This document shows, one piece after another, positions 1 to 39,767 of a stretch of 39,767 nt of DNA. Where the stretch lies: contig NZ_JAOBPO010000003.1 in NCBI RefSeq assembly GCF_025574485.1, forward strand, positions 1-39,767, read 5' to 3'. The notes beneath the pieces were generated by a model, which made no database searches, was not told where the DNA came from, and saw nothing but the letters and a program-made list of their open reading frames with translations. The stretch comes from Kordiimonas aquimaris. Lineage in GTDB: Bacteria > Pseudomonadota > Alphaproteobacteria > Sphingomonadales > Kordiimonadaceae. The position numbers and the translations under genes are program-made. Position 1 is the stretch's first letter; each line of letters starts with the position of its first letter.

Positions 1-812
1 AGAACTGCCGATGGTGCCTGGTTTGCAATCGACAAGGCTTGTAGGCCAAGCTGTTGTCGTACCTGCAACGACTGCAGATCTGCACTTGCTTGTGCAAGGT
101 CGGCGTCTACAAGGTTACCAATACCAACTTCGATTGAGTCAGACAGTTGCGTTACAAACGTTTGCTGTAGCTCAAGTCGGTTTGAACCTGAACCCAATGC
201 AGACAGTGAGGTGTTAACGTTTGCAATTGACGCATCAATCGCCGTTACCGCTGCTGCAGCTTCTGTTTGTGTGTTAATGTCCTGAGTAGCAGTAATTGTT
301 ACGTTACCGCCACCAAGTGACAGATCTTGCGCACCGACTGTAATGGTGTTTGTACCACTATCATTGGTAATCGCTACAATCGCATCACCACCAGTGTTCA
401 CAACGTTAGTGCCGTTAAATTCGGCGTTCTGAACGATTGAAGTAATTTGATCACGCAGCTGCGTAAAATCATTGTTGAGTGCATTACGGCTGGCAGTATC
501 AAGACCGGAATCTGATGCAGCAACTGCATTTTGGCGCAGTTCGATCAATAGATCAGATACAGCTTCACCGGCGGCAAGAGCAACATCAATAGTTGACTGA
601 GCACGATCAAGTGAGGAGCTAACCGCATTTAGACCAGCAACTTCACTACGCAGTGTTTGCGCAATTGCGAATGTTGCAGCATCATCTGCAGCAGATGCAA
701 CACGAAGACCAGTGTTAATCTGAGTCTGAATAGTGCTTAATTGTGAGTTAGTGTTGTTTAGGTTTTGCAGCGCGAGGAACGCACCTGCATTGGTGTTTAC
801 TGAAAACGCCAT
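1..812 (-). CDS. flagellin (C-terminal end cut off by window edge)
   Basis: This gene encodes a flagellin, the filament subunit exported by the flagellar type III system. The minus-strand frame is open from the ATG at 812 to the window start, about 270 residues, so only a few C-terminal residues are missing. The N terminus begins MAFSVNTNAGAFLALQNLN, followed by a conserved D0/D1 helix with INTGLRVASAADDAA. The visible end carries QQLGLQALSIANQAP, the C-terminal D0 helix. There is almost no variable D2/D3 domain, as in other short alphaproteobacterial flagellins of about 275 residues. GGAG lies 7 bases before the ATG. A sigma-54 promoter lies at 882-898 and two small hairpins lie in the leader. 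It closely resembles the second flagellin at 15515-16345; flaF and flbT lie just upstream on the same strand. Confidence 0.95.
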   Translation of the reverse strand, partial: MAFSVNTNAGAFLALQNLNNTNSQLSTIQTQINTGLRVASAADDAATFAIAQTLRSEVAGLNAVSSSLDRAQSTIDVALAAGEAVSDLLIELRQNAVAASDSGLDTASRNALNNDFTQLRDQITSIVQNAEFNGTNVVNTGGDAIVAITNDSGTNTITVGAQDLSLGGGNVTITATQDINTQTEAAAAVTAIDASIANVNTSLSALGSGSNRLELQQTFVTQLSDSIEVGIGNLVDADLAQASADLQSLQVRQQLGLQALSIANQAPSAV

Positions 813-839
813 TATGTATCTCCATTCTGAGAGTTGTAT

Positions 840-869
840 GAGCCTTTTGCTCTAGAAGCTTTTTGCTTC
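840..869 (-). other. tandem hairpins in flagellin 1 leader RNA
   Basis: On the minus strand the leader between the predicted start site (near 871) and the ATG at 812 contains two perfect short stem-loops: GAAGC-AAAAA-GCTTC (869 to 855) and GAGC-AAAAG-GCTC (852 to 840). Both have A-rich five-base loops. FlbT is known in Caulobacter to act on the 5' leader of flagellin mRNA, and flbT is encoded nearby, so these stems are candidate targets. That link is inference. Confidence 0.45.
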
Positions 870-881
870 CGAACAGACATA

Positions 882-898
882 CGCAGACAGTGTGCCAA
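882..898 (-). promoter_or_regulatory. sigma-54 promoter of flagellin 1
   Basis: Reading the minus strand, TTGGCACACTGTCTGCG has the invariant GG (896-895) and GC (884-883) separated by exactly 10 bases, the sigma-54 -24/-12 geometry. It lies about 70 bases before the flagellin ATG. Late flagellar genes of Caulobacter-type alphaproteobacteria use such promoters with the activator FlbD. Confidence 0.85.
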
Positions 899-1025
899 TT
901 TTTCTTACCGCCACAAAAAATAGATAACTATCTGTTTTTATTGAATTAAATAAAATTTAAAGCTTTTACATTCAAATTTTGATACGGCAAAAAATACCGA
1001 GTAGGAAAATTTTGCAGTAAATTGC

Positions 1026-1060
1026 CGGGAAAAATGTGCCTAACGGGAATAATTTGCCTA
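1026..1060 (-). repeat. 17-bp tandem direct repeat, candidate activator sites
   Basis: On the minus strand TAGGCAAATTATTCCCG (1060 to 1044) is followed after one base by TAGGCACATTTTTCCCG (1042 to 1026). The copies match at 15 of 17 positions with an 18-bp period. They sit about 130-165 bp upstream of the flagellin 1 sigma-54 promoter, a typical enhancer distance. Related GGCAAAT motifs lie upstream of other sigma-54 promoters in the window. Confidence 0.6.
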
Positions 1061-1089
1061 TGGCGAGGCATGCATACAAAGGTATTGGT

Positions 1090-1111
1090 TACATTACATG
1101 TGTGTAATGTA
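1090..1111. repeat. inverted repeat between flaF and flagellin 1
   Basis: TACATTAC and GTAATGTA form a perfect 8-bp inverted repeat around a 6-base loop. It is AT-rich and is not followed by a T-tract on either strand, so it is a poor intrinsic terminator. It may be an operator or a weak 3' stem of the flbT-flaF mRNA. Confidence 0.35.
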
Positions 1112-1155
1112 CTTATATAAGGATATTAAAGTCAGTACTTTGAAAGCGTGAAGGG

Positions 1156-1626
1156 TTATAGAACTGCGTTAATTGCAGTATTAATGTTTGTTTGATTGTT
1201 TGACCGAGAGTTTTCTTGCCCTCTAGTATCGGCTGCGGTTTCAGGCTGTGATGCATTTGATGAATTAGCTTGAAGTTTTGCTTGGTCGGCAAGTCCGTCC
1301 ATAATCATTTTATTTACGTCAATAAGGGCTTCAACTTTTCCCTGGCCGCGCATTACAAGTGAGGTGTGTTTGGAAGCCCATATAGACAAAGATATTATAC
1401 TGGCGCGCAGATCATCAGGCAGGCCGTTACCTTTTGCGCCGCAGTCACTGGAGAAAACTGACCACATACGCCTGTTCCAGTCCAAGGCTTCTATGGTGCG
1501 CTTGTCGGTGCACTCCAAGTCTTTTACGCTCATCAATGCGTTTGTAACCTGCGCAAAGAGTCTATACTCAATTTGACTTGATGTTTCCGTAGTTGTTTGG
1601 GCTTTCTTGTATGCTTGATAAGACAT
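1156..1626 (-). CDS. flaF: flagellar biosynthesis regulator FlaF
   Basis: FlaF is an alphaproteobacterial cytoplasmic factor required for flagellin synthesis and secretion, acting opposite to FlbT. Family hallmarks are visible: an early SYQAYKKAQ, then EYRLFAQVTNALM, ALDWNRRMWSVFSSDC, RASIISLSIWASKHTS and LIDVNKMIMDGLA. The ATG at 1626 is preferred over the TTG at 1629 because GGGAAA lies a suitable distance upstream; this gives 156 residues. Homologues are usually about 110-125 residues. The extra ~38 residues form an Asn/Ser/Gln-rich tail that looks disordered. The gene lies 19 bases after flbT and probably shares its transcript. Confidence 0.93.
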   Translation of the reverse strand: MSYQAYKKAQTTTETSSQIEYRLFAQVTNALMSVKDLECTDKRTIEALDWNRRMWSVFSSDCGAKGNGLPDDLRASIISLSIWASKHTSLVMRGQGKVEALIDVNKMIMDGLADQAKLQANSSNASQPETAADTRGQENSRSNNQTNINTAINAVL

Positions 1627-1645
1627 CAAATTTCCCGCGTTTCAG

Positions 1646-2044
1646 TTATCCAGTTTCGCCCCCAATACGGCTTGTTTCGAAATCAATTATCTTCTTACAG
1701 GTCATCAGTGCCTTATAATAATTTTTGTCCATCACATCTCGACTGATTTTTACACAGTCATTGATTGCATCCGGATTACTTATCGCACTCATAAACTCAG
1801 TCATGCGCAAAACAAATTCATCATAGTATTTGTTGTTATTTGCTTGATCCATGTACATCAACATAATCGGAAAATAGATCCGCTTAGCTGGTGAGTTAAC
1901 GTTTTCTTCCTGTAAAATGTCCTTTTCTCGAAGAATAGAAGCCTTATTGTGAACAATTAAAGTCGCTCGTCTGTCAGCGTTTGCAATTACTGCGCCATTT
2001 ATCACCAGTTTTTCGTCTGGCTTTAAAGAAAGTTTCAATGCCAT
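1646..2044 (-). CDS. flbT: flagellin mRNA regulator FlbT
   Basis: FlbT is a post-transcriptional regulator of flagellin; in Caulobacter it represses flagellin translation and destabilises the mRNA through its 5' leader. The 132-residue sequence aligns along its length with the family: MALKLSLKPDEKLVINGAV, ADRRATLIVHNKASILREKDI, AKRIYFPIMLMYMD and YYKALMTCKKIIDFE. GGGAGG lies 6 bases before the ATG. No convincing sigma-54 or CtrA site was found directly upstream on this strand. The flbT-flaF-flagellin order, and the head-to-head position with the glycosylation operon at 2284, parallels flagellin regions of other alphaproteobacteria. Confidence 0.95.
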   Translation of the reverse strand: MALKLSLKPDEKLVINGAVIANADRRATLIVHNKASILREKDILQEENVNSPAKRIYFPIMLMYMDQANNNKYYDEFVLRMTEFMSAISNPDAINDCVKISRDVMDKNYYKALMTCKKIIDFETSRIGGETG

Positions 2045-2077
2045 TCCGGCCTCCCAATTTTTCTGGTTGCTAGTACC

Positions 2078-2097
2078 AATTTGCCTACCAGTGGTAA
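2078..2097. promoter_or_regulatory. candidate activator site in flbT/flmG intergenic region
   Basis: AATTTGCCTA (2078-2087) repeats ten bases of the tandem motif found before flagellin 1. It overlaps a perfect inverted repeat, TACCA-G-TGGTA (2086-2096). It lies about 105 bp upstream of the sigma-54 promoter at 2192, so it could bind the bEBP activator. The binding protein is inferred. Confidence 0.4.
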
Positions 2098-2191
2098 TTT
2101 ACAGCACAAGCTTGCGCAAATTACTATCGTTGAATGCGTTTTTCTATTTGCATAACAAGCGTTATCGCAGGTTTCATGCCAATAAGGTAGT

Positions 2192-2207
2192 TGGCACTCA
2201 CTTTGCA
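2192..2207 (+). promoter_or_regulatory. sigma-54 promoter of glycosylation operon
   Basis: TGGCACTCACTTTGCA matches the sigma-54 consensus closely: GG at 2193-2194, exactly 10 bases, GC at 2205-2206. Transcription would start near 2218, about 70 bases before the first gene of the plus-strand operon. Confidence 0.85.
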
Positions 2208-2283
2208 ATGACAAGGATATAGTTTGACTATTATGTTAAATGAACATGATGAAACACGTTAACAATGTATGACGTAAGCTCTT

Positions 2284-4035
2284 GTGGAGATGATTTTGTC
2301 AGCAGCAAGAATGAAAAATGGACAAGTTAGTACTGCTGCTATGCGTAGTAAGCAGGAAAAAGTCACGTTCAGAAAAACCAACACATCAATAAAAGACGTA
2401 AGACGTGCAATAAAACTTGGGCATAAACATGCGAGCGACGAAGAATGGGCTGAAGCAGTAAAGCATCTGGTTATTGCTTGGGATGCAATGCCTGATGATA
2501 TTTCTATACTGACGCTACTTGCACATTCGCTCGTTCAGCTAGGTGTTAGAGATCATGCTCTCGCCGTTCTTGAGCGGGCGTTGAGAGTAAATGAACCTAC
2601 CGTTGAATTAATAGACGTCATTCAACGCTTGGCATTGGACATGGGTTTTTTCGATATTGCGATTAAACTATGCGCTCAACTTATTCAAATGGCACCACGT
2701 GTACCGGGGTACTATGTACAAATGGCCACAGCATATAGTAGTTTGGGTCGGTATGATGAAAGCATCAATATGCTACAGGCAGCTATTCCATTGTTTCCGG
2801 AAAGCGCTGATCTCTGGAATGTTTTGGCCACTCAGGTTCGTGAACGTGATGGATTGGATGCTGCGGATGTATTCTTTGAAGAGGCACTGCGTCTTGATCC
2901 AAATAACTATAAGGTTATCAACAACTATTCCATATCATTCACGCGGCGTAATCAATTCGACAAAGCGCTTGAGTTAGCTTTAAGAGCAACTGAACACAAT
3001 AAAGACCTCCCTGATCCTCATATCGGTGCTGCGCTTTTGCTTTTCATGAAAGGTGAGATGCAGGAAGCATGGAAGCATTATGCATACCGTCAGGATGTAC
3101 GCCGAAGAGCAAACCAATCACAGATATATACGCACAAACTTGACCAGTGGCAGGGGGAGCCTCTTAAAGATAAGACGATATTTGTTACTGCAGAGCAGGG
3201 AATTGGCGATGAAGTTATGTGGGGAAGTTATCTGCCACATATATATAAAGAAGCAAAAAAGTTAATAATTGGGTGTGACCCAAGGCTTGTAAGTATTTAT
3301 CAACGCCGTTTCCCAGACGCGATTGTCGCACGGTATGCTGATAAAATTATGTCTGGGTATCGTTACCGCAGTTTCCCTGATGTTGAATATAAAATGAAGA
3401 GCGGCGATTTGGATATTGATTACTATATCCCTGTGGCATCAATAGCCTCGTTTGCATGGCATACAAGTGATGATATTCGCCCACCTTCAGATGGATATTT
3501 GACTCCATGTCCACAATTGACTGAAACGTTTAAAGAAAAACTAGGTTCAATAAGTCATAAGCCTAAAATAGGTATTGCCTGGCGTAGTGGCCTTATGACG
3601 TCGTCCCGAAACTATCTATATGCGTCAATTGAAGCATTGGGGCCGATATTTGCATTGTCTGATAAAGTTGACTTTATAAACGTACAATACGGAGACGTTG
3701 CAAATGAATTGGCGTTGGCTGAAAAACTGCACGGTGTAAAAATTCATGATTTTCCCGATGTCGACCTGAAGGCAGACATCGAAGCCAACTTGGCTATTAT
3801 GTCTGAATGCGACCTGGTTATTTCTTCATGCTCGGCGCCAGGTATGTTTGCCATGTCTGTTGGTACGCCAACTCTTCTTATGTCAGGCTCAACACCTTGG
3901 TGGCAGTTTGGTCATGATAACATTGTTCCGTTTGCTGCGGATGCTGAAATCATAACCAATACAGGCGACACTGACTGGGAAGATATCGTTCTGCGGTTAA
4001 GCGAACGCGTTAATCAACGATTAGCAAGTTTGTAG
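2284..4035 (+). CDS. flmG: TPR-glycosyltransferase, FlmG-like flagellin glycosyltransferase
   Basis: This protein probably transfers a nonulosonic acid sugar to flagellin. The 583-residue protein has TPR repeats over roughly residues 40-260 (for example AEAVKHLVIAWDAMPDD, ALAVLERALRVN, DAADVFFEEALRLDPNN) and a C-terminal GT-B-like half with KIGIAWRSG, CDLVISSCSAPGMFAMSVGTP and STPWWQFGHD. Caulobacter FlmG has the same architecture and nearly the same length; there the TPR half binds flagellin. The start is uncertain: GTG at 2284, ATG at 2290 and ATG at 2311 are in frame and none has an ideal ribosome site. It is first in the operon behind a sigma-54 promoter and lies beside flbT-flaF-flagellin, which supports the role. 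A general GT9/GT41-like enzyme is the alternative. Confidence 0.8.
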   Translation: MEMILSAARMKNGQVSTAAMRSKQEKVTFRKTNTSIKDVRRAIKLGHKHASDEEWAEAVKHLVIAWDAMPDDISILTLLAHSLVQLGVRDHALAVLERALRVNEPTVELIDVIQRLALDMGFFDIAIKLCAQLIQMAPRVPGYYVQMATAYSSLGRYDESINMLQAAIPLFPESADLWNVLATQVRERDGLDAADVFFEEALRLDPNNYKVINNYSISFTRRNQFDKALELALRATEHNKDLPDPHIGAALLLFMKGEMQEAWKHYAYRQDVRRRANQSQIYTHKLDQWQGEPLKDKTIFVTAEQGIGDEVMWGSYLPHIYKEAKKLIIGCDPRLVSIYQRRFPDAIVARYADKIMSGYRYRSFPDVEYKMKSGDLDIDYYIPVASIASFAWHTSDDIRPPSDGYLTPCPQLTETFKEKLGSISHKPKIGIAWRSGLMTSSRNYLYASIEALGPIFALSDKVDFINVQYGDVANELALAEKLHGVKIHDFPDVDLKADIEANLAIMSECDLVISSCSAPGMFAMSVGTPTLLMSGSTPWWQFGHDNIVPFAADAEIITNTGDTDWEDIVLRLSERVNQRLASL

Positions 4036-4048
4036 CGAGGTATTGATA

Positions 4049-4915
4049 GTGGCCAACAACCCCTTTTTTATATCAGAAGTTTCGAGCAACCACGCTCAGG
4101 ATTTGAATCGTTGTATTGACTTTATCAACCGTTCTGCTGCTATCGGATGCGATGCGGTAAAGTTTCAGTTGTTTAAGTTAGATCAATTATTTGCTCCAGA
4201 AATTTTAGCAAAAAGCGCTGAGCATCGCTCCCGGCGTAGTTGGGAGCTTCCTGTTGAGTTTTTACCCGAACTCAGTGCTGCATCACATACGGCTGGTATC
4301 CAGTTTTCTTGTACGCCTTTTTACTTGGAAGCGGTTGAAGAACTGCTGCCATATGTGGATTTCTATAAGATTGCGTCTTATGAATTGCCTTGGGATGCTC
4401 TTATCGAAGCTTGCGCGAAAACAGGTAAGCCGCTCGTATTATCGACTGGTATGGCGACCCTTGATGAAGTTATTCATGCACGAGATGTTTTTGTCAGTGC
4501 AGGCGGTAAGAATTTAACGCTGCTGCACTGTGTGTCTGGATATCCAGTGAAACCGGCAGATTGTAACCTTGCAGCGATTGAAACTATTCGGGATGTAACA
4601 TCATGTGCCGTTGGCTGGTCAGACCATTCTCGCGACGCCCGTGTGGTTAACCACGCGATTGATAAATGGAGCGCAAGCATGATTGAGTTCCATCTTGATT
4701 TAGACGAGCAGGGCGCTGAATACAAAACAGGTCATTGTTGGCTGCCTGATGAAATAGCGCCGGTTATTGCGTGGCAAACCGTGAAAGCAGAAGCGGATGG
4801 TATGGGAGTTAAAGCACCAACCAAGGCGGAAATTGATGACCGTCCATGGCGTGCTGACCCTTCTGATGGTTTGAGGCCTTTACGAGAGCTGAGGGCAACA
4901 TGGCAAGCAAAGTAA
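4049..4915 (+). CDS. pseI: NeuB-family nonulosonate synthase (PseI-like), lacking SAF domain
   Basis: NeuB-family enzymes condense a 6-deoxy hexosamine or ManNAc-type sugar with phosphoenolpyruvate to give a nine-carbon acid. The TIM-barrel signatures are present: FISEVSSNHAQDL near the start, AIGCDAVKFQLFK, FSCTPFYLEAVEEL, VDFYKIASYEL, KPLVLSTGMATLDEV, LLHCVSGYPVK and VGWSDHS. The GTG at 4049 is chosen because GAGG lies 9 bases upstream; the in-frame TTG at 4043 is too close. The resulting 288 residues stop after the barrel, so the C-terminal antifreeze-like SAF domain of typical NeuB/PseI (about 340-350 residues) is absent. The gene starts 13 bases after flmG and its end overlaps the next gene. 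Confidence 0.85.
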   Translation: MANNPFFISEVSSNHAQDLNRCIDFINRSAAIGCDAVKFQLFKLDQLFAPEILAKSAEHRSRRSWELPVEFLPELSAASHTAGIQFSCTPFYLEAVEELLPYVDFYKIASYELPWDALIEACAKTGKPLVLSTGMATLDEVIHARDVFVSAGGKNLTLLHCVSGYPVKPADCNLAAIETIRDVTSCAVGWSDHSRDARVVNHAIDKWSASMIEFHLDLDEQGAEYKTGHCWLPDEIAPVIAWQTVKAEADGMGVKAPTKAEIDDRPWRADPSDGLRPLRELRATWQAK

Positions 4916-6654
4916 TCGCAATTATAGGCGCTCGATTAGGGTCTAGCAGGCTGCCTGGCAAACAACTGCTACCACTTGTTGGTAAACCATTAATTGCGCG
5001 CCTAGTTGACCGGTTGCAATCTGTTGCAGAAATTGAAGAAATTGTCATTGCCACAACTGCAAGCGATGAAAATATACCATTATGTGAATGGGCAAAAAGT
5101 TATGGTACCCATGTTTTTGCCTGGGGCGGCGATGAGGATGACCTTGTTGGCCGTGTAGATGCCGTTGTTAAAGAATATGATGCAACAACATTTGTATATG
5201 TATGCGGTGATTGTCCTATGGTTGAACCTTCAACTATTAGCGCGCTTCTTAGACAATCAATAAGTATGCCTTCTGATGGCATTGCAAAGTTAAAACCATC
5301 ACATTCTGGTCTGCCTTTTATCCATGAAGGCTTCGATGTGTTTAATCTAAACTTTTGGCGGTCGATGGTTTCTGTCGCACATGAGCCATTTGAACGTGAG
5401 CATATTGGAGCGGTTTATCATCATTTAAATAAAGTGGAGCCGAGTGAGGTTGCTTACCTGACTGAAGATCAAGCCTATGCTGAGTTTCAGCACCGCCTTT
5501 CAGTTGATACGCCAGACGACTATGCCTTTATGACACGTGTATACAATGAATGGTACTGTGATCACGCAGATAATACGCTAGTGGATCTCAAGTGGCTTAT
5601 TCATAAGTTAAAGTCTGAACCGGAGTTGGTGGCGATCAATGCTAACGTAAGACAAAAAACGGTTCATGATACAGCTCTTCGTGTTGCTATATTATGTGAG
5701 GCGGGACCACAATTGGGCTTGGGGCATCTTACGCGATCATGTGTCGTTGCATCAGCACTCAAAAATCAAATAAGTGCGGATGTAAATCTCTTCATAAAAG
5801 CCGATCCATTTTCTTTTAAAGAACTGGATTATGTGAAGCATAATTACGTTAGAAATTTCAGTAGTATACGTGATATTTATGATGTTGTTATTCTGGATTT
5901 AAAAGCAATAGATCACCATACAAATTCGTTGCTTGGAAAGCTCAATGATCAAACATTAATTGTTGGCGTTGATATTCAGGCTATGAATGCGGACTTATTT
6001 GACTTGGTATGGATGCCATCTGTTCATGTCCCTCAAAAGCTTATTAAGTCTGCAGGCACACGACTGCGTTATGGAATGTCGTGTTACCTTTTGCGTGATC
6101 CAAATCAAGTTTCCTGCCGCCCTGACATGATTAAAGAGAAGTCGGTCATCGTTTTAACTGGTGGTGCTGACCCGATTGGTTTGTCTCAAACATTACCTGA
6201 ACAAATCAGAAATGTGCTGGCGGACGATACTAAAATTACTTGGGTACGTGGTCCGTATGCAAATGAACCAAATATTGATACAAACCGAGAAAATTTCGTT
6301 GTTCTAAACGCACCAGAGGGCTTGCACGGAATTATTAGTGAGCACACGTACAGCTTATGCGTTTACGGTGTCACCTTTTATGAATGTTTGCGCGCTGGTG
6401 TCCCTACTGTTGTTTTTGATCCGATAGGCGCTGCCACCAAGGAAGAATGGACGTTACTGAAAGAGCTGTTACCCGAGTTAGTGGCTGATGACATTGACGA
6501 TGCTTTTGAGAAACTGAATAAGCTCAATGCCAATGGATATGATAGAGGTTTAAGCGAGATTGCTGAAAAACTGGCAGATGGTCCAAACAGCTTTGCCGAC
6601 ACGGTAAAAACATTTCACACTGAAAAACGGAAGCTTCAACATGCAACAGCGTGA
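4900..6654 (+). CDS. bifunctional PseF-like cytidylyltransferase + PseG-like hydrolase
   Basis: Two pathway steps appear fused in 584 residues. Residues 1-245 are a SpsF/CMP-sugar nucleotidyltransferase domain, with IIGARLGSSRLPGK (8-21) and GDCPMVEP (103-110); this would activate the nonulosonic acid with CMP. Residues 259-575 are PseG-like, with AGPQLGLGHLTRS (268-280), whose H276 corresponds to the catalytic His of PseG, and a UDP-sugar-binding half with VLTGGADP and YGVTFYECLRAGVPTVVFDP. PseG removes UDP from the 2,4-diamino sugar before the PseI step. The gene overlaps its upstream neighbour by 16 bases and its downstream one by 14. Substrate identity is inferred from context. Confidence 0.85.
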   Translation: MASKVIAIIGARLGSSRLPGKQLLPLVGKPLIARLVDRLQSVAEIEEIVIATTASDENIPLCEWAKSYGTHVFAWGGDEDDLVGRVDAVVKEYDATTFVYVCGDCPMVEPSTISALLRQSISMPSDGIAKLKPSHSGLPFIHEGFDVFNLNFWRSMVSVAHEPFEREHIGAVYHHLNKVEPSEVAYLTEDQAYAEFQHRLSVDTPDDYAFMTRVYNEWYCDHADNTLVDLKWLIHKLKSEPELVAINANVRQKTVHDTALRVAILCEAGPQLGLGHLTRSCVVASALKNQISADVNLFIKADPFSFKELDYVKHNYVRNFSSIRDIYDVVILDLKAIDHHTNSLLGKLNDQTLIVGVDIQAMNADLFDLVWMPSVHVPQKLIKSAGTRLRYGMSCYLLRDPNQVSCRPDMIKEKSVIVLTGGADPIGLSQTLPEQIRNVLADDTKITWVRGPYANEPNIDTNRENFVVLNAPEGLHGIISEHTYSLCVYGVTFYECLRAGVPTVVFDPIGAATKEEWTLLKELLPELVADDIDDAFEKLNKLNANGYDRGLSEIAEKLADGPNSFADTVKTFHTEKRKLQHATA

Positions 6655-7588
6655 ATGGCACAGTCCGTTATATGGGGAGCATGTTGGCGCTGTCCTTGAT
6701 CAACATGATGAAATTGAAATTGTGGCATGTAAAAATTGCGGATTTGCGCATGTTATACCAATACCTGCGGCTGAGGCAGTTGAAGCTTTCTATCAGGAAG
6801 ATTTTTACCAGACAGAAAAGTCACGTTATTTGGAAGAAGCACGTGAGGACTTTGAATGGAAAGCTACAGAATTTAACCTTCGGGTGAAGATCGCGAATAG
6901 TTTGCTAGGTCGCGGCGCTGGTCGGGTACTTGATATTGGGTGCGGACCTGGTGATTTTCTGAAGGTAGCGCAAGATGCAGGCTGGGATGCTGTTGGTATA
7001 GAACCTTCACCGATCGCGGCTAAATATGCCAAAGAGCGCGGGCTTAATGTTATAAATGGGTTCTTTGACGCAGAAGCTTCAACAAAATTAGGGCAATTCG
7101 ACTTTATCCATCTAAGCGAAGTTTTAGAACATATCGCAGAACCAATTAAACTTATTACTCTTGCAGAGAAGCTGTTGAATCCAGGCGGTGTACTTTGTGT
7201 GTCAGTTCCTAATGATTACAATGCTTTACAACTTGCCGCAGTACAAAATTCTGGAAAGAAAAAATGGTGGATCGTTCCTGACCATCACCTGAATTATTTT
7301 AATTTTGACAGTCTTGCTAGCACAATTGAGCAATGCGGCCTGACAGTTCGGCAACGATTAACAAATTTTCCTATGGAACTCTTTTTGCTCATGGGCCAAG
7401 ATTACACAAAAGACCCCAAACTAGGTCGTGAATTGCATGGGTTACGCAAGAATTTGGATATTAACCTTGCGACGGTTGATGTTGACGTGATGCTTAAGTT
7501 TTATGAAAGCCTTGCTCAAGCAAATATGGGTCGTCTTGCAATTGTTTTTGCAACTAAACCTTATCCCATGAAAGGTGCTGAGTTATGA
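6641..7588 (+). CDS. class I SAM-dependent methyltransferase
   Basis: The 315-residue protein has a small N-terminal segment with a CKNCGF zinc-knuckle-like motif and then a Rossmann-type methyltransferase domain. The SAM-binding motif I is RVLDIGCGPGDFL, followed by GIEPSPIAAKYAKERG (acidic loop after strand 2), FDFIHLSEVLEHI (motif IV region) and LLNPGGVLCVSVPN. This is the Methyltransf_11/UbiE-type fold seen with sugar biosynthesis clusters. It overlaps both neighbours, with ATGA at its end, implying translational coupling. It may O-, N- or C-methylate the flagellar sugar; the substrate is not readable from the sequence. Confidence 0.88.
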   Translation: MQQREWHSPLYGEHVGAVLDQHDEIEIVACKNCGFAHVIPIPAAEAVEAFYQEDFYQTEKSRYLEEAREDFEWKATEFNLRVKIANSLLGRGAGRVLDIGCGPGDFLKVAQDAGWDAVGIEPSPIAAKYAKERGLNVINGFFDAEASTKLGQFDFIHLSEVLEHIAEPIKLITLAEKLLNPGGVLCVSVPNDYNALQLAAVQNSGKKKWWIVPDHHLNYFNFDSLASTIEQCGLTVRQRLTNFPMELFLLMGQDYTKDPKLGRELHGLRKNLDINLATVDVDVMLKFYESLAQANMGRLAIVFATKPYPMKGAEL

Positions 7589-8661
7589 GTGCCTTTAACA
7601 CAAGATTTGATAGATTCTCTTCGTTTTATTTATACGGTGCCACGCCTGCGGCAAGTGGTACAATAGAATTGTTGCAAGCAATTGATAAACAAATTCTCGG
7701 CTTTGTCGACAAAGACAGCACTAAGCAAAATACAGATTTTATGGGCTATAACGTTTATGCGCCCAGCGTGTTATCTGATGCAAAAAACAACGATACCGGT
7801 ATTATCATTGTGTCAGCATATCAACTTGAAATTGCGGGTTATCTGCAACGGGTAGGTATAGATGCTCAACGTGTTTTTCCGCATTTGGATGGGATGTTTT
7901 TCCCTACATATACAGACAGTTATCTGAGTAATTCGACACTTGATGTGGTGGCTGAAAAGCTAGGTAATGATCAAGAAAAAGGTTATTTTTCTTCATGGAG
8001 GCATTTCAAAGAAACTGGCAACTTGTACGCATTGAAAGCGCTACCTGAAATGAAAAACCAGTATGAGCACGCAGCATGGTGGCAAACTATCGGGCAGGGT
8101 GGCTTGTGCGGAGATATTGGTGCTTATGATGGCGTGTCCTCTATTGAATTTGCAAAGACAGGAAGCTTTTCAAAAATAGTTGCGGTTGAGCCTTTTAGAG
8201 AAAATTTTAACTTGCTGAAAGCAACTATTAAAGAACATGGCTATCAAGACCTCATTGAGCCGCTCCAAATCGCAGCAGGTCAATCCCGCGAAACTATCTG
8301 GCAGGATACCGAGGATGCAAGCAGTCGTTCACGGTTGAACGCAAACAGCAACGTGTCGAGTGTGGATAAGGAACAAATAGAGGTTTTTCCTATTGATGCA
8401 CTTGATATGCAAGGCTTAACAATGCTGAAAGTTGACATAGAAGGTTTTGAGTTAGCCTTCTTGGAAGGTGCGACTGAAACTATAAAAAAATATCGCCCGC
8501 ATATTGCTATCAGTGCGTATCACGAAAAAACGCATTGTTGCCGTATATTTGAATTTTTTCAGCGTAATTTTGATGGATGGAGTTTGAATGTCGGGCACCA
8601 TCCACAAGCGGTATATGAACTGGAATATTATATTTCATTTGATCAAGGTTCTGCATTATGA
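7585..8661 (+). CDS. FkbM-family methyltransferase with PglD-like N-terminal domain
   Basis: Residues about 150-350 form an FkbM-type SAM methyltransferase: GDIGAYDGVSSIEFAKTG (motif I), VAVEPFRENFNLL, LTMLKVDIEGFELAFLEGA and HIAISAYHE. FkbM relatives commonly O-methylate sugars or polyketides. The first ~110 residues are a separate Rossmann-like module, with FYLYGATPAASGTIELLQ, ILGFVDKD and GIIIVSAYQLEIAGYL, resembling the nucleotide/sugar-binding N-terminal domain of PglD-type proteins. The protein is 358 residues and overlaps its neighbours by ATGA at both ends. It is the second methyltransferase of the operon, which suggests a multiply methylated sugar. Confidence 0.88.
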   Translation: MSAFNTRFDRFSSFYLYGATPAASGTIELLQAIDKQILGFVDKDSTKQNTDFMGYNVYAPSVLSDAKNNDTGIIIVSAYQLEIAGYLQRVGIDAQRVFPHLDGMFFPTYTDSYLSNSTLDVVAEKLGNDQEKGYFSSWRHFKETGNLYALKALPEMKNQYEHAAWWQTIGQGGLCGDIGAYDGVSSIEFAKTGSFSKIVAVEPFRENFNLLKATIKEHGYQDLIEPLQIAAGQSRETIWQDTEDASSRSRLNANSNVSSVDKEQIEVFPIDALDMQGLTMLKVDIEGFELAFLEGATETIKKYRPHIAISAYHEKTHCCRIFEFFQRNFDGWSLNVGHHPQAVYELEYYISFDQGSAL

Positions 8662-9890
8662 AACCGCGATTATTATTACTGGGCGGCGGCATAGAGCAGT
8701 TAAATGCATTGCGCATAGCCAAAGAACTCGGTGCTGATGTGGTTGTTTTTGATGGGCACGATACAGCAGCCTGCGAATTGGAGGCCACCGAATTTCATAC
8801 GGTAAATATCAAGGATCATGAGGCCCTATTAGCAAAAGCTGAAAGTTCAAAGGTAAGTGCGGTTTTTGTACACGCCGCAGAATTGGCAATTGAGTGTGCA
8901 TTGGTGGCAGAGCATTTGAAGCTACCGGGAATACCAGTGCATGTTGCGGAACTTGGCACCGATAAAAGCTTGAGATCAGCGTGTTTTCAAAAGGCAGGCA
9001 TCCATATTCCCTCTTTTAGAAGTATTCCTGCAAATAGTTCCTATGAGGTTTGGCAGAAAATGGCCTCAGAAATAGGATTCCCGCTTGTTGCAAAACCAAC
9101 AAAATTGGCAGGCGCACAAGGGGTCGAATACATTGCTGGTGAGCTGGAGCTTTCTGACTATTTTACCCGTTCAGCCTGTTTTGATAAACAAAGCTTTGTT
9201 GTTGAAGAATATATTGCAGGCGAGCAGTTAAGCACTGAAAGCGTATCTATTGATAGTAAAGTTATAAGTACCAGCACGGCAAAGCGTCACTACGATACGA
9301 CGAAGGGCTTGTGGCCGTATCAAATAGAAGATGGACATTCCATGCCTTGGCAAGATGCACAGGGCATGCGTCCAGAAATTGAAAAAACAATTGAAGCTTG
9401 CCGAAAAGCCTTTGGATTGAAAACTGGGGTTCTTAAAGGTGATGTTGTTATAAAACCAAATGGAGATATTGTCGTTTTAGAAATGGCGGTCAGGACATCT
9501 GGTGGTCGGTTTTGCGACACAGTTGTGCCTCTCTGCTCGGGTATAAATATATTGTATCCACTGATGCAATATGCGCTGGGACAGTCTCCTGACATCAGTT
9601 TTCTAAAACCCAAGCATAATACAGGTGTCTCGCAAAGATTTGTCATATTGCCTGAAGGGACGCGATTGCGTCAGCATAAAATATTGCAGCATTTATTGCT
9701 TGATAAAGACATTATCAGTTCATGGTTTAGAGATGACTTGCATGACCTTGATGTTGTGCCTGCTATTCGTTCTCATCGTGATAGGTTAGGTTATGTGATA
9801 TGTGTCAGTAAAGATCGTAAACTAGCAGACCGGCGGGCACTTGAGGTCGTTGATGAGATTGCAGCCGCATTATGCGAAGTGAGAGAATAA
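8658..9890 (+). CDS. ATP-grasp carboxylate-amine ligase family protein
   Basis: The 410-residue protein has the ATP-grasp layout. An N-terminal pre-ATP-grasp domain carries RLLLLGGGIEQLNALRIAKELG. An ATP-binding half carries GFPLVAKPTKLAGAQGV and VVEEYIAGEQLSTESV. A C-terminal metal-binding stretch carries GDVVIKPNGDIVVLEMAVRTSGGR. Such enzymes couple a carboxylate to an amine, thiol or similar group through an acyl phosphate. In this cluster it could acylate an amino group of a diamino sugar or of the nonulosonic acid; that is inference, made attractive by the absence of a PseH acetyltransferase. It is translationally coupled to both neighbours. Confidence 0.85.
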   Translation: MKPRLLLLGGGIEQLNALRIAKELGADVVVFDGHDTAACELEATEFHTVNIKDHEALLAKAESSKVSAVFVHAAELAIECALVAEHLKLPGIPVHVAELGTDKSLRSACFQKAGIHIPSFRSIPANSSYEVWQKMASEIGFPLVAKPTKLAGAQGVEYIAGELELSDYFTRSACFDKQSFVVEEYIAGEQLSTESVSIDSKVISTSTAKRHYDTTKGLWPYQIEDGHSMPWQDAQGMRPEIEKTIEACRKAFGLKTGVLKGDVVIKPNGDIVVLEMAVRTSGGRFCDTVVPLCSGINILYPLMQYALGQSPDISFLKPKHNTGVSQRFVILPEGTRLRQHKILQHLLLDKDIISSWFRDDLHDLDVVPAIRSHRDRLGYVICVSKDRKLADRRALEVVDEIAAALCEVRE

Positions 9891-11008
9891 TGAAGATACT
9901 GATAGTTGGTTCGGGGTCTTTTGTCTTTGATGATATGTATGGTCCGGGTGTTATTCTACGGTCTGTTGTTCAGTGGTGTCTTGACACACAGGATGATCAT
10001 AAAAAGACGATTATATTAAGTTACCACTCTTCAGAAAAATTACCTGAAAAGAAAGCTAAAGCAGCAGAAATTCTGAATGAGTTTTCAGCATTGTCGCATG
10101 ATATTGCAATAGAGTTTATCCCGAGTGCAGATATTGCCAGTGTTATCGAAAACGGCGATCTTGCTTCATGCTTTATTGCGGTTCCTGATCAGTTTCATGC
10201 TCTGTATACACGGCTGTGTATCGAAAATAATTGCCCTGTTTGGATAGTTAAACCACTTACCGGCAATTTAGTTGAAGCAAAAGAATTACAGGATTTATGC
10301 AAAGCTCGGAACGGGCGTGTATGGGTTGATTACCATAAACGTTTTGACACATCTAATGCCTTATTAAAAACTAAATTACAGGCAGATGAGTTGGGGCAGG
10401 CATTAGTCTACTCAGTTGATTATCATCAGCCATATATTCTTCCAACACAAGTGTTCGACTGGGCTAAAGATGTCGATGTTTTTTCGTATATTGGATGTCA
10501 TTATGTCGATCAGGTTTTCTATTTATACCCAGATGCGGTTTTGAAATCCGTTTATACCAGTGGCGTCAAAGGCCAAGTCTTCGAAAAAACAGGGCAGTTT
10601 GATTGTGTGTTGGCAAATTTAACATTTCAACATGGTACACATACATTACATGTTCCTATGAATGTTGGATGGTCAAATCCCAAGGGGTCACCAACTAAAA
10701 GCCTACAAACTCTGAAAGTGCAGTGCGAAAACGGTATTGTTAATCTGGATCAAACACGTCGAGGTGTCCAAATTTGGCAGGATGACGGTGTTTCCGAAAT
10801 TAACCCTTATTTCTTTTGCAAAATCAAAGATATATTTGGCCGTTACCGCTATGAAGGGTATGGGTTTGAGAGCGTTAAAACATTCTTGGATCTTGTTCGA
10901 ACTGATGCGGTATGGGCGAGTAATCAGAGCCTGCCTACGTTAAATGAAGCAGTAAAGACCGAGCATGTTCTTGACGCCGTAAAGCAGTCTTTAATATCTA
11001 AAAGATAG
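9890..11008 (+). CDS. Gfo/Idh/MocA-family NAD(P)-dependent oxidoreductase
   Basis: These enzymes oxidise or reduce sugar hydroxyls with NAD(P). The N-terminal Rossmann motif is ILIVGSGSFVFDD, and the family's EKP-type motif appears as WIVKPLTGN, with the conserved Lys. A second alpha/beta domain follows, with VDYHKRFD and YIGCHYVDQVFYLYPD, where the His/Asp pair is typical of substrate binding. The ATG at 9890 overlaps the upstream stop codon (TAATG) and begins directly with MKILIVGSGS, so it is preferred to a start at 9872; it gives 372 residues. Here it may oxidise or epimerise the sugar being decorated. The substrate is unknown. Confidence 0.85.
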   Translation: MKILIVGSGSFVFDDMYGPGVILRSVVQWCLDTQDDHKKTIILSYHSSEKLPEKKAKAAEILNEFSALSHDIAIEFIPSADIASVIENGDLASCFIAVPDQFHALYTRLCIENNCPVWIVKPLTGNLVEAKELQDLCKARNGRVWVDYHKRFDTSNALLKTKLQADELGQALVYSVDYHQPYILPTQVFDWAKDVDVFSYIGCHYVDQVFYLYPDAVLKSVYTSGVKGQVFEKTGQFDCVLANLTFQHGTHTLHVPMNVGWSNPKGSPTKSLQTLKVQCENGIVNLDQTRRGVQIWQDDGVSEINPYFFCKIKDIFGRYRYEGYGFESVKTFLDLVRTDAVWASNQSLPTLNEAVKTEHVLDAVKQSLISKR

Positions 11009-11067
11009 TATTCAAATTGAGATAGTAAGTTTTCTTCATGTGTATTGTTACAATATGCATATGAAAT

Positions 11068-13092
11068 ATGAAAGAAACTGAATTGAATCAGCCCGTTGTC
11101 TATACGGTATTCCATCTTAATATGGCGTTTTCTTCTATAGAAGAGAGCGATAGACCTGATGTTATTAAACGCTGTTATTGGCCATTATTAGAGCTTGCTC
11201 GCTCAGGTTTTCGCATTGGTATTGAAGCAACGAGTTACACGCTGCGTACAATTCAAACTATTGATCCGTCATGGACAGCGTGCTTGCGACAATGCATTGA
11301 AGGCGATCAAATAGAGTTTGTTGGCAGCGGTTATGTTCAAATGATTGCACCTCTTGTTCCGTCAAACATAACCCGTAAGAATTTAGCTTTTGGCTTAATG
11401 GATTATCAGGAAATTCTTGGTATCGCCCCTGAGGTCTACTTATTTAACGAACAAGCTTATGCACCAGGCATATTACCATTTTATACCGAAATTGGTGCAC
11501 GTGCCGTTATCATGGACAGCTCTGAAACCGCAAGCCGTAGCCCGCAGTGGAACAAAGAGTATTCTCGTAAACCTCAATATATAGAGGGCGCTAATGGAAC
11601 TAAATTGCCGGTTATATGGTCAGATGCAATTTCATTTCAAAAGTTTCAGCGATACGCCCATAATGAAATTGATGCTGACGAATATTTTGAGTTTCTGAGT
11701 TTACAGCTTGGCAGAGGGGTTAGGGCCTTTCCCTTATACACCAGCGATGCAGAAGTATTTGATTATCGTCCCGGTCGTTTCAATTCGGAAGCAAATATTG
11801 GTGTTGTTCCCGAGTATGAGCGAGTTGGGTTGTTGTTCCAGGCACTAGCAAATAGTAAGCAGGTCGTGATTGGTACACCGTCTGATGCCTTGAATATGAT
11901 CTCAACTGATGCAACTGCAATTAAACTTGAGACCGCTCAAGCACCGATACCAGTAAAAAAACAACGAAAGTATAATGTTTTAAGATGGGCTGTAACAGGA
12001 CGTAATGATCTCGTATTAAATACTCATTGTTGGCGACTTAATGAAGCATTCATTGTTAACGGTGCAGATGATAAAGATTGGCGTACACTGTGCTTGCTGT
12101 GGTCGAGTGATTGGCGTACCCACATAACTGAAAAACGCTGGCAAAGCATACAAGCTATGCTCGAGCAAAACCAGGTTGTTGCTCCTGTTTCTGTTACAGA
12201 TATTGCTTGTGATGAAGCGGATGTTCCTGCCGGTGTAACTGTCAGGCGGGAAGGACGTTTCCTTGTCATTGAGGCAGGAAGCTTCCATTTAGCTTTAAAT
12301 TGCGGACGTGGTTTGGCTATTCAATCATTTGGTTTTGGCGCCTACCAACCGGCAAGCGCGGGCGCACCTGCAAAAAATGGGTTGGTAGGAACACTTGCAC
12401 ACGGATTTTATGATGATATTGCATATGGGGCAGATTTTTATAGTGGTCATTATGTTTGTGAACCAGCAGCACAGGCAAAATCAACGGACTTAGTATCGTG
12501 TGAACCAGAGATTTCTTTTGATAAAAATAATCATATAATGATTGTGGGACAAGTGGCCGACATAACTAAAACGCTTGTGATAGATACCCGTAATCCACAT
12601 ATAACCGTTAATTATAGCGCTAATGTTCTGCCACAAAACCATGGAACATTTCGTTGTGGCCACATTAAATTGAACCCGCGAGCCTTTAATCGAGAAACAC
12701 TTTACTATTCGAGTAAAAATGGTGGAGAGCAGCATGAGAGACATAGCTTATTTGCAAACGGGCATTTGATTGAAGTTGACCACGGTGTACCTGTGTCGCG
12801 CCTTGTTTCGGCTACGAACGGCCTTGGTATGACTTCAGGTGTCTTAGAGATTGGGGACGATACACATTTTATAAAGCTAGCGATGAAACGCTCTCATGCA
12901 GCAAGTGTTGGCCTGGTTACGGCACAAACAGTTGCAGAAAGCTTTTTTGTGCGTGCATGCCTAACACTTGCCGAAACAGACGACACGTACAGAGACAAGA
13001 CGTTGTCAGGGTTGACAGCTGTCGAACTCCCGATTGTCGAGTATTCGATTACCTTAGGTAAGCAAGGTAGCCAAGCAGGTAGTGAAGAATAA
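11068..13092 (+). CDS. GH57-like glycoside hydrolase family protein
   Basis: The first ~330 residues match the GH57/polysaccharide-processing TIM-barrel fold. FHLNMAFSSIEE with H16 is the N-terminal conserved region; GIEATSYTLRTI and IEFVGSGYVQMIAPL follow. VYLFNEQAYAPGILPFYTE contains E128 at the place expected for the catalytic nucleophile. Residues about 370-670 form a beta-rich C-terminal domain, as in alpha-amylase/4-alpha-glucanotransferase relatives of GH57. It has no signal peptide, so it acts in the cytoplasm. No obvious ribosome site precedes the ATG. It is separated by 59 bases from the gene before it. A sugar-cleaving or sugar-transferring enzyme in a flagellin glycosylation operon is unexpected; its substrate cannot be told. 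Confidence 0.75.
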   Translation: MKETELNQPVVYTVFHLNMAFSSIEESDRPDVIKRCYWPLLELARSGFRIGIEATSYTLRTIQTIDPSWTACLRQCIEGDQIEFVGSGYVQMIAPLVPSNITRKNLAFGLMDYQEILGIAPEVYLFNEQAYAPGILPFYTEIGARAVIMDSSETASRSPQWNKEYSRKPQYIEGANGTKLPVIWSDAISFQKFQRYAHNEIDADEYFEFLSLQLGRGVRAFPLYTSDAEVFDYRPGRFNSEANIGVVPEYERVGLLFQALANSKQVVIGTPSDALNMISTDATAIKLETAQAPIPVKKQRKYNVLRWAVTGRNDLVLNTHCWRLNEAFIVNGADDKDWRTLCLLWSSDWRTHITEKRWQSIQAMLEQNQVVAPVSVTDIACDEADVPAGVTVRREGRFLVIEAGSFHLALNCGRGLAIQSFGFGAYQPASAGAPAKNGLVGTLAHGFYDDIAYGADFYSGHYVCEPAAQAKSTDLVSCEPEISFDKNNHIMIVGQVADITKTLVIDTRNPHITVNYSANVLPQNHGTFRCGHIKLNPRAFNRETLYYSSKNGGEQHERHSLFANGHLIEVDHGVPVSRLVSATNGLGMTSGVLEIGDDTHFIKLAMKRSHAASVGLVTAQTVAESFFVRACLTLAETDDTYRDKTLSGLTAVELPIVEYSITLGKQGSQAGSEE

Positions 13093-13160
13093 CTTTCGCT
13101 ATCTCTTTGGAAGTGATAACATTTTCTGCATGTACTCAGTGAAATGAGGTAGGGGAAATT

Positions 13161-14198
13161 ATGGTTCAAGTGAATTTTACCGGCGCTGGAGTTGACCTAA
13201 CGGATAAATCGGTTTTGATAACCGGTGGTACAGGCTCGTTTGGCAAAAACATGCTTAAGCAATTACTTGCTAACCATAACCCTCGAAGAGTGAGTGTTTT
13301 TGCTCGTGGGGAATACAATCATTTTTTACTTCAAAACTCATTAACGCCTGAAGAACAAAAAAAGGTTCGTTTTTTTATTGGTGATGTGCGCGATATGGAT
13401 CGTATGGTCATGGCTATGCGCGGCATTGATATCGTAATTCATGCTGCCGCACAGAAACAGGTACCTTTAGCTGAATATAATCCGTTTGAATGCATTAGAA
13501 CGAACGTGATTGGTGCAGAAAATGTTGTGCAGTCTTCTATACAGGCTGGCGTTAGTAAAGTAATCGCGTTGTCAACAGATAAGGCCGTTAACCCGATTAA
13601 CTTATACGGTGCGAGCAAACTTGCTTCAGATAAAATTTTTGTTGCTGCAAATGCGCTCGCTTCAGGCACAAATACACGTTTTTCGGTGGTGCGATACGGT
13701 AATGTTCTCGGTTCGCGCGGTAGTGTTATTCCATTTTTCAGAGACTTGATGAATAAAGGGGCAACCGAATTGCCTGTGACTGATGAACGAATGACACGGT
13801 TTTGGGTAACTTTGGATCAGGCTGTAGCTTTCACTATTAGTTGTATTGATATGATGCGCGGCGGTGAAATTTTTGTTCCTAAAATTCCATCAATGAAGAT
13901 TACAGACCTGGTCACTGCATTGGCTCCTGATATGGCTATGAAAATGGTGGGTATCAGGCCTGGTGAAAAGCTTCATGAACTCATGATTACCGAACACAAC
14001 GCACCAACAACGCTTGACTTGCCTGATCGTTATATCATTGAACCTGAATGGGATTTTTGGGAGCGCGCTCCGCATAAAGCAGACAAGTATCCTCTTGTGG
14101 CTGAAAATTTTGAATATACTAGCGATCAAAATGACACATGGATGACGGTTGAAAGTCTTCGGGAAACGTTAAAATCAATACCTGATCAAGGCGAATAG
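13161..14198 (+). CDS. pseB: UDP-GlcNAc 4,6-dehydratase (inverting) PseB/FlmA
   Basis: PseB carries out the first step of pseudaminic acid synthesis: it removes water from UDP-GlcNAc and inverts C5. The 345-residue protein is an extended SDR. It has TGGTGSFGKNMLKQLL (21-36), the subfamily signature FARGEYNHFLLQN (47-59), HAAAQKQVPLAEYNP, and the active site T139-D140-K141 with Y149 and K153 (NLYGASK). VRYGNVLGSRGSVIPFF and GIRPGEKLHE are also typical. AGGGGA precedes the ATG. It is followed after 3 bases by pseC. The Caulobacter equivalent is flmA. A capsule-type C5-inverting dehydratase is the only real alternative. Confidence 0.93.
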   Translation: MVQVNFTGAGVDLTDKSVLITGGTGSFGKNMLKQLLANHNPRRVSVFARGEYNHFLLQNSLTPEEQKKVRFFIGDVRDMDRMVMAMRGIDIVIHAAAQKQVPLAEYNPFECIRTNVIGAENVVQSSIQAGVSKVIALSTDKAVNPINLYGASKLASDKIFVAANALASGTNTRFSVVRYGNVLGSRGSVIPFFRDLMNKGATELPVTDERMTRFWVTLDQAVAFTISCIDMMRGGEIFVPKIPSMKITDLVTALAPDMAMKMVGIRPGEKLHELMITEHNAPTTLDLPDRYIIEPEWDFWERAPHKADKYPLVAENFEYTSDQNDTWMTVESLRETLKSIPDQGE

Positions 14199-14201
14199 CC
14201 C

Positions 14202-15395
14202 GTGTCTGCTGATAAGTTTCTTCCCTATGGTCGGCATGCAATTGACGATGCTGACATTGAGGCCGTTGTTGATGTTTTAAAAAGTGGCATGCTGACATGT
14301 GGGCCGCAAGTTGAACGATTTGAGACTGCATTTGCTAGTTATATTGGCGCCAAGCATGCAGTTGTGTGTTCAAATGGTACCGCAGCATTACATATGGCTG
14401 CTATCGAATGCGGCCTTGGCCCCGGTGACACGGCAATTGTTCCAGCAATTACATTTCTGGCAACAGCAAACGCTGTACGAATGACGGGAGCTGACGTTTG
14501 TTTTGCTGATGTCTGCCCTGATAGTGGCTTGATGACAGCTGAAACATTTTCTGATGCACTTGATCGCAGTAATTCACCAGTTAAAGCAGTTTTACCTGTT
14601 CATATGAACGGACAATCTGGTGAGATTCAAAAAATAGCGGCTATCGCAAGAAAAAAAGATATCAGAATTATTACAGATTGCTGCCATGCACTTGGTTCTG
14701 AATACTTCGGTGGTGGACGGCCTGGTGATGGTCAATATGAAGAGTATGCAACATTTTCGCTTCATCCTGTTAAGTCGATTGCGATGGGGGAAGGTGGAGT
14801 TGTTACCACGAACGATGCTAAGGCAGCTCAACGATTACGTATGCTTCGTGGTCACGCGATGGAACGTAATCCGGAAAGCTGGCAAAATGGCAAACTAGCT
14901 TTTGCTGAAGATGGTAGCGGCAATCCATGGTATTATGAGATGGATAAGTTGGCATACAATTACCGTGCGACGGATATGCAGTGTGCTTTAGGACTTAGTC
15001 AGTTAAAGAAGCTTGATGATTTTATCAAAAAACGCCGCCAAATTGCAGATTGGTATGACGAAAAACTTAAGTCGCTGAGTAATCGCCTGCAGCCTATTGA
15101 TAGGTCTGCTTATTCAAATTCTGCTTGGCATCTTTATGCGGTTTTGATTGATTTTGAATTATGTAATCGTGATCGCGGTGCTTTGATGCGGTACATGTTA
15201 GAGCAAGGCGTCGGTTCACAAGTGCACTATGTGCCAGTATCTAATCAGCCGTATTACAGGAAATTGTATGGTAAGCAGGATTTGCCGGGCACGCATCGTT
15301 ACTACGATAGAGTTCTTAGTTTGCCTATTTTTCCTGATATGTCTGAAGCTGATGTAGAGAAAGTCGTTACTGTTCTTAGTGATGCGTTGAATTAA
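14202..15395 (+). CDS. pseC: UDP-4-keto sugar aminotransferase PseC/FlmB
   Basis: PseC transfers an amino group from glutamate to the 4-keto sugar made by PseB, using PLP. The 397-residue sequence is of the DegT/DnrJ/EryC1 class. SNGTAALHMA is the phosphate-binding turn, VPAITFLATANAV follows, D159/C160 and H162 lie in ITDCCHALGS, and the Schiff-base Lys is K191 in FSLHPVKSIAMGEGG. NYRATDMQCALGLSQL and WHLYAVLI are further family motifs. Translation starts at GTG (14202), with AAGGCG about 8 bases upstream. It directly follows pseB and is the last gene of the operon before a hairpin. The Caulobacter equivalent is flmB. Confidence 0.93.
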   Translation: MSADKFLPYGRHAIDDADIEAVVDVLKSGMLTCGPQVERFETAFASYIGAKHAVVCSNGTAALHMAAIECGLGPGDTAIVPAITFLATANAVRMTGADVCFADVCPDSGLMTAETFSDALDRSNSPVKAVLPVHMNGQSGEIQKIAAIARKKDIRIITDCCHALGSEYFGGGRPGDGQYEEYATFSLHPVKSIAMGEGGVVTTNDAKAAQRLRMLRGHAMERNPESWQNGKLAFAEDGSGNPWYYEMDKLAYNYRATDMQCALGLSQLKKLDDFIKKRRQIADWYDEKLKSLSNRLQPIDRSAYSNSAWHLYAVLIDFELCNRDRGALMRYMLEQGVGSQVHYVPVSNQPYYRKLYGKQDLPGTHRYYDRVLSLPIFPDMSEADVEKVVTVLSDALN

Positions 15396-15443
15396 ATTTA
15401 AATATATAAAATAGTATAGAGATCAATTTCTCGACGGTAGAAA

Positions 15444-15476
15444 TTTGGCTATTGTGCTTGATGCACAAAAGCCAAA
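15444..15476. terminator. hairpin between convergent pseC and flagellin 2
   Basis: TTTGGCTATTGTGC and GCACAAAAGCCAAA pair over 14 positions with one mismatch around the loop TTGAT. It lies between two converging genes and probably ends one or both transcripts. Only a weak T-run (TTTCT) follows on the minus strand, so termination efficiency is uncertain. Confidence 0.6.
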
Positions 15477-15514
15477 TATTCCAAAACGTCATGAATAGTC
15501 TACTACAACTGCAT

Positions 15515-16345
15515 TTAGTTGTTAAATAGCGCCAGAATAGACTGAGGTGATTGGTTGGCAATCGAGAGCGCTTGAATGCCGAGCTGTTGCTTAACTTGTA
15601 GCGCTTGTAAGTTGGCGCTTTCAACGGCAAGGTCTGCATCAACGAGGTTACCGATACCAATTTCGATAACATCAGAAAGCTGGCCAGCAAAGGTGCGGCT
15701 TTGTTCTAGTGATGTTGAGCCTGCACCCAAGCGAGTTAGCGCTGCATTGAGATTGTCGATAGAGTTGTTAACATCTGTTACCGCTGCAGCAGCAGTTGTT
15801 TGTGTTAAAATTTCCTGTGATGCAGTGATCGGAATATTTGCACTACCAAGTGTAAGGTCCTGGTGTTCAACTGTCAGCGTTTGTGTTGCGTCAGAGTTTG
15901 TGATTGCAACAATCGCGTCTGTTCCATTGTCAATGAGGTTACTTCCGTTAAACTCTGCATTGCTTGTAATTTGTGTGATTTGGTCTCTAAGGGCTACAAA
16001 ATCCTGCGATAATGCGTTCCGGCTAGCTGTATCCAGACCCTGATCAGACGCTGCAACAGCGCGTTCTTTAAGGTCAAGTAAAAGGTCGGAGATCGCATTT
16101 GCCGCGGCGAGGGCAACATCAACTGTAGAAATACCACGATCAAGTGATTGCCCCACAGCTGAAAGGCCGCGGAGATCACCTCTAAGCGTTTGTGCGATAG
16201 AAAACACGGCAGCATTATCTTTTGCCGATGAAATTCGAAGGCCTGTATTAATACGTGTTTGTACATCCTGCAGGTCGCCGCTTGTTTGATTCAAGTTACG
16301 CAGTGCGTCGAGAGCACTGGCGTTTACATTAATTGAAAAGGCCAT
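15515..16345 (-). CDS. flagellin (complete, second copy)
   Basis: This is a complete 276-residue flagellin. It has the N-terminal D0/D1 region MAFSINVNASALDALRNLN, INTGLRISSAKDNAAVFSIAQ, a short middle segment, and the C-terminal helix QALQVKQQLGIQALSIANQS ending SILALFNN. It shares long blocks with the flagellin at 1-812, such as AVAASDQGLDTASRNAL, AEFNGSN and IEIGIGNLVDADLA, so the two are paralogues. GGAGAGG lies before the ATG and a near-perfect sigma-54 promoter lies at 16407-16422. The pair brackets the glycosylation operon, which makes both likely substrates of the FlmG-like enzyme. Confidence 0.96.
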   Translation of the reverse strand: MAFSINVNASALDALRNLNQTSGDLQDVQTRINTGLRISSAKDNAAVFSIAQTLRGDLRGLSAVGQSLDRGISTVDVALAAANAISDLLLDLKERAVAASDQGLDTASRNALSQDFVALRDQITQITSNAEFNGSNLIDNGTDAIVAITNSDATQTLTVEHQDLTLGSANIPITASQEILTQTTAAAAVTDVNNSIDNLNAALTRLGAGSTSLEQSRTFAGQLSDVIEIGIGNLVDADLAVESANLQALQVKQQLGIQALSIANQSPQSILALFNN

Positions 16346-16378
16346 TTAACCTCTCCTGTTTCATGACGTTTATCCATA

Positions 16379-16399
16379 GACCGGTCATCCGGCTTGGTC
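16379..16399 (-). other. possible leader hairpin of flagellin 2
   Basis: Just downstream of the predicted start site the minus strand carries GACC...GGTC and an internal CCGG-atga-CCGG, so a GC-rich stem-loop can form near the 5' end of the mRNA. It may play the same role as the paired hairpins in the flagellin 1 leader. Confidence 0.35.
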
Positions 16400-16406
16400 A
16401 TGTATC

Positions 16407-16422
16407 AGCAAAGGGCGTGCCA
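16407..16422 (-). promoter_or_regulatory. sigma-54 promoter of flagellin 2
   Basis: TGGCACGCCCTTTGCT on the minus strand equals the sigma-54 consensus TGGCACG-N4-TTGCT, with GG and GC 10 bases apart, about 62 bases before the ATG. Confidence 0.92.
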
Positions 16423-16471
16423 GTTTTTTATTTCTATTAAACCATTGAAAAATATAGAAAAAAAATAATAA

Positions 16472-16494
16472 ATTTGCAAAGCCGGCAAATATTT
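16472..16494. promoter_or_regulatory. candidate activator site upstream of flagellin 2
   Basis: ATTTGC (16472-16477) and GGCAAAT (16484-16490) form an inverted repeat. They lie about 50-85 bp upstream of the sigma-54 promoter and resemble the GGCAAAT core found before other late flagellar genes here. The function is inferred. Confidence 0.4.
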
Positions 16495-16604
16495 CACATA
16501 TTTACTGACAGCTTACAAAAGCAAAAGTGAATGATGTGCCGAGTGTTTTGAGAGTTAAGTGTGTACGAGGCATCAAGTGTAGAAATCAGATGGCTGTTAA
16601 ACTC

Positions 16605-16934
16605 TTACTTGCTAAGCGTCGCAGGTTTTGATCTTGATGTTAGATCGCGTTTTTTATTAGCACTTGTACGGTGCTGACTTCCTGAAGCAGAGCCCGAAGG
16701 TATACCGGTAGCTGCGCCGGGCATGAAAACGCCAGAGCGTATATTACTGGCATTTGTTTGTGAATTTACACTCGTGCTTTCTGTTCTGCTAATAGTTTTT
16801 GCGGCTCTAATAAGCTCTGCTGAAAACAACCCTTTTATATCATTTGAAGATAATATGGTTGTTGCGCTGCCTGGTAAAGTTGGTTTGGTGGTAATGTGAT
16901 GGATAACAGGATTATGCGGCTTTACCGGCTGCAT
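16605..16934 (-). CDS. small hypothetical protein in flgI operon
   Basis: I do not recognise this 109-residue protein. Its ATG lies immediately after the stop of the FlbY/FlgN-like gene, with AGG about 10 bases upstream, so it fits as the last gene of the flgI-flgJ-flbY operon. The sequence is rich in Ser, Thr, Ala and Asn with a basic C-terminal third (KKRDLTSRSKPATL). A single likely helix, NDIKGLFSAELIRAAKTI, is the only structured-looking part. It has no signal peptide or membrane segment. It could be a flagellar accessory protein or a non-coding open frame; its position is the main support. Confidence 0.5.
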   Translation of the reverse strand: MQPVKPHNPVIHHITTKPTLPGSATTILSSNDIKGLFSAELIRAAKTISRTESTSVNSQTNASNIRSGVFMPGAATGIPSGSASGSQHRTSANKKRDLTSRSKPATLSK

Positions 16935-17417
16935 CTATATAACCTGATTCAGGCTAAGTGACATGGGGCGTGCTGACCGAGGTATCTGATATGATGCTGT
17001 TTTCCCATATGCAAGAACAGGGCGATTTTGTTTTGCAACTTCATCCCCCACGCTTTTAATCAAACCTTCTGCAACAGATTTGAGCCTTAATACAATTCGC
17101 GCATGATCGCGTAGTATTTCACGTAAACGATCAGTCAGAAACTTGATATATTTACGTTCAGCTGAATCTTTTGAGCCTAATAAATGCTCATTAACCTGCA
17201 GTTGACTCATCGTGTTTTTATACTCAGCCATCAGCCGGCTTTTTTCACCGTGTAACTGTTGTGCTTCACGTGGTTTTCTCTCTTTTAGAAAAGAGGTTTC
17301 CCGGCGGATTAATTCGCTTAACGCCGTTGTAAGTTTAGCGAGTTTTGCGCAAGGGCCAGTCAAGCGTGATGCTACTGGTTTTAATTCTTCAGGTAGGGTA
17401 GCAGTTTGCTCTGGCAT
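16935..17417 (-). CDS. FlbY/FlgN-like flagellar protein
   Basis: The 160-residue protein is mostly helical, charged and coiled-coil-like. It has a heptad-type N-terminal half (LAKLTTALSELIRRETSFLKE), a central EKSRLMAEYKNTMSQLQ, FLTDRLREILRDHARIVLRLKSVAEGLIK, and a C-terminal tail ending in SARPMSLSLNQVI. This matches the FlgN chaperone layout and the FlbY gene found after flgI/flgJ in Caulobacter-type flagellar operons. A FlgN-like chaperone would bind hook-associated proteins before export. It starts right after flgJ and shares its operon. The exact family assignment is by pattern and position. Confidence 0.65.
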   Translation of the reverse strand: MPEQTATLPEELKPVASRLTGPCAKLAKLTTALSELIRRETSFLKERKPREAQQLHGEKSRLMAEYKNTMSQLQVNEHLLGSKDSAERKYIKFLTDRLREILRDHARIVLRLKSVAEGLIKSVGDEVAKQNRPVLAYGKTASYQIPRSARPMSLSLNQVI

Positions 17418-17418
17418 A

Positions 17419-17748
17419 TTAACCTTCCTGTAACTTCAGAATTTCACGGTAAATGCTGTCAGCAATGCCGATGCCGCCATTTTTGGCGATGGATTTACCA
17501 ACTTCGTCAACCATCATGTCACGGTACATGCCTTCAGCTTTGCCGCCGCCCATAATTCCATCTGTGGAAAGTGTATCGAACATAGGTTTCAGCATTTGGG
17601 ATAGGAAAACCGCCTCAAAACTCTCAGCCGTTTCACGCGCTGCTTTGTTATCAAGGCCTCTGACGCTATCCAGCGTATTTGTTTTGCTGGCGTTGATCTG
17701 TGCCTGAATTAACTGGCCTTGGGCTGCTGTGATTGATGCAGTTTGCAT
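17419..17748 (-). CDS. flgJ: rod-binding protein FlgJ (N-terminal-domain type)
   Basis: FlgJ caps the growing flagellar rod in the periplasm. The 109 residues contain the Rod-binding domain: AARETAESFEAVFLSQMLKPMFDTL, MGGGKAEGMYRDMMVDEVGKSIAKNGGIGIADSIYREIL. The C-terminal muramidase domain of gammaproteobacterial FlgJ is absent, as is usual in alphaproteobacteria. Its ATG overlaps the flgI stop codon (TAATG), so translation is coupled. It is the second gene of the sigma-54-driven flgI operon. Confidence 0.93.
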   Translation of the reverse strand: MQTASITAAQGQLIQAQINASKTNTLDSVRGLDNKAARETAESFEAVFLSQMLKPMFDTLSTDGIMGGGKAEGMYRDMMVDEVGKSIAKNGGIGIADSIYREILKLQEG

Positions 17749-18875
17749 TACATCACCTGAATTTCAGCTTGCATGGCGCCAGCAGCTTTTACTGCTTGCA
17801 AAATCGAAATCATATCACGTGGCCCAACACCTAGAGCGTTCAGTCCGTCAACCAGCTCCTGAAGTGTGACTGTTGGCTCAAGAACGGTAAGGCGTTTGTC
17901 ACTGCCATCGTCAATTTCAATACCGGTGCGATTAACTACTTCTGTTTGGCCGCCTTGTGCAAAGGCACCAGGCTGAGAAACTTGGGGGGTTTCGCTAATG
18001 CTGATTGTCAAATTACCCTGCGCGATAGCAACCGAGGCAATGCGTACATCTGCGCCAATAACAATGATGCCTGTTCGCTCATCGATAATAACACGTGCAC
18101 GTTGGTCAGGTGTTACTGATATTTGTTCAATGTTGGTCAGGATATCAACCATTGCCAATGGATAGCCTACTGGGCGTTCCAGTTGGATTGTCGCAGGATC
18201 AAGCGCACGGGCCATTGATGTATCAAGTGTTTGATTAATAGCTGCCGTGATACGTCGTGCAGTTGTAAGATCTGGGTTGTGGAGAGAAAGCTTCACGGCG
18301 TTCATATCCGAAAGCTCAAATGGCAGTTCGCGCTCAACGATGCCGCCGTTTGCAATGCGGCCATTGGTTGGAACACCTTGGACGATTGATGCAGCTTCAC
18401 CTTGCGCGCTAAACCCGGCTACAGCGACAGCCCCTTGAGCAACAGCGTAAACTTCGCCGTCTGCACCAAGAAGTGGTGTGGCGATGAGTGTGCCGCCTTT
18501 GAGGTCTTCAGCATCGCCCATAGAACTGACGGATACATCAATGCGTGTACCTTGGCGTGAAAACGAGGGAAGATTAGCCGTTACCATAACAGCCGCTATG
18601 TTTTCAGGGCGCATCACCTGGTTTTTTGAATTAATTCCCAAGCGTTCCAACATTGCTGTCAGGCTTTGTTGTGTATAAGGCACATTCAGAAATGTGTCGC
18701 CTGTACCATTCAGACCGACAATAAGACCATAACCAATAAGTTGGTTTTCGCGAATGCCTTCAACTGAAACAATATCCTTAATGCGGGACGGTGTTGCATT
18801 AGCTGCTTGTTCAGCGCAAAGCATAGCCGAAACAAGGAAAGCGATCAGTCGTAATGTGTTATTAAAAACTGGCAT
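17748..18875 (-). CDS. flgI: flagellar P-ring protein FlgI
   Basis: FlgI builds the peptidoglycan ring around the flagellar rod. The 375-residue protein starts with a Sec signal peptide (cleavage likely after ANA, near residue 28) and continues SRIKDIVSVEGIRENQLIGYGLIVGLNGTGD, the strongest family signature. Further motifs are NPDLTTARRITAAIN, ERTGIIVIGADVRIASVAI and TLQELVDGLNALGVGPRDMISILQAVKAAGAMQAEI at the end. GGAAGAG precedes the ATG. A sigma-54 promoter lies at 18938-18953 and fliX is transcribed divergently, as in Caulobacter. Confidence 0.97.
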   Translation of the reverse strand: MPVFNNTLRLIAFLVSAMLCAEQAANATPSRIKDIVSVEGIRENQLIGYGLIVGLNGTGDTFLNVPYTQQSLTAMLERLGINSKNQVMRPENIAAVMVTANLPSFSRQGTRIDVSVSSMGDAEDLKGGTLIATPLLGADGEVYAVAQGAVAVAGFSAQGEAASIVQGVPTNGRIANGGIVERELPFELSDMNAVKLSLHNPDLTTARRITAAINQTLDTSMARALDPATIQLERPVGYPLAMVDILTNIEQISVTPDQRARVIIDERTGIIVIGADVRIASVAIAQGNLTISISETPQVSQPGAFAQGGQTEVVNRTGIEIDDGSDKRLTVLEPTVTLQELVDGLNALGVGPRDMISILQAVKAAGAMQAEIQVM

Positions 18876-18937
18876 TTATTCTCTTCCGCTTGTTAGTGGT
18901 GCAAACTTGCCTAAGTTAACTTTTCATGTGTGTAAAA

Positions 18938-18953
18938 AGCGAAAACTGTGCCA
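18938..18953 (-). promoter_or_regulatory. sigma-54 promoter of flgI operon
   Basis: The minus strand reads TGGCACAGTTTTCGCT: GG at 18952-18951 and GC at 18940-18939 with exactly 10 bases between them. It lies about 65 bases before the flgI ATG. Confidence 0.82.
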
Positions 18954-19094
18954 GTTTGTGTGAATTTGTTAATCATTTGAATTATATAGGTAATTTATAA
19001 TTTGTTTATACAGGTGTAGGATTGAAGAGGAATTATTTTCCCTGTATTAATTGCAGGGCTTGCCCTTAGATACATGAGCGCATAGATTATTCTC

Positions 19095-19526
19095 ATGAAG
19101 ATTACCGGCCCTGGCCAAATTCAGTCTACATCGATCAAGAAGTCGGCAAAAAAACAAGTTGCCGGTAGCGATAGCTTTGCGCAAAGTATTGGCGGCGAAA
19201 AAACAGAGACGACCACAAATGTAAGTGGTTCCAATCGACTAACGCCGCTAAACACTCTACTTGCTTTACAGGAAGTTCCTGACAGTACTGATGGTCGTTC
19301 AAAAGGTTTATCCAGAGCAAATGACATGCTTGATCTTCTTGAGGAAGTGAGAAGAGGGATACTGCTTGGCTCTATTTCAACGGCAGGCCTTAAGAGTCTC
19401 GCTGATTTAGCACGCAATCATCGGCAGAATGATGCTTCAGAATTGAAATCTGACGAAAAATTGAATGACATATTGTTGGATATAGAGCTGCGTGCTGAGG
19501 TTGAATTGGCAAAATTAGGTCTTTAA
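19095..19526 (+). CDS. fliX: flagellar assembly regulator FliX
   Basis: FliX is an alphaproteobacterial regulator; in Caulobacter it couples completion of the early flagellar structure to the activity of the sigma-54 activator FlbD. The 143 residues begin MKITGPGQ, contain a disordered N-terminal part, then LNTLLALQEVPDSTDGRSKGLSRANDMLDLLEEVRRGILLG, and end ILLDIELRAEVELAKLGL, the characteristic FliX C terminus. It is divergent from flgI, as in Caulobacter. Its presence strongly implies that an FlbD-type activator exists elsewhere in the genome and acts on the sigma-54 promoters seen here. Confidence 0.9.
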   Translation: MKITGPGQIQSTSIKKSAKKQVAGSDSFAQSIGGEKTETTTNVSGSNRLTPLNTLLALQEVPDSTDGRSKGLSRANDMLDLLEEVRRGILLGSISTAGLKSLADLARNHRQNDASELKSDEKLNDILLDIELRAEVELAKLGL

Positions 19527-19681
19527 TTTCAAATACTTATTTCCGGTTTTTCTTGTGCAGAAATGTGTTCTTCTTCGCGTGTAATAATTCGCCTTGTTTC
19601 AGACAACAGATATCTTTATAAAACCCGCTACCTTCGGTAATTCCGAATGGTTTGGACAACAGTATTTGTTAGGGAGTGACT

Positions 19682-20113
19682 ATGTCCACTACGGTAGCTG
19701 AGATTGATATTCCTTCTGATTATGTTCCGTCTTCTGAAGAAGAATTTATGAATCCGAAACAGCTTGCGTATTTCCGCAACAAGCTAATTGCCTGGAAAGA
19801 TGATATTCAACGCGAGTCTGCTGAAACGTTGCAGAATTTGCAGGAAGATAATCTGCGCGAGCCGGATATTGCTGATCGTGCGTCATCTGAAACTGATTGG
19901 TCCGTTGAACTCCGCACACGCGATCGTCAACGTAAACTCGTTTCAAAAATCGATGCAGCTCTTCGTCGTATTGATGAGGGTGAATACGGTTATTGTGATG
20001 TAACCGGAGAGCCAATCAGTTTGCGTCGTTTGGATGCACGTCCAATTGCAACGATGACGATTGAGGCACAAGAAGCGCATGAACGCGCTGAAAAAGTTCA
20101 CCGCGACGACTAA
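19682..20113 (+). CDS. dksA: RNA polymerase-binding factor DksA, cysteine-poor type
   Basis: DksA enters the RNA polymerase secondary channel and helps ppGpp control transcription. The 143-residue protein shows PKQLAYFRNKLIAWKDDI, the coiled-coil tip region EPDIADRASSETDWSVELRTRDRQRKLVSKIDAAL, and YGYCDVTGEPISLRRLDARP near the end. Of the four zinc-ligand cysteines only the first (YGYC) remains; this is a recognised alphaproteobacterial variant. The ATG at 19682 is preferred over the GTG at 19676 because AGGGAG is well placed. It converges on the flgH operon, and in Caulobacter it is also found among flagellar genes. Confidence 0.94.
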   Translation: MSTTVAEIDIPSDYVPSSEEEFMNPKQLAYFRNKLIAWKDDIQRESAETLQNLQEDNLREPDIADRASSETDWSVELRTRDRQRKLVSKIDAALRRIDEGEYGYCDVTGEPISLRRLDARPIATMTIEAQEAHERAEKVHRDD

Positions 20114-20121
20114 CAGTTTTC

Positions 20122-20159
20122 CAAAAAAAGAGGCCGGGCCCATTTCTGGGTTACCGGCC
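20122..20159 (-). terminator. terminator of flgFGAH operon
   Basis: On the minus strand GGCCGG...CCGGCC (20159 to 20132), with an inner CCCA/TGGG pairing, is followed by a run of seven T residues (complement of 20123-20129). This fits a rho-independent terminator about 80 bases after the flgH stop; the same hairpin may also help end dksA on the plus strand. Confidence 0.75.
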
Positions 20160-20241
20160 ACTGTAGCAAAATGCATACAGAATAAAAGTTTGGCTTATTT
20201 CAATAGTTCGTACTAGTCGTTAGTTAGCTCCTCCTTAGGTG

Positions 20242-21051
20242 TTAAAACGGGAATACGATGTCATACAACTGGGTCCCATAACGTGGTTGTTGGACATCGG
20301 TAATTTGACCTTTGCCGCCATAAGAAATTCTCGCTTCGGCAACTTGGGTATGTGAAATCGTATTGTTTGAAGATATATCTTCAGGTCTTACGATACCTGC
20401 TAGTAACAATTCGCGTTTTTCGAAGTTAACACGAACCTCTTGCCGGCCCTGGATAACCATATTGCCGTTTGGTAGTACTTCTGAAACGATAGCGGCAACA
20501 GTCATATTAATTGCTTCGCTTCGGTTAACTGATCCTGTTCCATTATAGGATGTTGTTGAGTCAGCACCTATAAGTGAACCAGGCGTAACATCGGGGCGCG
20601 TATCATTCGCACCTGTAACTGGTAGCCCTGTTGTCGGGTCAATTGCTGCTGAACCATGTAAGAAATTACGTAATCTCTGCTCAAAACCAAGGAAATTGGT
20701 TAACCCTGCGTTTTCTGCTGTTGTTCGTGCACGAGTTGTCGTGTTGCCGATTTGAGCGTTGTCAGATATCGCAATATTCACTGTTAGAATATCACCAACC
20801 CTTGCTGCACGTTGATCTTTAAAGAATGCACGTGCGCCAGTACGCCACAAAGAATTGGCCTGATGCCGTGTTGGTTCGTTCGTAGGCATAGGTAGGCTGA
20901 TAGAACGCTGTGCAAGCGGCGCTTTAATGTCTTTTATAGGTGTCAGGTTTGGTTCTTTGCCGATGTCAGCAATACGCCCCGCGCTGCCACATGCCGCTAA
21001 ACTAAAGAGAGCAGTAGCTGTAACCAGGTTTTTGGTAAGTGTGCTAAACAT
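20242..21051 (-). CDS. flgH: flagellar L-ring lipoprotein FlgH
   Basis: FlgH forms the outer-membrane ring of the flagellum. With the ATG at 21051 the protein is 269 residues and begins with a lipoprotein signal, MFSTLTKNL...LFSLAAC, with C21 as the lipidated residue. Motifs include SLWRTGARAFFKDQRAARVGDILTVNI, NPNGNMVIQG-type VLPNGNMVIQGRQEVRVN, REL-type KRELLLAGIVRPEDIS, NTISHTQVAEARISYGGKGQI and the C-terminal YDIVFPF. GGAG lies 7 bases before this ATG. A GTG at 21090 overlapping the flgA stop is in frame but would give a longer, atypical leader. It is the last gene of the flgF operon. Confidence 0.94.
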   Translation of the reverse strand: MFSTLTKNLVTATALFSLAACGSAGRIADIGKEPNLTPIKDIKAPLAQRSISLPMPTNEPTRHQANSLWRTGARAFFKDQRAARVGDILTVNIAISDNAQIGNTTTRARTTAENAGLTNFLGFEQRLRNFLHGSAAIDPTTGLPVTGANDTRPDVTPGSLIGADSTTSYNGTGSVNRSEAINMTVAAIVSEVLPNGNMVIQGRQEVRVNFEKRELLLAGIVRPEDISSNNTISHTQVAEARISYGGKGQITDVQQPRYGTQLYDIVFPF

Positions 21052-21086
21052 TATGTTTCTCCAATTCTTAGATGGGTGCACGGTAT

Positions 21087-22061
21087 TCACTGAGGACCTA
21101 ATGCGAGATTAGGGCCTGACACTATTTCCACTTGACCGGCTGTCATGACTTTTGCGTCTACGGTCAGGCGTGATTTTGAATTTAAGATACGGATGGTCTC
21201 CCCAATGCTGCCATTTTCAAGTGCTTGGCCGCTTGCGGTTAATATGATTGACCCGCTGCGAACAACCATAGTAACGGGAGCTCCCTTTTTAACGGCAACA
21301 GGTTCGATTACATCATTGGTATTAATCGGCTTTTCTGGGCGCACAGCACGTCTAACAGTCATTCCTACCAATTGTTTGTGAGAGAGAATGGCACGATTGT
21401 TGAGGCGGCTAGCCGGGTATTCAACCCAGGAGATATCACTCTTGGCAATGGTTTCGCCGGGCAGAATGCTTCGGTTGAAAACCGGGATATCGCGTACTTC
21501 CTCAATCACACCAGACATGCTTATTTTTTTGGGTACATTACCACCCGATGGCACAAGTAATACCGATGTAAAGCGATCGCGTTTGTCATTTAACGAAAAC
21601 TGTTCAAAAGAGAGGTCTGCCATTGTTGCATCAATCGGTACAACAAGTCCGGTGTTTCTCCCAAACAACCTGATTTGACTATCCGGGTTGGCACCGTGAG
21701 AAATTGCCGTTTCGTGTACATAACTAACAAGGTCATCATTGCTTATTGATGATGAGAGTCTTGTTAGGCGAACACGTTTCAAATATTGCGGACGTTCCCA
21801 ATCTAAATCATGGGTATCTGAAATACGCTGTAAGTCGTATGCAGAGATAGATTTTGATTTTCCTGGAGCAGGGGCCTCAAAAATAATCACATCTGATTTT
21901 TCGCCAGCATCGGTGAAAATATCACCGATGGATATTGTTTTTCCAGAAACGGTCAGGTCTTCTTTCAATTCAGCGGCCATCGCTGTTGGCGTTAAAAGTG
22001 TGCCAAGTGCTAAGCTGGTCGCTAATAACCACTTCTTACATGTATATGACGTTAAAATCAT
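21087..22061 (-). CDS. flgA: flagellar P-ring assembly chaperone FlgA
   Basis: FlgA is a periplasmic chaperone for FlgI. The 324-residue protein begins with a signal peptide (cleavage likely AMA-AE near residue 29). It has an N-terminal domain with VSGKTISIGDIFTDAGE and a C-terminal SAF/ChapFlgA domain: FNRSILPGETIAKSDISWVEYPASRLNNRAILSHKQLVGMTVRRAVRPEKPI, VKKGAPVTMVVRSGSIILTASGQALENGSIGETIRILN. It is longer than enterobacterial FlgA (about 220), as in many alphaproteobacteria. It lies 13 bases after flgG. Confidence 0.93.
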   Translation of the reverse strand: MILTSYTCKKWLLATSLALGTLLTPTAMAAELKEDLTVSGKTISIGDIFTDAGEKSDVIIFEAPAPGKSKSISAYDLQRISDTHDLDWERPQYLKRVRLTRLSSSISNDDLVSYVHETAISHGANPDSQIRLFGRNTGLVVPIDATMADLSFEQFSLNDKRDRFTSVLLVPSGGNVPKKISMSGVIEEVRDIPVFNRSILPGETIAKSDISWVEYPASRLNNRAILSHKQLVGMTVRRAVRPEKPINTNDVIEPVAVKKGAPVTMVVRSGSIILTASGQALENGSIGETIRILNSKSRLTVDAKVMTAGQVEIVSGPNLALGPQ

Positions 22062-22074
22062 TGGTTATGCCTTA

Positions 22075-22860
22075 TTAGCGAAGGTTACCAGCAGCTTGAA
22101 GCATCTCATCAGCTGTCTGAATTACTTGTGAGTTCAGTTCATATGCCCGCTGTGCAGAGATCATTGCTGTAATCTCGGACACTGCATTAACATTTGATTG
22201 CTCGAGGAAGCCCTGAAGAACTGTACCAAAACCTGGTTGACCCGGTGTGCTCACAACAGGTGCACCTGATGCTTGGCTTTCAAGGAACAAACTGCCGCCT
22301 ATTGCTTCCAGACCAACTTCATTGGCAAAGGTGACGAGGTTGATTGTACCGGCAACGGTTGGTACCGTTGCGCCGTCTTCTTGATATTCAACCTGGCCTT
22401 GTTCATTGATTGTTACATCGGTAGCAGTGTTTGGAATGACGATAGCAGGCTGCACAACATACCCTTGCGGCGTTACAAGTTGCCCGGTTGGGTCAATTTG
22501 AAAAGAGCCTGCGCGGGTGAAAGCATCCTGTCCGTCAGGTAATTGGATGTTAAAGAAGCCACGACCATTCACTGCTAGATCGAATGTATTTGCCGTATTT
22601 TGAAGGCTACCTTGGTCAGTGATGCGGTAGACACCTGCAGCACGAACACCTACACCAACTTGAATGCCGCTGGGAACAACCGTACCTGCATCTGATGAAT
22701 TTGCACCGACACGTTCAACATTCTGATAAAGCAAATCCTGAAATTCTGCTCGTTGGCGCTTAAAACCTGTTGTATTCAAGTTGGCCACATTATTTGATAT
22801 AACTTCAATATTAAGTTGCTGGGCCAACATACCTGTGGCTGCAGTACTGAGTGCTTTCAT
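22075..22860 (-). CDS. flgG: flagellar distal rod protein FlgG
   Basis: FlgG is the distal rod subunit. The 261 residues have the rod/hook N-terminal motif MKALSTAATGMLAQQLNIEVISNNVANLNTTGFKRQRAEFQDLLYQ, the FlgG-type centre GSLQNTANTFDLAVNGRGFFNIQLPDG, and the C-terminal NVNAVSEITAMISAQRAYELNSQVIQTADEMLQAAGNLR. This length is the usual one for FlgG. It lies 32 bases after flgF and is co-transcribed with it. Confidence 0.97.
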   Translation of the reverse strand: MKALSTAATGMLAQQLNIEVISNNVANLNTTGFKRQRAEFQDLLYQNVERVGANSSDAGTVVPSGIQVGVGVRAAGVYRITDQGSLQNTANTFDLAVNGRGFFNIQLPDGQDAFTRAGSFQIDPTGQLVTPQGYVVQPAIVIPNTATDVTINEQGQVEYQEDGATVPTVAGTINLVTFANEVGLEAIGGSLFLESQASGAPVVSTPGQPGFGTVLQGFLEQSNVNAVSEITAMISAQRAYELNSQVIQTADEMLQAAGNLR

Positions 22861-22892
22861 AGTCTTATCCTTTCATCATTCACGCTAGGCGG

Positions 22893-23639
22893 TTATTGAA
22901 CACGGCCTAGACGACGAAGTGCGTCTTCTCTCATGTCTTCATAATCTTTGGATTGAGTACTTGCTGCTTGGTAAGCGCGACTGACATCAATCATCTCAAC
23001 CATTGACTCGATGGCGTTAACGTTTGAGCTTTCGTATGCTTTTTGGAGAACGGTTACATCGGTCAGTTCTTCAACTTCACGTGGAGCCTGATCCGTTTCG
23101 TAAAGTGATGTGCCGCGGCGCTTAAGCGATTGTTCATTGGCAAAGGTTGCCAATCCCAGTTTTGCTTTTTCACCATTATTGGTGGAGATGGTGCCATCTT
23201 TGGCAATATCGTAATTTATATCATCATCATCGAAACGGATTTCTTGACCGCTGTCGTCTAAGACACGTTCTCCGTTAAGTGTTGTTAGATATTGCTCTGC
23301 ATCAATACGCATACGCCCATTTCGGGTGTATACTGTTTCACCATCAGACCCTTTAACCGTCAGGTACGCACGGCCTTGTATGAAAACATCAAGCGGATTT
23401 CCGCTATGAACGGGAGCGCCTATATCCAGATTTCTCACGACGCCATGGTCAAGAACATAAGCGATTTTGCCACCGCTGGTTCCTGCTGCGCCCGGAGCAT
23501 CAACGAGATGCTGCCTGAAAACGACACGCTCTTTATTAAATGCTGTTGTAGACATGTTTGCAACGTTGTGTGCAACCACATCCAAGCGTCTCTTCAACGC
23601 TGATTTATAAGCCAAACCGACAAAAAGTGCGGTATCCAT
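22893..23639 (-). CDS. flgF: flagellar proximal rod protein FlgF
   Basis: FlgF is a proximal rod subunit. The 248 residues show the rod-family ends: MDTALFVGLAYKSALKRRLDVVAHNVANMSTTAFNKERVVF at the start and NVNAIESMVEMIDVSRAYQAASTQSKDYEDMREDALRRLGRVQ at the end, with PLDVFIQGRAYLTVKGSDGETVYTRNGRMRID in between. It is first in the flgF-flgG-flgA-flgH operon, behind a sigma-54 promoter at 23698-23713. Confidence 0.95.
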   Translation of the reverse strand: MDTALFVGLAYKSALKRRLDVVAHNVANMSTTAFNKERVVFRQHLVDAPGAAGTSGGKIAYVLDHGVVRNLDIGAPVHSGNPLDVFIQGRAYLTVKGSDGETVYTRNGRMRIDAEQYLTTLNGERVLDDSGQEIRFDDDDINYDIAKDGTISTNNGEKAKLGLATFANEQSLKRRGTSLYETDQAPREVEELTDVTVLQKAYESSNVNAIESMVEMIDVSRAYQAASTQSKDYEDMREDALRRLGRVQ

Positions 23640-23697
23640 TTTTCTCTCCTGCTTTTGCAGACAATCCGATTAACCCGGATTTGTTACCCATTAAAAA

Positions 23698-23713
23698 GCA
23701 GAAAGCGTGCCAA
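23698..23713 (-). promoter_or_regulatory. sigma-54 promoter of flgFGAH operon
   Basis: The minus strand reads TTGGCACGCTTTCTGC, with GG (23711-23710) and GC (23699-23698) exactly 10 bases apart, about 60 bases before the flgF ATG. Confidence 0.87.
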
Positions 23714-23808
23714 CAATTAAAGTCTATGTAATTCAGCATGTTGGACTGATTTCATATTATATTTTGTTTTGAAATGAATAAAAATGCCGACCAAAAATTT
23801 CCCGCGCT

Positions 23809-23842
23809 GGGCAAATATGATCAGCTTGGCAATTATTTGCCT
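23809..23842. promoter_or_regulatory. GGCAAAT-type motifs between flgF and fliL
   Basis: GGGCAAATAT (23809-23818) and GGCAATTATTTGCC (23828-23841, an imperfect palindrome with GGCAA/TTGCC arms) lie 100-130 bp upstream of the flgF sigma-54 promoter. They resemble the motifs before both flagellins and flmG, so they may be activator sites. They also sit upstream of fliL and could act on it. Confidence 0.4.
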
Positions 23843-23888
23843 GATCGCGTTAAAATAGTCCGATAATTCCGTAAAACTTCACGCCTTG

Positions 23889-23903
23889 TTAACCATATTT
23901 AAC
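23889..23903 (+). promoter_or_regulatory. CtrA-like binding site upstream of fliL
   Basis: TTAACCATATTTAAC contains the CtrA half-site TTAACCAT and a second TTAA half-site. The spacer is 6 rather than the usual 7 bases. In Caulobacter the fliLM operon is a CtrA-controlled class II operon, so the location fits. Binding is inferred. Confidence 0.5.
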
Positions 23904-24028
23904 TAATTTTCAAATTGTACGGAAGGTTTTGAACACTCTTTATAAATGTAGTGATTGATTTTTGAGACTTATTTTAATTTGTTTCCAACATAAATGCATG
24001 TTGAGTGTTCTATAAGGAAAGCGGATTT

Positions 24029-24601
24029 ATGGCAGAGGATCTTGGAGAAACGCTTGGTGAAGCGGAACTGGTTGAAGGGCTTGAAAAGAAGCGCTTCAGC
24101 GGAAAAACGCTTGTTGTCGTAGCAGGTGGTGCGCTTGTTGGATTGCTTGCACTGCTTGGTGTTTCGATGCTTTTTGGCGGTGATGACGCTGAAATGCCTG
24201 CTGAAGATCAGGAAATTGAAAGGTTGGCGCAAGAAGCTGCAGATCGTCGTGACCAAGCTCAGTTAGAGCAAGATCGTTCAAACGAAGACCTTGAGCTCTT
24301 GTTTGTTGAGCTGGAAGAACAGCGTTTCAATTTAAATACGGGTGGCCAGGGCAATAGTTTTCTGGCGGCCAAGATTGTTCTTGAGGTAGACCGTGAAAGT
24401 TACCGTGCTGATATTGAAACAAAAATGCCACGTATTCTTGATGAGTTTAATACATATATGCGTGAGCTAAGGCCTGAAGACCTGGACGGTGCTGCAGGTA
24501 TTTTTCGATTGAAGGAAGAACTTCTAATGCGGATTAACCAAGCGGTTGCACCTACTCGTGTAAAGGATGTTTTGTTTCAGCAGTTTCTGGTGCAGGGCTA
24601 G
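24029..24601 (+). CDS. fliL: flagellar basal-body-associated protein FliL
   Basis: FliL is a single-pass inner-membrane protein that surrounds and supports the stator. The ATG at 24029 follows AAGGAAA and is preferred to the GTG at 24005; it gives 190 residues. There is a cytoplasmic tail, a membrane helix at about 27-48 (TLVVVAGGALVGLLALLGVSML), a charged linker, and a periplasmic FliL domain with RFNLNTGGQGNSFLAAKIVLEVD, MPRILDEFNTYMRELRPEDL, RLKEELLMRINQAV and VKDVLFQQFLVQG at the end, the region conserved in all FliL proteins. It heads the operon that continues with fliM. Confidence 0.93.
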   Translation: MAEDLGETLGEAELVEGLEKKRFSGKTLVVVAGGALVGLLALLGVSMLFGGDDAEMPAEDQEIERLAQEAADRRDQAQLEQDRSNEDLELLFVELEEQRFNLNTGGQGNSFLAAKIVLEVDRESYRADIETKMPRILDEFNTYMRELRPEDLDGAAGIFRLKEELLMRINQAVAPTRVKDVLFQQFLVQG

Positions 24602-24647
24602 GGTTTTGTTTCAAACAAATATGACTAATTAGACAAAGGATCTGCCA

Positions 24648-25811
24648 ATGGCGGACGACGAAGAACCAGTTGATGAAGAAGCGATGCTTGCTGAATGGGA
24701 AGCGATGGCTGGTGAAGGTGAAAATGAAGACGAGAATTCTTCTGACGATGACAATGAAGAAATGGCCGCCGAATGGGAAGCCATGGCTGGTGATTCTGAA
24801 GAAGAAGATGAGGATGGTCCAACATCTGGCCGTGTTCTAGATCAAACCGAAATTGATAGTTTACTTGGTTTTGACGGCGACGGTGATGCAGGCGAGACAA
24901 CGGGCATTCATGCGCTAATAAATAGCGCTTTGGTTTCATACGAACGGCTGCCAATGTTAGATATCGTTTTTGACCGTATGGTTAGAATGATGTCTACATC
25001 TCTTCGTAATTTTACATCGGATAATATTGAAGTTTCGCTAGATAACATTACTTCAGTACGTTTTGGAGATTATCTAAATTCAATTCCTCTCCCTGCCATG
25101 CTTGGTGTTTTTCGCGCTGAAGAATGGGATAACTATGGATTGATGACCATCGATTCTAGCCTGATTTACTCAATTGTTGATGTTCTACTTGGCGGGCGCC
25201 GTGGTACGGCAGCAATGCGGATTGAAGGGCGCCCGTATACAACTATTGAACAAACGCTTGTCGAGCGCATGATTTCAGTAATTCTGAAAGATATGTGTGG
25301 CGCATTCGAGCCGTTAAGCCCTGTAAACTTTACTTTTGACAGGCTGGAAACAAACCCGCGTTTCGCGACAATTGCTCGCCCACCTAATGCCGCGGTTCTT
25401 ATCAAGTTACGTGTAGATATGGAAGATCGTGGCGGTCGTTGTGAGATTTTGTTCCCATACGCAACCCTCGAACCTGTGCGTGAATTGTTGTTACAGCGCT
25501 TTATGGGCGAAAAATTCGGTCGGGATACGATTTGGGAAACCCATTTGGCAACCGAATTATGGCGCGCTGACGTCGACCTTATGGCGGTTATGGATGAAAC
25601 GACAATGTCACTAGGTGATGTGATGAACTTGCAGGTTGGACAAACCGTTATGTTTAATAAAACACCAACAGACGAAGTTGTTCTTAAATGCGGTGATGTT
25701 CCAATGGTAAGTGGGGCGCTTGGCCGTGCAGGGCAGCACGTAGCTGTTATGGTGCGTAACACCGCAGACAGACTAAATTTAGGAGACGATAGCATGTTGG
25801 GGAGCAGCTAA
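24648..25811 (+). CDS. fliM: flagellar switch protein FliM with acidic repeated N terminus
   Basis: FliM is the C-ring switch protein bound by phosphorylated CheY. The 387-residue protein has LDQTEIDSLLGF near residue 66, the CheY-binding-type helix, then the middle domain with MVRMMSTSLRNFTSDNIEVSLDNI, GDYLNSIPLPAMLGVFRAEEWDNYGLMTID and DVLLGGRRGT, and the C-terminal SpoA-like domain with LGDVMNLQVGQTVMFNKTPTDEVVLKCGDVP. The first ~60 residues are an extra, very acidic segment containing the sequence AEWEAMAG twice. AAGGAT precedes the ATG. It overlaps the next gene by one base. Confidence 0.96.
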   Translation: MADDEEPVDEEAMLAEWEAMAGEGENEDENSSDDDNEEMAAEWEAMAGDSEEEDEDGPTSGRVLDQTEIDSLLGFDGDGDAGETTGIHALINSALVSYERLPMLDIVFDRMVRMMSTSLRNFTSDNIEVSLDNITSVRFGDYLNSIPLPAMLGVFRAEEWDNYGLMTIDSSLIYSIVDVLLGGRRGTAAMRIEGRPYTTIEQTLVERMISVILKDMCGAFEPLSPVNFTFDRLETNPRFATIARPPNAAVLIKLRVDMEDRGGRCEILFPYATLEPVRELLLQRFMGEKFGRDTIWETHLATELWRADVDLMAVMDETTMSLGDVMNLQVGQTVMFNKTPTDEVVLKCGDVPMVSGALGRAGQHVAVMVRNTADRLNLGDDSMLGSS

Positions 25812-26230
25812 TGGGACCCATGTCTTCGATAATTATTGATGGTGTACTCGCGTTTTTATTGCTGGCTGTGATTATTGTGTGTCTTGTTGTTTACCGTCGA
25901 CTTGGCACAATCAAAAGTGGCCAGGCTGAGCTGCGTGAGCTTGTAGGGCAACTGAATACTGCAGTAGTGGAAGCGCAGCGAAGTGTTGCATCTCTTAAGC
26001 AATCAGCTGCCGAAGTTGAAGTTAAGCTGCAAGAACAAACGCGTAAAGCCACCATAATAACTGATGAACTTAGCCTGATTACTGAAGCAGGTAATAACCT
26101 TGCGGATCGTATTGAGTTTGGCCTTACAAATAATAATGACAAAGATCAACGCGGTAAAACGGCAAAAGACACTAAATCTTCCAAGAAACAACAACGAGAC
26201 ATTTTAGCGGCGCTTCGCGAAGCACGCTAG
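25811..26230 (+). CDS. DUF6468-like membrane protein of flagellar cluster
   Basis: This 139-residue protein has one N-terminal membrane helix (about residues 6-28, IIIDGVLAFLLLAVIIVCLVVYRRL) and then a long coiled-coil-like helix (LRELVGQLNTAVVEAQRSVASLKQSAAEVEVKLQEQTRKATIITDELSLI), followed by a basic tail. The pattern and the place between fliM and motE match the alphaproteobacterial DUF6468 family. Its role is not known; a stator- or C-ring-associated function is suggested only by context. The ATG overlaps the fliM stop codon, with GGGGAG just upstream. Confidence 0.75.
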   Translation: MGPMSSIIIDGVLAFLLLAVIIVCLVVYRRLGTIKSGQAELRELVGQLNTAVVEAQRSVASLKQSAAEVEVKLQEQTRKATIITDELSLITEAGNNLADRIEFGLTNNNDKDQRGKTAKDTKSSKKQQRDILAALREAR

Positions 26231-26261
26231 CGCACTTAAATAGAAGGTAGGGACTGATCAT

Positions 26262-26939
26262 ATGGTTAAATCTTTTGGCATGCGTTTGCGTTTATTCCCA
26301 ATAGTTGTAGCGACAGCAGTATTGGCTCTTAGCGTTCGTGTAATTGATATTTATACAGGCTTTGAACTTCTTAATACGCCTGTTCAAGCGCAGGATCAGG
26401 ACTCTAGTGACGAAACGCAGAACGAAGCAGCGCAAGATGCTAGTGACAATGCTATTGAAGAGCCGAATAATACAATTCCGGAAAATAGGTCTCCGATCAT
26501 TGTTGGATTACCTGATAATGAAGAAATGGAACTTATTACGCAATTACGACAGCGCCGCGTTGAATTGGAAACGCGTGAAACGCAAATCGATATTCAAGAG
26601 AGATTGCTTGAAAGTACTGAAAAACGGATCAATGAAAAAATTGGTCAACTTGAGCAACTTGAAGAACGCATAAAAAGCCACCTAAGACTTTTTGAAGAGA
26701 AAGAAACCGAGCAATTACAAAGTATTGTTCGGATTTATGAAACTATGAAGCCAAAGGAAGCAGCGCCGCGTTTTGAAGCCTTAGCACTTCAAACACAATT
26801 GGATTTGGTGCAGTTGATGAACCCGCGCAGAGTTGCATCTCTGATGGAAAAAATGACACCTCAAAAAGCTTCAATCTTAACTACTGAACTTGCAACGAAA
26901 GCTCAGCCACCTGGTATTAACGACATAGCAAGTAATTAA
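26262..26939 (+). CDS. motE: MotE-family flagellar motor protein/chaperone
   Basis: The 225-residue protein has an N-terminal membrane segment or signal anchor (about residues 9-28), an acidic linker, a long coiled coil (about 85-145: LRQRRVELETRETQIDIQERLLESTEKRINEKIGQLEQLEERIK), and a C-terminal MgtE-N-like helical domain with IVRIYETMKPKEAAPRFEAL and LMNPRRVASLMEKMTPQKASIL. This is the MotE layout; in Sinorhizobium MotE is a periplasmic chaperone for the motor protein MotC. It lies between the DUF6468-like gene and cheZ. Confidence 0.85.
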   Translation: MVKSFGMRLRLFPIVVATAVLALSVRVIDIYTGFELLNTPVQAQDQDSSDETQNEAAQDASDNAIEEPNNTIPENRSPIIVGLPDNEEMELITQLRQRRVELETRETQIDIQERLLESTEKRINEKIGQLEQLEERIKSHLRLFEEKETEQLQSIVRIYETMKPKEAAPRFEALALQTQLDLVQLMNPRRVASLMEKMTPQKASILTTELATKAQPPGINDIASN

Positions 26940-26975
26940 GCGGTACGAATTCAGGTTAGGCTCAGGAGTGATAAT

Positions 26976-27626
26976 ATGGCGAAACAGGCAACAGTAATTG
27001 ATTTAGATGAACGTGTAGAAGCGTTGCGCAAGGAAAGAGGGGATGCTGTTCCCGTCGGCGAAATCGCCAATATCGTAGGCGCTCTTGTAGAGGGAACTAC
27101 TCAAGGTGATGACTTGGGGAAAATTTCATCCGAATTGCAGGAATTATTAGTTTTTATAGGCGCTGCTAAATCTGAACTTATTGATATGCAGCCAAAATCA
27201 TTGTCGCACCGTGATATTCCTGATGCGGGCGAGCAATTGGACGCCATTGTGGATTCAACGGAAGAGGCGGCTTCATCCATTCTTGACGCTGCTGAAGGTA
27301 TCAGCGCCATTGCAGAGACTATTGAGGGAGAGGCCAGCGAAAAACTTGAGGTTATTTCGACTAACCTTTTTCAAGCATCTAGTTTTCAGGATTTAACAGG
27401 CCAACGTGTAACCAAGGTCACTCGCACGCTTAATCAACTTGAAGAAAGGTTAAGCGCTTTAGCTGAAGCTATTGGTGACGACTTTGTTGCTCCTCCTGAA
27501 GAGGAAATTGAAGTTGATTTCGACGGCGTAGCAGTAAACAGCGATGATTTACTTCATGGACCCCAGCTTGAAGGTGAAGGTAACAGCCAGGCTGAAATTG
27601 ACGCTATTTTGGCTAGTTTTGACTGA
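26976..27626 (+). CDS. cheZ: CheY-phosphate phosphatase CheZ
   Basis: CheZ removes phosphate from CheY and so ends the motor-switching signal. The 216-residue helical protein contains LFQASSFQDLTGQRVTKV (131-148); D139 and Q143 match the catalytic Asp/Gln pair of CheZ in sequence and 4-residue spacing. A flexible acidic linker follows, and the C terminus, QAEIDAILASFD, looks like the CheY-docking helix. GGAG lies before the ATG. Its place in the motor operon next to motE and fliM agrees with a role at the switch. Confidence 0.9.
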   Translation: MAKQATVIDLDERVEALRKERGDAVPVGEIANIVGALVEGTTQGDDLGKISSELQELLVFIGAAKSELIDMQPKSLSHRDIPDAGEQLDAIVDSTEEAASSILDAAEGISAIAETIEGEASEKLEVISTNLFQASSFQDLTGQRVTKVTRTLNQLEERLSALAEAIGDDFVAPPEEEIEVDFDGVAVNSDDLLHGPQLEGEGNSQAEIDAILASFD

Positions 27627-27652
27627 TTTCACTGAAAAGCAGTATGTAAACA

Positions 27653-28327
27653 ATGTATATTGAAGAGCAAACAAATCGTAAGGTTTTTGGAAGCGACAGC
27701 ACTCTCGGGCTTTTTGTCGCTTTGTATCTTATTTTGCTCGCGTTCTTCATTATTCTTACATCTGTTTCGCAACAGTCTGTCGATAAAGCGTCGGCAGCTA
27801 TGGATAGCGTCAATACAGTTTTTAATGAAAGCAGAGGGGATATAGAGCCGGATAGTTACCTATCAGATTTAGCTTTGGCCTCTGCGGATCCTGTCCTTGT
27901 TGCTATCCAATCATCCTTTGTTTCTGAGTTTGACATTCCTGGCGAATTTGATGTTTCGGACGGCTATATTTATCAGGTTCAATTACCTGTTACATATCTA
28001 TATGAGCCAGGGTCATATTTAGTGCGTGCATCAATCCATCCTGTTATCGATCAAATATTGCAGTCTTTGAAAGATGCACCCTACGGCAGTAGGCAACAGA
28101 TGGTTCTTCTATTTGGTAAAGGCTTAGGAACAACAGACAGAGAGTTAACGCGAACGCAACAGATTGCTGTTCGTAGGGCAGGATCATTTGCACGCTATGT
28201 GGAGGAAAGAAGCCTTCGCGACTTTGCTTCTGGTTTTGCACAGATAGCAGAAGATGAAGTGATGATTATTTTTCGCCATCAGCCATCAGGTTATAGTGTA
28301 GACCCTATTTTTGCGGGGCGTAATTAA
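27653..28327 (+). CDS. MotB-like protein lacking the ion-binding Asp
   Basis: The 224-residue protein has a single N-terminal membrane helix (about residues 17-38, LGLFVALYLILLAFFIILTSVS) and a periplasmic region with a degenerate OmpA/MotB-like domain (VRASIHPVIDQILQSLKDAP, LTRTQQIAVRRAGSFARYVEER). Aligning its AFF motif with the TFF/AFF motif of MotB places Ala23 where MotB has the essential ion-binding Asp. It therefore probably cannot conduct ions alone. It overlaps by one base with the next gene, which does have the Asp. It may be a structural partner in a heteromeric stator or a stator regulator. Confidence 0.7.
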   Translation: MYIEEQTNRKVFGSDSTLGLFVALYLILLAFFIILTSVSQQSVDKASAAMDSVNTVFNESRGDIEPDSYLSDLALASADPVLVAIQSSFVSEFDIPGEFDVSDGYIYQVQLPVTYLYEPGSYLVRASIHPVIDQILQSLKDAPYGSRQQMVLLFGKGLGTTDRELTRTQQIAVRRAGSFARYVEERSLRDFASGFAQIAEDEVMIIFRHQPSGYSVDPIFAGRN

Positions 28328-29055
28328 TGCAACGCAGTTCCTTTAAAAAAATTGGCCAAGCGAAATCAAATGAGGGCTGGATGCTCACATTTGCCGACTT
28401 GTTGTCGTTGTTACTTACGTTTTTTGTATTGGTGTTTTCAATGAGCACAATACAAGCTGGAAGTTGGGGTGATGTTGTTGAAACAATGCGTGGTCAGTTT
28501 AATGCTGCACGATCTGCGGTCACGCCAAAACAATACGATGTAGAGGAAACTATTGCACGAACCGGATTGCGGGGTCTTAATTTGAATTATCTTCGTGCAA
28601 TAGTAGAAACCAGCGTCGCCAGAAATAGCAACCTTCAAGGAGCGACGGTTACTCGTGATGATGGCCGGGTAATTATATCTATCCCGGCTAAGGGTTTATT
28701 CAATAACAAAGATAGTTTGCTTAAAGATGGGGCGGTTGACGCAGTTAAAGAGCTGGCCGGCTCTTTCGTCCAAATCAAAAATAGATTGAGTATCGCTACA
28801 CACACAAACGATCAGCCTGTTGTTAATGGCAAATTCCGCTCCAATTGGGAGCTTTCAATTACCCGTGCACAACTGGTTGCAGGCATTTTTGCTGATGCTG
28901 GCTACTATCAATCGATAACTGTTGTTGGCCATGGTGACAGTAAATTTACGCGGGTAGGTTCGAGAGCAACAATTGAAGAACTCGAACAACAGGAACGTAT
29001 TGATTTTGTGTTAGTGAATGAAGGCGTTGAAAGAGGACCGTTTGATGTTTTCTAG
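28327..29055 (+). CDS. motB: MotB-like stator B subunit (OmpA family)
   Basis: The 242-residue protein has a short cytoplasmic tail, then WMLTFADLLSLLLTFFVLVFSMS (18-40), in which D24 is the expected ion-binding Asp of MotB/PomB, followed by a plug-like linker. The periplasmic OmpA-like peptidoglycan-binding domain shows VIISIPAKGLFNNKDSLLKDGAVDAVKELAG, ATHTNDQPV, NWELSITRAQLVAGIFADAG and VGHGDSKF. No motA is in this window. It overlaps the previous and next genes, so the three are translationally coupled. Confidence 0.82.
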   Translation: MQRSSFKKIGQAKSNEGWMLTFADLLSLLLTFFVLVFSMSTIQAGSWGDVVETMRGQFNAARSAVTPKQYDVEETIARTGLRGLNLNYLRAIVETSVARNSNLQGATVTRDDGRVIISIPAKGLFNNKDSLLKDGAVDAVKELAGSFVQIKNRLSIATHTNDQPVVNGKFRSNWELSITRAQLVAGIFADAGYYQSITVVGHGDSKFTRVGSRATIEELEQQERIDFVLVNEGVERGPFDVF

Positions 29056-32000
29056 GTCTCTAAATATTATCAAATATAGTTTGGTCTTTGTTTGGCTCCA
29101 TACACTTGCTTTTGTTGCCTTGGCTCAGCCGTCAAATAATGAATTGACCTTACAAGCTGCACAACAGTCAAACTATAGCCGCCTTGTTATTGATATTCCT
29201 GCTACGTCAAATTATTCGGTTAACTTGAGTGGTCGTACCTTGACAATAAATGTTGATGGAACATTTGCTGTTGATACGAGTGCATTAACAGCTGCCTCAC
29301 TTGTGCAAGTGGGTCGCGCTGCCGTATCACAATCAAATGGAAATACGTCACTTTCTTTCGATGTGTTACCGGGCGTAAACCCGAGAGACTTTCGCTCAAG
29401 TGATTATGTGATTGTTGATGTTTATGGAGGGGATCAAAACGTTACACTTGATCGTTCAGTTCGACAGTTATTAACACAGCCAGCTACTTCTACCAATCAA
29501 GGCCTTGCGCCAACCACAGGTGCATCCAGTAATGAGGAAAGTCAAACAGTGGCGCCGACAGGCGAGGCCGCCGCAGACCCTGTAAATACGGAATCTTCTG
29601 AAGAAACAGGCCCGACCAACCCTTTGCCGGTTCAAACTGTTGTTGGCTCAGCCAATAGAGATGCTGACACTGAACCACAGAGTAACGGTGAACCTGCGAC
29701 GGACGATCCGATAGTTGATGCTGCGAATTCAGACAGTGATGATGAACCGCTTGCCGATGAAACAGCACAGACGGATATGGAACCATTAATTGCCGCACAA
29801 CAAGACACAACGACTGACGTTGATGAAAGTTTACGCGAGAATGTTAGCGCCATTGAAATCGGTAACATGGAGGCAGTGGATGATGGCACGAATACTGTCG
29901 ATGTCAGAACAGAAGCTTTAGAGGACAGCATTAAAGTCAGTTTCAACTTACCGAGTGAGGCTTCAGCCGCAGTATTTGAGCGCGGCGGTGTACTCTGGGC
30001 TGTCTTTGACAAACCATTTGCACTTGACCCAACAGGTTTTCAGGAAGGGGGAAGGGAGGTTTCCCGGAGGATAAGGCGTGTTGAACAACGGCCACATGAA
30101 GATGCACTCATTCTGCGTATGAACATTCGTGATAACCAGAACTTTATTGTCGAACGAGAAGTGTCTACTTGGCATCTTTACCTAAAAGATACACCCGCGA
30201 AGCCTCGTTTTCCGCTAAGACCAACACGACGTGAAGACGAAGTACAGGGGCAGCAAATATTCATTCAAGCGTCTGATGTGGGACGTAGGATCGAATTTGA
30301 AGATCCTGATATTGGCGATTTGCTCGTCGTATTACCTGTTTTGCGTCAAAGCACTGGTATGGCGCAGAAATACAATTATGCCGCCGCTGAACTGCTTGAA
30401 ACCTCTCAAGGAATAGCTGTTAGCCCACTTTCGGACAATGTTGTGGTTGAACGATTCCGGGATGGTGTGGCTATTCGCGCAACAGGAAATAACCTGTTGT
30501 CTGCATCCCGTTTATCACGATCAACAGGCATTGGCAGTGACTTGAATGGCGGCTTTTCCAGGCTAATAGACTTTGAAACATGGCGCATTGGTGAAAGCTG
30601 GGAATACAGAAAAAACAAATCTCGATTGTTATATGAGCTTTCGCTAGCAGATATCGAAAATGCTAACGATGTCCGATGGAAATTAGCACGATACTATCTT
30701 GCCCATGGCCGTGCGGCAGAGGCAATTGGTGTTTTAACGATGATGTTAAGGCAAGACGAATTGCTTACGCAAAATAGTGAATTTAGGGCTGTTCGCGGTG
30801 TTGCTAACTTTAAACAAGGGCGGTTAAGTGAAGCAGCGTCAGATCTCGCCGTTCCAGAATTAGCTGCAGAACAAGATGCTGAATTGTGGCGTGCAATGGT
30901 AGCTGAAGCACGAGGGCAGAATGAACAAGCATTAGAGTTTTATCGTCGCGGCAAAGATGTGATGGGTACATATGATGAGTATGACCGGGCGGAATTACAA
31001 TTAGCGGTCATTCGCGCATCAATTGAGACAAACAACCTGGAGCTAGCGCAGCAAGAACTTGACCTAATGAACGGCCTGACGTTAACCGAAGCACAACTCT
31101 CAGAAACTGTATACCAGAGTGCGCGCATTGCAGAAATGCAAGGCCAGCTTGATGAAGCTCTAACACAGTATGATGATCTTACTGAATCGCCAGAAAGATG
31201 GATATCCGCTCGTGCGCGATATTCACGGGTTAAATTTGGCCTTAAAAATGGCGATATCAGTCCTGATGTTGCGATCGATCAACTGGAAAGATTGCGATAT
31301 GCTTGGCGAGGCGATCGTTTTGAAAGTCTACTTTTAAATGATCTCGCTGAGTTGTACTTCGAGACATCACAATTTGAATCTGGGCTGGAAACATTACGCC
31401 AAGGTGTGTCCTATTACCCTGATATTGCACGTGACATGCGAATGTCTATACGCATGGGTGAAGTCTTTCGTTCATTATTTCTAAATGGTAGGGCCGATGA
31501 GTTAACACCAATTGGTGCAATTAGTCTGTTTTATAAATTCCGCGAATTGACACCTCTAGGCAGCGACGGTGACCTGATGATTAGAAGGTTAGCTGACCGT
31601 TTAGTGTCTGTCGATCTGCTGGATAGAGCCGCGGAGCTGCTACAGTATCAAGTGCAAGCACGTACTGAAGGTGCCGCACGCGCTCAAATCGCGGCGAACC
31701 TGGCGAAAATTTATATTTTGGGAAGAGAACCCCAACGCGCTTTAGAAACATTGCGGGCAACCCGTGAACCAAGGTTGCCACAAGATATTCTGGCGGATAG
31801 GCGTCATGTTGAAGCAAGAGCTCTAATAGAGTTGGAAAGTTACGAAGAAGCCGAAGTGTTGATTGAAGATGACCAAAGCGCTGATGCTGAGGTATTGCGT
31901 GCTGATGCTTATTGGGGCGGTAAAGACTGGACAAGGTTAAGCAGTACAATTCGAAAGCTTCTAGGTGATGGATGGCGCCGAAATCAAGCGTTAACGGGTT

Positions 32001-32251
32001 TGCAACGGTTGAATTTGATCAGATTGTCAATTGCAATGAGTTTTACTGAAGACCGAGCAGGGCTTATTGAGTTGCGGCGTAGGTATGGAAATCAAATGCG
32101 TGATGGTGATTTTGCTCTCGCTTTTGAGTTGCTCACAAATGATCAAGAGCTTAGCGGCCGTGAACTTGGTGCGATTGCTACTCAGATTGCCAGCGTTGAA
32201 AAATTACAGACTTTTATGCGTGATTATAGGAATGATTTTACCGGTCGTTGA
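29045..32251 (+). CDS. large periplasmic TPR protein of motor operon
   Basis: This 1068-residue protein is not a family I can name with certainty. Starting at 29045 (GAGG nine bases upstream, 11-base overlap with motB) it has a signal peptide with likely cleavage ALA-QP near residue 27. Residues about 30-130 are beta-rich and AMIN-like (YSRLVIDIPATSNYSVNLSGRTLTINVDG). Residues about 145-270 are a Glu/Asp/Thr/Ser-rich disordered stretch. A second beta-rich AMIN-like region (IKVSFNLPSEASAAVFERGGVLWAVFD) follows. The remainder, about 530-1060, is tandem TPR-like helices. Because it directly follows motB and the operon has motE, it may be the local counterpart of the MotC periplasmic motor protein. 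That role is inference. Confidence 0.75.
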   Translation: MFSRSLNIIKYSLVFVWLHTLAFVALAQPSNNELTLQAAQQSNYSRLVIDIPATSNYSVNLSGRTLTINVDGTFAVDTSALTAASLVQVGRAAVSQSNGNTSLSFDVLPGVNPRDFRSSDYVIVDVYGGDQNVTLDRSVRQLLTQPATSTNQGLAPTTGASSNEESQTVAPTGEAAADPVNTESSEETGPTNPLPVQTVVGSANRDADTEPQSNGEPATDDPIVDAANSDSDDEPLADETAQTDMEPLIAAQQDTTTDVDESLRENVSAIEIGNMEAVDDGTNTVDVRTEALEDSIKVSFNLPSEASAAVFERGGVLWAVFDKPFALDPTGFQEGGREVSRRIRRVEQRPHEDALILRMNIRDNQNFIVEREVSTWHLYLKDTPAKPRFPLRPTRREDEVQGQQIFIQASDVGRRIEFEDPDIGDLLVVLPVLRQSTGMAQKYNYAAAELLETSQGIAVSPLSDNVVVERFRDGVAIRATGNNLLSASRLSRSTGIGSDLNGGFSRLIDFETWRIGESWEYRKNKSRLLYELSLADIENANDVRWKLARYYLAHGRAAEAIGVLTMMLRQDELLTQNSEFRAVRGVANFKQGRLSEAASDLAVPELAAEQDAELWRAMVAEARGQNEQALEFYRRGKDVMGTYDEYDRAELQLAVIRASIETNNLELAQQELDLMNGLTLTEAQLSETVYQSARIAEMQGQLDEALTQYDDLTESPERWISARARYSRVKFGLKNGDISPDVAIDQLERLRYAWRGDRFESLLLNDLAELYFETSQFESGLETLRQGVSYYPDIARDMRMSIRMGEVFRSLFLNGRADELTPIGAISLFYKFRELTPLGSDGDLMIRRLADRLVSVDLLDRAAELLQYQVQARTEGAARAQIAANLAKIYILGREPQRALETLRATREPRLPQDILADRRHVEARALIELESYEEAEVLIEDDQSADAEVLRADAYWGGKDWTRLSSTIRKLLGDGWRRNQALTGLQRLNLIRLSIAMSFTEDRAGLIELRRRYGNQMRDGDFALAFELLTNDQELSGRELGAIATQIASVEKLQTFMRDYRNDFTGR

Positions 32252-32586
32252 TCTCAAACCGGAAAGCATGATCTATAAAAATGACAAGAGTTGTTATGAT
32301 TTTCATCACGTGTATGTCAAATCATTAGTCTTTTTTACATGCACTGTATTTATCGTGAGCTATAAATTCTTTATCGTAAAAAATATTTATAATTAACATA
32401 TTGTTTTATATAGTATATTTTATAGTAAAGCCTGACTCACATACTCGTGATGCTTATATCATTTCTCATTTCATTTGATAGCTGTAATATTAGGTGCATG
32501 ACGGATTACCGTCTAAAGAACGAGGGCGGCATTGCTCGAACACAGTGTACGCCACGAGGTTTAGAATTATCGTGAAGGACTTAAAA
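32252..32586 (+). other. 335-bp AT-rich leader region before bufferin operon
   Basis: No gene is visible. The region is strongly AT-rich, with several TATA-like stretches (for example 32408-32425). A perfect short inverted repeat GACGG-ATTA-CCGTC lies at 32500-32513, about 75 bases before the first gene, and could be an operator or leader hairpin. I see no convincing ECF-sigma promoter or terminator. Confidence 0.4.
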
Positions 32587-32862
32587 ATGAAATTCAATCG
32601 TATCGCAAAAACTGCTGTTGCAACTACTGGTGCTGTTGCTTTCGCTATGACTGTAGCTGCTGGTACAGCAACTGCTGCTGACAAAAAAGTTAAAAAAGAG
32701 AAATGCTACGGTGTTGTTGCTAAAGGCATGAACGACTGTGGTACTTCAACTCACAGCTGTGCAGGTCAAGCTAAAACTGACAACCACGCTGAAGAGTGGC
32801 TATATGTTGCAAAAGGTCTTTGTGACCGCATTGCTGGTGGTTCAACTACACCTAAAGCATAA
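32587..32862 (+). CDS. bufferin-type precursor peptide (DUF2282)
   Basis: The 91-residue protein has a Sec-type signal sequence ([27 protein letters not shown], cleavage likely after ATA near residue 31) and a short mature part with four cysteines in [20 protein letters not shown] and GLCDR. This is the DUF2282 pattern now known as bufferin: a RiPP precursor whose cysteines are modified by an MNIO enzyme and which then buffers excess copper-type metals in the periplasm. AAGGAC precedes the ATG. The modifying enzyme, its partner and a DoxX protein follow in order. The metal is inferred from studied relatives. Confidence 0.9.
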
Positions 32863-32890
32863 TTATTTTTCGAGCCTTGGACATGATGAC

Positions 32891-33775
32891 ATGACAGATA
32901 TAAAATCATTAAATCCGCCCGAGGCTCGTTTTCCTATCGGTGTTGGGCTTAAGTCTCAGCACTATATGGATGTTCTAGAAGGTCAGCCAGAGCTGGCCTT
33001 TTTTGAAGTTCATGCTGAAAATTATATGATGCAAGGCGGCAATCATATACGCTTTCTTGAGGCTATCGCTGAAAAGTATTGCTTGTCCGTTCATGGCGTC
33101 GGCATGTCTTTAGGGTCTGCTGAAGGTGTTGATAAAACGCACTTGGCAAAGTTTAAAGAAGTTGTTGATCGTTATAATCCATGGCTGGTTTCAGAGCACT
33201 TGGCTTGGTCTGTTCATGGTGGCCATTACCTGAATGATTTATTACCATTACCTTTGAATGCGACAACGCTCGCAGTTGTATCTGAAAATATTGATATTGT
33301 GCAGGATGCGATAGGTAGGCAGATTTTTGTTGAAAATCCATCTACCTATGTGTCTTTCAACACTACGGACATTCCTGAGCCACATTTCTTAAACTCCCTT
33401 GCGAAAAAAACGGGTTGCGGTGTGCTATTAGATGTTAACAACATATATGTGTCTGCAAAAAACAATAATATTGATGCGCATGCATACCTTGATGAAATTG
33501 CTGGTGAGCATGTCGGTGAAATCCATTTGGCGGGGCATACCGTTAAGGAAGTAGGCGGTTCTGAAGTGCGGATCGATGATCATGGAAGCCATGTCGTGGA
33601 TGATGTTTGGTCTTTGTATCAAGCGGCAATAATCAAGTTTGGACCGCGTCCTTCACTTCTTGAATGGGATACTAACATCCCTTCGTTTGATGTTTTGATG
33701 ACAGAAGCGAAGAAAGCAGAAGCTATCATGATGAATGACTCCAGTGATGAGGAAATTCGTTATGGAGCGGCATGA
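32891..33775 (+). CDS. MNIO (DUF692) bufferin-maturation enzyme
   Basis: MNIO enzymes are multinuclear iron oxygenases that convert Cys residues of peptide precursors into heterocycles. The 294-residue TIM barrel shows the family's metal-ligand motifs in order: FFEVHAENYM, LSVHGVGMSLG, LVSEHLAWS, FVENPSTYV, LLDVNNIYVSA, EIHLAGH, IDDHGSHV and LLEWDTNIP. The ATG at 32891 is the first in-frame Met giving the conserved PIGVGLKSQHY start; its ribosome site is weak. It lies 28 bases after the precursor gene and overlaps the partner gene by 14. Confidence 0.94.
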   Translation: MTDIKSLNPPEARFPIGVGLKSQHYMDVLEGQPELAFFEVHAENYMMQGGNHIRFLEAIAEKYCLSVHGVGMSLGSAEGVDKTHLAKFKEVVDRYNPWLVSEHLAWSVHGGHYLNDLLPLPLNATTLAVVSENIDIVQDAIGRQIFVENPSTYVSFNTTDIPEPHFLNSLAKKTGCGVLLDVNNIYVSAKNNNIDAHAYLDEIAGEHVGEIHLAGHTVKEVGGSEVRIDDHGSHVVDDVWSLYQAAIIKFGPRPSLLEWDTNIPSFDVLMTEAKKAEAIMMNDSSDEEIRYGAA

Positions 33776-34487
33776 GTACCATGCATTTCAGGATGCTTTT
33801 AAGAATGCAGTTTTGACTGGAGAAGTTGAAACAGCCTTTTCTGCTAGTTTGCTTGAGACTAGCGGTGTTCCTGTAGAACAGCGTTTGCAAATACATTTTA
33901 ATAATTTTCGTGAAACACTCTCGAATAGCTTGTCAGGTATATTTCCTGCACTAGTAGCATTCGTTGGGGATGCTTTTGTTAAGGGAGCTTTGAAAGAGTT
34001 CTGTGCCGCATATCCACCCGAAGAGGCTTCATTGTCTGGTTACGGTGAGCGGTTTTCGCAATTCTTATCAGATCATCAGGTTAGCGAACAACTACCGTAT
34101 ATAGCTGATATAGTTCGATTGGAATGGGCGCTGCATTCATTGCAACAGATCAATGAACTTGTATATGAAATTGGTGACGAGCGCGATAGATACGTTGTTA
34201 GTAACAATGTGCAATTTGTCAAAAGTACATTTCCGCTTATGAGTTTATGGTCGGTTGCGACTAGACAACTACCTCCTGAAGCTGTGCACCTGGAACAAGG
34301 CGGACAAACGGTTGTAGCATTATTACGTGACGGTGAGATTGCATTGATTGGCCTTGATAAGGCAGAGGCAGTATTACTTGAGCAAGTTGAAGACCTGGGG
34401 GTCATTAATACGGAATCATTAAATACTGAAGATAAAGATATTTTATTGATGCTGCAGCAAAAGAAAATTCTGGTGAAACAGTTATAG
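33762..34487 (+). CDS. DUF2063 partner protein of MNIO enzyme (BufC-like)
   Basis: DUF2063 proteins pair with MNIO enzymes and are thought to present the precursor peptide. The 241 residues contain the N-terminal helical domain, with AFQDAFKNAVLTG, QRLQIHFNNFRETLSNSLSGIFPALVAFVGDAFVKGALKEFCAAYPP and YGERFSQFLSDH, and a C-terminal region with PYIADIVRLEWAL that resembles a winged-helix/RRE-type module. GAGG lies 10 bases before the ATG, inside the MNIO gene; the 14-base overlap implies coupling. It has no membrane segment. Confidence 0.9.
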   Translation: MERHEYHAFQDAFKNAVLTGEVETAFSASLLETSGVPVEQRLQIHFNNFRETLSNSLSGIFPALVAFVGDAFVKGALKEFCAAYPPEEASLSGYGERFSQFLSDHQVSEQLPYIADIVRLEWALHSLQQINELVYEIGDERDRYVVSNNVQFVKSTFPLMSLWSVATRQLPPEAVHLEQGGQTVVALLRDGEIALIGLDKAEAVLLEQVEDLGVINTESLNTEDKDILLMLQQKKILVKQL

Positions 34488-34528
34488 AGTTTTGAATTTA
34501 CTGTTTCTCCATAAATAGAGGAATTACA

Positions 34529-35197
34529 ATGAGTATTGTGAACACAGTCAAAGGCGTTTTTGAACGACTTGAAAATACTTTAAGCGTTAAGGACGCTGTT
34601 TCATTATTTTTACGTATGTGGATTGCAAAGATATTTTACCAATCTGGTAGAACAAAAGCTTCTGCGGTTGATAATGATCCATTGATCGAACTTGATGATG
34701 CTTTGGAAACTTTAAAAGAAATTTCCCCGGATGATGCAACATTTCAGGTTTTTAAAAACGTAGTGGTTTCGGATGAAGGCTATTACATCTCTGAACTTAC
34801 AGAATTTGCTGACACTTTATTGCCAGACTCAGGAATGACGCAAAAAATTGAGCAAGCATTTGCCCCAGGTTTTGGTGCTGATATTTCTGCGTTTTTGTCA
34901 CCTAGCGAGAATGCAGCATTGCTTTTTGAAGACGAATATCAGGTACCTTTGCTTGATCCAGAACTTGCCGCTCAATTGGCATTGTACGGCGAAACATTCT
35001 TGCCGATTATGCTTATGCTTGGTTTAGGTGCACGTTTTGGAGCATTTGGATTGCTGATTATGACGGCTGTTATTCAAATTGTTTACCCTGGCTCTTTTGC
35101 CGATCACATTGTTTGGGCTGCCGCATTAATTGGTGTTCTATATTTGGGTGCTGGCAAAGTATCATTAGATAATTTGCTTTTTCAGCGTAGCAAATAA
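34529..35197 (+). CDS. DoxX-family membrane protein with long insertion
   Basis: DoxX proteins are small four-helix membrane proteins, often last in bufferin operons; their redox or transport role there is not settled. The C-terminal half matches well: YQVPLLDPELAAQLALYGETFLPIMLMLGLGARFGAFGLLIMTAVIQIVYPGSFADHIVWAAALIGVLYLGAGKVSLDN. The first helix lies near residues 23-40 (VSLFLRMWIAKIFYQSGRTK). Between helix 1 and the YQVPLL motif lies a soluble, acidic insertion of about 70 residues (45-115), which makes the protein 222 residues rather than the usual ~140-160. Confidence 0.88.
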   Translation: MSIVNTVKGVFERLENTLSVKDAVSLFLRMWIAKIFYQSGRTKASAVDNDPLIELDDALETLKEISPDDATFQVFKNVVVSDEGYYISELTEFADTLLPDSGMTQKIEQAFAPGFGADISAFLSPSENAALLFEDEYQVPLLDPELAAQLALYGETFLPIMLMLGLGARFGAFGLLIMTAVIQIVYPGSFADHIVWAAALIGVLYLGAGKVSLDNLLFQRSK

Positions 35198-35230
35198 GAT
35201 AAAAGTTATGACTTATCTTTGAAAGTTTTA

Positions 35231-35265
35231 GCCGGGTTCATTTGAGCTCGGCTTTTTCTTTTATT
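35231..35265 (+). terminator. rho-independent terminator of bufferin operon
   Basis: GCCGGGTTC and GAGCTCGGC pair over 9 positions (two G-U) around the loop ATTT, directly followed by TTTTTCTTTTATTT. It lies 34 bases after the DoxX stop codon. Confidence 0.88.
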
Positions 35266-35326
35266 TATATAAAAATCTGCTAATAAATATCATCAAATTG
35301 GTTTTTAATACCATTAAGGATAGGCT

Positions 35327-35818
35327 ATGGATGACATTGATCGTAAAATTCTTAATTTGCTGCAAAAAGATGCTACTTTAAGCACAGCTGAAATTGCTGA
35401 AATCGTTGGCTTATCGACGACACCTTGCTGGCGACGAATCCAGATTTTAGAGCAGGAAGGCTATATCACGCGGCGAGTTGCACTTGTCGATCGCAATAAA
35501 ATTAATGTGCCACTTGATGTCTTTGTTGCGATCCGCACCAATGAACATAGCTTTGAATGGCTGGATGAATTTGCACGCATTGTTTGTGAATTCCCTGAGG
35601 TTGTAGAGTTATACCGTATGAGCGGCGAGATTGATTATTTAATGCGCGTAGTTGTTCCAGATATGGCAGCTTATGATACCTTTTATAAAAAGCTTATCAA
35701 GAAAGTGCAGTTAACTGATGTCAGTTCTTCTTTTGCTATGGAACGCATAAAATATACAACGGCTTTGCCGCTTGATTACGCAATAGATGAAGGACGGCAG
35801 CGTCGCAAAAGGAATTAG
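35327..35818 (+). CDS. Lrp/AsnC-family transcriptional regulator
   Basis: The 163-residue protein has an N-terminal winged helix-turn-helix (MDDIDRKILNLLQKDATLSTAEIAEIVGLSTTPCWRRIQILEQEGYI) and a C-terminal RAM/ligand-binding domain (VFVAIRTNEHSFEWLDEFARIVCEFPEVVELYRMSGEIDYLMRVVVPDM). Lrp/AsnC proteins sense amino acids. AGGATAGG precedes the ATG. It is followed after three bases by the aminopeptidase gene, whose product releases amino acids, so regulation of peptide use is a reasonable inference. Confidence 0.92.
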   Translation: MDDIDRKILNLLQKDATLSTAEIAEIVGLSTTPCWRRIQILEQEGYITRRVALVDRNKINVPLDVFVAIRTNEHSFEWLDEFARIVCEFPEVVELYRMSGEIDYLMRVVVPDMAAYDTFYKKLIKKVQLTDVSSSFAMERIKYTTALPLDYAIDEGRQRRKRN

Positions 35819-35821
35819 TTC

Positions 35822-38473
35822 ATGGATGCATCATCAATGATGGCTTCTCCGAAACAAGAAATTAAGCTGGCGGATTATCAACCGCCGGCTTTCTTTATTG
35901 ATAATATAACGCTGACTTTTAAAATCTATGGTGACTATGTAGATGTTCACGCAAAGTCTTTTATTAAACGAAATGGTAATAACACTAATGCGTTAGCACT
36001 TGATGGTAGTCCATATATGGAGCTACTCAACCTTTCCATTGACGGTGAGGCAGTAGATAAAGCTTTATATACTCTGGGTGGCGCTAATTTAACCATTAAT
36101 GACGTGCCTGACGAATTTATCATTGATATTACTACCCGTTTGAAGCCTGCAGAGAATAGCCGACTAGAAGGACTATATGCATCAGGTGGTAACTTGTGCA
36201 CACAATGTGAAGCCGAAGGTTTTCGCCATATTACCTATTATATTGATCGGCCTGATGTGTTGGCTGTTTACTCGGTTAGAATTGAAGCTGATAAAGATGA
36301 GTATCCGGTTTTGTTGTCTAATGGTGATAACACTGAAAATGGCATACTTGATAATAATCGCCACTATGCGTGCTGGAATGACCCTTATCCAAAGCCATCG
36401 TATCTATTTGCACTAGTCGCTGGAAAGCTATCGGCTTACAGCGATAGGTACGTTACCAAAAGTGGCAGAGAAGTGGCTCTTAATATTTATGTTCGTGAGC
36501 CGGATTTAGATAAATGTGACTATGCAATGCAGTCCCTCAAACGCTCGATGAAGTGGGACGAGGACGAATATGGACTGGAATATGACCTCGGCACATATAA
36601 CATTGTTGCTGTTTCAGATTTTAATATGGGAGCAATGGAAAACAAGGGACTCAACGTATTCAATACAAAGTATGTCCTAGCTAATCAGCAAACTGCAACA
36701 GACACCGACTTTGATAATGTTGAGGGCGTTATTGGCCATGAATATTTCCATAATTGGACAGGTAATCGCGTAACGTGCCGTGATTGGTTTCAGTTGAGCC
36801 TGAAAGAGGGGCTTACCGTTTTCAGAGATCAGGAATTCTCTAGCGATATGACATCACGTGCCGTTAAGCGTATTGCAGATGTTCGCGTATTGAGAATGAT
36901 ACAATTTCCAGAAGATGCAGGCCCATTAGCACACCCAATTCGTCCTGAAAGTTATGTGGAAATAAATAACTTTTATACCGCAACCGTTTACAATAAAGGC
37001 GCTGAAGTTATTCGAATGATACAGGCGCTACTTGGGAAAAAGGCTTTTAATACGGCTGTTAGGCAATATTTAACCGAGTTTGATGGACAAGCAGCCACAT
37101 GCGCTGATTTTGTTGATGTTATGGAAAGGGTTGGTCAAAAAGACCTAACGCAATTTCGCCGTTGGTATAGTCAGGCAGGAACTCCATCAATTGATGTATC
37201 TCGGAAGCGCGATGGTAATGATGTTATATTGAAAGTGTCACAGTCTTGTATGGCAACACCTGGTCAATCATCAAAAGCACCGTTTCATATTCCTTTTATG
37301 GTTGGTTGGATTGACAAAGCGGGTGAGGCAATTTTTCCTGATGTAAGTGAAAAAGTGAATTGGACTGAAAATGGATGCTTGTTAGATGTAACAGCGCAGG
37401 AACAGGAATTTAAGTTTTATAATGTACCAGAAGACTGTGTACCTAGCCTGCATCGGGGTTTTTCGGCTCCAGTCACCCTTACTTCGGATATTAGTGATGA
37501 AGAAAAAGCATTTCTAGTGTCGCATGACAGTGATGCATATGCGCGCTGGCAAGCTATTCAGGAATTAGCATCGTCATATATTCTGAATATTGTTGAAGGT
37601 GAAATGTCAATTGTTGATGAACAATACCAGCTTATTGCAAGTGCATTTTCGACAATTCTTCAGCAAGAGAATATCGATTTGTCTTTTATGGCTGAGCTTT
37701 TAACACTGCCAACGGAGGTTTATCTTGGCCAGCTACAGGATACGTTACAGCCTGATGCCATATACGATGCAAGAGAAAGTTTGCTAGGTAAACTAGCTAA
37801 CGATAATGAGCAATCGATAAACAATTTATTTGCTATGTTTAAGAGCCAAACGGCTGGTCAAACACAAAGTGCAAAAGGCGCGCGCCGCCTTTGTAGTGTT
37901 TTACTTTCCTATATGATTAGGGGCAAATCAGAAGCCAGAGATAGCGCAAAAGAGGAAATTCTCAGCCAATTTTACAAAGCAAGTACAATGACTGAGCAAC
38001 TAAGCGCGCTAATGCTGATTAGTGATAGTGATTATGTAGAGCGTGAGGACGTTCTGAAGCATTTTTACGAGCAATGGCAGACTGATGATTTGGTTATCGA
38101 TAAATGGTTTGCTGTTCAAGCGCAAAGTAAGCGGCTTGACACTTTGGATACGGTTAAACATTTAATGTGTCATGAGGCTTTCAGTTATCAAAACCCTAAT
38201 AGAATTAGATCGTTGGTATCTAGTTTTACTATGATGAATCAAGTTCGATTTCATTCTGCCGATGGAGCAGGGTATAGCATGCTCTCAAATGTTATTAAAA
38301 AACTTGATAAAATTAACCCACAAACAGCAGCGCGAATGGTTGCTCCATTATGTCGCTGGCAGCGATTAGACAGCATACGGCAAACACTAATGATTGATAG
38401 TTTAAAAGAGCTACTTAATGTTGAAAATTTAAGTGATGATGTAAGGGAATTGGTTCAGAAATCTTTGCAATAA
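35822..38473 (+). CDS. pepN: aminopeptidase N (M1 family metallopeptidase)
   Basis: PepN is a cytoplasmic zinc aminopeptidase that removes N-terminal residues from peptides. The 883-residue protein has the exopeptidase motif GAMEN (270-274), the zinc site HEYFH (306-310) with the third ligand E329 in SLKEGLT, and the YNKGAEVIRM region containing the catalytic Tyr. The full bacterial PepN layout is present: N-terminal beta saddle, catalytic domain, Ig-like domain and a long C-terminal helical domain. The length is typical. AAGGAA inside the 3' end of the upstream regulator gene serves as the ribosome site, so the two are probably co-transcribed. Confidence 0.96.
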   Translation: MDASSMMASPKQEIKLADYQPPAFFIDNITLTFKIYGDYVDVHAKSFIKRNGNNTNALALDGSPYMELLNLSIDGEAVDKALYTLGGANLTINDVPDEFIIDITTRLKPAENSRLEGLYASGGNLCTQCEAEGFRHITYYIDRPDVLAVYSVRIEADKDEYPVLLSNGDNTENGILDNNRHYACWNDPYPKPSYLFALVAGKLSAYSDRYVTKSGREVALNIYVREPDLDKCDYAMQSLKRSMKWDEDEYGLEYDLGTYNIVAVSDFNMGAMENKGLNVFNTKYVLANQQTATDTDFDNVEGVIGHEYFHNWTGNRVTCRDWFQLSLKEGLTVFRDQEFSSDMTSRAVKRIADVRVLRMIQFPEDAGPLAHPIRPESYVEINNFYTATVYNKGAEVIRMIQALLGKKAFNTAVRQYLTEFDGQAATCADFVDVMERVGQKDLTQFRRWYSQAGTPSIDVSRKRDGNDVILKVSQSCMATPGQSSKAPFHIPFMVGWIDKAGEAIFPDVSEKVNWTENGCLLDVTAQEQEFKFYNVPEDCVPSLHRGFSAPVTLTSDISDEEKAFLVSHDSDAYARWQAIQELASSYILNIVEGEMSIVDEQYQLIASAFSTILQQENIDLSFMAELLTLPTEVYLGQLQDTLQPDAIYDARESLLGKLANDNEQSINNLFAMFKSQTAGQTQSAKGARRLCSVLLSYMIRGKSEARDSAKEEILSQFYKASTMTEQLSALMLISDSDYVEREDVLKHFYEQWQTDDLVIDKWFAVQAQSKRLDTLDTVKHLMCHEAFSYQNPNRIRSLVSSFTMMNQVRFHSADGAGYSMLSNVIKKLDKINPQTAARMVAPLCRWQRLDSIRQTLMIDSLKELLNVENLSDDVRELVQKSLQ

Positions 38474-38603
38474 TAGGGTTTAGTTTAGAAGTTAAACTAC
38501 TAAATGATCATTTATGTTAAATTTCTACCTGCGAGAAAAATACAACTGTAGCGGAAATAAAAAAATTCTGCTAAAGTAGGTTTTGCTCGAGGGGGTAATG
38601 CTC

Positions 38604-38633
38604 TTCTCTTTGATATTATCTATGCAAAGAGAA
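38604..38633. repeat. 9-bp inverted repeat upstream of XRE regulator gene
   Basis: TTCTCTTTG (38604-38612) and CAAAGAGAA (38625-38633) are perfect inverted copies around 12 bases. The element lies about 80 bases before the helix-turn-helix gene and may be an operator or a leader hairpin. The rest of the 240-bp gap after pepN holds an AT-rich stem, TAGTTTA/TAAACTA (38481-38499), without a clear T-tract. Confidence 0.35.
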
Positions 38634-38713
38634 TGTAGTAGAATTGTAACAGATATTATTCTGGATGTTTTACTGCAGTTTTTAGGGGGCGTTTAAGACC
38701 GAAGAGGAATAAA

Positions 38714-39115
38714 ATGATAGATGGTCCAGATCCAATAGACATTCATGTTGGTCAACGCGTGCGAGCGCGGCGAAAAATGCTTGGTTTGTCCCAGACGCAA
38801 CTAGGACAAGAATTAGGCGTGACTTTCCAACAAGTACAAAAGTATGAACGAGGAACAAATAGAATTGGCTCAAGCCGATTGTTTCGAATGTCTTCAACGC
38901 TTGATGTACCGGTTGCTTACTTTTTTGAAGGTGCTGAAACCAAATTACCAGGTTATGACTCCATAGAAGATATTGTGGGGGACGGTGTTTTTGATCGCGA
39001 AGAAACACAAGAATTGGTTGATGCTTATTATCGTATTGCCGATCCGCGTATTCGTAAAAAGGTGCTAGGTTTAGCGCGTTTGCTTTCATCAGGTGTTGAT
39101 GAATACGGAATGTAA
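38714..39115 (+). CDS. XRE-family helix-turn-helix regulator
   Basis: The 133-residue protein has a Cro/C1-type HTH at about residues 12-67: VGQRVRARRKMLGLSQTQLGQELGVTFQQVQKYERGTNRIGSSRLFRMSSTLDVPVAYFFEG. A conserved C-terminal helical tail follows (ETQELVDAYYRIADPRIRKKVLGLARLLSS). This two-part form is very common in alphaproteobacteria and is often close to cell-cycle or stress loci. GAGGAA precedes the ATG. Targets cannot be deduced. Confidence 0.93.
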   Translation: MIDGPDPIDIHVGQRVRARRKMLGLSQTQLGQELGVTFQQVQKYERGTNRIGSSRLFRMSSTLDVPVAYFFEGAETKLPGYDSIEDIVGDGVFDREETQELVDAYYRIADPRIRKKVLGLARLLSSGVDEYGM

Positions 39116-39138
39116 TTAAAACCATTTTGTTAGATACT

Positions 39139-39176
39139 AAAAAGGCACTCAAATTGAGTGCCTTTTATTTTTTTGC
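39139..39176. terminator. bidirectional terminator between convergent genes
   Basis: AAAAAGGCACTC and GAGTGCCTTTT flank the loop AAATT, with T-rich sequence after the stem on both strands (TTTTATTTTTTT on plus, TTTTTAG on minus). It serves the XRE gene and the minus-strand PEP-CTERM gene, which converge here. Confidence 0.88.
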
Positions 39177-39196
39177 ATGCTTTAAAGAGTATAGCC

Positions 39197-39767
39197 CTAT
39201 TTAGAGTTAAGTGCCTTTTTGCGCCGGCGTTGACGTGCTGCAACGAATGCCAAGCCTGGAGCCAGTAAGAACAAACTAGATGGTTCAGGTACTGTCGCAA
39301 TCAGTCGGATAAGCGCTGTATCAGAACTCGTCAGGTTAATATCGCCTGGCAAGAACAGGCTACCGCCAGTGACAAAGTCAAAGAAGCGATCATCTCCGAT
39401 GCTGCCATCATAACGGACTTCCAAGGTAACATTGTAGCCACCTGTTGTTCCAAAAGGTGTACCGTTACCAGTGTTGACGAGTAATGTTTCACCAGTGCCT
39501 ATGATGTCGCCATCAAAAATCCAAACAAGCTCAAAAGCTGAAGTATCCACCAGGTTACAAAATGCTTCGGTTTCAAAAGATGAACCACATCCATCTAGTG
39601 TGAAAGATTCGCCCAAAGGTAGCACATCATATATCCCGGCTTCTGCAGCGAGAACCGGTTGAGGTTCAGGTGCTGGATCAGGCGCAGGCGCAGGCGCTGG
39701 ATCGGGAGCAGGTGCTGGATCAGGATCGGGAGCAGGTGCTGGATCAGGATCGGGAGCAGGTGCTGGA
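39197..39767 (-). CDS. PEP-CTERM sorting domain protein (N terminus beyond window)
   Basis: The minus-strand frame is open from 39197 to the window end, so the N terminus is missing; a GTG at 39625 is only an internal codon. About 190 residues are visible. The upstream part is a repeated Pro-Ala-Pro-Asp linker, followed by a beta-rich domain with two Cys (LDGCGSS, EAFCNLV). It ends in VPEPSSLFLLAPGLAFVAARQRRRKK, the PEP-CTERM signal: a VPEP motif, a hydrophobic segment and a basic cluster. Such proteins are processed by an exosortase/EpsH enzyme, usually in strains that make exopolysaccharide. No exosortase gene is in the window. Confidence 0.85.
   Translation of the reverse strand, partial: PAPAPDPDPAPAPDPDPAPAPDPAPAPAPDPAPEPQPVLAAEAGIYDVLPLGESFTLDGCGSSFETEAFCNLVDTSAFELVWIFDGDIIGTGETLLVNTGNGTPFGTTGGYNVTLEVRYDGSIGDDRFFDFVTGGSLFLPGDINLTSSDTALIRLIATVPEPSSLFLLAPGLAFVAARQRRRKKALNSK
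39663..39767 (-). repeat. tandem repeat encoding Pro/Ala/Asp linker
   Basis: A 24-bp unit, GGAGCAGGTGCTGGATCAGGATCG on the plus strand in slightly varied form, repeats to the window end. On the minus strand it encodes a (PAPAPDPD)-type linker inside the PEP-CTERM protein. The repeat continues beyond the window. Confidence 0.85.

Follow-up and report, generated by a model that had tools for sequence, protein, structure and literature searches.

A putative PseH-less pathway to an N-acylated nonulosonic acid in a flagellar gene locus of Kordiimonas aquimaris

Within the window, as we term the whole stretch of 39,767 nucleotides analysed here, an island flanked by flagellar genes of Kordiimonas aquimaris comprises the following features.

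1156–1629, minus strand: FlaF, flagellar, flanking the island (PF07309, 109.9 bits)
1646–2044, minus strand: FlbT, flagellar, flanking the island (PF07378, 149 bits)
2284–4035, plus strand: TPR protein, candidate FlmG-type flagellin glycosyltransferase (583 residues; TPR_19, 63 bits)
4043–4915, plus strand: short NeuB-type synthase without a SAF domain (290 residues; PF03102, 175.5 bits)
4900–6654, plus strand: fused gene, cytidylyltransferase (N-terminal half) and PseG-like UDP-sugar hydrolase (C-terminal half) (584 residues)
6641–7588, plus strand: class I SAM methyltransferase (315 residues; Methyltransf_23, 104.3 bits)
7585–8661, plus strand: FkbM-family methyltransferase (358 residues; TIGR01444, 76.2 bits, cut-off 37.7)
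8658–9890, plus strand: ATP-grasp ligase (410 residues; ATP-grasp_4, 29.4 bits, cut-off 27)
9872–11008, plus strand: Gfo/Idh/MocA oxidoreductase (PF01408, 35.1 bits, cut-off 24)
11068–13092, plus strand: GH57-like protein (674 residues; PF03065, 41.7 bits, cut-off 21.2)
13161–14198, plus strand: PseB, UDP-GlcNAc 4,6-dehydratase (inverting) (TIGR03589, 487.9 bits, cut-off 407.75)
14202–15395, plus strand: PseC aminotransferase (TIGR03588, 452.8 bits, cut-off 423.5)
15515–16345, minus strand: flagellin, presumed acceptor (276 residues; Flagellin_N, 103.3 bits; Flagellin_C, 49.3 bits)

G003, G008 and G014, which are further genomes of the genus, repeat the order and content of the locus, and this excludes chance as the source of the gene set. 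The initial annotation had named the ATP-grasp, Gfo/Idh/MocA, class I and FkbM methyltransferase genes, all of which are matched by profiles; the GH57-like and TPR genes were absent from it. The ATG at 9890 may be the true start of the Gfo/Idh/MocA gene. We call the TPR protein FlmG-like, as a candidate, by analogy with Caulobacter FlmG as presented in PMC7591256. Its TPR match lies near the N-terminus (residues 119–182); a Pfam search found no transferase domain in it, and the best PDB sequence match of its C-terminal part is a xylanase (E 0.09). Homologues of 36–61% identity occur in 8 of 14 relatives' stretches, several of the others ending before that place, and one of 60% identity lies in the classical locus of the congener G006.

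PseB and PseC are full family members by the NCBIfam cut-offs, as had been proposed. The PseI-, PseF- and PseG-like steps claimed alongside them do have homologues here, but their scores mark these as relatives of the classical enzymes and not as full members. The synthase had been taken for an ordinary PseI; at 145.9 bits it falls well below the cut-off of TIGR03586 (340.25), and it has no SAF domain. In the fused gene, residues 6–210 match CTP_transf_3 at 72.8 bits and PseF at 29 bits (cut-off 205.7), the cytidylyltransferase half being closer to the KdsB group than to PseF, while residues 261–506 match PseG at 42.8 bits (cut-off 153.55). The PseG-like half carries a GxGHxxR motif that is present in 45 of 47 fused-gene homologues of more than 520 residues. 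None of the ten operon proteins matched an acetyltransferase family in the profile search, in agreement with the initial annotation, and the whole genome yielded no PseH above the curated cut-off (93.1 bits). In G006, a classical PseI-PseG-PseF-PseH block occupies the same site, between the FlmG-like gene and PseB-PseC. Because PseH is missing at that cut-off and a set of genes with an ATP-grasp ligase stands at the site of that block, the earlier suggestion that the 4-amino group bears an acyl other than acetyl is the best reading of the locus.

Like the classical PseB-C-H-G-I-F pathway of Campylobacter and Helicobacter and the flm genes of Caulobacter, the locus has PseB, PseC, PseG-, PseI- and PseF-like steps, flagellin as its presumed target and an FlmG-like protein. 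Unlike it, the locus lacks PseH, carries an additional ATP-grasp ligase, Gfo enzyme, two methyltransferases and GH57-like protein, has a cytidylyltransferase nearer the KdsB group and has a NeuB that lacks the SAF domain; in Caulobacter NeuB, Arg322 of that domain is essential. It also resembles sfmABCDE (SO_3261–SO_3265), the flagellin modification locus of Shewanella oneidensis MR-1, which PMC3765264 terms species-specific and knows from one further species. As in sfm, the operon opens with a 290-residue NeuB-type protein, SO_3261 being assigned to the short-NeuB subfamily by length, operon order and congeners and not by sequence, and a methyltransferase, an ATP-grasp ligase and a flagellin target are shared; PseB and PseC are common to both organisms (SO3271 and SO3270 are used in S. 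oneidensis). The Kordiimonas locus is of the Sfm type in that its flagellin-linked operon combines a short NeuB with an ATP-grasp ligase and a methyltransferase. S. oneidensis, for its part, is reported in that source to have no clear PseH, PseG, PseI or PseF orthologues. The two loci differ in that PseB and PseC lie in the same gene run as the short NeuB in Kordiimonas, and in that an FlmG-like TPR gene adjoins the locus, S. oneidensis having Maf genes. Moreover, where S. oneidensis has a TPP enzyme (sfmB) and an SDR (sfmC), neither of which was found among the ten operon proteins, Kordiimonas has the Gfo and FkbM genes, so that its acid would differ from that of Shewanella. The S. oneidensis glycan joins a 274 Da mono-N-acetyl nonulosonic acid to a nitrogen-free moiety of 236, 250 or 264 Da with O-methyl (PMC3765264).

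Taken as a whole, the operon would encode a flagellin-glycan pathway that dispenses with PseH and leads to an N-acylated nonulosonic acid of the pseudaminic type. By family membership, PseB and PseC should yield a UDP-4-amino-4,6-dideoxy sugar. On homology, the PseG-like half would release UDP, and the SAF-less NeuB would condense the sugar thus freed with PEP. The product, once activated by the fused cytidylyltransferase, would be transferred onto flagellin by the FlmG-like protein. The ATP-grasp ligase, acting instead of PseH, would join a carboxylic acid other than acetate by an amide bond to the 4-amino group, whose nitrogen is N7 in the final sugar. From the sfmABCDE precedent and the swapping of cassettes described below, this is most likely a polyhydroxy acid of the aldonic type, which the Gfo/Idh/MocA enzyme would prepare and to which one or both of the methyltransferases would add methyl groups. 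The predicted glycan mass is 274.116 Da plus the acyl group, in steps of 14.016 Da per methyl, and not 316.127 Da. We consider it probable that N7 is amidated in this way by a polyhydroxy acid carrying O-methyl, the acid and the order of the steps being those that we infer from sequence and analogy; the earlier proposal that the sugar is O-methylated is plausible by the analogy with S. oneidensis. In that species, loss of PseB leaves the flagellin unmodified. According to PMC3765264, loss of sfmA, sfmB or sfmD is severe and that of sfmC intermediate, and deletion of the ATP-grasp gene SO_3265 preserves filaments and swimming, reduces soft-agar spreading and costs the flagellin mass, slightly less than in the four other mutants. 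The ligase may thus come in at a late stage or be non-essential, and this phenotype does not fit a strict PseH-like step before PseG.

In the ATP-grasp ligase, which is 56–60% identical to its counterparts in G003, G008 and G014, residues K103, K146, E183, D262, E275, R279, G282 and G283 are at least 90% conserved among 37 sequences; we take them to be catalytic from their role in other ATP-grasp enzymes. A match to LAL_C2, the C-terminal domain of L-amino acid ligases, at 28 bits leaves an amino acid as a possible substrate. The pathway could be the same with the ligase attaching an amino acid, N-methylated or not, much as the legionaminic acid of Clostridium botulinum carries an N-methylglutamyl group. 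An L-amino acid ligase (3vot, E 2.4e-9) is indeed among its PDB matches, and methyltransferases are at hand in the operon. We nevertheless think this unlikely: the LAL_C2 score is under its cut-off of 29.4, the PDB entry that matches best, 4dim (E 1.6e-14), bears the label phosphoribosylglycinamide synthetase, the substituent in the measured relative, S. oneidensis, is nitrogen-free, and the cassettes of relatives contain TPP enzymes, SDRs and alcohol dehydrogenases, that is, polyol or keto acid chemistry.

The Gfo/Idh/MocA gene has a 29% identical counterpart in a Nitrospirae contig, likewise placed between ATP-grasp and GH57 genes, and the FkbM enzyme, whose PDB match is 2py6, is also encoded in G003, G008 and G014. 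The PDB matches of the class I methyltransferase include sugar 3-C-methyltransferases, so that C- instead of O-methylation is possible. The methyltransferases and the Gfo enzyme might modify the nonulosonic acid itself, for example by oxidation or by adding O- or C-methyl groups, with the ligase supplying a simple, unmodified acid; of 47 long loci, 34 have methyltransferases of the class I profile when weak matches are counted. The 274 Da core of S. oneidensis is, however, free of O-methyl, the authors of PMC3765264 hypothesising that the methyls lie on the outer moiety, and we regard modification of the core as distinctly improbable.

Our genome surveys covered 59 genomes of the order, K. aquimaris included, and 77 Shewanella genomes. 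In the order, short NeuB occurs in 20 genomes, GH57 in the same 20 and in G056, and ATP-grasp in 19 of the 20. In Shewanella, short NeuB and GH57 occur in an identical 18 genomes and long NeuB in 29 others. One short-NeuB Shewanella genome, G143, has elsewhere a GNAT with a 60-bit PseH match.

The product would be ordinary Pse5Ac7Ac if another GNAT of the genome acetylated the 4-amino group and the extra genes served something else. Two GNATs, both outside the window, match PseH weakly, and in Caulobacter deletion of flmH and two paralogues does not reproduce the neuB phenotype (PMC7591256), so that the PseH step may be coverable by other enzymes. The better of the two GNATs reaches 44.9 bits, less than half the cut-off, and its neighbours look by eye like gatA and gatB; the second reaches 33.6 bits; a search of the genome for such an enzyme was the check the initial annotation had proposed, and its surmise holds. 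Among the short-NeuB genomes of either sample none has a PseH above the cut-off. All seven Shewanella genomes that do have one carry long NeuB, and the six genomes of the order with PseH at 70 bits or more all lack short NeuB. We consider Pse5Ac7Ac very unlikely.

The model of the short NeuB (pLDDT 93.7) is closest among PDB folds to Neisseria meningitidis NeuB and stops after the barrel, with a short tail. One branch with an SH-aLRT of 100 separates 22 short from 9 long NeuBs, and the tail residues W269, R270, D272, P273, D275, G276, R278 and P279 are kept in 71 of 71 sequences. Of the 20 genomes of the order with a short NeuB, 11 have no other NeuB match at E ≤ 1e-3, by a search that could miss a divergent NeuB, so that in these 11 the short NeuB should be the nonulosonic acid synthase; seven of them are at least 99% complete. 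That it instead makes the side-chain acid from PEP and an aldehyde, with a full-length NeuB supplying the flagellar nonulosonic acid, is barely credible: K. aquimaris does encode a full-length NeuB and a CMP-sugar synthetase at C1:1178147, it and eight other of the 20 genomes have a further NeuB match, a long NeuB sits within the acid cassette of G013 and a 3-deoxy acid is arithmetically consistent with the S. oneidensis masses, but the C1 site looks like a polysaccharide locus, the 11 genomes have no other NeuB match, short and long NeuB never occur together in the 77 Shewanella genomes (E ≤ 1e-20) and the short NeuB is a conserved core gene amid variable cassettes.

The constant core partner of the SAF-less NeuB is the GH57-like protein, which accompanies it in each of the 38 genomes with a short NeuB (18 of 18 in Shewanella, 20 of 20 in the order). 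The portion of the sfm description available in PMC3765264 makes no mention of a GH57 protein. The Kordiimonas protein is assigned to GH57 by its PF03065 match and conserved Glu and Asp. E128 and D227, invariant in 22 sequences, are by the GH57 motifs presumably the nucleophile and the acid-base, respectively. Its model (pLDDT 86.9) gives its lowest Foldseek E-values with the Thermococcus litoralis 4-alpha-glucanotransferase and GH38 mannosidases, the lowest being 1k1x. We find the core of SAF-less NeuB, GH57-like protein and cytidylyltransferase-PseG not only in Kordiimonas but also in 18 of the 77 Shewanella genomes and in contigs from many phyla; six Shewanella or Paraglaciecola loci also have the GH57-like and cytidylyltransferase-PseG genes. 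Ten of 47 loci of at least 18 kb show neither GH57 nor ATP-grasp, three of them being from congeners whose genes lie past the edge of the stretch analysed. Between the core genes we find FkbM, ATP-grasp and Gfo; split transketolase, SDR and ATP-grasp; iron alcohol dehydrogenase, a TPP-enzyme fragment and long NeuB; or a DXS-like TPP enzyme, pyruvyl transferase and radical SAM. In contig L140 the cassette is inverted and the core is in unchanged orientation. Related bacteria seem to exchange acid-making genes as cassettes.

The glycan of Treponema denticola was reportedly described by Kurniyati in 2017 as a nonulosonic acid that bears a single N-acetyl group together with an N7-(2-methoxy-trihydroxyhexanoyl) group. 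By arithmetic, 274.116 + 176.068 = 450.185, in line with the 450.2 Da given for its flagellin glycan in PMC9481697, a likeness from the glycan and not from the genes. With this and the sfm glycan as precedents, the earlier claim that the product would be of a kind unknown before is not supported, though the exact Kordiimonas-type acid may be new.

A missing pseH should not be taken for a broken pathway. That a SAF-less core stands in place of PseI-G-F-H across Kordiimonas, Shewanella and many phyla would help to explain the Shewanella glycan and to predict glycan masses in other flagellated bacteria. It would also supply a context for an unassigned group of GH57 proteins and make available ATP-grasp ligases that possibly acylate amino sugars with unusual acids. 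We judge the chances evenly balanced that this is a widespread extra branch of the nonulosonic acids, defined by a SAF-less NeuB, with a conserved tail of its own, and by the GH57-like protein that constantly goes with it, and that bacteria of many phyla thereby vary the flagellar sugar by exchanging acid cassettes and matching ATP-grasp ligases and not by new sugars. Since acid-making cassettes appear to be swapped among relatives, the flagellar sugar coat may vary beyond the textbook pathway.

The window forms the beginning of contig C20 of a 3.81-Mb genome. Ten plus-strand genes, overlapping or separated by gaps of at most 69 bases, lie between two flagellar flanks:

1156-2044, FlaF/FlbT, one flank of the ten-gene run
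15515-16345, minus strand, flagellin gene, the other flank

The genes encode, in order, a TPR protein, a NeuB/PseI-like synthase (short NeuB, 4043-4915), a cytidylyltransferase-PseG fusion, a class I methyltransferase, an FkbM methyltransferase, an ATP-grasp ligase, a Gfo/Idh/MocA enzyme, a GH57-like protein, PseB and PseC. Family searches of the operon proteins bear out the gene list of the initial annotation, which had left out the GH57-like and TPR genes. PseB and PseC pass the curated cut-offs and the PseI-, PseG- and PseF-like parts miss them; a PDB search with the C-terminal part of the FlmG-like TPR protein gave no noteworthy match for a transferase domain. At the same site in a congener (G006) are found FlbT, an FlmG-like protein (60% identity), a full-length NeuB (long NeuB), PseG, PseF, PseH, PseB, PseC and flagellin, with PseG and PseF named from their position and their likeness to other classical loci. 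The set in the window therefore occupies the place of the classical set in a congener.

Elsewhere in the window, positions 32494-34487 encode in a row a small DUF2282 protein, an MbnB/TglH/ChrH-type RiPP-modifying enzyme (335.2 bits) and a DUF2063 protein. This looks like a small, bufferin-like RiPP operon near the flagellar genes. Two neighbouring genes at 27653-29055 resemble MotB/OmpA-type motor proteins on reading alone, and a PEP-CTERM protein is encoded on the minus strand at 39197-39625 (25.9 bits; cut-off, 20.7).

No acetyltransferase family is represented among the ten operon proteins. The proposal that PseH is missing was upheld by a check of the whole genome for a PseH-like GNAT, in which the best match scored 44.9 bits, the cut-off being 93.1. 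That match is a GNAT adjoining genes that on visual reading resemble gatA and gatB, an arrangement with a similar counterpart in G022, a genome of the same order. The profile matches at E<=0.001 in 13 of 14 control genomes and above the cut-off in one.

The order sample comprises 59 genomes, our own (G000) included, in which short NeuB was called at E<1e-100 and the ATP-grasp ligase at E<=1e-17. Short NeuB is present in 20 of them; the GH57-like gene accompanies it in every one and is also found in G056 (78% complete), and the ATP-grasp gene occurs in 19 of the 20 (it is absent from the fragmented assembly of G022) and also in G055 and G056. PseH matches of at least 70 bits were found in six of the 59 genomes (G004, G006, G024, G031, G035 and G041), four of them above the cut-off and none with short NeuB (Fisher p = 0.087 for all 59 and p = 0.004 for the 36 with any NeuB at E<=1e-20); these p-values and that for the second sample overstate independence, as the genomes are related to one another. 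The second sample is an independent genus, Shewanella, of which 77 genomes were examined. Short NeuB is present in 18 and the GH57-like gene in exactly the same 18; long NeuB (E<=1e-20) occurs in 29 others, none of the 77 having both forms. PseH exceeds the cut-off in seven, all among these 29 (p = 0.034 against short NeuB in NeuB-bearing genomes). A counter-case is the short-NeuB genome G143, with a sub-threshold 60-bit GNAT some 90 kb from its GH57 gene. A separate search of 12 genomes, several of them also in the two samples, found PseH above the cut-off in none (best, 67.7 bits).

Short NeuB has 290 residues and stops after the barrel, lacking the SAF domain. Residues E12, K40, Q42, K109, S112, H195 and H217, presumably with metal and PEP roles, are common to it and two long NeuBs, and in the conserved tail (residues 267-284) W269, R270, D272, P273, D275, G276, R278 and P279 are invariant in 71 of 71 subfamily sequences. 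In the Caulobacter NeuB, R322, which belongs to the domain missing here, is essential (PMC7591256). The predicted structure (pLDDT 93.7) is nearest to Neisseria meningitidis NeuB, with Campylobacter jejuni PseI also among the top matches. PDB entry 6ncs, a 290-residue NeuB chain, was considered as a candidate solved short NeuB; its alignment ends ahead of the conserved tail. In a tree of 31 NeuB sequences, a long branch (SH-aLRT 100) separates the 22 short ones from the rest; the tightness of the short group comes partly from their selection as near relatives of the window's protein.

In 11 of the 20 short-NeuB genomes of the order, seven of them at least 99% complete, short NeuB is the sole NeuB match (E<=1e-3), and it is therefore probably the nonulosonic acid synthase, unless a divergent NeuB escaped the search. 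The other nine have a further NeuB match, which slightly lowers our confidence in the overall explanation. Our own genome is among them, with a long NeuB on contig C1 in an apparent polysaccharide locus. The length of SfmA, the 290-residue NeuB of Shewanella oneidensis, and the second NeuB in the genome had prompted the idea that short NeuB makes a side-chain acid and the other NeuB the sugar; Treponema denticola chemistry was a further prompt. This idea was dropped because 11 of the 20 genomes have no other NeuB match, none of the 77 Shewanella genomes has both (E<=1e-20) and short NeuB is a constant member of the core.

The C1 locus (approximately 1173800-1185900; 7810-19859 of the fetched stretch L020) is a second nonulosonic acid locus, encoding a formyltransferase (PF00551), a PseC-related aminotransferase and a PseB-related dehydratase, the long NeuB and a CMP-sugar synthetase, as well as proteins judged by reading alone to be glycosyltransferase-, flippase- and polymerase-like. 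The formyltransferase suggests an N-formyl sugar.

Between the core genes (short NeuB, GH57-like and cytidylyltransferase-PseG), gene content varies from locus to locus. The combination of methyltransferase, FkbM, ATP-grasp and Gfo genes is found in our genome and its congeners G003, G008 and G014. Different cassettes surround the same short NeuB in the named strains K. gwangyangensis DSM 19435, K. laminariae 5E331, K. marina A6E486 and K. sediminis KCTC 42590. In other loci a split transketolase is combined with an SDR and an ATP-grasp protein that is divergent (26-31% identity to that of the window), and some of these also encode a radical SAM protein, an iron alcohol dehydrogenase or a pyruvyl transferase. 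Shewanella contigs, each with an SDR, contain an acetolactate-synthase-type TPP enzyme (L113), a DXS-like enzyme (L137) or a split transketolase (L115). In order genome G013 (L029, 11050-14239), the cassette includes a long NeuB with its SAF domain, an iron alcohol dehydrogenase and a TPP-enzyme C-terminal fragment beside a 178-residue protein with no Pfam match; the acid there may itself be a product of PEP condensation. In Shewanella oncorhynchi (L140, 10922-16821) the cassette, ATP-grasp gene included, lies on the opposite strand to short NeuB, GH57 and cytidylyltransferase-PseG, whose orientation is unchanged. In this contig the ATP-grasp gene belongs with the cassette and GH57 with the core, and the inversion relative to core genes on both sides is as if the cassette were exchanged as a unit. 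A Nitrospirae contig likewise has a Gfo gene (29% identity) between ATP-grasp and GH57. A PDB profile search with the Gfo enzyme matched 59 Gfo/Idh/MocA-type sequences, none of them close.

A single scan with ten short NeuBs as queries gave 263 relatives in genome contigs; the best 80, which were fetched, come from Pseudomonadota, Bacillota, Thermodesulfobacteriota, Nitrospirota, Acidobacteriota and others. Among the 47 loci spanning 18 kb or more, with each ORF assigned to its best profile at E<=1e-8 and weak matches included, ATP-grasp was counted in 35, GH57 in 29, methyltransferase in 34, cytidylyltransferase-PseG in 39, long NeuB in one and PseH in none. In ten, neither GH57 nor ATP-grasp is seen: in three of these, from congeners (L066, L072 and L074), both genes lie past the fetched edge (compare L025, L033 and L026), and the other seven are L083, L093, L095, L097, L104, L112 and L134. 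In one contig (L111), titled as a Helicobacter pylori PMSS1 MAG, a Gfo gene accompanies PseB, PseC and short NeuB; the title looks misassigned, the contig probably being environmental.

A flagellin sugar made without PseH but with an ATP-grasp protein has been known in outline since 2013 from S. oneidensis, whose sfmABCDE locus begins with the 290-residue NeuB and ends with the ATP-grasp protein (PMC3765264). Deletion of pseB there leaves flagellins unmodified (PMC3120886). PMC3765264 gives flagellin groups of 510, 524 and 538 Da, with an inner unit of C11H18N2O6 (274 Da; one N-acetyl and one nitrogen that protonates readily) joined to an outer part that weighs 236, 250 or 264 Da, for which its authors infer an O-methyl group and no nitrogen. 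Subtracting the inner unit from the 538 form leaves C11H20O7 for the outer part. We read the outer part as an acid linked through an amide; a 3-deoxy-octonic acid bearing one, two or three methyls is an example, for which arithmetic gives 510.206, 524.222 and 538.237, and the first two masses are equally fitted by a doubly or triply methylated heptonic acid. On our own reasoning, the amide of a 4-hydroxy acid could yield a lactone and a free amine, and the outer part would then be lost easily, as observed. The T. denticola glycan is given as 450.2 Da in PMC9481697. A singly methylated 3-deoxyhexonoyl group on 274.116 gives 450.185, which matches. This value also agrees with the structure attributed to that glycan.

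In the scheme that we propose, the ATP-grasp ligase would replace PseH, the Gfo enzyme would make an aldonic-type acid and the methyltransferases would cap it. The enzyme families, PseH absence at the cut-off, locus exchange and co-occurrence were observed directly, and every substrate is inferred. The scheme is weakest on the S. oneidensis ATP-grasp mutant, which keeps its filaments and swimming, with a flagellin mass loss slightly below that of the other mutants (PMC3765264), so the ligase there is not indispensable for making the sugar. Its step may follow that of PseG or CMP activation; alternatively, the free amine may be tolerated by the core enzymes. Overall, we consider it fairly probable that the product is an N-acylated nonulosonic acid made without PseH by way of the ATP-grasp ligase.

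Among the matches listed in the open-access literature, we found nothing on a GH57 partner, a SAF-less NeuB group, locus exchange or a Kordiimonas flagellin glycan. In the two samples together, all 38 short-NeuB genomes have the GH57-like gene, G056 being the only genome with it and no detected short NeuB. In the Shewanella genome G123 (C1:695702-697590) it lies in two overlapping pieces, from a split gene or a sequencing error. All of 22 proteins compared share the catalytic-type residues E128 and D227; structure comparison reveals the general GH57/GH38 fold only, and no NCBIfam model matches the protein at E<=0.001. The idea that it stands in for PseG was set aside, since both are present: GxGHxxR is intact in the PseG half of 45 of the 47 fused homologues, and separate PseG-like genes occur in GH57-bearing contigs (L099 and L109, for example). 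It may release or transfer a glycosyl intermediate, feed an open-chain sugar to the SAF-less synthase, or carry out a step that all the acids share. This partner is the most surprising element of the finding.
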